The position numbers and the translations under genes were made by a program. 42,343 nt of DNA. Origin: Kiritimatiellia bacterium. GTDB taxonomy: Bacteria; Verrucomicrobiota; Kiritimatiellia; CAIQIC01; Lenti-01. This document shows, one piece after another, positions 1-42,343 of the stretch. The stretch spans positions 1-42,343 of the forward strand of contig JAFYAC010000018.1 in assembly GCA_017540905.1 (NCBI GenBank). The letters run 5' to 3'. Within the stretch, counting starts at the first letter, position 1. Every line of letters begins with the position of its first letter. Below the pieces are notes generated by a model. The model did not search any database. It had not been told where the DNA came from and saw only the letters and a program-made list of their open reading frames with translations.

Positions 1-2
1 TG

Positions 3-206
3 CGCAAGGTGGCGCTGGCGGCCCGGTGTCTGGAGAAGGGACACCTGGCGCGGCTCGGCCACGCCAGCGCGATGGCGTTCGCCCTGGCGGTGACGCGGGA
101 TCTCTACGCACATCTTCGTGCAATGCAAGCAAAAGAAGGCGGATCCGCTTCTGAATCGCCTCAAGGAATCCAATCCAAGGAAAAAGAATCCAAGATCAAT
201 TCTTGA
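3..206 (+). CDS. C-terminal part of an unrecognised protein (5' end outside window)
   Basis: The frame is open from the left edge and ends with TGA at 204-206, giving about 67 residues. The visible part is an alanine-rich helical stretch followed by a hydrophilic tail ending in KESKINS. I recognise no family. A GTG at 9 could be a start but the frame is open upstream of it, so a longer gene entering from outside is more likely. Its downstream neighbour is the REP-like repeat cluster, which often sits just after gene ends. Confidence 0.45.
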   Translation, partial: RKVALAARCLEKGHLARLGHASAMAFALAVTRDLYAHLRAMQAKEGGSASESPQGIQSKEKESKINS

Positions 207-219
207 CGGAACTCATACT

Positions 220-693
220 GGTGGGGCGAGCCGTCCCCGGCGAGCCGGAGTGGAAGGGTTGGCGGCAGATGAGAGGGAGGGATGTGGTTCGGGCTTGGAA
301 AGCGGGCGTTGCGGGAGGACGGGTGTGGTGTGTGGTCCGGCAAGGGCGGTTTGGTGGGGGCAAAGACGGCTCGGCGGGGACGCCTCGCCCCACCACGCTT
401 CGCGCTTCCAGTTGCCGGGAAAGGGGCCATGGTGGGGTGGGCCTTGTCGGTGGGGCGAGCCGTCCCCGGCGAGCCGGAGCGGAGGGGATGCGGCTGGAGG
501 AACGGCAGGGAATGTCCAAGGGAAAGGCGGCTGGAAGATGGGGCTTGGAAGGTGGAAGGGAACGGCTCGCCGTAGCACTGCAGCTTGGCGGGGACGCACA
601 GCCAAGACGGCTCGCCGGGGACGGCTCGCCCCACCGGACGGCTCGGCGGGGACGTAGCAGCAACACGGCTCGCCGGGGACGGCTCGCCCCACC
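220..693. repeat. Cluster of REP-like palindromic repeats (BIME-like)
   Basis: A roughly 29-bp unit, starting GGTGGGGCGAGCCGTCCCC and continuing GGCGAGCCGG, recurs in both orientations: + at 220-248 and 449-477; - at 363-394, 608-635 and 666-693; partial copies near 560-600 and 637-655. Each unit starts with GGTGGGG and contains the short hairpin GCCG-TCCC-CGGC, as expected of REP elements mobilised by RAYT transposases. The 552 bases from 207 to 758 hold nothing else I can support; open frames across it are produced by the repeats. A RAYT remnant follows directly and another pair of units lies at 41336-41430. Confidence 0.8.
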
Positions 694-758
694 AAGGGGA
701 AGGAGTGAGCCGATTGCGATGAGAGAGGCTTTGGCATGAGCGAAGCGGGTTTCCGGTT

Positions 759-1217
759 CGGAAGAAGTTGCCGCACGGGCCACCGCCGTTTCCTGCGGTG
801 GGGGAGGCCGTCCAGTTCGTGACGCTCAATGCGGCGGAACGGGGCGGGCAGCCGTTCCTTGCTTCCGCCGGGGCGATTCTCGATGCGGCGCGGTTCTACC
901 ATGTACGCGGGAATCCCGTGAGGAAGGGGTTGGCGGGGGATGCGGATGGGTGGAGGCATTACGAACGGGGCGGCTTTTGCGTTGTTCGGGAACGGGGGGC
1001 TGGAATACCCCGCACACGCTACATCCTTTCCGGTTGCGTCGGGAGTTGGCTTCGCTACGGCGGCGGGGGCGGTAGCCATGAACGGGCAATTGTGCGAGAC
1101 GTGCGGGAGAATAGCGCGGGGGACGACGAGAGGACGAAAGGACGAGGCGGAGAGGTGGCGGGCACAACGGCGACACGGGAGCAACGGCGGCTTGGCGGAG
1201 GGCAAGGGGTGCGGTAG
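759..1217 (+). pseudogene. Remnant of a REP-associated tyrosine transposase (RAYT), internally deleted
   Basis: The frame reads RKKLPHGPPPF, then FVTLNAAERGGQPFL and AILDAARFYHVRG, which matches the N-terminal part of RAYT (TnpA_REP, Y1 HUH) transposases. It then jumps directly to NPVRKGLAGDADGWRHY, the typical RAYT C-terminus. The whole centre is missing, including the MPxHxH metal-binding motif and the catalytic Tyr helix. No ATG precedes it in frame. Recognisable homology ends near 990; the frame runs on to 1217 with unrelated residues. This is a dead gene, probably the former mobiliser of the adjacent REP units. Family assignment rests on remembered motifs. Confidence 0.6.
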
Positions 1218-1220
1218 GAT
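1192..1220 (+). promoter_or_regulatory. Class B promoter: TTGGCG - 17 bp - TAGGAT
   Basis: A -35-like TTGGCG (1192-1197) and a -10-like TAGGAT (1215-1220) are separated by 17 bp. The same arrangement, including the upstream GCAACGGCGGC, recurs at 6176, 23809 and 27941, each time 30-80 bp before a gene start. The start codon at 1251 follows 30 bp later. Confidence 0.6.
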
Positions 1221-1250
1221 GAAGGGGATGATGCAAGAGGAGAGAAAGAG

Positions 1251-1706
1251 ATGAAGAAAGATACATTTTCCGGGGGCGAGACATGTTCCGGTCGTGGGGC
1301 AGGACCGTGCGGGACATGCATGGGGGAGGATGAGGAAAGGCAGGAGTCCAATCCGCCGGAGGCATTCCGGGAGGAGGTGGCGGGAACGGAGGAGACCGTG
1401 CCGGAAGGGAGGGAGCGGGAGGAGACGGAGAAAAAGGAAGAAAAAGGGAATGGCGGTGCATGGAAATGGGTGGTGGCGCTGTTGCTGGCGGCGGGGCTTG
1501 TCGCCGGCAGGATGTGGTGGAAAGTCCGGTCGGGGGCGTGGGCGGGCGGGGAGAACGGGTCCCGGCAGAAAGCGATTGGCCTGGATGGCCTGAGCCTCGA
1601 AGACGTGCGGTGGGCGGTCGAGGAAGAGGAGGAGTGGCGGGCAGCGGTCCGGAAACAGTGCCAGCAGACGGATGAGGGAGGGGAAGAGGACTCCGGGGAG
1701 CCTTGA
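1251..1706 (+). CDS. Small single-pass membrane protein of unknown function
   Basis: The predicted product has 151 residues. The N-terminal 70 are acidic with four cysteines (CSGRGAGPCGTC region). A single hydrophobic helix spans about residues 70-90 (WKWVVALLLAAGLVAG), followed by a charged C-terminal tail with a Glu-rich run. I recognise no domain. The start is supported by a purine-rich ribosome site (GAGGAGAGAAAGAG) and by the class B promoter 30 bp upstream. It precedes the DUF4384/ESCRT-III-like/VPS4-like cassette and could be a membrane anchor for it, but that is inference from position only. Composition is less typical of coding sequence than in the neighbours, so a non-coding explanation is possible. 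Confidence 0.45.
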   Translation: MKKDTFSGGETCSGRGAGPCGTCMGEDEERQESNPPEAFREEVAGTEETVPEGREREETEKKEEKGNGGAWKWVVALLLAAGLVAGRMWWKVRSGAWAGGENGSRQKAIGLDGLSLEDVRWAVEEEEEWRAAVRKQCQQTDEGGEEDSGEP

Positions 1707-1782
1707 CGGCCAGGCCGGCGACGTGCCTTTGCCATGTACGGCCGCCGGATTCACGTTCGGGGCCGTCCCCCCGAAAAAGTCG

Positions 1783-1810
1783 CAAGGGGAGGGGATCGGG
1801 AAACGTATGG
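1783..1810 (+). promoter_or_regulatory. Class A element (weaker copy): TCGCAAGGG - 15 bp - CGTATG
   Basis: An A-tract (GAAAAAG) followed by TCGCAAGGG, 15 bp and CGTATG repeats the pattern seen at 5466, 8949, 21900 and 29866. It is about 200 bp before the start at 2011, farther than the other copies, so its role is uncertain. Confidence 0.4.
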
Positions 1811-1914
1811 AGGACATGGAAGCGGACAAGGAAACGATGTTGCCGGAGGCGGGGGCTTGCGTCCGGTGGATGCAAGGGGGATGGACGCGGCATGTCCGGG
1901 GGGCGGGTTTCGGG

Positions 1915-1943
1915 TTGCGGGTTGGCGGGAGAGGGGGTAGAAA
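1915..1943 (+). promoter_or_regulatory. Possible promoter: TTGCGG - 17 bp - TAGAAA
   Basis: A TTGCGG hexamer at 1915-1920 and TAGAAA at 1938-1943 are 17 bp apart, and the start codon at 2011 lies 67 bp downstream. It is a single instance and not part of a repeated class, so confidence is low. The 304-base gap 1707-2010 otherwise holds only the class A copy at 1783. Confidence 0.3.
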
Positions 1944-2010
1944 AGGGAAAAAATGGGTCGCGGCCGGGAATGGACGAGGCTTGGAGAACGAAAGGAAGGA
2001 GCAGGGCAAC

Positions 2011-2559
2011 ATGGATGGAGCGGGAACGGCGTTCGGCGGGAAAGCCGGGCGCGTGGAAGTGGAATTGAAGGTCGGGGAAGGGGCGAGGGAGCGGCGGGTG
2101 AAGCCGGCGCGGCGCCACGAGTCCGGGGTGGAACGCCCTCCCGGGACGGTGGCCGTGGGGGAGCGCCTGTCGCTGCGGGTGAAGTCGCCGATCGACGGGT
2201 GGCTGAAGCTGTACTATTTCGGGATGCGGGACGGCCGGGCGGTGGCGCTTTGGCCGCGCGGCGGGGAGGAGGGACGCCTGGAAGCGGGGAAGGAGTACGG
2301 GATTCCCGGGGAGTTGCATCCGCAACCGCTGGTCGAGACCGGTCCGACGACCGCGGAGACGGGACGGAAGGAGCGGTTGCTGGCCGTGGTCACGGCGCGG
2401 CGGGTTGATTTGCCGGCGGCGGCGGTGGATTCGGCGGGCGCGGCGTTCGCGGCGCGCGGCGGGTTCGCGGCGGCCGACGAGGCGGTGGGTTCCCTGCTGG
2501 ACCTGCCGGAAGACGAATGGGATTACGGATTGTTCGAAATGGAGGTCGTACATGGCTAG
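2011..2559 (+). CDS. DUF4384-like protein
   Basis: The predicted product has 182 residues. Its centre reads as a DUF4384 domain: RLSLRVKSPIDGWLKLYYF, then ALWPRG, a LEAGKEYGIPG segment and a closing RLLAVVTARRVDL, the usual pattern of beta strands ending in a strand that reports on a threshold. In other bacteria DUF4384 occurs with caspase-like and kinase signalling proteins. The start at 2011 is chosen because a GGAAGGAGC ribosome site precedes it and the domain lies wholly downstream; an in-frame ATG at 1807 would add unrelated sequence. The last codons overlap the next gene (ATGGCTAG), so the two are translationally coupled. No signal peptide is seen. Confidence 0.65.
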   Translation: MDGAGTAFGGKAGRVEVELKVGEGARERRVKPARRHESGVERPPGTVAVGERLSLRVKSPIDGWLKLYYFGMRDGRAVALWPRGGEEGRLEAGKEYGIPGELHPQPLVETGPTTAETGRKERLLAVVTARRVDLPAAAVDSAGAAFAARGGFAAADEAVGSLLDLPEDEWDYGLFEMEVVHG

Positions 2560-3160
2560 TTTCTGGAAAGCGTTGGGAAAGATGTTCAAGCCGGCGCCGG
2601 ACCCGGCGCAGGCGGCGCTGGAGCGGCGCATCAAGATGAACCGGCTGCAGAGCCGGTTTTCGCTGGAGGTCAAGAAGCAGGACAAGTTCCTGCGGGAGTA
2701 CCTGGGGCAGGCGGTGGAGGCGAAGCGCACGGGGGACGGGGCCACGCTGAAGGCCATCAAGAGCGTGATCGCGCGGACGCTGGCGATGCGCCGGCGGGCG
2801 CAACGGATGCTCAACGCGACCCGGCTGCTGGCGACGACGGCGGACCAGATGGAGAGCTACAAGGAGTTCTGCGGCGTGATGGCCGAAGTGAGCGAGGCCC
2901 TGGGACAGGGACTGACGGCGGGCGAAGTGGCGAAGACCCAGGCGGACCTGGCCCGGGGCTTGCAGCAGGCGCAGAGCGTCGGGGAGATGATGGACCAAAT
3001 GCTGGGGGCGCTGGACGCGACCATCGGGGAGATGGCGGACCGCGAGGAGGAGAGCGGCGGAATCAAGGAGTCGGCGCTGGACGAGATGATCGCGAAGCTG
3101 GCCGGGGAGAAGGATTCGGCGGCGGAAAGCCGGATCGAAGAGCTGCTGGCGAAGATCTGA
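2552..3160 (+). CDS. ESCRT-III-like (CHMP/Snf7-type) helical protein
   Basis: The 202-residue product is all helix and resembles a eukaryotic CHMP protein in length and layout. It begins with a short amphipathic helix (MASFWKALGKMF), like the N-terminal membrane anchor of Snf7. A long basic helical hairpin follows (about 22-100), including KRTGDGATLKAIKSVIARTL, which parallels the CHMP2 segment around KQGQMDAVRIMAKDLVR. Next is a Met/Gln-rich helix and an acidic stretch (about 125-180). The product ends with SRIEELLAKI, similar to a C-terminal MIM1 helix. The gene overlaps the DUF4384 gene by 8 bp and lies 10 bp before a VPS4-like ATPase, the expected partner. PspA/Vipp1 are the known bacterial ESCRT-III proteins but lack such a partner. 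The assignment is by eye and needs a profile or structure search. Confidence 0.65.
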   Translation: MASFWKALGKMFKPAPDPAQAALERRIKMNRLQSRFSLEVKKQDKFLREYLGQAVEAKRTGDGATLKAIKSVIARTLAMRRRAQRMLNATRLLATTADQMESYKEFCGVMAEVSEALGQGLTAGEVAKTQADLARGLQQAQSVGEMMDQMLGALDATIGEMADREEESGGIKESALDEMIAKLAGEKDSAAESRIEELLAKI

Positions 3161-3170
3161 GGGCCGGACG

Positions 3171-4451
3171 ATGCTGCACGGGCTGATCGAGCGGGAAGAG
3201 GGGCTGAAGGCGGCGGCGCTGCGGGCGGCGGACGCGGGCGACTGGCAGGGGGTGGCGTCGATGGCGAAGGAGCTGCAGGCGGTGTACCGGGCCATCCTGG
3301 CGTCGGGTGCGGTGCCGGCGCCGGAATCGGCCCGCTGGGAGGGGTTGCTGGAGCGCTGGACGCGACTGGAGGCGGAGGCGGTGCGCAAAGCGGCGCTGGG
3401 CCCGGCACGGGCGGCGGCCGCGGCGAAGGCGTCCGCGCCGGAAGCGGTGCTGCGGCTGTCCATCGAGACGGCCCCCCCCGCCCCCGCCCCCGCCCCCGTT
3501 CCCGTATCCGGTCCGGCGCCCGCGCAGGCCTGTTCCCCGGTCCCGGCGGCGAAATCGGCGACGGGCGTGACGCTGGCGGACGTGAAGGGACTGGAAGCCG
3601 CGAAGCAGGCGGTGATGGACGCGCTGGTGAATCCGGTGCGGCATCCGGACATCTACCGGACGCTGAAGATCAAGAACGGGAAAGGGCTGCTGCTGTACGG
3701 GCCGCCGGGGACGGGCAAGACGATGTTCGCGCGGGCGGTGGCGGGGGAGCTGGGGTTGCCGTTCATCTACAAGAAGATGAGCGAGCTGAAGGACAAGTAC
3801 GTGGGGGAGAGCGAGAAGAACGTGTCGCGGCTGTTCGAGGAGGCCCAGTCGCACAAGCGGTGCGTGGTGTTCCTGGACGAATGCGAGAGCATCCTGCGGA
3901 AGCGCGGAAACCAGAAAATCAACGTGGTGGAACAGTTCCTGGCGGAACTGGACGGGTTCGGGACGAGGCGGGACGTGCAGCTGTTCCTGATCCTGGCGAC
4001 GAACCGGCCGTGGCTGATCGACAGCGCGGTGACCCGCAGCGGGCGCATCGGCCTGGCGGTGCACGTGGGGTTGCCGGACGCGGAGACCCGGCGGGCGATC
4101 GTGTCGGCGGCGCTGGAAGGGGTTCCTTTGGCGCCGGACGTGGACGTGGAATCCATCGTGGCGCGGACCGAGGGGTACAGCGGGGCGGAACTGCACCACG
4201 GGGACGGCGGGGGGGTGTGCGACGAGGCGGCGATGGAAGCGAGCCGGCGCTGGGTGAAGCGGCGGGAGCCGCTGCGTCCCGGCGACCCGGAATGGAACCG
4301 CGTGGAGGAAGTGACGGCGGCGGACTTCGAGACGGCGCTGGAAAAGGTGGTGCCGGTTTCGAGGAAGGACCCGGAAATCGTGCGGAAGAACCGGGAATTC
4401 TCGCTGTCGAACGCGGCGGCGGGAGAGGACGGGGACCCCGAGGCAGACTGA
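3171..4451 (+). CDS. VPS4-like AAA ATPase with MIT-like N-terminus (module 1)
   Basis: The product has 426 residues. Residues 1-80 form a three-helix segment (GLKAAALRAADAGDWQGVA, then ARWEGLLERWTRLEAEA) resembling the MIT domain by which VPS4 binds ESCRT-III tails. A Pro/Ala linker follows (about 100-130). The AAA module has a Walker A GPPGTGKT (177-184), a pore-region KYVGESEKN, a Walker B with Asp236-Glu237, a sensor-1 Asn278 and an RSGRI arginine-finger region. The entry VTLADVKGLEAAKQAV is typical of the VPS4/katanin/spastin clade. A Gly-rich insertion (HHGDGGG) in the GYSGAEL helix is unusual. The expected role is to remodel or disassemble the polymer of the protein encoded at 2552. A small spacing (10 bp) suggests one transcript. 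Confidence 0.75.
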   Translation: MLHGLIEREEGLKAAALRAADAGDWQGVASMAKELQAVYRAILASGAVPAPESARWEGLLERWTRLEAEAVRKAALGPARAAAAAKASAPEAVLRLSIETAPPAPAPAPVPVSGPAPAQACSPVPAAKSATGVTLADVKGLEAAKQAVMDALVNPVRHPDIYRTLKIKNGKGLLLYGPPGTGKTMFARAVAGELGLPFIYKKMSELKDKYVGESEKNVSRLFEEAQSHKRCVVFLDECESILRKRGNQKINVVEQFLAELDGFGTRRDVQLFLILATNRPWLIDSAVTRSGRIGLAVHVGLPDAETRRAIVSAALEGVPLAPDVDVESIVARTEGYSGAELHHGDGGGVCDEAAMEASRRWVKRREPLRPGDPEWNRVEEVTAADFETALEKVVPVSRKDPEIVRKNREFSLSNAAAGEDGDPEAD

Positions 4452-4469
4452 ACAGGGAAGGAGAGAGCG

Positions 4470-5432
4470 ATGGTCTGGAACGAGACGATGGTGAAAGAGT
4501 GGGTGGATTCCTGGACAGCCGGTTTCCCTGAATGGGTGGGATGGGTGGTGTGGGCGTTGCTGGGAATCGCCGCTCTGGCGGTGTTGCTGCTGCCGTACTG
4601 GCTGGCGAAATGCGGAGCGCGGCTGGACCGGGCGATGTGCAAGGAGGGGAAGGTGACGACCGGCCTCGGCGGCCTGACGGCGTGGGTGGCGCTGGGCGCG
4701 GCGGTGTGGCGGGGAATCGCGCCGGCCTACGCACTGTGGGACCGGCACGCGGAATTGCACGGTGCGTGGCACGACACGAAGCACTGGGTCATCGGGATGG
4801 ACCTGCGGGCGACGGTGCAATACGCGTTCCCGTGGGGCGTGCGGACCATTCCGGAGGAGGTGGGGGTGATCCTGGACGGGCTCCGGATCTGGTGGTACGT
4901 GCCGCTGGCGGGGATGGCGCTGGTGTGGCTGATGCGGTCGTGGAAGTTCCGGAGTCCGGTGCATGCGCTGGCGGACGCGGCCGGACAGACGGGGATCGCC
5001 CTGGCCATCTACTGGGGCTACGGCCTGCTGCTGGGCGGCTACCTGCTGCAATGCGCGGCGAGGGTGGGGGCGGCCATCGCCGTGCTGGTGGGAGGGGCGT
5101 TCCTGTTCCTGTTCATGCTCCAGACGTGGTGGAACGAAGCGTCCGGGAAGAACCGCCTGGCGGAAGAGGGACGGATTCCTCCACCGCCGGTTTTCCCCGG
5201 ATTGGGCGGCGACCCGGACGGCGGGGAGGCGTCCACGCGCCCTGCGGGATACGGGGTGGAAAACACCGACATGTTCAACGAGGGTTTGATGCACAGGAAC
5301 CAATGGGGACCGGACGAGCACTGGCGGCTGGTCGAGAAATCGATTTACGGCGATGTGTACGAAAACGAGAAGGGGGAGCGCAAGACGGTGGAGAAGACGG
5401 ATGCGTTCGGGCATCCGACGGAACTGCGGTAG
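4470..5432 (+). CDS. Polytopic membrane protein of unknown function
   Basis: The product has 320 residues with about five or six hydrophobic helices: about 22-47, 65-85, a pair around 137-155, and 170-215. The soluble C-terminus (about 225-320) is charged and ends in GHPTELR. After the first helix comes LDRAMCKEGK, and the broken gene at 21343 has LERAACKEG at the same place, so the two are paralogues. It starts 18 bp after the AAA gene with a GGGAAGGAG ribosome site, which puts it in the same operon; it could be the membrane platform for the ESCRT-like cassette. I recognise no family. Confidence 0.65.
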   Translation: MVWNETMVKEWVDSWTAGFPEWVGWVVWALLGIAALAVLLLPYWLAKCGARLDRAMCKEGKVTTGLGGLTAWVALGAAVWRGIAPAYALWDRHAELHGAWHDTKHWVIGMDLRATVQYAFPWGVRTIPEEVGVILDGLRIWWYVPLAGMALVWLMRSWKFRSPVHALADAAGQTGIALAIYWGYGLLLGGYLLQCAARVGAAIAVLVGGAFLFLFMLQTWWNEASGKNRLAEEGRIPPPPVFPGLGGDPDGGEASTRPAGYGVENTDMFNEGLMHRNQWGPDEHWRLVEKSIYGDVYENEKGERKTVEKTDAFGHPTELR

Positions 5433-5465
5433 GCAGGGCCGGGGAGCGGAGAAAGCGGAAAAAAA

Positions 5466-5496
5466 CTGCAAGGGCGGTGGAACGGGGAACGTATAG
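5466..5496 (+). promoter_or_regulatory. Class A element: CTGCAAGGG - 15 bp - CGTATAG
   Basis: An A7 tract is followed directly by CTGCAAGGG and, 15 bp after the GGG, CGTATAG. The yccF start lies about 80 bp downstream. The same layout occurs at 8949, 21900 and 29866. TTGCAA to TATA is 20 bp, too long for an ordinary sigma-70 spacer, so an alternative sigma factor is plausible. Confidence 0.55.
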
Positions 5497-5577
5497 GGGG
5501 CAACGGCAGGAGACGGACGCCGAAGCGGAGCCGATCCTGGCACGACAACAAGGGAAACAAAAACAAAGGAAGACAAA

Positions 5578-6030
5578 ATGAAGACAATCGGCAACATCAT
5601 CTGGTTCATCCTCGGCGGGTTCATCGGCGGGACGCTGTGGCTGCTGGCGGGCGCCATCCTGTGCGCGACGGTGGTCGGGATCCCGTTCGGGATGGCCTGT
5701 TTCCGGATTGCGTCGTTCGCGTACGCGCCGTTCGGGAAGGAACTGGTGGACGCGCGGGACATGGGCGAGGAGCGCATCGCCGGGACGGGGCTGATGAATG
5801 TCCTGTGGGTGGTGCTTGCGGGGCTTTGGCTGGCGATCTCGAACGTGCTTGCGGGGATAGCGTGCTTCTGCTCGATAATCGGAATCCCGTTCGGGATTGC
5901 GTGCTTCAAGCTGGCGTCGGCCTCTTTCGCGCCGCTGGGCAAGCGGATCGTGTCGTCGGACATGGCGTTTGCGGTCCGCCAGCGGAAGGCGAACGCTGAA
6001 CTGGACCAGCGGCTGGGTTCCGAGGCGTGA
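5578..6030 (+). CDS. yccF: YccF family inner-membrane protein
   Basis: The 150-residue product carries two tandem copies of the YccF (DUF307) pattern. The first is NIIWFILGGFIGGTLWLLAG with a VVGIPFGMACFRIASFAYAPFG segment; the second is NVLWVVLAGLWLAI with IIGIPFGIACFKLASASFAPLG. These match the usual YccF domain pair and its usual length of about 150. Function in the family is unknown. The start is an ATG preceded by AAAGGAAG. It has its own class A element and stands between the two ESCRT-like modules, but is probably transcribed alone. Confidence 0.85.
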   Translation: MKTIGNIIWFILGGFIGGTLWLLAGAILCATVVGIPFGMACFRIASFAYAPFGKELVDARDMGEERIAGTGLMNVLWVVLAGLWLAISNVLAGIACFCSIIGIPFGIACFKLASASFAPLGKRIVSSDMAFAVRQRKANAELDQRLGSEA

Positions 6031-6049
6031 GCCTGGGACGTGGCACACA

Positions 6050-6094
6050 GACGCGGCGCCGGCCGGTGCGGGAACCCGCCCCGGCCGCCGCGTC
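6050..6094 (+). terminator. GC-rich stem-loop after yccF
   Basis: GACGCGGCG (6050-6058) is perfectly complementary to CGCCGCGTC (6086-6094), with further pairing inside (GCGGG-AA-CCCGC). It follows the yccF stop by 20 bp. No T-run follows, so it may be a pause or mRNA-stabilising hairpin rather than an intrinsic terminator. Confidence 0.35.
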
Positions 6095-6175
6095 CCGCCG
6101 GGCGAGGGGGAAAAGGGCGGCCCCTGTCGCGGGGGAGGGGGGGGGAAGGCACCGGTTGCGGGGCTGAATGGCGGC

Positions 6176-6204
6176 TTGGCGGCAGGGCGCGGGCATGGTA
6201 GGGT
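6176..6204 (+). promoter_or_regulatory. Class B promoter: TTGGCG - 17 bp - TAGGGT
   Basis: TTGGCG at 6176-6181 and TAGGGT at 6199-6204 are separated by 17 bp, with the upstream AATGGCGGC shared by other class B copies. The first gene of the second ESCRT-like module starts 79 bp downstream. Confidence 0.65.
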
Positions 6205-6282
6205 GAATAATCACGCAAGGGGCCGGCAACCTGCGGCGTATAGGAATTTGGAAACCAAGACAACCAGGAAACGAGGAGAAGG

Positions 6283-6924
6283 ATGAACTTTTTCAAGAAA
6301 TTGTTCAGCGACGTGCAGGACGTGGCGGCGACGGCGCGGGATCCGGAAGCGGGGACGGCGGCGATCGAGAAGAAGATGCGGGAATTCAAGATGCTGGCCA
6401 ATTCGCTGGACTTCCAGTGGAAGCGGCTGAACGCGGAATGGAAGAAGGCGTCGTCGATCGAGGAGAACCTGAAGCGGACGCCGATGATGCGCGCGCAGTC
6501 GTTGCGGCGTGCGAAGGCGCTGGCGCGCCGGATGGGGCTGATCGGGAAGATCTCGGGGGTGGTGGGGACGTTCTCGGACGTCCTGCAGCAGTCGCTGGAG
6601 CTGAAGAAGCACATGATCCAGATGAAGAAGGCGGCGGGGAACCTGGAAGAACTGGCGACGCTGGGGGGCGAGATGGACAAACTGATGGCGCAGAACGAGG
6701 CGGCGTTGAGCGGGCTGGGGGAACTGCAGAACAAGCTTGAATACTACCAGAGCCGGATGGAGATCCCTGGGGATCCCCTGGAGTCGCAGGAGAAGACGCG
6801 CCTCGACGAGCTGTACGAGAAACTCGAGACGTGCATGGGGGAGGGGAAGACGGACGAGGTGGAACGGATCCAGAAGGAAATCGACGCGGCGGTGAACGCG
6901 GCGGCGGGCTTGCAGCCGGCGTAA
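6283..6924 (+). CDS. ESCRT-III-like helical protein (module 2, first copy)
   Basis: The 213-residue product is predicted all helical. It opens with an amphipathic helix MNFFKKLFSDV, similar to the membrane-inserting N-terminus of Snf7. A long helical hairpin (about 27-85) is rich in Lys/Arg (KKMREFKMLANSL, RRAKALARRMG). A Met/Gln-rich helix follows (about 105-125, LKKHMIQMKKAAGNLEELA) and then an acidic C-terminal helix pair (about 165-210). The order and length fit an ESCRT-III subunit. It is followed by a second such protein and a VPS4-like ATPase with gaps of 15 and 35 bp, repeating module 1. Single-gene assignment is weaker than for the 2552 protein; a phage-shock (PspA-like) or general coiled-coil protein is the main alternative. 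Confidence 0.55.
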   Translation: MNFFKKLFSDVQDVAATARDPEAGTAAIEKKMREFKMLANSLDFQWKRLNAEWKKASSIEENLKRTPMMRAQSLRRAKALARRMGLIGKISGVVGTFSDVLQQSLELKKHMIQMKKAAGNLEELATLGGEMDKLMAQNEAALSGLGELQNKLEYYQSRMEIPGDPLESQEKTRLDELYEKLETCMGEGKTDEVERIQKEIDAAVNAAAGLQPA

Positions 6925-6939
6925 GGAAAGGAGACGGAC

Positions 6940-7572
6940 ATGGGCATCATCGACAAAGTGAAGAAGGCGCTGTTCACGGAGGCGGAGACGGAGAAGCCGG
7001 CGGAGGTGCCGACGCTGGAGAGCATCCGCACGCGGCTGTTCGAGGCGAACCGGAACCTGGAGATGCGGAACCGGGAGGCGGCGGCGGCGGAAGCGCGCGC
7101 GCAGGCGGCGCTGCAGAAGACGTTCCAGGCGGGGATGTCGACGCTGGAGCGGCAGAAGCTGATCGCGGAAAGCCAGAAGGCGAAGAAGGAGGCGGCGTTC
7201 CACCTGCGGTGCGCGGGCCAGTTCATCGCGCTGACGGAGACGCTGGAGAACGCGGAAACGCTGCTGGAGCTTTCGGACACGATCAAGAGGAGCGGCCTGA
7301 TGGAAGAAGGGGCGCTGAACTTGCAGGAACTGATGAAGGAGCTGGAGAACGCGGATGCATTCCTGGAACCGTTGATGGGGACCTGCCAGGAGATCCGCAG
7401 CAGCATCGAGGCGTCGATGGGGCAGTTCGACGGCTTGGTTTCGCAGGGGGTGTCGGAGGAGACGAAGGAGCTGGAAGCGCTGTATCGGCAGTTCGAGATG
7501 GAGACGGATCCGGAGAAGAAGGAAGCGATCCGCCAAAAAATCGAGACGAAGATGAGCTTGCAGGCGGTGTAG
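6940..7572 (+). CDS. ESCRT-III-like helical protein (module 2, second copy)
   Basis: The 210-residue product starts with an amphipathic helix (MGIIDKVKKALF). Long helices follow: about 25-70 (TRLFEANRNLEMRNREAAAA), 70-110 with basic residues (ERQKLIAESQKAKKEAAF) and a Leu/Thr-rich helix around 95-120. An acidic C-terminal region ends in a helix around EKKEAIRQKIETKM. It has the dimensions of a Snf7/CHMP subunit and may co-polymerise with the product of 6283, as different CHMPs do in eukaryotes. It sits 15 bp after that gene with an AAGGAAAGGAG ribosome site. Assignment is from length, pattern and context. Confidence 0.55.
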   Translation: MGIIDKVKKALFTEAETEKPAEVPTLESIRTRLFEANRNLEMRNREAAAAEARAQAALQKTFQAGMSTLERQKLIAESQKAKKEAAFHLRCAGQFIALTETLENAETLLELSDTIKRSGLMEEGALNLQELMKELENADAFLEPLMGTCQEIRSSIEASMGQFDGLVSQGVSEETKELEALYRQFEMETDPEKKEAIRQKIETKMSLQAV

Positions 7573-7607
7573 GGCCGGAACCAGGGCGAGGAGCGGAGGA
7601 TACGGAG

Positions 7608-8909
7608 ATGAACGGAGCAATGCAGCAGGTGGTGGCGTGCCGGGAGAAGGCGGAAAGCCTGAAAGCGGCGAAGGAATGGGCGGCGGCGGCGGCGGCGTAC
7701 GAGGAGCTGGCGCGGGCGTGGGTGGCGGCGGCGGGGCTGGCGACGACGGCGTCGGGGCGCGCGGACCGGCTGAAGGCACACCAGGCGGCGCTGGACGAAG
7801 CGGCGGCGTGCCGGAAGAAGGCCGGTACGGGGAAGAACGTGGGGGCGCAGGGATGGGGCTGGAGGAAGAAGGGCAAAAAGGGGGACGGTGGCGGCGGACA
7901 GGCCGGGGAGGGGCCGGACGGGGAGGGCGAATGGCCCGACGGAAGCCTGCACGCGCAGCTGGCGGGGGACGATATCGGGGAGCAGATCATCGCGCAAATC
8001 CACGGGAGCCTGCGGACGTCGGGGGTGACGTGGAACGACATCGGCGGCCAGGAAAAACTGGTGGAAGACCTGAAGACGATCCTGGCGCAGGCGGTCATGA
8101 CGCGGCCGGACGGGAGCCGGCCGTACGGGGCGGGGCAAATCCTGATGGTGGGCCCCCCCGGAACGGGGAAGACGATGCTCGTGTCGGCCATGGCGAACTC
8201 GATCAGCAAGGCAGGCGCGTTCTTCTGCCCGAAACTGGCGGACATCAAGGGGCACTACGTGGGGATGACGGAGAAGGCCATCAGCCTGCTGTTCGAAACG
8301 GCGCGGGCGAAAGCGCCGTCGATGGTGTTCATCGACGAAGTGGACTGCCTGTGCCGGGCGCGGGACGGGGGCACGGGGGGCAGCGGGGAACTGGGGGTGT
8401 TGCTGGCGGAGATGGACGGGATCAACGCGAAGGGGGACGGGCAGGGGGAGGTGCCGTTCGTGCTGAGCGCGGCGGCCACGAACGCGCCGTGGGCGCTGGA
8501 CCCGGCGTTGATGTCGCGTTTTTCCGGCCACGTGGTGCTGGTGGGGGCGGCGGACGCGCCGGGGCGGCGGCAGATCCTGGCAAAGCTGCTGCGCAAGTAC
8601 GAGTGCGCGGGGGAGGTCCTGGACTGGCTGTCGGCGGACGAGCGGACGGCGGGGTTCTCGGGACGCGACCTGGAATCGCTGGCGAAGAACGCGGTGCAGG
8701 CGATGCAGAAGGAGATGAACCCGGAGATCGGGAAATGGGAGGACATCGGGGAAGTCCAGGGGCGGGTGCAGAAGGAACGTCCGCTGGAACGCGGGGATTT
8801 CGAAAAGGCGATGGGATTGGTGAAGGCGTCGATCACGCCGGAAATCGCGGCGGACTACGAGGCGTGGATCCGGGACCGGAGCTACAAGCCGAAGAAGAAG
8901 CAGGCGTGA
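7608..8909 (+). CDS. VPS4-like AAA ATPase with MIT-like N-terminus (module 2)
   Basis: The product has 433 residues. Residues 1-75 are a helical MIT-like bundle (CREKAESLKAAKEWAAAAAA, then RLKAHQAALDEAAACRKKA). A charged linker follows. The AAA module starts at TWNDIGGQEKLVEDLKTI and has Walker A GPPGTGKT (182-189), a GHYVGMTEKA pore segment, Walker B FIDEVD (Asp243-Glu244), sensor-1 Asn292 and an MSRF finger (Arg304). The end, ASITPEIAADYEAWIRDRSY, resembles the C-terminal helix of VPS4 that packs on the ATPase ring. The ATG at 7608 is chosen for the GGAGATACGGAG ribosome site; an ATG four codons later is possible. Paired with the proteins at 6283 and 6940 it forms a complete ESCRT-III/VPS4-like set. 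Confidence 0.8.
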   Translation: MNGAMQQVVACREKAESLKAAKEWAAAAAAYEELARAWVAAAGLATTASGRADRLKAHQAALDEAAACRKKAGTGKNVGAQGWGWRKKGKKGDGGGGQAGEGPDGEGEWPDGSLHAQLAGDDIGEQIIAQIHGSLRTSGVTWNDIGGQEKLVEDLKTILAQAVMTRPDGSRPYGAGQILMVGPPGTGKTMLVSAMANSISKAGAFFCPKLADIKGHYVGMTEKAISLLFETARAKAPSMVFIDEVDCLCRARDGGTGGSGELGVLLAEMDGINAKGDGQGEVPFVLSAAATNAPWALDPALMSRFSGHVVLVGAADAPGRRQILAKLLRKYECAGEVLDWLSADERTAGFSGRDLESLAKNAVQAMQKEMNPEIGKWEDIGEVQGRVQKERPLERGDFEKAMGLVKASITPEIAADYEAWIRDRSYKPKKKQA

Positions 8910-8948
8910 GGGGCGAAGGAGGGCGGGCGGCAGGCCGGGCGCAGAAAG

Positions 8949-8979
8949 TTGCAAGGGCAGGGGGGGGCGGGAACGTATG
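8949..8979 (+). promoter_or_regulatory. Class A element: TTGCAAGGG - 16 bp - CGTATG
   Basis: GAAAG-TTGCAAGGG is followed after 16 bp by CGTATG. The gene at 9018 starts 38 bp downstream. This is one of five copies of the pattern. Confidence 0.55.
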
Positions 8980-9017
8980 GAGGGAGGCCGGAAAGGCCGA
9001 AAGGAAGGAACTGAGAA

Positions 9018-10388
9018 ATGAACTGGTTGATGGTGGCATGGATCGCGGGGGGATTGTCGATGTTGCAGACGCTGTGGATGGTGGGGCATTCGCGGATGTT
9101 CCCGCTGTGGAAGGGAATCGTGTACGCGCTGATCGCGGGGGTGGTGCTGCTGTACGTGGTGCCGCAGGCGAATCCGTGGCTGGTGTTCCTGAGCCTGGCG
9201 GCGTTCAACGTGGGGGTGCGGCCGCTGGACGCGCGGGAGCCGTCGGCGCTGGCGGCGCTGCTGTCGCTGGGGCTGACGCTGGCGGTCGTGGTGGCGGGGA
9301 ACCTGCTGCTGGACGGGGACGCGGTGTCGTACGGGGGTGACCTGGGGGCGTGCGTCCGGCAGAACGTGGCGGGGCGGTGGGAGAAGATCGTGGCGGGAAG
9401 CGTGCGCGCGGTGGAGAAGATGCGTCTGGAGACCCGGTCGGCGTCGAAGGCGGGGAAGCCGGCGCCGGGGCCGTCGAAGGCCGCGCGGAAGGAGCTGAGG
9501 AAGGTGAGGGAGCTGCTGCTGCCGGTGGACTGCGAGGACATCCTGGCGGCGGTGGACGACCTGGATGCGAAGATCGAAAGGGTCCAGAAGGAACTGGTGG
9601 AGGCGGAAGGGGCGCGGGTGAGGCATCCGGAGGAGGCCGGCAAGTACGACGCGCGGGTGGAGGCCGTGCGGGCGAAAAAGGCGTCGCTGGAAACGGAGCG
9701 CGGGGTGCAGGCCGCGAAGGTGATGGAGAACCTGCGGGGCATGGGATTGAACATCCCGGGGGACGCGGCGGACCGGTGCCTATTCCCGGTGAACGTGGAG
9801 ACGCTGATCGACAACGCGATCGTGGCGAAGGACATCGCGGAGGTGGTGGAGCAGCTGGGGCGGTTCATGGCGTCGGAGGACCTGGAGACGGCGAAGCGGT
9901 ATTTCGGGATGTACCTGGTGATGATCGAGGTGCAGGCGGAAAGCTACCGGATGTACCTGGAGAAGAGCGAGAACGGGGAATGGCGGCAAGGGATCACGTC
10001 GATCCGGAAGAACGCGGAAGCGGCGGCGCTCTCGGACGAGGCGATGTCGAAGCAGGCGCGTTTCAAGGACAACGAGCGCGAAATCTTCAGGAAGAACGCG
10101 GCGACGAACCGGAAAACGGTCGAGGCCGCGGACGCGTACCTGGACATGCTCCGGCAACACGAGACGGTCATCCGCGGCAAGCTGGCGGAAGCGGAGCGGA
10201 TTCGGGAAGTGGCGCAGAGCTCGTGGACGACGGTGAACCTGGCGAGCGACCTGCTGGCCATCGTCAAGACGAGCAACGAGGCGTTCCAGGCGCTGCTGAG
10301 CCTGGAACTGCCGCCGCTGATGCTGTTCGACGACACGGCGCTGCAAGCGGAATTCGACGCGATCACGCGGAAGCTGCGGAAAGAATAG
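9018..10388 (+). CDS. Membrane-anchored coiled-coil protein, unrecognised family
   Basis: The product has 456 residues. Four hydrophobic helices fill about residues 3-98, followed by a long cytoplasmic helical region with coiled-coil character (about 155-240, then 290-440). Its C-terminal two-thirds align by eye with the protein encoded at 22009: both have DNAIVAKDI or DNAIVAKNI, a KRYFGMYLVMI / KRYFGTYLVMI segment, and an FDAITRKL terminus. I recognise no named family. The gene has its own class A element and leads the cluster holding a caspase and the GTPase pair. A role as membrane scaffold or sensor is inference only. Confidence 0.65.
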   Translation: MNWLMVAWIAGGLSMLQTLWMVGHSRMFPLWKGIVYALIAGVVLLYVVPQANPWLVFLSLAAFNVGVRPLDAREPSALAALLSLGLTLAVVVAGNLLLDGDAVSYGGDLGACVRQNVAGRWEKIVAGSVRAVEKMRLETRSASKAGKPAPGPSKAARKELRKVRELLLPVDCEDILAAVDDLDAKIERVQKELVEAEGARVRHPEEAGKYDARVEAVRAKKASLETERGVQAAKVMENLRGMGLNIPGDAADRCLFPVNVETLIDNAIVAKDIAEVVEQLGRFMASEDLETAKRYFGMYLVMIEVQAESYRMYLEKSENGEWRQGITSIRKNAEAAALSDEAMSKQARFKDNEREIFRKNAATNRKTVEAADAYLDMLRQHETVIRGKLAEAERIREVAQSSWTTVNLASDLLAIVKTSNEAFQALLSLELPPLMLFDDTALQAEFDAITRKLRKE

Positions 10389-10404
10389 GGAAAGGAGCCG
10401 AACC

Positions 10405-11880
10405 ATGGAAAACAGAAGGAAACAGCGGCGGGTGGCCTTGTTCGTCGGGGTGGACAACTATCCGGAAGACGCGGGGATCCATCCCCTGCGTTGCGCCGTG
10501 GAAGACGCGAAGGCGTTTTGCGCGCACATCCGGACGGATTCGAAATTCGACCGCGACAACGTGCAGCTTTTGGAAAACCCGACGACCAGGGAGGTGGTGC
10601 AGACCGCGGCCAAGCTGCGCGCGGGGCTGGGGCCGGGGGATTTCTTCCTGTTTTATTTCGCAGGGCATGGCGTCACCGATTCGCACGGCGAACACCGGCT
10701 GGTGTGCCGCGATTCCATTTACGTGGAAGACGCCGACCTCATCAACACCCTTTCCCTGTCCTCCGTCGTCGGACGGAAAAACGCCTGCCACCGGGCCGTG
10801 GTCCTGGATGCATGCCGGACGCCGCTGAAGATGCCGAACGAGCGCGCGGTGGGCGGCGAAAGCGTCGCCGTGATGCGCGATCTCGCCTTGGGCAGCTTGC
10901 AGCAGTTCATCCAGTCCGAGGCGTGCGGTGAGGGGACGTCGCTCTCCATCCTGTGTTCCTGCGACAAGGGGAAAAGCGCGGGCGAAATCGCCGATTTGGG
11001 CCATGGCCTGTTCACGCAGGCGCTTCTGGACGTCCTGTCCTCCGCGAAGAAGCATTTCCGCCAGGTCCTCTTCGGCGGGGAATTTGTGAAGGCCATTGCG
11101 GCGCAGATGAAGACATTGGCCACCCAATACGCGAAATACCAAGAGCAAATGCCTTGGTTCCAGAGCAACAATTTGGCGGAAACGCCCGAACTGGCGTCCG
11201 CCGGGCTGGATGTCCGTCCGTTCCAGAAGGTGCTGCTGGACTTGGCCGGACAGGAGCTCATCAGCCAGGACACCAAACAGCGCTGCGAGCGGGAATTGCT
11301 GGGGGAAGGCACTTCCGCCGTGCAGCAGGGGGTCATCGAAGCGTGCAACCTTTTCATGGGCGGCTCACAAATCGGTCCGGAGAGCGCGGCCGGCGCGGAG
11401 TGCGCGGCCACCCTCCTTTCCGCGATGGGCGATTCCGCCATGCAACGCCTCCGCGAAGAGAACAGCCGCCTGACGGCGCAATTGCACCGGGCGGAAGGGA
11501 AATTGGCGGAAATGGGGGGGGCGGTTCCGCGCTCCGGGGAGCAGGATTCGCCCCTTGGGTACGAAGAACGGGAGATGCTGTCGAAGTTCTGCACTGGGGT
11601 GACAAGCCCTCCGGGCGCGCTGGGCGCCGTGCGGAGCTCCCAGACGGAGGGGGAAGCGGTTTCGGCGTTGAACAAGCTGTCCCTGGACTGGGTGGAAACG
11701 TACGGCCGGGGAAACGCGAGGGGACGCGGTCCAATCCGGTCGATTCCCGTCCGGGTGACCCCCGAAGGGCAGGCCTTGGCCACGGAATTGCGGAATGTCG
11801 GAGACAGCGTCCGCACTCCATTGCAAAAGGCATTGCTTCTGGCCTTGAACGCCGCGCTGTCCCTCGGCGGACGGGTTTGA
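10405..11880 (+). CDS. Caspase-like (C14) peptidase with C-terminal helical extension
   Basis: The product has 491 residues. The peptidase domain fills about 8-250: an opening VALFVGVDNYPE strand, the catalytic FAGHG (His88) and the VVLDACR catalytic Cys137, with SCDKGKSAGE and GHGLFTQALL typical of bacterial caspase-like (metacaspase/CHF) proteins. Residues about 260-490 are helical and unassigned, with a coiled-coil at RLREENSRLTAQLHRAEGK. The family cleaves after basic or acidic residues, often in cell-death or conflict systems; specificity cannot be read here. It follows the 9018 gene by 16 bp. Codon use is less G-biased than in the flanking ESCRT-like modules. Confidence 0.85.
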   Translation: MENRRKQRRVALFVGVDNYPEDAGIHPLRCAVEDAKAFCAHIRTDSKFDRDNVQLLENPTTREVVQTAAKLRAGLGPGDFFLFYFAGHGVTDSHGEHRLVCRDSIYVEDADLINTLSLSSVVGRKNACHRAVVLDACRTPLKMPNERAVGGESVAVMRDLALGSLQQFIQSEACGEGTSLSILCSCDKGKSAGEIADLGHGLFTQALLDVLSSAKKHFRQVLFGGEFVKAIAAQMKTLATQYAKYQEQMPWFQSNNLAETPELASAGLDVRPFQKVLLDLAGQELISQDTKQRCERELLGEGTSAVQQGVIEACNLFMGGSQIGPESAAGAECAATLLSAMGDSAMQRLREENSRLTAQLHRAEGKLAEMGGAVPRSGEQDSPLGYEEREMLSKFCTGVTSPPGALGAVRSSQTEGEAVSALNKLSLDWVETYGRGNARGRGPIRSIPVRVTPEGQALATELRNVGDSVRTPLQKALLLALNAALSLGGRV

Positions 11881-11919
11881 AGCGATCCTCCGGGACAGCG
11901 GCAGAAGGAAGCAGAGTGG

Positions 11920-14900
11920 ATGGAGACGGTGATGGGATTCGGCAAGATACCGGTTTGGGTGTACACGGCGAAAAACGGATACGCCTGGCAGGGGATGGAC
12001 GAGGAGGGTGAAGACCGTCCGACGGTGGCATTGCTGGACAAGGCGCTTGCCGCGGCGGGAAACACCGCCGGGGCGTGGGGGGCCATGGTGCGGCGCCCCG
12101 TGGCGAGCCGCCGCTGGAAGGAATGGCCCGCGAGCCGCCTGTGCTGGGTGCTGTTCCGCTTCCATCCGGATGCGGGCCGCGACCAGCGGGGGCGAAGTTG
12201 CAACTACACCGCGGCCGCGTGCATTCCCGCCGGCCTGCCTCCGCTGGATTTCGCCATCATCTTCCAAGCGCCGGAAATGTCCGAAGTGCAGACGGAAGGC
12301 TTTGGCGACCTGGGAATCGATCTCGACGGGGAGGAGTATCTCCTTCATGAACGGGAAGGGGAACCGGACGGGGATCCGGCCGTTCCGTCGTGGGCGGAAT
12401 CCTGGTCCGCCCCGGTGCTGTTGGAGGGGAATGCATTGCAAACGCTTTCCCGCTGGTGCCAAAGGGCCGAAGCGGACCGGGGCGATCTCAAGGCAGTGGT
12501 CCTGGAAGGGGGGCGGGCGGCCCACGCGACGTTTGCCGTATACCCCCAGGTCGCCGCGGCCCTGCTGGCGGAAGCGGAATACGGGCGTGTGAAGGGGCGG
12601 GGGGGCGATGCGGAGCGGACGGCATTGTCCGCCTGGGAAAAGGCGCTGGAACCGGTTTCCGCGTTGAACCGGGTGCTCGGAGGCCTCCAGGGACTTGAGG
12701 ACCTGTTGTCTGCCTGCAAGCGTTCGCAGGCCGAAGCGCGCGCGGCTTTGTCCCTCGCGGAACGGACGGCCCGCGAGATGGAGGAGGCCCACCGCCTGGC
12801 GGACGACATCGCCAAGGCGTTGCGGCAGTTCAGAATGAGTGCGGATGCCGCATCCGGCAAGACCCGGAACCGAGATGCGCTTGACGGACTGGCCCGCCGA
12901 ATCATGGAAGCCCGCCGTTTGCCCGGCGGCAGCGACGACGTCTGGAACGATTTGGCCTCCCGGCTGGAAACATTGCGGGGGCGGGTGGAAGAAATCGAGG
13001 GGTGTCTGGACACGGTCCGGGAGTACGCGGATGCGGCAAACCAGGATGACATGCGCTGGTCGGGGCTCGAACCCCGGGCGCGGCATGCGGCCGACCGGAT
13101 CCGTGCCTTGTCCAAGGTCCACACCAGGTTGGTGCCCGAGGACGTCTTGCAGGAAACCATCCGCGCGTTCGAGCAGGAGCGCAAGGCGCCAACGGCTTCC
13201 CAGGAAAGCAAAAAATGGGTGCAGGGAAAGCCGTCGCCGACCGAGCCGGTGCGGTTCGGGGGCGGGAAGCAGGCGAACGGTGCGGTCGCCGGGGCGCAGG
13301 GGGAGGCGATTCCGCGGCGGAAGACGTCGGCAAGCTGGCGCCGGATTTTATCCTTGGTGACCGTCCTCGCAATCGTGGCCGGCATGGGTTGCTGGTCGTT
13401 TTTTGTCGTGAAAGGAGGTCTCAAAATGCGGAAGTCGCAACGGGAGGCCTTCCACTCCGCCCGCGGGGGAGAATACGGCAGGGCATTGGGCATGCTGGAG
13501 GAGATGCCCCAAAACATCTGGTTTCTGCAATTCAAGGGCTGGTATGCCCCGGAGAAGCTCAAGGAAAGCTGGAGACTCCAGGGGGCGATCGAGAAACTCC
13601 GCGAAGAGGCCGTCCAAGCCAAGGATGCCGTGGAAGGCGCCGGCGGAATGCCCGCAGCGGAAGGGGGGGGGGCCGGAGGGCTTCCGACGCAGGCGGGCCT
13701 CGCGCAAATTCCGGATATCCCCGCGAGAGGCGGGGATGGTATTTACCAAACCCCCGAGTTGTTTGGGCTCAGCCGTGCCATGCGTTTGGATGAATTGACC
13801 GAGCTCGAAGCGAAATGCGAAGAAGCGAAACAAGTGTGGGAAAACGCGCGCGAGAAGTTTAATCGCGAAAAGGTGCGGCGTGACAACGTGGAGAAACTCA
13901 AAACCGCCCGCGGGGCCGCATTGGAGGCCAAAAACCTGCATGATGCCCTCGTCCAAGAGCTGAAAGACATTCCGATTGAGAAGAGCACGAGGAAGGAAAC
14001 GTATGAAAGCTTCCGCAAGGAGGCAGAATCGTTGGAAATGGATGTTGACTTTGATGCAGACGGAAACCCTGTCGTCCCTGATGCGGAAGGACAAGTGGAA
14101 GCCATGGGCGACGCAGAGGTTCTCCGGCTGACCGAAAACTGCAAGCAAGCGGAGGAGGCGTGGAAACAAGCCGGCCTCGAGCGAGCGAGAGCCGCGCACG
14201 AAGAGCGGTACAACATGAAGACGAAGGAATCCGTCGAGCGGCTGAACAAGTTGGGAAACGAGCAAGGCCGCTATAGAAGGTTCTGGAAAGATGCCCCGGA
14301 TGCGTGGCGGCCGTACCAGAATGCACGGAACGAGGTTGAAAAGCGATGGTTGGACGGCATCACCTTTGCCGACGATGGCTGGAGTTTCCGGGACGGAGCC
14401 GTGAAAAAGTATTTAGACAAGGATGCGCGGAAGGAATTTTTCGAAATCTGCGGCAAGATGGAGAAAAGTTGCGCTGCCGCCGCCGATGCGCTTGAGATGG
14501 CTTATGAGGGGACCAGGAACGTGTGGCGCCAAAAAATGGCTGCCGAGAAGGACAAGGTGCTCAAGGCAAAACAAGCGCTCGAAGAGCTGGAGGCGGAAAA
14601 CAAGACGTTTCTGGAGAGGTACCAACCCGTTGCCGGGGAAAACCCGGAAAGCTATGCCACCTCCAAGGAGAAGGCGGAGCGGGAATGGGCAAAGCTCCAG
14701 GCCGAACCGGTCAGGTCCGACGATCTTCCAGAAACGTTGCATGCCAAGACCGAGCGCTATTCCTCGTTGGCCAAGGAGTACGAGAAGGCCAAGGCGGCAT
14801 TGGAAGAAGCCATCCAGGAGATGGACAGTCCGAAGGAAGCCGTCCCCGGCCGGGGAGAGGAAGGACCGGCATCGGAGGATACCCAGGAGCCAGGAGCGGG

Positions 14901-14976
14901 CCCGCGGCCCTCCGGGGACGAAAGCGGCCGGGCCGAAGGGGAGGGTTCCGGGGAGGGAAAGGAGGAAGCGGAATGA
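11920..14976 (+). CDS. Large membrane-anchored coiled-coil protein, possibly a GTPase-associated partner
   Basis: The product has 1018 residues. Residues 1-210 look like a globular alpha/beta domain (VWVYTAKNGYAW, CWVLFRFHPDAG, LDFAIIFQAPEM), possibly like the N-terminal domains seen next to bacterial signalling GTPases (GAP1-type); this is tentative. A helical region follows, then one transmembrane helix at about 475-500 (LSLVTVLAIVAGMGCWSFFV), then about 480 residues of highly charged coiled-coil. The final codons overlap the GTPase gene by ATGA, so the two proteins are made together and probably form a complex. Codon use mixes gcc, ggc and ttg, unlike the neighbouring G-ending genes, which hints at separate acquisition. 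Confidence 0.65.
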   Translation: METVMGFGKIPVWVYTAKNGYAWQGMDEEGEDRPTVALLDKALAAAGNTAGAWGAMVRRPVASRRWKEWPASRLCWVLFRFHPDAGRDQRGRSCNYTAAACIPAGLPPLDFAIIFQAPEMSEVQTEGFGDLGIDLDGEEYLLHEREGEPDGDPAVPSWAESWSAPVLLEGNALQTLSRWCQRAEADRGDLKAVVLEGGRAAHATFAVYPQVAAALLAEAEYGRVKGRGGDAERTALSAWEKALEPVSALNRVLGGLQGLEDLLSACKRSQAEARAALSLAERTAREMEEAHRLADDIAKALRQFRMSADAASGKTRNRDALDGLARRIMEARRLPGGSDDVWNDLASRLETLRGRVEEIEGCLDTVREYADAANQDDMRWSGLEPRARHAADRIRALSKVHTRLVPEDVLQETIRAFEQERKAPTASQESKKWVQGKPSPTEPVRFGGGKQANGAVAGAQGEAIPRRKTSASWRRILSLVTVLAIVAGMGCWSFFVVKGGLKMRKSQREAFHSARGGEYGRALGMLEEMPQNIWFLQFKGWYAPEKLKESWRLQGAIEKLREEAVQAKDAVEGAGGMPAAEGGGAGGLPTQAGLAQIPDIPARGGDGIYQTPELFGLSRAMRLDELTELEAKCEEAKQVWENAREKFNREKVRRDNVEKLKTARGAALEAKNLHDALVQELKDIPIEKSTRKETYESFRKEAESLEMDVDFDADGNPVVPDAEGQVEAMGDAEVLRLTENCKQAEEAWKQAGLERARAAHEERYNMKTKESVERLNKLGNEQGRYRRFWKDAPDAWRPYQNARNEVEKRWLDGITFADDGWSFRDGAVKKYLDKDARKEFFEICGKMEKSCAAAADALEMAYEGTRNVWRQKMAAEKDKVLKAKQALEELEAENKTFLERYQPVAGENPESYATSKEKAEREWAKLQAEPVRSDDLPETLHAKTERYSSLAKEYEKAKAALEEAIQEMDSPKEAVPGRGEEGPASEDTQEPGAGPRPSGDESGRAEGEGSGEGKEEAE

Positions 14977-17900
14977 CAAAAAGAACCATGGAATTGGGCG
15001 AAGTGCTGGTCTTGGGGGTCAAGGGCAGCGGCAAGACCGTGTTCCTGTCGGTGCTGGGGCACCAGTACGAGGGCGTCGGCTTGTTCGGCTTGAGCCTGAG
15101 CCCGGACCGACGGACGTGGAAATGGGCGTACGACTACTACCAAGCCATGTCTCCGGAGGACGGGCTCCAGCAGGAATTCCCGCCTGCAACCGATCCGAAA
15201 AACAATCCCGTGCCGCTGACCTGGAAGGTGCGCCTGGGCACGGAGCCGCTGTTCCGGATGAACACGCTGGAATGCGCCGGCGAGACGATGGTCAAGGCTT
15301 TCGGGGAGGCCGGCAACGCGGCGGCGGAAAACGAATACTCGGAAGCCATGACGGCGGCGTTCGATGCCATGGACGCCGGCAACGGCGCGGGTCTCACGGC
15401 GGAGGCCGATCCCGTCACGAAGCTGCGGGTGCTGGCGAAGCGGGCGAAGGTGATATGCCTGTTCTTGAATCCGCGGGACTTCGAGAGCCAGCTGGCGGCA
15501 TTGCCGGAATGGCATGCCGCGCGTCTGGAAAAGAAACTGGAGCGCCTGCGCGCCGAAGGGGCGGGCGCCGAAGCCCTGAAAAAGGCGCGCATGCTCAATG
15601 CCCGGGCGCTGTCGGAGGCGAGGGCGGGCCTGAAGGGGCGGTACGGGGACATGCTGGACCTGCTGCGGACCTTTCTGGAGAACGACGACTACCGGGAAAA
15701 GAGGCTGGTGTTCGTGCTGACCCAGTCCGGCGGCCTGCAACGCTCCATCGAGGAGATGGGCGGGGCGTGGGGCTTCCTGCAGTCCAACGTCCGGCAACTG
15801 GAAACCTACGACCTGCGCGACCGGTCCGAGGCGTTGGCCGTTTCGGCCGTCAACAACACCGAGTTGATCGAGGGCGAGGACGGACTGGAACGGGAACACC
15901 CTTGCGGGCCGATCGAATCGGCGGGGCTGGAAGATTTTCTCCTGACCGTCGGGGGGGCCTGCTCGCAGAAGCTTGCCGGCCTCAAGAAGGCCCGGAGGGA
16001 GTGCCTGGATGCGGAGCTGCGTTTCACGGAAAACCTCCTGGACGGGGGTACGGCGGACGAGCGCTGGAAAAGCGCGCGGCAGTGGTTCGACGCCGCGCTG
16101 GCCTGGAATGCGGAGGTGTCCACCTTCATCGATGGATTGGAGAACGTGCGGGTCGGCGTGAAGCAGCGGACGCAGACTTTCGCGAAGGACGACCTCGACC
16201 GCGCGGAACGGCGTTGGCTTGCGGAGAATGCGCTGCATGCCCGGTTGGCGGAGGATGTGGCCGCGGGAACGGAGCCTCCCGCCGATATCCCGGCATGGCT
16301 CGAGGTCGCCAACGAAGCGGTGAGGGGGCACAGAATGACCCCATGGACGTTGGACGAACTGGACTTGGACGAGGGATGGGTGGGAGAAATGGTGTCTGCC
16401 CGGAAGGCGGCGTGGAGCCGCCTGAAACGGCGTTTCGACGGGGCGATCGGCCGTCTTGACTGCGAAGAGGCGGAAGCCATCCTCCGGGAAGCCGATTTGG
16501 ATGAAACGGGGGCCGCCCACCGGAAACTGGAAGAGGCGGTGGAGAACGCGCGCCAGGATAAAAAGCGGGCGGCCGAGGAGGCGCAGCGCGCGGCGGAACT
16601 TGCGGAAGCGGAAAAGACGCGGAGCCGCCTGGAGGCCGAATGCCGCGCGGCATTGGAGGAGGAGGAGCTGGCGACCGCGGAGACGAAGCTGCGCGACATG
16701 GAGGAAGCGGAAAAAACGGCGGGCCGGTCATCCGCGCGCCCGGTGCTCGAACAGGGGGTGGCGTGCCTGAAGGTGCGATACAAGGTCTTGGAGGATTTGA
16801 GGCCGGTGCCCAGGCTGCTGAACAACCTGCGGGCCGGATCGAGCGGTTTCGCCGCGGCGATGGAGCGCGCGGACCAAGCGCTTTCCCGCGCCGAACAGCG
16901 TCTGGAGAAGGGTGAAAACGACTACGGGAAGGAAAATTTCCAGGACCTGCGGGCATCGATCAACGCCTGGAAAAAGCGGATGGAAGCGCTCAAGCTGGCC
17001 CGCGGCCACCGCCGGAAAGCGAAATGGATCGCGGCCGCCCTCGCCGTCGCCATTCCCCTCGCCGCGTGGATGGCGGGTCGAAACCAGGCCATGAAAACGA
17101 TGGAAGCCGCGAAACGCAACGTGATGGACCTCGTGAAGGAGGAACAGTTCGAGGCGGCCCAAAAAGGGCTGGAGAAACTCGGGGACCATCCCCTGTTCGG
17201 CGTCAGGAAGGCGGATTATGCCCCGAGAGAACTTTGGACGTGTTTGGACAATGCCGCCGAGATGGCGCGGAACCGTGAAGGATTGAAGAAGAAACGGGCG
17301 TATATGGAGAGGGCGTACGGGGGGCAGGGCGAGAAGGTTGCCGGCATTGCCTGGATCGAGAGCGGGGAGGTTCTCAAAACCGCGACGGCGATTCCGGTCC
17401 CCATCAAGGACGGCCAATACGAATGGGAGAATTTGCCCCTGGCCAGCGAGCGATACGGGGTGGCCGCCCAAAAATGCAAGTTGGCACTTGAGAGCCTGAA
17501 AACAGCGGAAACGGGTGCGGCAAAAGACACAACGGAATTTGCCTCGGTCTTGAAGCGTTTGGAGGAGGAACGCACGCGCCAGGACAAGACATGCAAGGAG
17601 TTGGAAAAGGCCACCCTGGACTGGAAGATCGATTTGGCCTCCCTTCCGGAATGGAAAACGTGGGATGATGCAAAAAACGAAGCGAGGAGGGAGTTGCCCA
17701 TCCAGGAAGGAAAGCCGAATCTGCCCTCCAGCGAGCATTCCATGTTGGCAACGAAATACAAGAACGCCCTTGACAACACGGATGGGCTCGAAAAGAAAGC
17801 CCAAACGGCCCTTCACGCCCTTGAAGGCGCAGTTGACAGGGAGATTCAGTGGGCCCTCGTCCAAAACCAGGCAAACGGAATGTCCATCCAAGACTGGAAG

Positions 17901-18881
17901 GCCGCGGAACGTTGTGCAAAGAAATTCCTGGGGAGCGGCAAAGGGCAAGATGCCCTGGAAGAGGGATGGAATGCCGTCCTGAAGGCGGGGAAGGCCTCCC
18001 GGAAACCCGGGAAAGACGAATGGGCGAAGCTGGAGGGTTCCCTTGCCAAGGCCGACAAGGAGGCGACCGGTCCCGAGAGACAAGCGCTTGCCGCTGCGCA
18101 GGAAACGGTATGCAAGGCGGCCGCCGCCTACTTCGCGGAAAAAGAGAGGTGCGAGGAAAGTGCCCGGCGGCAACAGAATGCCGAGAAGGTTTTGAGCGCC
18201 GTGAGGGACGCTTACAACACGGCGGAGACCGCCGACGCCTTGGCGGCCCAGCTCAAGGTACTCGGTTTCGGCGGGCCCTCCTCCAGGACGGTTTCCAAGG
18301 CCCTCGAAATCATCGTGGGAAGGAAGTATCCCGAAGAGGCCCCCCAGATTTTCGATGCCAAGCGCTTCCTCCGAGACCACCGCGTCCTGAAAGAACTCGG
18401 CATGGAGGAATGCCGCGAAACGGTGAACAAGCGCGTCTGGGGCTGGAACCAACCGTGGGTGGCCCGGGCCCGGACGGAGACGGCAGCTTCCCTCGCGGCA
18501 ATCGGCAAGTCGGATTTCGCCTCGGCCTGGATCCACTGCACAAACGCCGAAAAGGCCCTGTCGAACATGGTCCTTTGGTTGAAGTGCTACAAGAACGCGG
18601 AGAAAACGAAGGAAATGAAGGGGATTCTGGCCGAGAGCAGAAATCGACTCCCGATTCTCATGCTTGTGCGGGGGGACACGGACATTTCGACCTATGAATG
18701 CAATGGCCGGTCGTACAGCGGGGTGACGCCGGCAGAGGAGCCGAACAAGGTGGCGGTCCTGGCCGGGGAGAGGCTTGGGCAGATCCAGAGCGTGGGGCTG
18801 CGCTCCGCCAGCGGAAGGGAGAAGGTGGTCACCGTCCAATTCCAGCGGCGTGGCACGCAAGCGACGGAAATCGATTTCTAA
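14973..18881 (+). CDS. P-loop GTPase (double-GTPase type) with long membrane coiled-coil extension
   Basis: The product has 1302 residues. Its first strand leads to a Walker A GVKGSGKT (15-22), and a RMNTLECAGE segment about 75 residues later is where the family's D-x-x-G-E switch lies, here with Glu-Cys in place of the Asp. LRVLAKRAKVICLFLNP and RLVFVLTQSGG are further core strands, TQSGG taking the place of the base-specificity loop. From about 330 on the protein is helical, with a hydrophobic helix near 680-705 (WIAAALAVAIPLAAWMAG). The start at 14973 overlaps the upstream stop by ATGA. Such GTPases in bacteria occur in conflict and signalling loci; the ligand and effector are unknown. Confidence 0.7.
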   Translation: MTKRTMELGEVLVLGVKGSGKTVFLSVLGHQYEGVGLFGLSLSPDRRTWKWAYDYYQAMSPEDGLQQEFPPATDPKNNPVPLTWKVRLGTEPLFRMNTLECAGETMVKAFGEAGNAAAENEYSEAMTAAFDAMDAGNGAGLTAEADPVTKLRVLAKRAKVICLFLNPRDFESQLAALPEWHAARLEKKLERLRAEGAGAEALKKARMLNARALSEARAGLKGRYGDMLDLLRTFLENDDYREKRLVFVLTQSGGLQRSIEEMGGAWGFLQSNVRQLETYDLRDRSEALAVSAVNNTELIEGEDGLEREHPCGPIESAGLEDFLLTVGGACSQKLAGLKKARRECLDAELRFTENLLDGGTADERWKSARQWFDAALAWNAEVSTFIDGLENVRVGVKQRTQTFAKDDLDRAERRWLAENALHARLAEDVAAGTEPPADIPAWLEVANEAVRGHRMTPWTLDELDLDEGWVGEMVSARKAAWSRLKRRFDGAIGRLDCEEAEAILREADLDETGAAHRKLEEAVENARQDKKRAAEEAQRAAELAEAEKTRSRLEAECRAALEEEELATAETKLRDMEEAEKTAGRSSARPVLEQGVACLKVRYKVLEDLRPVPRLLNNLRAGSSGFAAAMERADQALSRAEQRLEKGENDYGKENFQDLRASINAWKKRMEALKLARGHRRKAKWIAAALAVAIPLAAWMAGRNQAMKTMEAAKRNVMDLVKEEQFEAAQKGLEKLGDHPLFGVRKADYAPRELWTCLDNAAEMARNREGLKKKRAYMERAYGGQGEKVAGIAWIESGEVLKTATAIPVPIKDGQYEWENLPLASERYGVAAQKCKLALESLKTAETGAAKDTTEFASVLKRLEEERTRQDKTCKELEKATLDWKIDLASLPEWKTWDDAKNEARRELPIQEGKPNLPSSEHSMLATKYKNALDNTDGLEKKAQTALHALEGAVDREIQWALVQNQANGMSIQDWKAAERCAKKFLGSGKGQDALEEGWNAVLKAGKASRKPGKDEWAKLEGSLAKADKEATGPERQALAAAQETVCKAAAAYFAEKERCEESARRQQNAEKVLSAVRDAYNTAETADALAAQLKVLGFGGPSSRTVSKALEIIVGRKYPEEAPQIFDAKRFLRDHRVLKELGMEECRETVNKRVWGWNQPWVARARTETAASLAAIGKSDFASAWIHCTNAEKALSNMVLWLKCYKNAEKTKEMKGILAESRNRLPILMLVRGDTDISTYECNGRSYSGVTPAEEPNKVAVLAGERLGQIQSVGLRSASGREKVVTVQFQRRGTQATEIDF

Positions 18882-18944
18882 GCGGAGAAGGGCATGATGC
18901 CAGCGAAAGAACAACGGACAACGGGATTGAAGAAGGACGGGGCC

Positions 18945-19727
18945 ATGAACGCGAAGGGCTGGATGTCGGCCATGATGGCCTTGCTGGGTTGGTGGAGCCT
19001 GTCGGGGTGTGTGCCCGTGCCCGTCTCGGGAGGCCAGCCTACAACCAGCACCCTCTCCGAAACACGGAAACCGATGAGTGCTGAAATCGAGTATTTCTAT
19101 CCAAAGGCCGTCCGGTCGGGGGATGTGGCAAGCATCCAGCTGATTGCGAAAGGGATATTCACCGATGCCGTCGTCAAGGAGCAGACGTATTCGGTCACGC
19201 CGCAACGCAAGCTCTCCGTGGGAATCCTGCCGGGGATGGCGAGCCTCGACCCGGTATCGGCGGTCGGGGGGACGCTTCTGGCCGTTTGGTACAACATCCT
19301 CTTCGTGGGGACGCCGACGCTCAACGGATTGTTCATCGAACCGTTCAATCCGGATCCGGTCCCCGACAGCGAGAGCGTGAACGACGGGCATGCGTTCCGG
19401 CGGAGTGCGCTTCTGGGCTTCCACAAATACGAGTTGGCCGGGCGGAGCGGTAGGGGAGTCCCAGAAGAGAAGAGGGTCTCCGCCGCCGGAACCCGATCCG
19501 TTTCGGGGGTGGATTTCGCGTTCGAGGCCGATTCGGCGTCCGATCCAAGTTTCTGGACGGGGGTCGGCCATTCGGACGACCGCGGCACCGTGTACCTCTA
19601 CGGCGTGGCGCCCGGGAAGCACGTCGGGAGGCTGGTGCTCGAAAAGGTCCCACCCGGCCACTACATGCGGAAAGACCTGCCCCGGCTGGTGGGGTTCGAG
19701 ATGAAAGTGGAGATTCCGGCCGAATGA
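18945..19727 (+). CDS. Predicted lipoprotein of unknown function
   Basis: The 260-residue product begins with a lipoprotein signal: MNAKGWMSAMMALLGWWSL followed by the lipobox LSGC. The mature part is mostly beta-rich (EIEYFYPKAV, GTLLAVWYNILFVGTPTLNG, GTVYLYGVAPGKHVGRLVLE). I recognise no family. An upstream ATG at 18894 is in frame, but the start at 18945 puts the signal peptide at the N-terminus and has AGAAGGACGG before it. It lies 63 bp after the GTPase gene and may link the cytoplasmic complex to the envelope. Confidence 0.6.
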   Translation: MNAKGWMSAMMALLGWWSLSGCVPVPVSGGQPTTSTLSETRKPMSAEIEYFYPKAVRSGDVASIQLIAKGIFTDAVVKEQTYSVTPQRKLSVGILPGMASLDPVSAVGGTLLAVWYNILFVGTPTLNGLFIEPFNPDPVPDSESVNDGHAFRRSALLGFHKYELAGRSGRGVPEEKRVSAAGTRSVSGVDFAFEADSASDPSFWTGVGHSDDRGTVYLYGVAPGKHVGRLVLEKVPPGHYMRKDLPRLVGFEMKVEIPAE

Positions 19728-19780
19728 GGGTCGGAGGCGATTTGGAACATGCCCAAGCGGCGCAACCAGGAGGAAACAGG

Positions 19781-20494
19781 ATGAAACAGCGCACGAAACT
19801 TTGGATGGCGGCGATGGGGGCGTTGGCGCTCGTGGCGGCGGGGGCGGCGCCATCGGCCGCCGTGGTTTTCTCCCCGTTCGGTTTCGCGATCACGTCCGAC
19901 GCGCAGCTTCCGATGTTCCGGACGGGCGTGGTGGGGCTTCGGCTTTCACTCTTCGGGGCCGCCAACGAGTTCATGTACGGGTTGTCCCTCGCGGCGGCCA
20001 TGAACGGGAAGAGCGCGGGCAGCGGGGACGACGACGTGGCCGGCATCCAACTCGCGGGGCTGCTGAACGACGCGGAGGGGGCGGAGTTTGGCGTGTTCCA
20101 GCTTGCGGGGCTGGCGAACCGCATCCGGGGGGGAGGTGGAACCGTGGTGCAGCTTGCGGGATTTTACAACCAGGTCGACGGGCCCGCGAACGGGCTCCAG
20201 CTGGCCGGGGTGGCCAACCGCGCGGAGGGCGATTTCGGCGGGGTGCAGCTTGCGGGGGTGTGCAATGTGGCCGAAAAGGATTTCCGCGGTGTGCAGCTGG
20301 CGGCCATCAACAGGGTTGCGGGAACCCTGTATGGCATCCAACTGGGCGCCTTCAATTACGCAAAGACCGTGCGGGGCCTCCAGATCGGCGCTTTCAACGG
20401 TGCCGGCAACGACATGGGGGGGCTTTCGCTGGCGGTGTTCAACATCAATACCGAAACCCAGGCCCTGTGGCCGTTGCTGCGGGTGGGGTTCTGA
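19781..20494 (+). CDS. Secreted protein of GxQLAGxxN repeats (LA_2272-like surface repeat)
   Basis: The 237-residue product has a signal peptide (residues 1-28, ending APSAA). The rest is about eight repeats of 18-22 residues with the core G-x-x-Q-L-A-G-x-x-N, for example GVFQLAGLAN, GLQLAGVANR, GVQLAGVCN and GIQLGAFN. Such repeats form a stacked beta solenoid or barrel at the cell surface and are known as LA_2272-type surface repeats; I recall this family but not its function. The start has an AGGAGGAAAC ribosome site. The repeats become degenerate towards the C-terminus. Confidence 0.7.
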   Translation: MKQRTKLWMAAMGALALVAAGAAPSAAVVFSPFGFAITSDAQLPMFRTGVVGLRLSLFGAANEFMYGLSLAAAMNGKSAGSGDDDVAGIQLAGLLNDAEGAEFGVFQLAGLANRIRGGGGTVVQLAGFYNQVDGPANGLQLAGVANRAEGDFGGVQLAGVCNVAEKDFRGVQLAAINRVAGTLYGIQLGAFNYAKTVRGLQIGAFNGAGNDMGGLSLAVFNINTETQALWPLLRVGF

Positions 20495-20508
20495 GCCGGG
20501 AGGGAGCC

Positions 20509-21330
20509 ATGAGCGGGCCGGTGGACGGGACGGCCAGGATGGTCCTGGCGCGGCTGGAACGGTTGGAAGAGGAACTGGGGCGGGCGGCGGGGCGGAAGGT
20601 GGGGTTGGCGGAGTTCGGGCGGTTTTGCGCGGCGTACAACGGGCTTGCGGCGGAAGCGGGGGAGGTTTTGGGGAGTCGGTTGCCGGAGCGGGTGCCGACG
20701 GCCGCCGACCGTTTGCTGTCGGGCACGGGGGTGCGGAGCGAGGCCGTGGAGTCGCTTGCGGGGCTGGTGCGGGATGCGGCGGTGGCGGTGCGCGGTGCGG
20801 CGGGGAAGGGGGCGGGACGCGCGCCGGGGCCGTTGAGGTGCATTCGGGCGGGCGGGCGGCCGTGCCAGATGCACGGGGAGATCGACCCGCACCGGTTCGG
20901 GGTGTTTTTCGCGCTCCCGTTCCGGGATCCGCCGACGTGCAAGGCGGTGTGCAATGCGTTGGCGGAGTGGCTGGAGCGGGAGCGGGGGATGGAGGAAAAG
21001 CGCATGTTCCGGGCGGACCGGTGGGTGAGCGCGGGGGACTTCGTGTGCAAGATCTGCAAGGCGATGCAGGAGTCGGAGCTGGTGGTGGCGGACATCACGA
21101 AGCGGAACGCGAACGTGTACTTCGAGCTGGGGCTGGCGATCGGGATGGGCAAGCCGGTGATCCTGCTGCGGGACCGGGAGGACGAGGAGAAGGACGTGGG
21201 ATCGGACCTGCTGGCGCTGGAATACGTGGAGTACGACGGGCGGGAACCGGAGGATGCGGCGTGGCTGCGGCGGTTCGGGGTGGTGTTCGACGGGGTGCGG
21301 AAGGGAGCGGGAAAGGGAAGCCGGGATTGA
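20509..21330 (+). CDS. TIR / nucleoside deoxyribosyltransferase-like protein
   Basis: The product has 273 residues. The first 115 are helical and unassigned. From about 130 there is a flavodoxin-like fold: GVFFALPFRD (131), MFRADRWVSAGD, then ELVVADITKRNANVYFELGL, with Asp195 and Glu206, followed by GKPVILLRDRED. This D-x-T-x-x-N-x-N-V-x-x-E-L-G pattern is shared by TIR-like and nucleoside 2-deoxyribosyltransferase-like proteins, several of which hydrolyse NAD+ or act as effectors in bacterial immunity. Which activity applies here cannot be decided. It follows the repeat protein by 14 bp with an AGGGAG ribosome site. Confidence 0.7.
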   Translation: MSGPVDGTARMVLARLERLEEELGRAAGRKVGLAEFGRFCAAYNGLAAEAGEVLGSRLPERVPTAADRLLSGTGVRSEAVESLAGLVRDAAVAVRGAAGKGAGRAPGPLRCIRAGGRPCQMHGEIDPHRFGVFFALPFRDPPTCKAVCNALAEWLERERGMEEKRMFRADRWVSAGDFVCKICKAMQESELVVADITKRNANVYFELGLAIGMGKPVILLRDREDEEKDVGSDLLALEYVEYDGREPEDAAWLRRFGVVFDGVRKGAGKGSRD

Positions 21331-21342
21331 AGGAGCAGAAGG

Positions 21343-21863
21343 ATGATGGATCTCGCGAGCAGCGTTTGCAACTGGTTTCTGGCCTGTCCCTGGTGGGTGA
21401 GGTATCCGGTAGACGCAATCGCCGTGCTTTTCCTGTTTTTCGTGGCAATCCTGTCGTTCGGCTGCGTCCACCGGATTGCCGGCCTTGAACGGGCGGCGTG
21501 CAAGGAGGGGCGGTGTTCCTTTTCAAGCTGGCCGCCCATGCGACGGCGGCCTTGTACGGGGCGTACTATGCGGCGGTGCTCGTTCCTTCGCTGGTGGGGA
21601 TCGCGGGCATCCTGTTGGGGCTGGGCTGGTTGAAGGCCATCGTGTCGGGCGGAGGGGCGACCGGCGACGGTTCCGGCGGCGGCGGATCCGATGGCGGCCA
21701 GGCAACCGGGGAGAGCGCCGAAGAACCCGAACAGGTGATCATCGACGACGGAAGCTGGCAGGGGATGAAACGGACACGCGAAGGATCGCATTGGCGCGAC
21801 GAACCCGGGAACTACTACAAGCGGAATTTCGACGGCACGTTCGAACGGGACAGCTTGTTCTGA
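21343..21863 (+). pseudogene. Frameshifted membrane protein, paralogue of the gene at 4470
   Basis: The first frame (from 21343) reads a hydrophobic helix and HRIAGLERAACKEG, matching LDRAMCKEG of the protein at 4470. After the G-run at about 21505-21511 it turns into arginine-rich nonsense. The frame starting at 21498 carries the continuation: AVFLFKLAAHATAALYGAYY, two more hydrophobic helices and an acidic C-terminus ending FERDSLF. A single-base -1 shift in the G-run joins them into about 173 residues. A real mutation or a sequencing error is equally possible, so the gene may be intact. Confidence 0.6.
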
Positions 21864-21899
21864 GGTACCCCCCCCCCCCATCCGGCCCGGGCAAAAAAA

Positions 21900-21930
21900 G
21901 TTGCAAGGGCGGGAGGAAAGGGAAAGTATA
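21900..21930 (+). promoter_or_regulatory. Class A element: TTGCAAGGG - 15 bp - AGTATAA
   Basis: An A7 tract leads into GTTGCAAGGG, then 15 bp and AGTATAA. This is the best-looking copy. A run of eleven C (21868-21878) lies just upstream. The gene at 22009 starts about 79 bp downstream. Confidence 0.6.
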
Positions 21931-22008
21931 AGGGGAGAGGCCGGTGCGCGAGCACGGCGGAATGGATTTGGAACACGAACGAAAACAAGCAAAACGAAGG
22001 AGACGGAG

Positions 22009-23715
22009 ATGGCGGTACTTGGATGCACGTGGTTTTTCCTGGGGTTCACGCTGGCGACGTTGCTGGCGGCTGGAGCGGGCGCGGCGCGCAAGCTGACGTG
22101 GCTGGGGCGGGCGCTGGGGCTGCTGGCGGTGTTCCTGGGGGTCCGGTATTTCGTGATTCCGGCGTGGATGCCGGAAGGGGAACTGGCGTACAAGACGAAG
22201 GCGGTGTTCGAAATCATGTTCCTGCACTCGCTGGCGGTGTCGGCGTCGGCGGGAATCACCGCGGGGACGCAGTTGAAGCGGGGCGGGGGGCTGGGGGACT
22301 TGCTGGTGCGTCTGGCGCTGGTGGGCGGGCTGTATCTGGCGTTCTGGGACGTGGTGTCGGTGTGGCCGTTGCTGGGGCAGGCCTGGCTGTGGCTGTACCT
22401 GCTGGCGGTGGTGGTGCTGGGGGGCTGGCTTGGTTCGGTTTGGGTCATGAAAAACATCGTGGGCCTGGCGGTTGAGTCCGCGAGCGGGAACGAGAGCGGG
22501 AAGAAGGTTGCCGCGCGGGGCGGCCTGTCGTGCCTCGGGATGTTGCTGATGGCCGTTCTGGGGATCGTTTCGTCGTTCTACTTCGTGTTCTGCATCCTTT
22601 CGGAGGAAGACCGCACGGCGGCGAACCGGGAAATCGGGAACGTGGTGGCGACGCTGCGGGAGGCGATGTCGGAGAAGATGCCGCTGGTGGAGAAGCAGAC
22701 GGCGAAGCTGCTGGCGGTGTGGGAGAAGGCGCTGGAAGCGGACCGGAAGATGATGGAACGGGGCGGGGGGAGGACGGCGGACGCGCGGTCGCGCCGGGAA
22801 GTGGCGCATTCGCTCGGGGAACTGCGCGAGCTGCTTCTGCCGGTGGACTCGCGGGCCATCCTGTCGGCGGTGGAGAAACTGGACCGGGACATCGCGTCGG
22901 AGAAGAAAGGGCTGGCGGCGGCGCGGGAAAGGCGGCTTTTCCATCCGGCCGGGGCGGAGAAGTGGGAGAAGCGCATCCGTGCACGCGAAGAGAAACTGCC
23001 AGAACTGGAGAAAGCCCGTGCCGACGCGGCGGCGAAGGTGCTGGCGGACCTGGATGCGATCGGCATCCACCTGGAAGGGGAGACCGCGGAACGGTGCCTG
23101 TTCACGGTGAACACGGGAGACCTGGTGGACAATGCGATCGTGGCGAAGAACATCTCGATCCTGGTGGAAAACCTGAAGCGCCTGATGGCGGAAACCGGCG
23201 ACGCGGAATCGGCGAAGCGGTATTTCGGGACGTACCTGGTGATGATCGACGTGCAGGCGGAATGCTACCGGCGGTACATCGCGAAGAGCGAGTCGGGCGA
23301 GTGGCGCAAGGGCGTGGAGGGCATCCGTCGCGACGCGGACGGGGCGCGGGCCCGGAACGCGCTGGAAGCGGGGAAGGACGGATACGCCGAGGCAGAACGG
23401 GAGGGATTCCGGAGGAACGTGGCGCTGAACGAGAGGACGATCGCGGCGGCGGACGCGTACCTGGAGGTGTTGCGCCAGCACGAGGAGATCGTGAAGGGGA
23501 AACTGGCGGAGGCGGAACGGTTGCACACGCTGGCGCTGAACTCGTACGAGACGGTGAGCATCGCGAGCGGGCTGCTGGAGCAGGTGAACGCGAACCAGAC
23601 GGCGTTCGACGCGATGCTGGAGCTGACGCTGCCGTCCATCGCGGCCTACGACGACGCGGGGATGCAGGAAGAATTCGACGCAATCACGCGCAAGCTCCAG
23701 GGCGGAGCCGAATAA
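22009..23715 (+). CDS. Six-helix membrane protein with coiled-coil C-terminus, paralogue of the 9018 gene
   Basis: The 568-residue product has about six hydrophobic helices in residues 1-215, two more than its paralogue at 9018. The rest is cytoplasmic helix, with coiled-coil from about 215 to 345 (LREAMSEKMPLVEKQTAKLL). The conserved block shared with the 9018 protein includes DNAIVAKNI, KRYFGTYLVMIDVQAECYRR, the ESGEWRKGV segment and FDAITRKL at the end. The start is the ATG at 22009, after GAAGGAGACGGAG. It is a single-gene unit between a class A element and a terminator. Function is unknown. Confidence 0.7.
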   Translation: MAVLGCTWFFLGFTLATLLAAGAGAARKLTWLGRALGLLAVFLGVRYFVIPAWMPEGELAYKTKAVFEIMFLHSLAVSASAGITAGTQLKRGGGLGDLLVRLALVGGLYLAFWDVVSVWPLLGQAWLWLYLLAVVVLGGWLGSVWVMKNIVGLAVESASGNESGKKVAARGGLSCLGMLLMAVLGIVSSFYFVFCILSEEDRTAANREIGNVVATLREAMSEKMPLVEKQTAKLLAVWEKALEADRKMMERGGGRTADARSRREVAHSLGELRELLLPVDSRAILSAVEKLDRDIASEKKGLAAARERRLFHPAGAEKWEKRIRAREEKLPELEKARADAAAKVLADLDAIGIHLEGETAERCLFTVNTGDLVDNAIVAKNISILVENLKRLMAETGDAESAKRYFGTYLVMIDVQAECYRRYIAKSESGEWRKGVEGIRRDADGARARNALEAGKDGYAEAEREGFRRNVALNERTIAAADAYLEVLRQHEEIVKGKLAEAERLHTLALNSYETVSIASGLLEQVNANQTAFDAMLELTLPSIAAYDDAGMQEEFDAITRKLQGGAE

Positions 23716-23738
23716 CGGCGGCGCCAGGGAAGCGGCAG

Positions 23739-23780
23739 TGCGCCCCTTCCGGCCGGAGTGGCCGGGGGGCGCATGTTTTT
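23739..23780 (+). terminator. Intrinsic terminator
   Basis: TGCGCCCC (23739-23746) pairs with GGGGCGCA (23766-23773), with an inner stem CCGGCC/GGCCGG and loop GGAGT, followed by TGTTTTT. It is 24 bp after the stop of the 22009 gene and is the clearest terminator in the window. Confidence 0.8.
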
Positions 23781-23808
23781 CGTGGGGAGGGAGGGGGGCA
23801 ACGGTGGC

Positions 23809-23837
23809 TTGGCGGTGGGATGGGGGTGTGGTAGGGT
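23809..23837 (+). promoter_or_regulatory. Class B promoter: TTGGCG - 17 bp - TAGGGT
   Basis: GCAACGGTGGC-TTGGCG (23809-23814) and TAGGGT (23832-23837) are 17 bp apart. It lies just after the terminator and 31 bp before the caspase-FHA start. Confidence 0.7.
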
Positions 23838-23867
23838 TGGGAGGATGAAGCAGCAGGAGACATGTTG

Positions 23868-25853
23868 ATGAAGCGGGCGGCGCTGTTCGTGGGCGTGGAC
23901 GAGTACGAGGACGGGAGCATCGCCAACCTGGCGTATCCGGTGGAGGATGCGTACGGGCTGGCGGCGGCGTTCGACACGCTGCTGGGATTCGAGCGGGTGG
24001 AACGGATGCGGAATCCGGCGGGGAAGAAGGACATCCTGCGGAAGGTGCGGGAGGTGACGTCGGGGCTGGGGAAAGGGGATTTGTTCTTCTTCTACTTCGC
24101 GGGGCACGGTTTCCGGGTGAAGGACAACCACGTGCTGGTTTGCGCCGGGGACTTGTATGCGGACCTGGAGGACGAATACGACGGGTTGCCGGTGGGGCAG
24201 CTGAAGAAGCAGGCGCGGGGGCCGTGGGACCGGATGCTGGTCATCGACGCGTGCCAGAACGACATCCGGCGGACGCGGGGTGCGGACGAGGGGATGGCCG
24301 GGGAGGACTTGACGCTGATTTTGGAGGACGGGGACGGGGAAGGCGGGGATGCCGGGGAAGGGGCGCAGGTGGTGGTGACAAGCTGCGCCGAGGGGCAGAA
24401 GGCGTTGGAGGTGAGGGAACTGGGGCACGGGCTGTTCACGTCGGCGCTGCTGGAGACGGTGAAGGAGCACGCGGCGGAGAAGCGCCGGCTGGACATGGCG
24501 GGCTTCCGGGAGGAGATGGGGGCGCGGATGGGGTCGCTGGCGAAACGGTACCGGCTGCCGGGGAAGCAGAATCCGATGTTCAAGGTGCCCGGGGAGTGCG
24601 GAATCGTGCTGCTGGAGGGGGATGGGCCCGCGCGCCCGGGGAAGGGGGCGGCCCCGGTCCTGGAAGCGGACCGGCGGTGCGTGCAGTCCGAGGGGATTCC
24701 GGGGACGGTGCGGTTCCGGTTCGATCCGGGGCCGGCGGGCGGGGCGGGAAAGGTCCGGATCGCCCTGCGCAATGCATTGACGGGGGAGGAACGGGCGTGC
24801 AAGCCGCGGCGCATGGACCGGGCGGGGGAAATCCGGATCCAGCTGGGCGGGCAGGTGCGGGGGGTGGCGACGTGGACGGTGGAGGTGTCCTGGGAGGCGG
24901 AAGGAAGCCGTCGCCAGTACGTGGGGGAGACCGAAATCGTGGTGGCGGGGGAGGGGAACGCGGGGAAGGTGGCACGGGCGCTTGGGGGCGTGCCGGGGGA
25001 GGACTGGAAGGGGTTGGAGGGAGAAGAGGCGCTGGCCGCATTGCGGCGGTGGGCATTGGGGAAAGAACGGTCCTGGGAGGCGGTGGAGTTGTACGAGGCG
25101 GACGGGGCGGGGCCGGACGAGCCGCCGGCCGCGGCGCGGACGGAGCGTCTGGCGCTGCGGCGGGGCGGCCGCCGCGTGTACGTGTTCGCCGGGGAAACGC
25201 TGCGGTTCGGGCGGGAGCATCCGCCGGAGGCCCCGAACGATTTCACGTTGCGTCCGGGGCGGGGCGGGGTGGCCGCGCCATACCGGCGGATCAGCTCGAT
25301 GCACTGCCGGTTCGCGCCCGACGGGGACGGAGTCGTCCTTGCGGACGGGCGGCCGGACGGGCGGGGGGGAGGGCTGCGGCCATCCCTGAACGGGACGTGG
25401 TGGAACGGGAGGCGCGTGGAGGGCCGCGTCCGGCTGCGTCCGGGCGAGGAAGGCGAGGTGGCCTTCGGGGCCCCGCCCTCGGCATTCGGCGTCCCGCGGC
25501 TGAAGGCGAAGGTTTTGGCGGCGGCGGGATGCGCCGGGTGTCCGGAGGGCGGCCGGGGGGCATGCGGGCGTGCGGGGCGGCCGTCCCTTCTCCTGGAACG
25601 GACGGACGGGGTGGAGGAGCGTTTCCTGGCGTTGTGGGGTTGCGTGGATTGGGGAGACGTGGAGGCGGAGGGGAGAGGGCTGGCGGTTTTCCGGAAAGAG
25701 GGGGCCTTTGCGTGGCGGGAGGGAGACCGATCCGGCTGGCTCGTTCCGGGGGAGCCGGGGCCCGAGGGGCTCGGAGGGGCGGAAATCGGGACGGAGGGAA
25801 ATTGGCGGAAGACGAGGAGGCCGGGGAGCCCGGGAGGCCAGGATGAGGCATGA
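23868..25853 (+). CDS. Caspase-like peptidase with FHA domain
   Basis: The product has 661 residues. The caspase domain fills about 1-245, with FAGHG (His80) and LVIDACQ (Cys129), and then GHGLFTSALLETV. A beta-rich linker follows. An FHA domain lies at about 425-535: a TLRFGRE strand (Arg near 449), RISSMHC (His near 479) and NGTWWNG, all canonical phosphopeptide-binding positions. The start at 23868 keeps the same 12-base spacing from GGAG as in the paralogue at 28002; an ATG at 23862 is too close. FHA reads phosphothreonine, so a kinase substrate could recruit this protease, and the next gene is a Ser/Thr kinase. It overlaps that gene by 11 bp. Confidence 0.8.
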   Translation: MKRAALFVGVDEYEDGSIANLAYPVEDAYGLAAAFDTLLGFERVERMRNPAGKKDILRKVREVTSGLGKGDLFFFYFAGHGFRVKDNHVLVCAGDLYADLEDEYDGLPVGQLKKQARGPWDRMLVIDACQNDIRRTRGADEGMAGEDLTLILEDGDGEGGDAGEGAQVVVTSCAEGQKALEVRELGHGLFTSALLETVKEHAAEKRRLDMAGFREEMGARMGSLAKRYRLPGKQNPMFKVPGECGIVLLEGDGPARPGKGAAPVLEADRRCVQSEGIPGTVRFRFDPGPAGGAGKVRIALRNALTGEERACKPRRMDRAGEIRIQLGGQVRGVATWTVEVSWEAEGSRRQYVGETEIVVAGEGNAGKVARALGGVPGEDWKGLEGEEALAALRRWALGKERSWEAVELYEADGAGPDEPPAAARTERLALRRGGRRVYVFAGETLRFGREHPPEAPNDFTLRPGRGGVAAPYRRISSMHCRFAPDGDGVVLADGRPDGRGGGLRPSLNGTWWNGRRVEGRVRLRPGEEGEVAFGAPPSAFGVPRLKAKVLAAAGCAGCPEGGRGACGRAGRPSLLLERTDGVEERFLALWGCVDWGDVEAEGRGLAVFRKEGAFAWREGDRSGWLVPGEPGPEGLGGAEIGTEGNWRKTRRPGSPGGQDEA

Positions 25854-27735
25854 AGACGGCGAACACGGGAAGGACGCGATGAAAGACGACGGAACGATGG
25901 ATGGAACGGAGGCGGTGCAGGGAACGGGGACGGAGGGATGGGGCGGCCAAGGAGGCTTCGACGGCCGGAGCGGAACGCTGTCGGGGGGATGGACGGAAAG
26001 CGGGGACGGGCAGGTGGTGCTGGGCGGGCGGTACCGGGTGGTGCGGCGTCTGGGAGAAGGGGGCATGGGGAGCGTGTGGCTGGCGGAGGATTCGATGCTG
26101 GACGGAAGGAAGGTGGCCGTCAAGATGCTTCCGGCGGTGCTGGCGGGGAAGAAGGGGGCTTGCCGGCAGGTGAAGCAGGAAGCGCTGGTGGCGATGAAGC
26201 TGGCGCACCCGAACATCGCGACGGTGCGGGCGTTCGAAGAGGAGGAAGGCGGGGTGCCTTTTCTGGTGATGGATTACATCGACGGGGCGACCCTGGAAGA
26301 GGTCCTGGCGGAGAATGGGCCGCTGGGGGCGGAGGAGACGGTGCGCCTCCTGGGGCCGGTGGCGGCGGCGCTGGATTACGCGCACGGGAAAGGGGTGGTG
26401 CACCGGGACGTGAAGCCGGAGAACGTGATGGTGGCGAAGGACGGGACGCCGTACGTGCTGGACTTCGGGATCGCGCGGGAAATCCAGGAGACGATGACGC
26501 GGATGACGGGGAAGCTGAGCAGCGGGACGCTGCTCTACATGTCGCCGGAGCAATTGCGGGGCCGGGCGCCCCAGGCGGCGCAGGACGTGTATTCGTTCGC
26601 GGCGATGGCGTACGAATGCCTGACGGGGGCCCCGCCTTTTGCGCGGGGGCAGGTGGAATGGCAAATCATGAACGAGCCGCCGGCTCCGCTGGCGGAAGGC
26701 GTGGCGGGGGCGGTCTTGCGCGAGGGGGTGATGGCGGGGCTGGCGAAGGAGCCGGAAGGGCGGCCTGGGAGCTGTGCGGAGGTCTTGGGGACGGGGGGAA
26801 ACCGTCGAAACGCCCGGGAATCCCTCGGAAAAGGGACGGCGGGAATGCGGCCGCCTGCGTGGACATGGTTGCCGGCGGTGGCGTTGCTGGCGGCGGCCAT
26901 CGGAGCGGGCGTGCGGTGGGGGGCGGGACGGGCCGCTCCAAAGGAGGCGGGAGAATCGGTGGTTGCGGACGCCCCTGCCGGGCCGGAAGCGGTACCGAAC
27001 GAGGGCGGGATGCCGGCGGCTCCCGCGGAGACGCGGCAAGAGGCCGGAGCCCCGGAGGGCGTGCCGCCGGAGGCGGGCGAGCCGGAGACGCCGGCGGGGA
27101 CGACGAAGACGATTGCGTTGCCGCAGGGGGGGGGATTGGAGATGGTGTGGTGCCCCGGGATCGGGGAAGGAATCTGGATGGGAAAGTACGAGGTGACGCA
27201 GGCGCAGTGGAAAAGCGTGATGGGCCGGAATCCGTCGCACTGCAAAGGGCCTGACCTGCCGGTGGAGAGCGTGTCCTGGAACGACTGCATGGAGTTCGTT
27301 GAAAAACTCAACAGCATGCCCGGCATCCATTCAAGCGGGCTGGTGTTCCGCTTGCCGACGGACGCGGAATGGACGGCGGCCTGCCGTGCGGGGACGCCCA
27401 TGGACGCGAAATTCCACAATCTGGCGGACGGGACGCCGATCACGAAGGGGAATCTCGACCGGGTGGCGTGGTCCGGGGAGGATTGGAACACGGGGAGCAC
27501 CCATCCGGTCGGGCGGAAGGAACCGAATGCGTGGGGATTGCACGACATGTTCGGGAACGTGTGGGAATGGACGCAAACGGCGGTGGGAGACCAGTTTTCG
27601 AGCCACGGGAGCGGTGCCTTCAATCCGGCCGAAGATTACGGGGGCTGGAGGAGCGTAAACCTGGAACGGCCCGAGCACGCCTGCCGGAACCACGGTTTCC
27701 GCCTTGCCGCCGACGGCAGGACGGCGGGGAAATGA
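25843..27735 (+). CDS. Ser/Thr kinase - transmembrane - FGE-like sensor
   Basis: The product has 630 residues. The kinase domain (about 60-325) has a GEGGMGSV glycine loop (near 71), VAVKML (Lys94), HRDVKPEN (187-194; Asp189), DFG (207) and SPE. All catalytic residues are present. One transmembrane helix (about 340-360) follows, then a Pro/Ala/Glu-rich linker and an FGE/sulfatase-modifying-like domain from about 425 (GGGLEMVWCPG, KYEVTQAQWKSVMG, LHDMFGNVWEW). The domain ends CRNHGFRLAADG and lacks the second Cys/Arg motif of catalytic FGEs, so it is probably a ligand-binding fold. The start at 25843 uses GGGAGG. It is coupled to the caspase-FHA gene. Confidence 0.85.
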   Translation: MRHEDGEHGKDAMKDDGTMDGTEAVQGTGTEGWGGQGGFDGRSGTLSGGWTESGDGQVVLGGRYRVVRRLGEGGMGSVWLAEDSMLDGRKVAVKMLPAVLAGKKGACRQVKQEALVAMKLAHPNIATVRAFEEEEGGVPFLVMDYIDGATLEEVLAENGPLGAEETVRLLGPVAAALDYAHGKGVVHRDVKPENVMVAKDGTPYVLDFGIAREIQETMTRMTGKLSSGTLLYMSPEQLRGRAPQAAQDVYSFAAMAYECLTGAPPFARGQVEWQIMNEPPAPLAEGVAGAVLREGVMAGLAKEPEGRPGSCAEVLGTGGNRRNARESLGKGTAGMRPPAWTWLPAVALLAAAIGAGVRWGAGRAAPKEAGESVVADAPAGPEAVPNEGGMPAAPAETRQEAGAPEGVPPEAGEPETPAGTTKTIALPQGGGLEMVWCPGIGEGIWMGKYEVTQAQWKSVMGRNPSHCKGPDLPVESVSWNDCMEFVEKLNSMPGIHSSGLVFRLPTDAEWTAACRAGTPMDAKFHNLADGTPITKGNLDRVAWSGEDWNTGSTHPVGRKEPNAWGLHDMFGNVWEWTQTAVGDQFSSHGSGAFNPAEDYGGWRSVNLERPEHACRNHGFRLAADGRTAGK

Positions 27736-27836
27736 GCGGGGGCGACGAGACGACGAAAGGGCGATAGGTCGAGGCAGGGGGGCGGCAAGGAGGCGGGAGG
27801 GGGAGGAGCGGGAGGGGAGGGAGGAGACGCAAACGA

Positions 27837-27853
27837 CGGGGGCGTTGCCCCCG
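27837..27853 (+). terminator. Short GC hairpin after the kinase-FGE gene
   Basis: CGGGGGC-GTT-GCCCCCG forms a 7-bp stem with a 3-base loop. No T-run follows, so termination is uncertain. It lies about 100 bp after the stop at 27735, in a 266-base gap that otherwise holds only the class B promoter at 27941. Confidence 0.3.
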
Positions 27854-27940
27854 AGCCCCCAGAATGCGGTGGGGAGAGACGAGGGGAGGGGAGCGCCCGC
27901 GCCGACAGGGGGGCGGAAGGGGGGATGGGGCAATGGTGGC

Positions 27941-27970
27941 TTGGCGGGGGGGCGGGGGGTGTGGTAGGGT
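27941..27970 (+). promoter_or_regulatory. Class B promoter: TTGGCG - 18 bp - TAGGGT
   Basis: GCAATGGTGGC-TTGGCG (27941-27946) and TAGGGT (27965-27970) are 18 bp apart. The caspase-FGE start follows 32 bp later with GGAGACAGGGCG between, the same leader as at 23868. Confidence 0.65.
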
Positions 27971-28001
27971 GGAAAAAGATGAAGCAGAAGGAGACAGGGC
28001 G

Positions 28002-29681
28002 ATGAAGCGGGTTGCATTGTTCGTCGGAGTGGACGAGTACGAGGACGGAAGCATCGCGCGGCTGGAGCACGCGGTGGACGACGCGGAGGCGCTGGCGGCG
28101 GTGTTCGGGACGCTGCTGGGATTCGAGCGGGTGGAGAAGTTGAGGAATCCGGACGGGCGGAAAGACATCCTGCGGAAGGTGGAGGAGGTGACGCGCGGGC
28201 TCGGGGCGGGGGACTTGTTCTTTTTCTATTTCGCCGGTCACGGGTACCGGGTGAAGGAGAACCACGTGCTGGTGTGCCGCGGGGATTCGTACGAGGACCT
28301 GGAAGACGAGTACGACGGGTTGCCGTTGGGGCAGCTGAAGAAGAAGGCGCGGGGGCCGTGGGACCGGATGCTGGTCATCGACGCGTGCCAGAACGACATC
28401 CGGAAGACGCGGGGGGCGGACGAGGGGGTGTCGGGGCGGGATCTGGCGCTGATCCTGGATGACGCGGACGGGGAGGGGGGCATTGCCGGGGAAGGGGTGC
28501 AGGTGGTGGTGACGAGCTGCAGCGAGGGGCAGAAGGCGCTGGAAGTGGGGGAGCTGGGGCACGGGCTGTTCACGTCGGCGCTGCTGGAGACGGTGAAGGC
28601 GCATGCGGTGGAACGCCGGCGGCTGGATCTGGACGGGTTCCGGGAGGAGATGGGGCGGCGCATGGGAACCCTGGCGCGGAAGTACCGGTTGCAGGGGAGG
28701 CAGAATCCGATGTTCCGGGTGCCGGGGGAATGCGGGATCGTGCTGCTGGAAGGGGAAATCGGGGGGCAGGTGCCAGTGGACAGGGGGCAGGGCGGGGGAG
28801 AAATCAGCGAGGTGGAGGTGTTGCGGGCGGAGATGGAGCGGTTGCGGGCGGAGATGGCACGGCTGGAGGCGGAACGACAGAAAGGACGGGCGGGGGCGCC
28901 CGTCCCCCCAATACGCGTGCCGTCGGTCGGGAAAGAAGCGGAAGGGGAACGGCGGGCGGGGGAGACGGCGACAATCACGCTGCCGGGCGGGGCGACGATG
29001 GAGATGGTGTGGTGTCCGGCGACGACGAGCGAGGAGTGGAAGCGCATTTCCGGCGGGAAGGACTACTTCCTGATGGGGAGTCCGGAGACCGAAAAAGGGA
29101 GGTATTATGACGAGACGCAGCGCCGTGTGAAGTTGACGCAGGGTTTCTGGATGGGAAAATACCCGGTGACGCAGGCGCAGTGGAAGAGCGTGATGGGGAG
29201 CAATCCGTCGTATTTCCATGGTGAGGACCGCCCGGTGGAGTGCGTGAGCTGGGAGAATTGCCAGGCGTTTTGCCGTGCGGCGGGGCAGGGGCTGGCGTTG
29301 CCGACGGAGGCGCAGTGGGAGTATGCGTGCCGGGCGGGCAGCACGGGGGCGTATGGGGGAACGGGGCGCCTGGAGGACATGGGATGGTTTAGGGACAACA
29401 GCGGTGATAAGACGCATCCTGTGGGGAGGAAGGCGCCGAATGCCTGGGGGCTGCACGACATGCATGGGAACGTGTGGGAGTGGTGCGCAGACTGGTCGGG
29501 GGTTTATCCCAGAGAAGAGGTGACGGATCCGAAAGGGGCTTCGTCCGGGTCGTACCGCGTGGGGCGGGGCGGGGGCTGGTGCGACGGTGCGGCCGGCTGC
29601 CGCTCGGCGCACCGCAGCTACTACTCCCCGTCCAGCACGCTCATCCGCCTGGGCTTCCGCCTCTCCAGGATCCTGTCATGA
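28002..29681 (+). CDS. Caspase-like peptidase fused to an FGE-like domain
   Basis: The product has 559 residues. The caspase domain (1-245) has FAGHG (His80) and LVIDACQ (Cys129), and parallels the 23868 protein nearly residue for residue. A short coiled-coil (RAEMERLRAEMARLEAE) joins it to an FGE-like domain (about 325-559): ATMEMVWCPATT, KYPVTQAQWKSVMG, LHDMHGNVWEW, and a GGGWCDGAAGCRSAHR C-terminus with GFRL. The last 35 codons end in C much more often than the rest of the gene, which favours G (see the region at 29578). The gene is monocistronic, with a class B promoter. The 420-base cassette 28891-29310 recurs at 41924. Confidence 0.85.
   Translation: MKRVALFVGVDEYEDGSIARLEHAVDDAEALAAVFGTLLGFERVEKLRNPDGRKDILRKVEEVTRGLGAGDLFFFYFAGHGYRVKENHVLVCRGDSYEDLEDEYDGLPLGQLKKKARGPWDRMLVIDACQNDIRKTRGADEGVSGRDLALILDDADGEGGIAGEGVQVVVTSCSEGQKALEVGELGHGLFTSALLETVKAHAVERRRLDLDGFREEMGRRMGTLARKYRLQGRQNPMFRVPGECGIVLLEGEIGGQVPVDRGQGGGEISEVEVLRAEMERLRAEMARLEAERQKGRAGAPVPPIRVPSVGKEAEGERRAGETATITLPGGATMEMVWCPATTSEEWKRISGGKDYFLMGSPETEKGRYYDETQRRVKLTQGFWMGKYPVTQAQWKSVMGSNPSYFHGEDRPVECVSWENCQAFCRAAGQGLALPTEAQWEYACRAGSTGAYGGTGRLEDMGWFRDNSGDKTHPVGRKAPNAWGLHDMHGNVWEWCADWSGVYPREEVTDPKGASSGSYRVGRGGGWCDGAAGCRSAHRSYYSPSSTLIRLGFRLSRILS
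28891..29310 (+). repeat. 420-bp FGE-domain cassette, copy 1
   Basis: Bases 28891-29310 match 41924-42343 without a gap; I count about fifteen differences, roughly 95 per cent identity by eye. It covers the linker and first half of the FGE domain. The second copy reaches the window edge, so the true repeat is longer. A recent duplication or gene conversion is the simplest explanation. Confidence 0.75.
29578..29660 (+). other. Candidate variable region (diversity-generating retroelement target)
   Basis: This is the C-terminal end of the FGE-like domain. Codons after Trp (tgc gac ggt, gcc ggc, cac, agc tac tac tcc, tcc agc, ctc atc) end in C or T and could all be derived from AAC/AAT template codons by adenine changes only. 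Fixed codons (tgc cgc tcg gcg, ccg, ggc ttc cgc) interrupt them at the positions typical for DGR-targeted FGE folds. The rest of the gene favours G in third position. No reverse transcriptase or template repeat is in the window, so this is a hypothesis. Confidence 0.35.
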
Positions 29682-29865
29682 GGCAATGCGACGACCGTGG
29701 GCGCCCCTCGCCCCCCGGCGCGGGAGCGCAGGGGGCGGAGGGGAACGGCCGCGGGAGCGGCCGACGGGGAAGCGGGAGCAAGCCGGGGCGGCGCGGCGGC
29801 CCGGAAGGGCCGGTGGGCCACCGGCGGGGGGGACGAGGGTAGGCGGAGCCGCGGCGGGGAAATTG

Positions 29866-29896
29866 TTGCAAGGGGGAGGGGGGATGGGACGTATAA
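29866..29896 (+). promoter_or_regulatory. Class A element: TTGCAAGGG - 15 bp - CGTATAA
   Basis: AAATTG-TTGCAAGGG is followed after 15 bp by CGTATAA. It lies 20 bp before the leader ORF at 29916 and about 55 bp before the caspase GTG at 29951. The gap from 29682 to 29865 otherwise holds GC-rich hairpins such as GGCCGC-GGGA-GCGGCC. Confidence 0.6.
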
Positions 29897-29915
29897 AGGA
29901 ACACAGGAGAAAGAA

Positions 29916-29954
29916 ATGAAAGGCAGCGAAGGAATGGCAGGAGGCCGGGCGTGA
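29916..29954 (+). CDS. Possible 12-codon leader ORF coupled to the caspase gene
   Basis: ATG at 29916 opens MKGSEGMAGGRA and stops with TGA at 29952-29954, which overlaps the GTG start at 29951 (GTGA). AGGAGAAAG precedes it. The overlap suggests translational coupling, but a chance open frame is possible. Confidence 0.3.
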   Translation: MKGSEGMAGGRA

Positions 29955-31912
29955 AGAGGGTCGGATTGTTCGTGGGCGTGGACCGGTACGAGCGGCTTCC
30001 GGAGTTGGCGGGGGCGGTGGAGGATGCGCGGGGAATGCGGGAGTTCTTCCGGGGGCGGGCGGGTTACGAGGCGACGGAGGTGCTGGAGAATCCGGGGTAT
30101 CCGGGGGAGGTGGCGGAACGGATACGGGCGGCGCGGGAGGGGCTGGAGGCGGGGGATCTGCTGGTGGTGTACTTCGCGGGGCACGGGGTGGTGTGGGAGG
30201 GGGCGCCGCGGCTGCTGTGCGCAAAGGCGCACCCGGACGCGGTGCACCGGGATTCGGAGGTGCTGAAATTGCAGAACATCGCGGACGCGGCGAGGGGGGA
30301 GCAGGATACGGTGGTGATCATCGACGCATGCCAGAGCGACATCGTGCGGGAGGGGCAGGACGCGGCGAAGGAGCTGGCGGAGCTGAAGGCGAAGATGGCG
30401 GAGCAGGGGATCGTGCTGCGGGGGCTGTTCGGGTGGCTGTTCCGGAAGAGGGATTTGTCGCTGGGCGGGGCGGATGGGGCGGGGACGGGGACGGCGGCGC
30501 CGGGGGCGGGGAGGGGGCGTCGGGGGCTGTACGCGGTGCTGTTTTCGTGCCAGGGCGGGGAGACGTCGGCGGAATACGAGGGGCACGGGCTTTTCACGCG
30601 GGCGCTGCTGGAGGAACTGAACGAGGCGGCGGACGGGGGGCTGTCGGTGAAGGTGGGGGATCCGCTGCGGGTTCGGGTGGACGGGCGGATGGAGCGGTTG
30701 CTGAAGGAGCGGGGGCTGGGGGCGGAGCAGCATGCGCAGATCCATCCGGCCATCCGTCCGGTGGAAATCGTGGCGGGGCGCGCGGACAAGCGGGACGAAG
30801 CGGCCCCGGCGGCGAAAGCGGAGGGGCGCGCGCTGGAAGGGCGGGCGTTCACGTGCGGGACGGGGGGAATCCCGATGCGGTGGTGCATGGGGACGGCGTG
30901 CGGGGAGTGGAAGAAGGAACACGGGACGGACTGGTTCCGGATGGGGGCGCAGGCGGACGAGGACGGGGCGAACTGTTTCGTGCCGTGCGACGGGCGGGCG
31001 GCGGAAACGGGGCACCGGGTGCGGTTGACGCGCGGGTTCTGGATCGGGGAGACGGAGGTGACGCAGAAGCAGTGGAGGGAGGTGATGGGGACGACGGTGG
31101 CGGAGCTGTGCGCGGCGGCGCTGGCGGACGGGACGGAATACGAGTACGCGGACACGGCGTACCCGGACGAGCCGGAACGGATGACGTTCCGCGAGAGGCG
31201 GGGCGGCCGGAGTCCGCAGGAGCTGTGCTACAACACGGCGGGGGACGCGCCGGTGTATTTCGCGAGCTGGGAGGACGCGATGGCGTTCTGCCGGCGGTTG
31301 ACCGAGCGGGAGGGGGAGGCGGGACGGCTCCCGAAAGGATACGAATACCGGCTGCCGACGGAGGCGGAGTGGGAGTTCGCGTGCCGTGCGGGCAGCGAGG
31401 CGACGCTGCCGACGGGGGAACCGTTCCGGATCGCGCCGGTGCGGCGGGGCGGGTCGGCGACGTTCGTCGGAAGCATGGACGCGGTGGCCCTGGAGGAAAT
31501 CGCGTGGTACGGGGGCAATTCGAGCGTGGGCTGGGACGGGCGGGGGCCGGACACGGACAACTGGGAGCGGCACGGGAAGCGCAAGCGGCATCCGGGAGGG
31601 AGGGCGGCGCAGCGGTCGGTGTACGGGAAACGGGCGAACGCGTGGGGCATACGGGACATGCTGGGGAACGTCTGGGAATGGTGCCTGGACTGGTTCGACC
31701 GGTATCCGGCGGGCGGGGGCGTGGACAGCGATCCGTTCCAGGCGCGGCGGCCGGGAGGGCTGGCGGGGCGGGTGGTCCGGGGAGGATGCTGGTACTCGGA
31801 CGCGCAGGAATGCCGTCCGGCGGCGCGGTGGCGCCACGAACCGGGGTTCCGGCAGTGGACGGTGGGGTTCCGGGTGGCTCTGGCGCCCGAGGTGAAAGTG
31901 GAAGGAATGTGA
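29951..31912 (+). CDS. Caspase-like peptidase fused to an FGE-like domain
   Basis: The 653-residue product starts with GTG after an AGGAGG site. The caspase domain spans about 1-260 with YFAGHG (His78) and VIIDACQ (Cys127), and GHGLFTRALLEEL. The FGE-like domain lies at about 295-650: FTCGTGGIPMRWC, FWIGETEVTQKQWREVMG, LPTEAEWEFACRAG, IRDMLGNVWEWC and a GGCWYSDAQECRPAAR end. It keeps the full FGE core but the domain is probably a binding module. It is more distant from the caspases at 23868 and 28002 than they are from each other, and heads the four-gene block running to 41247. Confidence 0.85.
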   Translation: MKRVGLFVGVDRYERLPELAGAVEDARGMREFFRGRAGYEATEVLENPGYPGEVAERIRAAREGLEAGDLLVVYFAGHGVVWEGAPRLLCAKAHPDAVHRDSEVLKLQNIADAARGEQDTVVIIDACQSDIVREGQDAAKELAELKAKMAEQGIVLRGLFGWLFRKRDLSLGGADGAGTGTAAPGAGRGRRGLYAVLFSCQGGETSAEYEGHGLFTRALLEELNEAADGGLSVKVGDPLRVRVDGRMERLLKERGLGAEQHAQIHPAIRPVEIVAGRADKRDEAAPAAKAEGRALEGRAFTCGTGGIPMRWCMGTACGEWKKEHGTDWFRMGAQADEDGANCFVPCDGRAAETGHRVRLTRGFWIGETEVTQKQWREVMGTTVAELCAAALADGTEYEYADTAYPDEPERMTFRERRGGRSPQELCYNTAGDAPVYFASWEDAMAFCRRLTEREGEAGRLPKGYEYRLPTEAEWEFACRAGSEATLPTGEPFRIAPVRRGGSATFVGSMDAVALEEIAWYGGNSSVGWDGRGPDTDNWERHGKRKRHPGGRAAQRSVYGKRANAWGIRDMLGNVWEWCLDWFDRYPAGGGVDSDPFQARRPGGLAGRVVRGGCWYSDAQECRPAARWRHEPGFRQWTVGFRVALAPEVKVEGM

Positions 31913-31916
31913 GGTT

Positions 31917-34145
31917 ATGAACGACGGACGGGCAGGAAGAGGGTCGTTGGGGGGGATGTCCATGGGCGGGGACGGGGGCGGCCGTGCGCCGCAGGGGGGG
32001 GCCGCGGAAGGGAGCGGGGACCGTGGAAGCCGCAAGGTCCGCGGGCCGCTGGGGACGTTTTGGCGTGCCGTCGCGGACGGGGTGGCGGAAATCCGGTGGG
32101 AGTTGCCGGAGGGGACGGCGCGGGAGGCGGCGCGGGCGTTGGCCGCGGCGTCGGGGTTGCGCGGGCATGTCCGCAAGTTCCTGTACCATTCGGACGGGAC
32201 GGTGTCGCTGGCGGACAGCGCGGTGGGAGCGGACGGGCAACGGCGCGACGAGGAGAGCCTCGAGGCGTGGCGGGAACGCCAGGAGGGGAGCGCGGTGGCG
32301 GCGGGGGAGGTGTTCGCCTTCGTGCACGCGATGGCGGAGATGCTGGATGCGGCGGCGAAACTATCGTGCATTCCGCAACGGTTCGTGCCGGGATGCATCC
32401 GGGTGCTGACGGACGCGGACGGGGGGCGGGAATACATGATGGAGGAGTTCGCGGTCGCGGACGCCGTGCGCCGCGCGCTCCGGACGGCAGGGCGTCCGAC
32501 GGACGAGGAGGCGGGCGATGCGGTCTGGCGGGCTCCGGAGCGGCAAGCGGGGGCGGCGGCGACGGCGGCTTCGAACCAATGGGCGCTGGCGCGGATGGCG
32601 TACTGGATGCTCCTTCCGGGCCGGATGGAGGACGGGGCGCCGCGGACGCTCCGCAAGCTCGACGCGGGACAGAACGCGGCGCTGAAGCGGGCGCTCTCGC
32701 CGGACCCGGCGGCGCGGTTCCGGCGGTGCGCGGACTTCGCGGCCATGCTGGAGACGGGGAAGCTGCCGGGAAGCGGGGGGGCCGGGCGGCGCATCGGGGC
32801 CGTGGCGGCGTTGCTGGTGGCGGCGGGGGTCGCGGCGGGGGCGTGGTGGGTGTGGCGGACGCTGGAGAACCGGGCCGAGCTGCGGATATCCGGAGGCGGG
32901 GGGCCTTTGGAGGCATTGCCGGAAAAGACGCTGTCCGAGGAGGCGCGGGCGAAGTTGGAGGAAGCCGTGTCGGCGAAGACCGCCCGGGACTGGGCGGCAT
33001 GCCTGGCGGCGGCGCGCGCGGTGCTGGCGGAAGACCCGGAACACGGGCAGGCGCGGGCGCTGGCGGCGGAAGCGGAGGAGGCGTCGGCCCCCTGGCTGCG
33101 CATCGAGGCGGACCGGCCGGGGGCGTGGATCGTGCGGGCGGGGACGAAGGTCCGGCTACCGACGAGCGTCCGTCTGGAGCGCGGGGCCAAGGCGGGGCCG
33201 TGGGACGTGCGGGCGGAGGACGGGGGGCGGACGTGGAGCGGGTTCGTGCCGGAATTCACGGTGGACGCGGAATGGACTGGGGAGCGGACGCGCCTCGTGC
33301 GCCTGGCGGCGGGGGAGGCCGGGGCGGGGACGGAACGCAAACGGCGGACGGTGCGGCTGCCGGGCGGGAAGACGTTCGCGATGATCTGGTGCCCGCCGGG
33401 CACGTTCCGGACGGGGGGGCACGAGGTGCAGCTGACAAAAGGGTTCTGGCTGGCGGAGCACGAGTTCACCGTCGGCGAGTGGAAGACGCTCCGGGCGCGC
33501 TCGCCATCATCCATCGCCGCGTGGAACAACCGGCGGAAACATCCGGCGCTGGACGGGGTGGACGGGCGTCCGGTGGACAACGTTCCGTGGGACGAGTGCC
33601 AGTCGTTCATCGGGGAGCTGAACGCGAGCGGGTGCGATTTGGATCTGGAGTTCCGGTTGCCGACGGAGGCGGAGTGGGAGTACGCGAGCCGGGCGGGCGG
33701 GACGGAGGGGGACGGGGAGACGCCGGACGCCGAGGCGTGGTACGAAAAGACGGCGAAATCCGTGCGGGTGATCGACCGGGAGACCAACGTCGTGACCACG
33801 GAAACCGTTCCGCCGCATCCCGCGGGAGAGAAGAAGGCGAACGGATGGGGCTTTTTCGACATGCTCGGCAACGTGTCGGAGTGGTGTTCGGACGAGTGGG
33901 AACCGGGGTGGTGGGAACGCCAACCGGCGGGCGTGCTGGTCGATCCGTCCGGGCCGCAGCACGGGGAGGGGCACGTGGTGCGCGGAGGCAACGTGCGGAG
34001 TCCGGCGCGGGACTGCACGCGGTCGGCCCGGGCGGGGGCGCCGAAGGCGGAAGACGGCTTCGGGCGGATCCTGGCCCCGTTGCAGACGGAAGACCGGACG
34101 TACCATCTGGTGGGATTCCGCCTGGCGGCGGACGAGACGGACTGA
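31917..34145 (+). CDS. Pseudokinase - transmembrane - FGE-like sensor
   Basis: The product has 742 residues. The N-terminal 40 are Gly-rich with a GRGSLGG motif. Residues about 50-275 follow a kinase C-lobe pattern (AEMLDAAAKL, WRAPERQ in place of APE, WALARMAYWMLLPG) but the catalytic Lys, HRD and DFG motifs are all absent. One transmembrane helix (about 290-312, VAALLVAAGVAAGAWWVW) is followed by a helical and beta-rich linker and an FGE-like domain (about 475-740) with AMIWCPPGTF, LPTEAEWEYASRAG, FFDMLGNVSEWC and VGFRLA. It starts 4 bp after the caspase gene. It mirrors the active kinase-FGE at 25843. Confidence 0.75.
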   Translation: MNDGRAGRGSLGGMSMGGDGGGRAPQGGAAEGSGDRGSRKVRGPLGTFWRAVADGVAEIRWELPEGTAREAARALAAASGLRGHVRKFLYHSDGTVSLADSAVGADGQRRDEESLEAWRERQEGSAVAAGEVFAFVHAMAEMLDAAAKLSCIPQRFVPGCIRVLTDADGGREYMMEEFAVADAVRRALRTAGRPTDEEAGDAVWRAPERQAGAAATAASNQWALARMAYWMLLPGRMEDGAPRTLRKLDAGQNAALKRALSPDPAARFRRCADFAAMLETGKLPGSGGAGRRIGAVAALLVAAGVAAGAWWVWRTLENRAELRISGGGGPLEALPEKTLSEEARAKLEEAVSAKTARDWAACLAAARAVLAEDPEHGQARALAAEAEEASAPWLRIEADRPGAWIVRAGTKVRLPTSVRLERGAKAGPWDVRAEDGGRTWSGFVPEFTVDAEWTGERTRLVRLAAGEAGAGTERKRRTVRLPGGKTFAMIWCPPGTFRTGGHEVQLTKGFWLAEHEFTVGEWKTLRARSPSSIAAWNNRRKHPALDGVDGRPVDNVPWDECQSFIGELNASGCDLDLEFRLPTEAEWEYASRAGGTEGDGETPDAEAWYEKTAKSVRVIDRETNVVTTETVPPHPAGEKKANGWGFFDMLGNVSEWCSDEWEPGWWERQPAGVLVDPSGPQHGEGHVVRGGNVRSPARDCTRSARAGAPKAEDGFGRILAPLQTEDRTYHLVGFRLAADETD

Positions 34146-34166
34146 GCGAGGGCAAAGGAGAAAACG

Positions 34167-37100
34167 ATGGAAAACAACGGCATGGACGGCGGACGGGGAA
34201 TGCGGCGCGGTTCGCTCGGGTCGATGGGTGGTGGCTGCGGAGGGGCGGCGCGGCGCGAAATGCATGCCTCGATGTCGATGTCCGACATGGAGGAGGGAGG
34301 GCGGCGGGAGGCCGCGGCCTTGGACATCGGTCCGGGGGATTGGATCGGGAACTACCGGGTGCTGGAGAAGCGCGGATCGGGGGCGTTCGGGACGGTGTAT
34401 CTCGGGGAAGACCCGGACACGGGGATGAAGGTGGCCATCAAGGCCCTGCATCCGGAAAGCGATCCGCGGAAGGCGCGTGCGCGCAAGGAGCGGCTGCGGG
34501 ACACGTTCCGGCTGGTCCACGGCCTGAACAACGACCACATCGCGGACCCGGTGCGGGTGGAAGAGCCGGAGGAGGGGCCGCTGGCGGGGAACGCGTTCAC
34601 GGTGATGCGCTTCGCGCCGGGCGTGCCGCTGTCGGAGTGGCGGCGCGCGCACGGCGGGGCGGCGGGAACGCTGCCGTTCGGCATGGCGGTGGAGATCTGC
34701 CGGCAGATCGCGGACGCGCTGGACTCGGCGCACGCGCGGCGGGGCGGGGCGGACGGGGTGGTGCACCTGGACATCAAGCCGGACAACGTGATGGTCGAAG
34801 AGCGGGCGGGCGGGGAGCTGCACGTCCAGGTGCTCGACTTCGGGCTGGCGCACCGGATCGATCCGGACGCGGGGCCGGTGCACGGGGTGGGGACGCCGGA
34901 ATACATCGCGCCGGAAATCTGGGAGGCGCGGGAGGCGCCGGACGGGAGGGCGGACCAGTATTCGCTGGCGTGCGTGCTGCACGAGCTGCTGGCGGGGGAG
35001 CCGCCCTTCGCCGGGGTGTTCGCCGCGGCGTGGCGCAAGGCGGAGAGCCGCCTGCCGCCGGGCGCGGACGAGGACGAACGGCTGGCGGCGCTGCGGGAAG
35101 CGGCGCTGCGGACGGGCGAATCGGTGGTGTGCCGCGCGGCGCCGCCGGCGTGCGGGGCGCTGGACCCGGCGCGGGCGAAGGCGCTGCTGCGCGGGCTGGC
35201 GAGGGACCCCGCGGAGCGTTACGCGACGTGCGGGAAGATGGTCGAAGCGGTGCGGCGCGGCGGCGCCGGGGCGCGGGCATGGCTCTCGCTCGCGGTGGCG
35301 GGGCTGGTTTTGGCCACAGGCGGCGCGGGGCTTTCCGCCTGGCAATGGCTCGAAAGCGAACGGAACCGGACGGTGGTGGAAATCTCCACCGAAATCGAGA
35401 AAAAGGGCGGTTTGTCGCGGATTGCGGAATTGCGGGGGAAAGCCGACGCGGGAGATGCCGATTCCGCACACGAGCTGGGGCGGCGCCTGGCCGAGGGGAT
35501 CGGGGTGGACAAGGATCCGGGGGAAGCGTTGCGGCGCTTCGAAGAGGCCGCGGGGCGCGGCCACGCGGAGGCGATGTTCCGGGCCGGGAAATGCTTCGCC
35601 GAGGGATTCGGGACGGAGCCGGACGCGGCGAGGGCGGCGGAGTGGTACCGGAAGGGGAGCGAGGCCGGGAACGCGGAATCCGCCGGGGCCTACGCGGAAT
35701 GCCTGTGGGACGGGCGCGGGGTGCCGCAGGACCGGGCGAAAGCGGAGGAGGTCGCGCGGAAAGCCGTCGGGGACGGTGTGGCGTCCGCCCAGCGGGTGGC
35801 CGGTCTCGCGTTCGTGGAAGGCGTCGGGCCGGAACACAATCTGGAGAAGGGGGCGGGGCTGGTGGCGCTGGCGGCGGAAGCCGGACACGTGCAGGCGCGG
35901 TACGACTACTCGCGGCTCCTGGAAAACGGGATGGGCGTCCCGAAAAGCCCGGAGCGGGCGGCGTACTGGTCGCATCTCGCCGCGGACGGGGGGCTGCCGG
36001 CGGCGCAGCTCGACATGGCGGAACGGTGCGCGGAGGGGCGCGGGGTCGCGCAATCCCCGTCGGAAAGCGAACGCTGGCTGCAACTGGCCGCGCGGGGCGA
36101 TCCGGCGGCGGCGGCAAGGAAGCGCGAGGCGCTGGCTTCGGCCTCCCGGGAACGGGATCGCGCGGCGGCCGCCGAGGCGGAACGCGCCCGGGCCGAGGCG
36201 GCGGACCCGTTTTTTAGGCTCCGGCAACGGACCCGGTACGGGGAACCGGCGGCGGTGTTCGAGCTGGCCAAGCGCCTGGACGACGGGCTGGGAATGGAGC
36301 AGGATCCGGCGGAGGCGGTACGGTGGTGGAAGGAGCTCGCGGAAATGGAGGAGATCGACAGGGCCGACGTCCAGCGCCGCGAGGAGGCCTGGGGGCGGTA
36401 CGGGTTCCATCTGTACGAGGGCAACGGGACGCGCCAGGACGTGGCGGCGGCCGTCCCGTGGCTGGAGAAGTTCGCGGCCGGCGTGAAGTCGGCGGAAACG
36501 CTGTCCTTCTCGGTGTGGACGGTCCCGACGGCGAAGAGCGGGCCGGCGGAGCCTGAATGGGCGACCGACCGCAAGCAGGTCCAGCGGGGCCGCGCGTGCT
36601 GGATCCTCGCGCAATGCCGCGACACGGGGACGGGCTGCGCGAAAAGCGCATCCAAGGCCAACGAGTGGCTCGAAACGGGCGGGGAGACCGGGAACCGGGA
36701 TTGCCTGGACGAGCTGGTGCGGCGCGTGTCGGACGGGCGCTTCACGATGCTGCAGACCGAGAAGGCCGTGTGGTACCGGCGCGCCGCGGACGCCGGAAAC
36801 GAGGAGGCGAAGGAACTGCTGGCGGACGTGCTGCGCGGCGGCAGTGGGATGAGGAAGGGGACGCCGGCGAAGGCATCGGCGGACGGCGGCGGGGCGGAGG
36901 CGGAGGCGCTCTACGCGGAGGGGTGCCGGTACCGCGACGGGAAGGGCGTGGCGAAGAACACGGCGAAGGCCGTCGAACGCTTCCGGGCCGCGGCCGGGAA
37001 AGGCCATGCCGGGGCCCAGGCCGAAATGGGCGTGCGGTACGAGGACGGGGACGGCGTGCCGAGGGATTTGCGGCAGGCGGCGGAATGGTACCGCAAGGCC

Positions 37101-37658
37101 GCGGCCCAGGGGCACAACGGTGCGAAATGGCGGTTGGCCTTCGTGGAGGACATGCTGGGCGGCGGCACGGGGCCGGACGGGGCCACGGCGGAGGAACTCC
37201 ACGCGGAAGCCTTCTGCTACCTGAACGGCAACGGGATTCCCCGGAACGACGCCAAAGGGGCGGCCTGCTTGCAGAAGGCCGCGGAGAAGGGGCTGGCCAA
37301 GGCGCAGTACGCGCTGGGGGTGTTGTACCGCGAGGGACGCGGGGTCCCGCGCGACCTGGCGCGGTCGGCGGAATGGACCCGCAAGGCCGCGATCCAAGGG
37401 CACGTCGATGCCCAGATGAACCTCGCCGTGGCCTGCAGCCGCGGGGACGGCGTGCCCCGGGACGAGGCGCAGGCCGCGTCCTGGTTCCGCAAGGCGGCGG
37501 AGCAGGGAAGCGCCGAGGGGCAGTACGCCTACGGCGCGCGGCTGTACGACGGCAAGGGCCTCCGGCAGAACCAGCCCGAGGCCGTGCAGTGGTTCCGCAA
37601 GGCCGCCGCACAGGGGCACGCCGGCGCGAAGAGCGTGCTGAGACAACTTGGAATGTGA
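34167..37658 (+). CDS. Ser/Thr kinase - transmembrane - Sel1 repeats
   Basis: The product has 1163 residues. After a Gly/Met-rich tail (RRGSLGSMGGG) the kinase domain fills about 60-365: GSGAFGTV loop (near 70), VAIKAL (Lys92), HLDIKPDN (200-207; Asp202, the usual Arg of HRD replaced by Leu), DFG (224-226) and APE. A transmembrane helix lies at about 372-395. The outer or C-terminal part is at least a dozen Sel1-type repeats of about 36 residues (core A-x-x-x-L-G-x-x-x-x-x-G-x-G-V), with a non-repeat insert at about 670-820. Sel1 arrays bind proteins. It follows the pseudokinase-FGE gene by 21 bp. Confidence 0.85.
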   Translation: MENNGMDGGRGMRRGSLGSMGGGCGGAARREMHASMSMSDMEEGGRREAAALDIGPGDWIGNYRVLEKRGSGAFGTVYLGEDPDTGMKVAIKALHPESDPRKARARKERLRDTFRLVHGLNNDHIADPVRVEEPEEGPLAGNAFTVMRFAPGVPLSEWRRAHGGAAGTLPFGMAVEICRQIADALDSAHARRGGADGVVHLDIKPDNVMVEERAGGELHVQVLDFGLAHRIDPDAGPVHGVGTPEYIAPEIWEAREAPDGRADQYSLACVLHELLAGEPPFAGVFAAAWRKAESRLPPGADEDERLAALREAALRTGESVVCRAAPPACGALDPARAKALLRGLARDPAERYATCGKMVEAVRRGGAGARAWLSLAVAGLVLATGGAGLSAWQWLESERNRTVVEISTEIEKKGGLSRIAELRGKADAGDADSAHELGRRLAEGIGVDKDPGEALRRFEEAAGRGHAEAMFRAGKCFAEGFGTEPDAARAAEWYRKGSEAGNAESAGAYAECLWDGRGVPQDRAKAEEVARKAVGDGVASAQRVAGLAFVEGVGPEHNLEKGAGLVALAAEAGHVQARYDYSRLLENGMGVPKSPERAAYWSHLAADGGLPAAQLDMAERCAEGRGVAQSPSESERWLQLAARGDPAAAARKREALASASRERDRAAAAEAERARAEAADPFFRLRQRTRYGEPAAVFELAKRLDDGLGMEQDPAEAVRWWKELAEMEEIDRADVQRREEAWGRYGFHLYEGNGTRQDVAAAVPWLEKFAAGVKSAETLSFSVWTVPTAKSGPAEPEWATDRKQVQRGRACWILAQCRDTGTGCAKSASKANEWLETGGETGNRDCLDELVRRVSDGRFTMLQTEKAVWYRRAADAGNEEAKELLADVLRGGSGMRKGTPAKASADGGGAEAEALYAEGCRYRDGKGVAKNTAKAVERFRAAAGKGHAGAQAEMGVRYEDGDGVPRDLRQAAEWYRKAAAQGHNGAKWRLAFVEDMLGGGTGPDGATAEELHAEAFCYLNGNGIPRNDAKGAACLQKAAEKGLAKAQYALGVLYREGRGVPRDLARSAEWTRKAAIQGHVDAQMNLAVACSRGDGVPRDEAQAASWFRKAAEQGSAEGQYAYGARLYDGKGLRQNQPEAVQWFRKAAAQGHAGAKSVLRQLGM

Positions 37659-37677
37659 CAAAAACGGAGGAATGGAC

Positions 37678-40600
37678 ATGGACGGAATGCGGAAACAACA
37701 CGGGCGCGGATCGTACGGGGACGAAGGGCCGGAGGGCGGCGGGAACGGAGGATGGAACGGGAATGGCGGACCGCAGGGGCCGGGGACGCCCCGGCGAATG
37801 TCCCTGGGCGGCGAAGACGGAAGCCGCGGCGGCTCCGTCCGTGCGGGCGGGAACCGTGGCGGGTACCGCGGATCGATGGGGGACGACGGCGGCGCCGGGA
37901 GGCCGCGGGAGGGCGGCGGGCCGGGAAGCCTGAGAACCCTCGCCGAGTGGCGGGACGAGATGCTGCTGGCGGGAGGAATCCCCAAGGAGACGGCGTTCGC
38001 CGCCGCTTTGGCCCTCGCCAGGCGCATGGACTCCCTCGGGAAAAACGCCGCCGCATTGTCGGGGCTGTGCCCGGAAGCGGTCGCCATCGAGACGGCTTCG
38101 GACTGGCGGCGGGCGCCGGAAGTCACGGGGTTCGTCCGGAACGCCGACGGGGCGGACGAGGAGCCGTACCGGATGGCGGACGGGAGCGGGAATGCACGGA
38201 GAGCGGCGCGCCATGCCCTCGCGTGCATCCTGCACGAACTGCTCACGGGAATGCGGCCCTCGCCGGCCTACCGCCGGATCCCGGGGCTTTCGGCGAGCCA
38301 GAACCGGGCGTTCGGCAAGGTGTACGGGGGGGGCGGCGGCGGCTCGTACGCATCGCTCGTGGCCGACGTGCGCGCAGGACGCGACGGGCGCGGGTGGATT
38401 CCCGTCGCGGCGGCCGTCGGCATCCTCGCCGCGGCGGCGGGCGGATGGCACCTCTGGGAAGGCATCCGGGCGCACCGGGCGGAGGAACTGGAACGGCTCC
38501 GGGAAACCGCGGAAAAGTCCGCCGGCGGCGATGAATCCCAGGTGGATATCCTGACGCGCGAGGCCGAAGGCGGCGACCGGGACGCGAAGGCGGAACTCGC
38601 GCGGCGCTACGAGGAAGGGAAAGGCGTGGAGGCCGACGCCGGAAGCGCCTTCGAATGGCGTCGGAAGGCGGCGGAAGACGGCGACGTTGCGTCGATGGTT
38701 CTCACAGGGCGCGCCCTGGCGTCGGGGAACGGGGTGGAGAAGGACGAAGCGGCGGCGGCGGCGTGGTTCCGGCGCGCGGCGGAAGGCGGCGACGCGGAGG
38801 GGCGCGAGGCGTACGCGGAATGCCTGTGGGAGGGCCGTGGCGTGAAGCAGGACCGCGATGGAGCGTTCCGGTGGGCGGTGCTTGCGGCCGAACAGGACCG
38901 TCCCGCGGCGCAACGCATCGCCGCGCTGTGCTTCCGCGACGGCATCGGGACGGAGGGCGACCTCCGCAAGGCCGCCAAGTGGATGAAGCGGGCGGCGGAG
39001 GCGGGCGACGTGCCGGCGCAGTACGGCTGGTCGCAGTTGCTCGCGCACGGCACCGGGGTGCCGGCGGACCCGGCGGAAGCCTTCGCCTGGGCGAAGCGCG
39101 CGGCGGAAGCGGGAATGCCCGAAGCCGAGACCTTCGTCGGCGAGTGCCTGGCCGGCGGCGTCGGCGTCCCGACGGCCGATCCGGCGGAGGCGGTCCGCTG
39201 GTACCGGCGGGCGGCGGAACGCGGATACGCGCCCGCGCAGAGCTTGCTGGGGAACCATCTCGTCATGGGCATCGGGGTCGCCAAGGATTGTGCCGCGGGG
39301 GTGGCCTGGCTGGAAAAGGCCGCCGCGCAGGACTACGGGCTCGCGTTCTCCAATCTCGCCCGCTGCCACGCCGAGGGCTGGGGCGTGCCCCAAAATCCGC
39401 GCAAGGCGGCCGAACTGCTCCGGCGGGGGGCGGAACTCGGCGATGCCGACTCCATGGGCGAGTACGGGGCCTCGCTGATTGCCGGGAACTACGTCGCGAA
39501 GAATCCCGCGGAGGGACTCCGCTGGCTGGAGAAGGCCGCGCGGAGCGGCCGCGCCGACATGCAGATGGCGCTCGCCAACGTGCTGCTGCAGGGGCTGGCG
39601 GGACGCGCGGACCCGGCCAAGGGGCGCGAATGGCTCGAAAAGGCCGCCGAGGGCGGTTTACCGATGGCCCAGATGCAGCTCGGCATCCTCCTGAAGGGCG
39701 AGAATCCCGCCCGGTCGTTCGACCTGCACCTGGCGGCCGCGAAGGCCGGGGTCGTGGTTTCCCAGAGCCAGCTCGGCGACTACTATTATTCCGGAATCGG
39801 AATCGACCGCGACTACGCCGAGTCCGTGCGCTGGTACCGTGCGGCGGCGGAAGCCGGGGACGCCAATGCGCTGCTGGGCATGGGAAACGCCTGCGAACGC
39901 GGGTATGGGACGCCCGCCGACAAGCGCGAGGCGCTGCGGTGGTACAAGGCCGCCGCGGCGTCCGGCGTCAAGGCCGTCGAGGATGCCGCCAAGCGCTGCG
40001 TCGCGCGCCTCTCCGCGGACGGCGCCGGCGACGCCTCCGACGCGGCGGACGCCCTCCGTCTCTTCCGCGAACGCGCCGGGACCGGGGACGTCCTCGCGAT
40101 GTACGAACTCGCCCAGCGCCTCGATGCCGGAAACGGTGTCCCCAAGGACCCGCGCGAAGCCGTCCAGTGGTGGCGGAAGATCGCGGAAATCCCTCAGCTC
40201 CGCAAGGATGTCGGGGCGCTCCAGATCGGCGCGTGGGTGCAGTACGGCATCCACCTGCTCGACGGCGACGGCGTGGCGCGCGATCCGAAAGAAGCCGCCA
40301 AGTGGCTGGAACTGGCCGCCGGCGACTGGGACGAACGGACCGAGATGGGGCTGGGCGACGCGAACCTCAAGCTCAAGGCGCTCGCCTGCCGGCGGCTCGC
40401 GGAATGCTACGACAAGGGCATCGGCGTGCCGCAGGATTCGCGGAAGGCGTTCGGATGGTACCAGGCCGGCGCGCTCAACGGCGACGTCGAATGCAATCTG
40501 GAAACCGGCGACCGGTATGCGGACGGAAGGGCCGGCCACCAGGACACCTTCGGCCCCCAGCGGTGGTACGAGCGCGCGGCGAACAAGGGGTCGGCGGAGG

Positions 40601-41247
40601 GGGCGTACAAGGCCGGGCTCACCTACGCGCGGATGGGGAAACTGTACCGTTCCAAGGCGGAGCAGTGGCTCCAGAAGGCCGTGGAGATGGGACATCCCAA
40701 GGCGGAAGCCGCGTTGCGGGACCTGCGCAACGGGACGCTCCAGCCCGCCCCCTCGCCGAAAGCGGCCGCCCCGGCCGCGGTTTCCGCGGCGGAGGCGCAC
40801 AACAAGGGATACGCCGCCGCGCAGCGCGGGGCGTTGGCCGAGGCGGTGAAGTGGTACCGGCAGGCGGCGGAACAGGGCTTCGGCCCCTCGTGCGTGAACC
40901 TCGGGCTGGCGTACTACCACGGACAGGGCGTCGCCCGCGACTGGACCGAAGCCGTCAAGTGGTTCCGCAAGGGGACCGAGGCCGGCCATGTCGAGGCCCG
41001 GTACAACCTCGCCACCTGCCTCCTCAACGGGCGGGGCGCGCGGAAAGACGCCGCCGAGGCCGTGCGCCTGTTCCGCATTTCCGCCGCCCAAGGCCATGCC
41101 AAGTCCCAGCACAGCCTCGGCGCCTGCCTCTACAACGGCGACGGCGTCCGCCAGAACCGCACCGAAGCCGTCCAGTGGTTCCGCAAGGCCGCCGCCCAAG
41201 GCAACGCCGACTCGAAGGACGCCCTCCGCCAGCTGGGCCTCCGGTGA
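37678..41247 (+). CDS. Pseudokinase - transmembrane - Sel1 repeats
   Basis: The 1189-residue product has a Gly-rich N-terminal tail of about 85 residues with RRMSLGG and YRGSMG. Residues about 85-225 keep a kinase C-lobe outline (LALARRMDSLG, ALACILHELLTG) without Lys, HRD or DFG. A transmembrane helix is at about 240-258 (WIPVAAAVGILAAAAGGW). The rest is about twenty Sel1 repeats. The ATG at 37678 has a GGAGG seven bases ahead; the ATG at 37672 is too close. It mirrors the active kinase-Sel1 at 34167, 19 bp upstream. Codons in the second half end in C more often than in the neighbours. Confidence 0.75.
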   Translation: MDGMRKQHGRGSYGDEGPEGGGNGGWNGNGGPQGPGTPRRMSLGGEDGSRGGSVRAGGNRGGYRGSMGDDGGAGRPREGGGPGSLRTLAEWRDEMLLAGGIPKETAFAAALALARRMDSLGKNAAALSGLCPEAVAIETASDWRRAPEVTGFVRNADGADEEPYRMADGSGNARRAARHALACILHELLTGMRPSPAYRRIPGLSASQNRAFGKVYGGGGGGSYASLVADVRAGRDGRGWIPVAAAVGILAAAAGGWHLWEGIRAHRAEELERLRETAEKSAGGDESQVDILTREAEGGDRDAKAELARRYEEGKGVEADAGSAFEWRRKAAEDGDVASMVLTGRALASGNGVEKDEAAAAAWFRRAAEGGDAEGREAYAECLWEGRGVKQDRDGAFRWAVLAAEQDRPAAQRIAALCFRDGIGTEGDLRKAAKWMKRAAEAGDVPAQYGWSQLLAHGTGVPADPAEAFAWAKRAAEAGMPEAETFVGECLAGGVGVPTADPAEAVRWYRRAAERGYAPAQSLLGNHLVMGIGVAKDCAAGVAWLEKAAAQDYGLAFSNLARCHAEGWGVPQNPRKAAELLRRGAELGDADSMGEYGASLIAGNYVAKNPAEGLRWLEKAARSGRADMQMALANVLLQGLAGRADPAKGREWLEKAAEGGLPMAQMQLGILLKGENPARSFDLHLAAAKAGVVVSQSQLGDYYYSGIGIDRDYAESVRWYRAAAEAGDANALLGMGNACERGYGTPADKREALRWYKAAAASGVKAVEDAAKRCVARLSADGAGDASDAADALRLFRERAGTGDVLAMYELAQRLDAGNGVPKDPREAVQWWRKIAEIPQLRKDVGALQIGAWVQYGIHLLDGDGVARDPKEAAKWLELAAGDWDERTEMGLGDANLKLKALACRRLAECYDKGIGVPQDSRKAFGWYQAGALNGDVECNLETGDRYADGRAGHQDTFGPQRWYERAANKGSAEGAYKAGLTYARMGKLYRSKAEQWLQKAVEMGHPKAEAALRDLRNGTLQPAPSPKAAAPAAVSAAEAHNKGYAAAQRGALAEAVKWYRQAAEQGFGPSCVNLGLAYYHGQGVARDWTEAVKWFRKGTEAGHVEARYNLATCLLNGRGARKDAAEAVRLFRISAAQGHAKSQHSLGACLYNGDGVRQNRTEAVQWFRKAAAQGNADSKDALRQLGLR

Positions 41248-41335
41248 GACCGGCCCGGGCAAGACATGGCGCATCTCCGGTTTGTGCCCCCTCCTCCCTT
41301 CCGCCTCGACTTTTTGGGGGGATGGCAAGGCCCCT

Positions 41336-41430
41336 GGTGGGGCGAACCGTCCCCGGCGAGCCGGGGTGGAAGGGGTCAGGAGGTCTGGAAAACCGGCAAG
41401 AACGGCTCGGCGGGGACGCATCGCCCCACC
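41336..41430. repeat. Pair of inverted REP-like units
   Basis: A + unit (41336-41364, with one change: GAACCG for GAGCCG) and a - unit (41401-41430) face each other about 36 bp apart, as in the cluster at 220-693; flanking bases such as ATGCGCTTCGCGCG resemble ACGCTTCGCGCTT there. They fill most of the 328-base gap between the pseudokinase-Sel1 gene and the last caspase gene, in which I see nothing else. Confidence 0.8.
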
Positions 41431-41575
41431 ATGCGCTTCGCGCGGGAACAGGCAAGCTTGGATTGGTCCGTCCCTTGCACAAACCGGAGATGCGCCCCCC
41501 CGGACAGGGCGCCGGATGTTTTGGGTTGAACGGGGGTGGCGGGAAGGCAAGGTGGGGAAAAGCAGGAGCGAGAAA

Positions 41576-42343
41576 ATGAAGAAACGGGCATTGTTCGTCG
41601 GCGTGGACGAGTACGAGGACGGGAGCATCGCGGATTTGGAATACGCGGTGGAGGACGCCTACGGGCTGGCCTCGGCCTTCGAGACGCTGCTCGGGTTCGA
41701 CCGGGTGGAGAGGCTCCGCAACCCCCGGGGAAAGAAGGACATCCTCCGGAAGGTCCGCGAACTGACGGCCGGGTTGGGGAAAGGCGACCTGTTCTTCTTC
41801 TTTTTCGCGGGGCACGGGTTCCGGGTGAAGGACAACCACGTGCTGGTGTGCGCGGAGGACGAGTACCGCTACCTCGAAGACGAGGACGACGGGTTGCGCA
41901 TGGGGTTGCTCAAGGCGGAAGCGCGGGGGCTCCCGTCCCCCCAATACGCGTGCCGTCGGTCGGGAAAGAAGCGGAAGGGGAACGGCGGGCGGGGGAGACG
42001 GCGACGATCGCGCTGCCGGGCGGGGCGACGATGGAGATGGTGTGGTGTCCGGCGACGACGAGCGTGGAGTGGAAGCGCATTTCCGGCGGGAAGGACTACT
42101 TCCTGATGGGGAGTCCGGAGACCGAAAAAGGGAGGTATGATGACGAGACGCAACACCGTGTGAGACTGACGAAAGGTTTCTGGATGGGGAAATACCCGGT
42201 GACGCAGGCGCAGTGGAAGAGCGTGATGGGGAGCAATCCGTCGTATTTCCATGGTGAGGACCGCCCGGTGGAGTGCGTGAGCTGGCGGGAATGCCAGGCG
42301 TTTTGCCGTGCGGCGGGGCAGGGGCTGGCGTTGCCGACGGAGG
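41576..42343 (+). pseudogene. Caspase-FGE gene broken by an out-of-frame deletion (3' end outside window)
   Basis: The first 118 residues are a caspase N-terminal half with FAGHG (His80), closest to the 23868 protein. At GCGCGGGGGC (41921-41930) the sequence jumps to the FGE part of the 28002-type gene. Relative to that gene 541 bp are missing (28357-28897), including the catalytic Cys129. As 541 is not a multiple of three, the FGE continuation (ATIALPGGATMEMVW onward) is in another frame; the caspase frame stops at 42106. The joining bases are GCGGGGGC in both parents, fitting slipped-strand deletion between short G-rich repeats. The FGE frame stays open to the window edge. Confidence 0.7.
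41924..42343 (+). repeat. 420-bp FGE-domain cassette, copy 2
   Basis: Matches 28891-29310 without gaps (constant offset 13033) and continues past the window edge. It is joined out of frame to the caspase fragment starting at 41576. Confidence 0.75.

Follow-up and report, generated by a model that had tools for sequence, protein, structure and literature searches.

A probable bacterial ESCRT-III/Vps4 machine with a second AAA ATPase in a Kiritimatiellia genome

The stretch of DNA analysed here, called the window throughout (42,343 nt; Kiritimatiellia bacterium, assembly GCA_017540905.1, contig JAFYAC010000018.1, positions 1-42,343), carries a locus that probably encodes a bacterial ESCRT-III/Vps4 machine together with a second ATPase. 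Its central components are esc1, a Snf7-type ESCRT-III protein, and aaa2, a Vps4-clade ATPase with an MIT-type N-terminus, and esc1-type and aaa2-type genes are neighbours in several bacterial phyla. The published surveys consulted place ESCRT-III and Vps4 together in archaea and eukaryotes only, and a 2023 review describes bacteria as being without a clear Vps4 homologue (PMC7615534). A bacterial pair with both parts changes the map of ESCRT-III and Vps4 occurrence, bears on the spread of eukaryote-like membrane remodelling and is a candidate answer to the question of how FtsZ-less bacteria shape and divide their membranes, which a passage of an earlier publication calls "one of the major mysteries" (PMC5147048). 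The genes and features of the locus are as follows.

1672..2559, + strand: DUF4384-like accessory gene, running into the first bases of esc1 (E 0.0014 for Pfam DUF4384, below cut-off)
2552..3160, + strand: esc1, Snf7-type ESCRT-III protein, 202 aa (family profiles, AlphaFold model)
2555..2584, + strand: N-terminal amphipathic, alpha-0-like helix of esc1 (model helix 2-11; hydrophobic moment)
3125..3157, + strand: C-terminal MIM1-like motif of esc1, residues 192-202 (loose motif)
3171..4451, + strand: aaa1, second AAA ATPase with MIT-like N-terminus and Cdc48-side core (Pfam AAA 1.1e-35; tree)
4470..5432, + strand: accessory gene between the modules, predicted membrane protein (hydrophobic stretches read from the sequence)
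5578..6030, + strand: accessory gene, YccF-domain inner-membrane protein (Pfam YccF 4.9e-34)
6283..6924, + strand: esc2, ESCRT-III-like helical protein, weaker case (L116 orthologue; position)
6940..7572, + strand: esc3, ESCRT-III-like helical protein, weaker case (low-confidence model; position)
7608..8909, + strand: aaa2, Vps4-clade AAA ATPase (Pfam AAA 1.4e-25; tree)
7608..7832, + strand: N-terminal MIT-type domain of aaa2 (family profile A7, hhalign)
9018..10388, + strand: cc1, membrane-anchored coiled-coil protein, neighbour only (sequence; no Pfam match)
10405..11880, + strand: caspase-family peptidase, neighbour only (Pfam Peptidase_C14 4.9e-18)

The five open reading frames of the two modules were confirmed where an earlier note on this DNA had placed them, and the five genes are real. 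By codon-position G+C, four of them score as genes; for aaa2, the exception, the scoring script chose an antisense frame, the AAA domain being nonetheless clear. A second genome has orthologues of all five, in unchanged order, at the Victivallales locus L116 (identity to the orthologues 43% for esc1, 59% for aaa1 and 47% for aaa2). Contamination of the bin is unsupported because a 27-nt repeat with 48 copies across the contigs of the genome is also present, in 5 copies, on the window contig. The product of the membrane-protein gene between the modules has no Pfam match and no relative among the fetched loci.

esc1, a Snf7-type ESCRT-III protein, and its helical neighbours

The earlier note had likened the protein at 2552 to CHMP by eye, and profiles of the esc1 family agree. 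When the PDB was searched with a profile of 17 members (A1), rows 1-8 and 10 of 11 were ESCRT-III (E-values of 6.4e-7 for CHMP3, 0.0045 for CHMP2A, 0.03-0.08 for SNF7 and 0.74 for CHMP1B), and Pfam Snf7 matches 11 of the 17 members, PspA_IM30 none of them at E 0.01. The window esc1 alone has no match to Pfam Snf7 or to an ESCRT-III protein of the PDB, and single-sequence searches, with the helical proteins of the window against Pfam and with esc1 against the PDB, were uninformative. Aligned with hhalign to an archaeal ESCRT-III set (15 members, 11 with a Snf7 match and one with an Ist1 match), the esc1 family gave 94.2%, reversed controls 0.1-0.2%. Its HMM had 30 matches among the 2,047 ORFs of the fetched loci, 16 of them bacterial (the HMM's own members) and 14 archaeal, and none when reversed. 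An iterative search started from esc1 alone, with the bias filter on, reached archaeal ORFs beside Vps4 in round 2.

The AlphaFold2 model of esc1 (pLDDT 80.7, pTM 0.66) has helices at residues 2-11, 18-60, 63-117, 123-160, 173-184 and 188-201, which is the ESCRT-III helix order of alpha-0, a long alpha-1/alpha-2 hairpin, alpha-3 onward and a C-terminal tail helix; residues 1-10 have a mean pLDDT of about 61. In the structural comparison that had been proposed as a check, the first eight Foldseek rows for esc1 were archaeal CdvB/CdvB2, but no E-value fell under 0.001, and in VIA BAR domains ranked above CHMP3, searches with helical bundles being ambiguous. The lack of a PspA/Vipp1 row among the 50 matches listed by VIA-align excludes nothing.

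An amphipathic N-terminus, a basic hairpin and an acidic C-terminus had been ascribed to all three helical proteins. The first holds for esc1 (hydrophobic moment of 0.60 over residues 2-13, reached by 27 of 5000 shuffles) and for esc2 (46 of 5000), but not for esc3, the amphipathicity of whose N-terminal helix is not beyond shuffling (792 of 5000). As to charge, a basic first half and an acidic last quarter are seen in esc1 (net charges of the four quarters +7, +6, -4, -8) and esc2 (+1, +7, 0, -8), less so in esc3 (-1, +3, -8, -4). At the C-terminus, the strict MIM1 consensus occurs in 3 of the 17 family members, the window esc1 not among them, and a loose MIM1-like motif, defined after viewing the alignment, in 13 of the 17.

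The case for esc2 and esc3 is weaker; they would be ESCRT-III-like by their position and a low-confidence model only. The description of the helical proteins of module 2 as ESCRT-III is not borne out by sequence, since with the bias filter on HMMER searches from esc2 and esc3 end at the L116 orthologue; with the filter off only, an esc3-seeded profile finds esc2 and both proteins reach ESCRT-III profiles. In hhalign they gave 10.7% to archaeal ESCRT-III and 50.3% to the esc1 family. The model of esc3 (pLDDT 68.1, low confidence) has a similar helix order, its top Foldseek row being CHMP1B+IST1 (prob 1.00, E 0.028).

Two AAA ATPases

The core of both ATPases had been read as VPS4/katanin-like, which proved right for aaa2 and is wrong or unsure for aaa1. 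In the ATPase tree aaa2 falls on the side with all archaeal Vps4 rows (62 versus 21 rows, 100/99), a side made up of 40 archaeal Vps4 rows, chosen by the same ATPase motif, and 22 bacterial rows of aaa2 type. Excluded from the tree by choice were L067 (short frame), L081, L093 and L095, as well as archaeal frames of <370 aa or without the motif; the outgroup rows L014 and L015, labelled FtsH in the trees, have no HExxH motif in their frames and are not established as FtsH, so that the trees are uninformative on FtsH. The N-terminal profile of the aaa2 family (A7) aligns with archaeal Vps4 N-termini in hhalign at 97.5% (E 7.6e-12, 75 columns; controls 4.2% reversed and 16.1% for TPR), and the family profile aligns VPS4B residues 7 to 354. 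Vps4_C (PF09336) is found in 8 of 19 aaa2-type proteins; the window aaa2 is without this match, and MIT does not occur among the Pfam families listed. Its nucleotide-binding motifs are conserved. aaa2 is, on this evidence, a Vps4-clade ATPase with an MIT-type N-terminus.

aaa1 is not filed as Vps4 because its core is grouped with Cdc48 and TPR-AAA rows (100/99), the Cdc48/p97 side that had been named beforehand as the refuting outcome and that aaa2 avoids; since the AU test of a placement with Vps4 is borderline (p 0.055), that placement is not firmly excluded. The N-terminus of aaa1 gave 89.6% against archaeal Vps4 N-termini (1.2% reversed), and Vps4_C occurs in 6 of 9 aaa1-type proteins. These proteins group with the TPR-AAA proteins L011 and L012 (97/86), which look by eye like a bacterial 'VPS4-like' AAA type with TPR and 6TM partner described before (PMC11237479). 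Such loci share with the window a single-AAA ATPase beside membrane genes; they differ in that snf7 is displaced in them, according to excerpts of that study (mSystems 2024, PMC11237479), whereas the window has a Snf7-type gene and its aaa2 belongs to the Vps4 clade. A compensating frameshift pair, considered for the unusual stretch after GYSGAEL in aaa1, was rejected because L116 has a matching insert.

Distribution, gene order and known relatives

Relatives were found in Planctomycetota, Chloroflexota and Victivallales. esc1 occurs in 55 of 324 Planctomycetota genomes. Of the 30 best-scoring loci of this phylum, 28 have a Vps4-type ATPase within about 1.5 kb of esc1 on the same strand, and 10 have an aaa1-type gene near it. 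Together with the esc1 profiles and the aaa2 tree, this adjacency strongly supports the earlier proposal of a bacterial ESCRT-III protein partnered with a VPS4-type ATPase. The description as a duplicated cassette needs some correction; esc1 with aaa1 and esc2 and esc3 with aaa2 form two distinct sets of paralogues, and other loci have aaa2-type, esc1 and aaa1-type genes in a row.

In searches closer to the window, the window itself was the sole match for esc1 in its family (18 genomes) and its phylum (387 genomes) and for esc2 in its order (29 genomes). aaa2 matched 7 of 288 genomes of the phylum, the window included; of three of the six other matches, one, in G178, is the cassette-like locus L010 and two are the TPR-AAA loci L011 and L012. 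An initial scan of genome contigs with aaa2 gave no confirmed match. When 236 genomes of the class were searched with the L010 ATPase, 6 further matches appeared. The fetched loci number at least 118, at least 26 of them with bacterial titles, and at least 16 of these bacterial loci gave an esc1-family gene. No such gene was found in the bacterial loci L022, L045, L081 (Alphaproteobacteria), L025, L107, L044, L066, L090 and L093, several of which are truncated; locus L082 is also without one, yet esc1 lies in the same genome, about 900 bases outside the locus. A second helical family (A6, 8 proteins), located upstream of a Vps4-type gene in Planctomycetota, matched no ESCRT-III protein of the PDB; it gave 74.1% against the archaeal set, but 3.4% against the esc1 family and 0.5% against esc2/esc3.

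With the archaeal ESCRT-III/Vps4 systems (CdvB/CdvC, Asgard) the locus shares a Snf7-type helical gene adjoining an MIT-bearing Vps4-clade ATPase, with profile links for both, but it is bacterial, has a second, Cdc48-side ATPase with an MIT-like N-terminus and has additional helical genes next to its Vps4-type gene. PspA and Vipp1 are likewise bacterial members of the helical, membrane-remodelling ESCRT-III superfamily, the esc1 family in contrast matching Snf7 and not PspA_IM30; PspA was not found in the 84% of the window genome searched.

Proposed function and rival explanations

The putative machine would most likely use ATP to remodel or repair the inner membrane. With their N-terminal helices, the proteins esc1 to esc3 would attach to the cytoplasmic membrane on its inner face and co-polymerise, and the MIT domain of aaa2, like that of aaa1, may grip the MIM-like C-terminal tail of esc1. 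The aaa2 ring would then pull subunits through its pore, whereby the make-up of the polymer changes and the membrane is bent, resealed or severed; aaa1 might do likewise with a different subunit or at a different stage. An alternative, that the machine, in the manner of archaeal Cdv, severs the membrane at the end of division in Planctomycetota without FtsZ, is favoured by CdvB/CdvB2 as best Foldseek rows for esc1 and by the lack of an FtsZ/tubulin-family match in all 55 esc1-positive genomes of the 324 sampled. However, FtsZ is nearly absent throughout (0 of 55 versus 6 of 269 others, thus 6 of 324), 263 of the 324 genomes having neither esc1 nor the FtsZ/tubulin family, and with so little contrast these counts show no association with esc1; the window genome (84% searched) and a Dehalococcoidia genome carry an FtsZ/tubulin-family match. 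A division role is regarded as unlikely, and in the FtsZ/tubulin-carrying window genome membrane remodelling or repair would be the likeliest purpose rather than division. Similarly doubtful is the far-reaching combination in which a whole bacterial branch has a working ESCRT-III/Vps4 system with an MIT-MIM recruitment code and two dedicated ATPases and uses it both to sever dividing cells in FtsZ-less Planctomycetota and, coupled to caspase-like peptidases, as a switch for membrane repair or cell death in Victivallales.

A reading of the helical proteins as unrelated coiled coils beside ordinary AAA chaperones is very improbable, though less clearly so for esc2 and esc3. Coiled coils produce false matches, helical bundles give ambiguous results in structural searches, bias-filtered searches from esc2 and esc3 do not arrive at ESCRT-III, and plain score lists rank the ATPases nearest Cdc48; for esc1, however, ESCRT-III makes up 9 of the 11 PDB profile rows with reversed controls empty, bias-filtered iteration succeeds, and the adjacency to a Vps4-clade ATPase is conserved. 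Somewhat more credible, if still improbable, is a peptidase-linked conflict or stress module resembling IetAS, in which the helical proteins would serve as scaffold or target, the AAA proteins would regulate in a chaperone-like way, and the effector would be a caspase in the window or a subtilase in L010, membrane work being secondary or absent. A caspase gene indeed follows aaa2 at 1.5 kb, a subtilase (2.5e-43) immediately precedes the L010 cassette, and esc1 is patchy (1 of 387 sampled genomes of the phylum). DUF4384 lies near the cassettes of the window, of L116 (E 1.9e-9, two genes upstream of esc1) and of L010 (E 0.0092, below cut-off). Both ATPases show a likeness to IetA, and the protease of L010 shows a weak one to IetS, so that an AAA ATPase and, in L010, a subtilase are shared with this anti-phage system. 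The likeness to IetA is, however, a general AAA likeness, aaa1 (109.5 bits) and aaa2 (61.7 bits) scoring far below the NCBIfam cut-off of 510, and no subtilase was found among the window genes scanned. IetAS is not known to have an ESCRT-III-like partner. The window holds four caspase genes, and the proximity of one to aaa2 may therefore be chance; no peptidase was noticed by eye in the viewed parts of the Planctomycetota and Chloroflexota loci, and the Snf7, Vps4 and MIT homology would be left unexplained. A peptidase module can nevertheless be compatible with the ESCRT-III/Vps4 explanation. The caspase near aaa2 scores 61.5 bits as an EACC1-associated caspase of NCBIfam (cut-off 140), and cc1, which separates it from aaa2, shares 50% identity over 296 aa with a paralogue at about 22030-23715.

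Gene layout of the window locus

The window covers the first 42,343 bases of a contig 114,430 bases long, one of 178 in a draft genome (84% complete), and encodes helical proteins (esc1 to esc3) and AAA ATPases (aaa1, aaa2) arranged as follows.

1672-2559, +, DUF4384-like gene
2552-3160, +, esc1, predicted ESCRT-III family
3171-4451, +, aaa1, AAA ATPase
4470-5432, +, membrane protein
5578-6030, +, YccF protein
6283-6924, +, esc2
6940-7572, +, esc3
7608-8909, +, aaa2, AAA ATPase placed in the Vps4 clade
9018-10388, +, membrane-anchored coiled-coil protein
10405-11880, +, caspase-family peptidase (Peptidase_C14)

Four Peptidase_C14 genes lie within about 22 kb (10405-11880, 23862-25853, 27864-29681 and 29951-31912), one of them carrying an FHA domain and two being fusions with sulfatase-modifying-factor (FGE) domains, and a kinase with Sel1 repeats is found nearby. 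The coiled-coil protein at 9018-10388 has a membrane-anchored paralogue at about 22030-23715 (50% identity over 296 aa), each of the two genes directly preceding a caspase-domain gene. A 27-nt GC-rich repeat at 220-246, 449-475, 609-635, 667-693 and 41336-41362, whose different frames yield recurrent peptides (for example RRGRLAPP and GRAVPGEP), has 48 copies over the genome's contigs (29 forward, 19 reverse; reversed-pattern control 0), five of them on the window contig. Being common to this contig and the genome's other contigs, the repeat speaks for correct binning of the contig.

The helical proteins and ESCRT-III

A profile of 17 esc1-family proteins, window esc1 listed first, gave 11 rows to E 1 against 177,635 distinct PDB sequences, the first eight being CHMP3, CHMP2A and SNF7 (E 6.4e-7 to 0.08) and the tenth CHMP1B, with unrelated proteins as ninth and eleventh. 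Pfam Snf7 matches 11 of the 17 members (best 6.2e-6) and PspA_IM30 none of them at E 0.01; window esc1 by itself has no Pfam match. In profile-profile comparison the family reaches 94.2% (E 1.1e-7) against an archaeal set of 15 proteins with genes next to Vps4 (Snf7 in 11 of them, best 3.1e-25), compared with 0.1-0.2% with either side reversed. The family HMM finds 30 matches among ORFs of the fetched loci, 16 of its own members and 14 archaeal proteins, and none on reversed sequences. Iteration seeded by window esc1 alone, bias filter on, takes in bacterial proteins to begin with and reaches archaeal ones in round two. A quick tree puts the bacterial proteins on one side of a branch with a support of only 66, and three archaeal rows join this side with a support of 95. 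Judged by these profiles, esc1 is an ESCRT-III protein.

By position and shape only, esc2 and esc3 appear ESCRT-III-like. The iteration seeded by esc3 gathers esc2 and reaches archaeal ESCRT-III with the bias filter off, and does neither with the filter on. In profile comparison they score 50.3% against the esc1 family and 10.7% against the archaeal set (reversed, 0.4% and 1.0%). The predicted esc3 model is poor (pLDDT 68.1), with one strong Foldseek row, CHMP1B+IST1 (prob 1.00, E 0.028), and Vipp1 and PspA rows of low probability. A second Planctomycetota helical family (eight proteins), encoded upstream of a Vps4-type gene, matches the archaeal set at 74.1% (E 2.8e-5; reversed 0.2%) and leaves the esc2/esc3 profile unmatched.

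Placement of the ATPases and a probable contact with the esc1 tail

Cdc48, which can match twice there, comes first in the PDB score lists for both window ATPases and for the aaa2 family, and NCBIfam puts it narrowly above CdvC on aaa2 (114.7 vs 111.0 bits). These lists are overridden by a carefully built tree with 83 AAA domains (40 archaeal Vps4 picked by the ATN-x-PW-type motif of the genome scan, 22 bacterial aaa2-type, nine aaa1-type, eight Cdc48 halves from four archaeal proteins, two TPR-AAA proteins and the two rows L014 and L015), in which 22/22 aaa2-type and 40/40 archaeal Vps4 domains share one side of a branch (100/99). As decided by this tree, aaa2 is placed as a Vps4-clade ATPase. 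A single set is formed by 21 of the 22 aaa2-type domains (99/96); in a quick tree of the ATPases the Dehalococcoidia protein falls with euryarchaeal Vps4 sequences, and a topology that keeps all 22 as one group is rejected (p 0.0024). The aaa1-type proteins, window aaa1 included, share a side of a branch (100/99) with the TPR-AAA and Cdc48 domains, and a tree constrained to group them with Vps4 is worse by 12.25 log units (p 0.055). An FtsH identity of L014 and L015 is not supported, their frames showing no HExxH motif, so that the tree carries no information on FtsH.

The N-terminal regions match those of archaeal Vps4 at 97.5% for aaa2-type (E 7.6e-12; reversed 4.2%) and 89.6% for aaa1-type proteins (E 1.9e-6; reversed 1.2%), with a TPR control at 16.1%. 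The short N-terminal profile finds the VPS4 MIT structure at E 0.25 only, and the full aaa2 profile aligns to VPS4B from residue 7. Vps4_C is found in 8/19 aaa2-type and 6/9 aaa1-type proteins, neither window aaa1 nor aaa2 among them. The Lys and Thr of Walker A, the two acidic residues of Walker B and the sensor Asn are fully conserved in both alignments, so that aaa1 and aaa2 should hydrolyse ATP.

A motif D/E-x-x-aliphatic-x-x-x-L/M-x-x-aliphatic, defined post hoc from the already inspected alignment, ends 13 of the 17 esc1-family proteins including window esc1 (shuffled mean 0.49) and is absent from the esc2/esc3 and second-family alignments; the eukaryotic MIM1 consensus fits three of 17 tails (shuffled mean 0.005). 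These tail motifs make an MIT-MIM contact between ATPase and esc1 likely. ESCRT-III-type proteins would bind membrane and polymerise, the MIT domain would bind the tail, and ATP would drive disassembly; membrane repair or remodelling is a first guess at the purpose in the window genome.

Precedents and distribution

The present analysis shows homology of the ESCRT parts and adjacency of their genes. A 2023 review describes a clear Vps4 as missing from bacteria (PMC7615534), and a Cell 2021 paper calls it not clear whether PspF fills the Vps4 role (PMC8281802). In an mSystems 2024 study, VPS4-like ATPases occur in bacteria with snf7 displaced, PspA adjoins a double-AAA protein, and some longer operons place an AAA ATPase next to PspA and Snf7 homologues that carry a membrane segment (PMC11237479), so that the bacterial Snf7-AAA link is partly anticipated. 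Among the matches listed, titles and abstract starts of open-access journal papers contain no bacterial Snf7 and Vps4-clade operon.

The esc1 profile finds 55 of 324 Planctomycetota genomes, one gene each (weakest E 5.8e-45). Among the best 30 of these 55 loci, a same-strand Vps4-type gene lies within about 1.5 kb of esc1 in 28 and an aaa1-type gene is also present in 10. An FtsZ/tubulin-family gene occurs in 6/324 genomes and 0/55 esc1-positive ones, without association across the 324; a role in division of FtsZ-less Planctomycetota is a possibility. The window genome, as an 84%-complete draft, has one FtsZ/tubulin-family gene and no PspA match.

A Victivallales locus from goat rumen (L116) holds the five core genes in window order, with clear orthologues of esc2 and esc3 and, upstream, a DUF4384 gene; the gene for its membrane protein precedes esc1, unlike in the window (4470-5432, after aaa1), and neither a relative of the window 4470 protein nor a YccF gene was found there. 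Searches within the window's own phylum gave almost no relatives, the one exception (L010, genome G178, 10876-15666) encoding a subtilase, two helical proteins and a Vps4-clade ATPase with an MIT-like N-terminus. Coupling to caspase or subtilase is possible in Victivallales and L010.

Scanned with the ATPase motif ATN-x-PW-x-(L/I)-D-x-A-x-x-SR, written as a DNA pattern, the species-genome collection gave at least 118 stretches; among the matches listed, 26 have bacterial titles, and 16 of these loci contain an esc1-family gene (12 Planctomycetota, one Victivallales, one other bacterium and two Chloroflexota, namely a Dehalococcoidia and a Caldilineaceae). No esc1-family gene was found within three alphaproteobacterial loci (L022, L045, L081), whose aaa2-type ATPases lie near a carbon-nitrogen hydrolase (domain tested in L022) and a biotinyl-like gene. 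A rumen Clostridia locus (L025, 49-3489) has a gene for a single-AAA ATPase and, after it, four genes of about 190 aa, one of two tested matching the proteasome family barely above cut-off (22.9 vs 22.4 bits). In Pirellulaceae and Chloroflexota loci (L102, L097, L112) the ESCRT genes have neighbours that encode kinase, FGE or PEGA-domain proteins.
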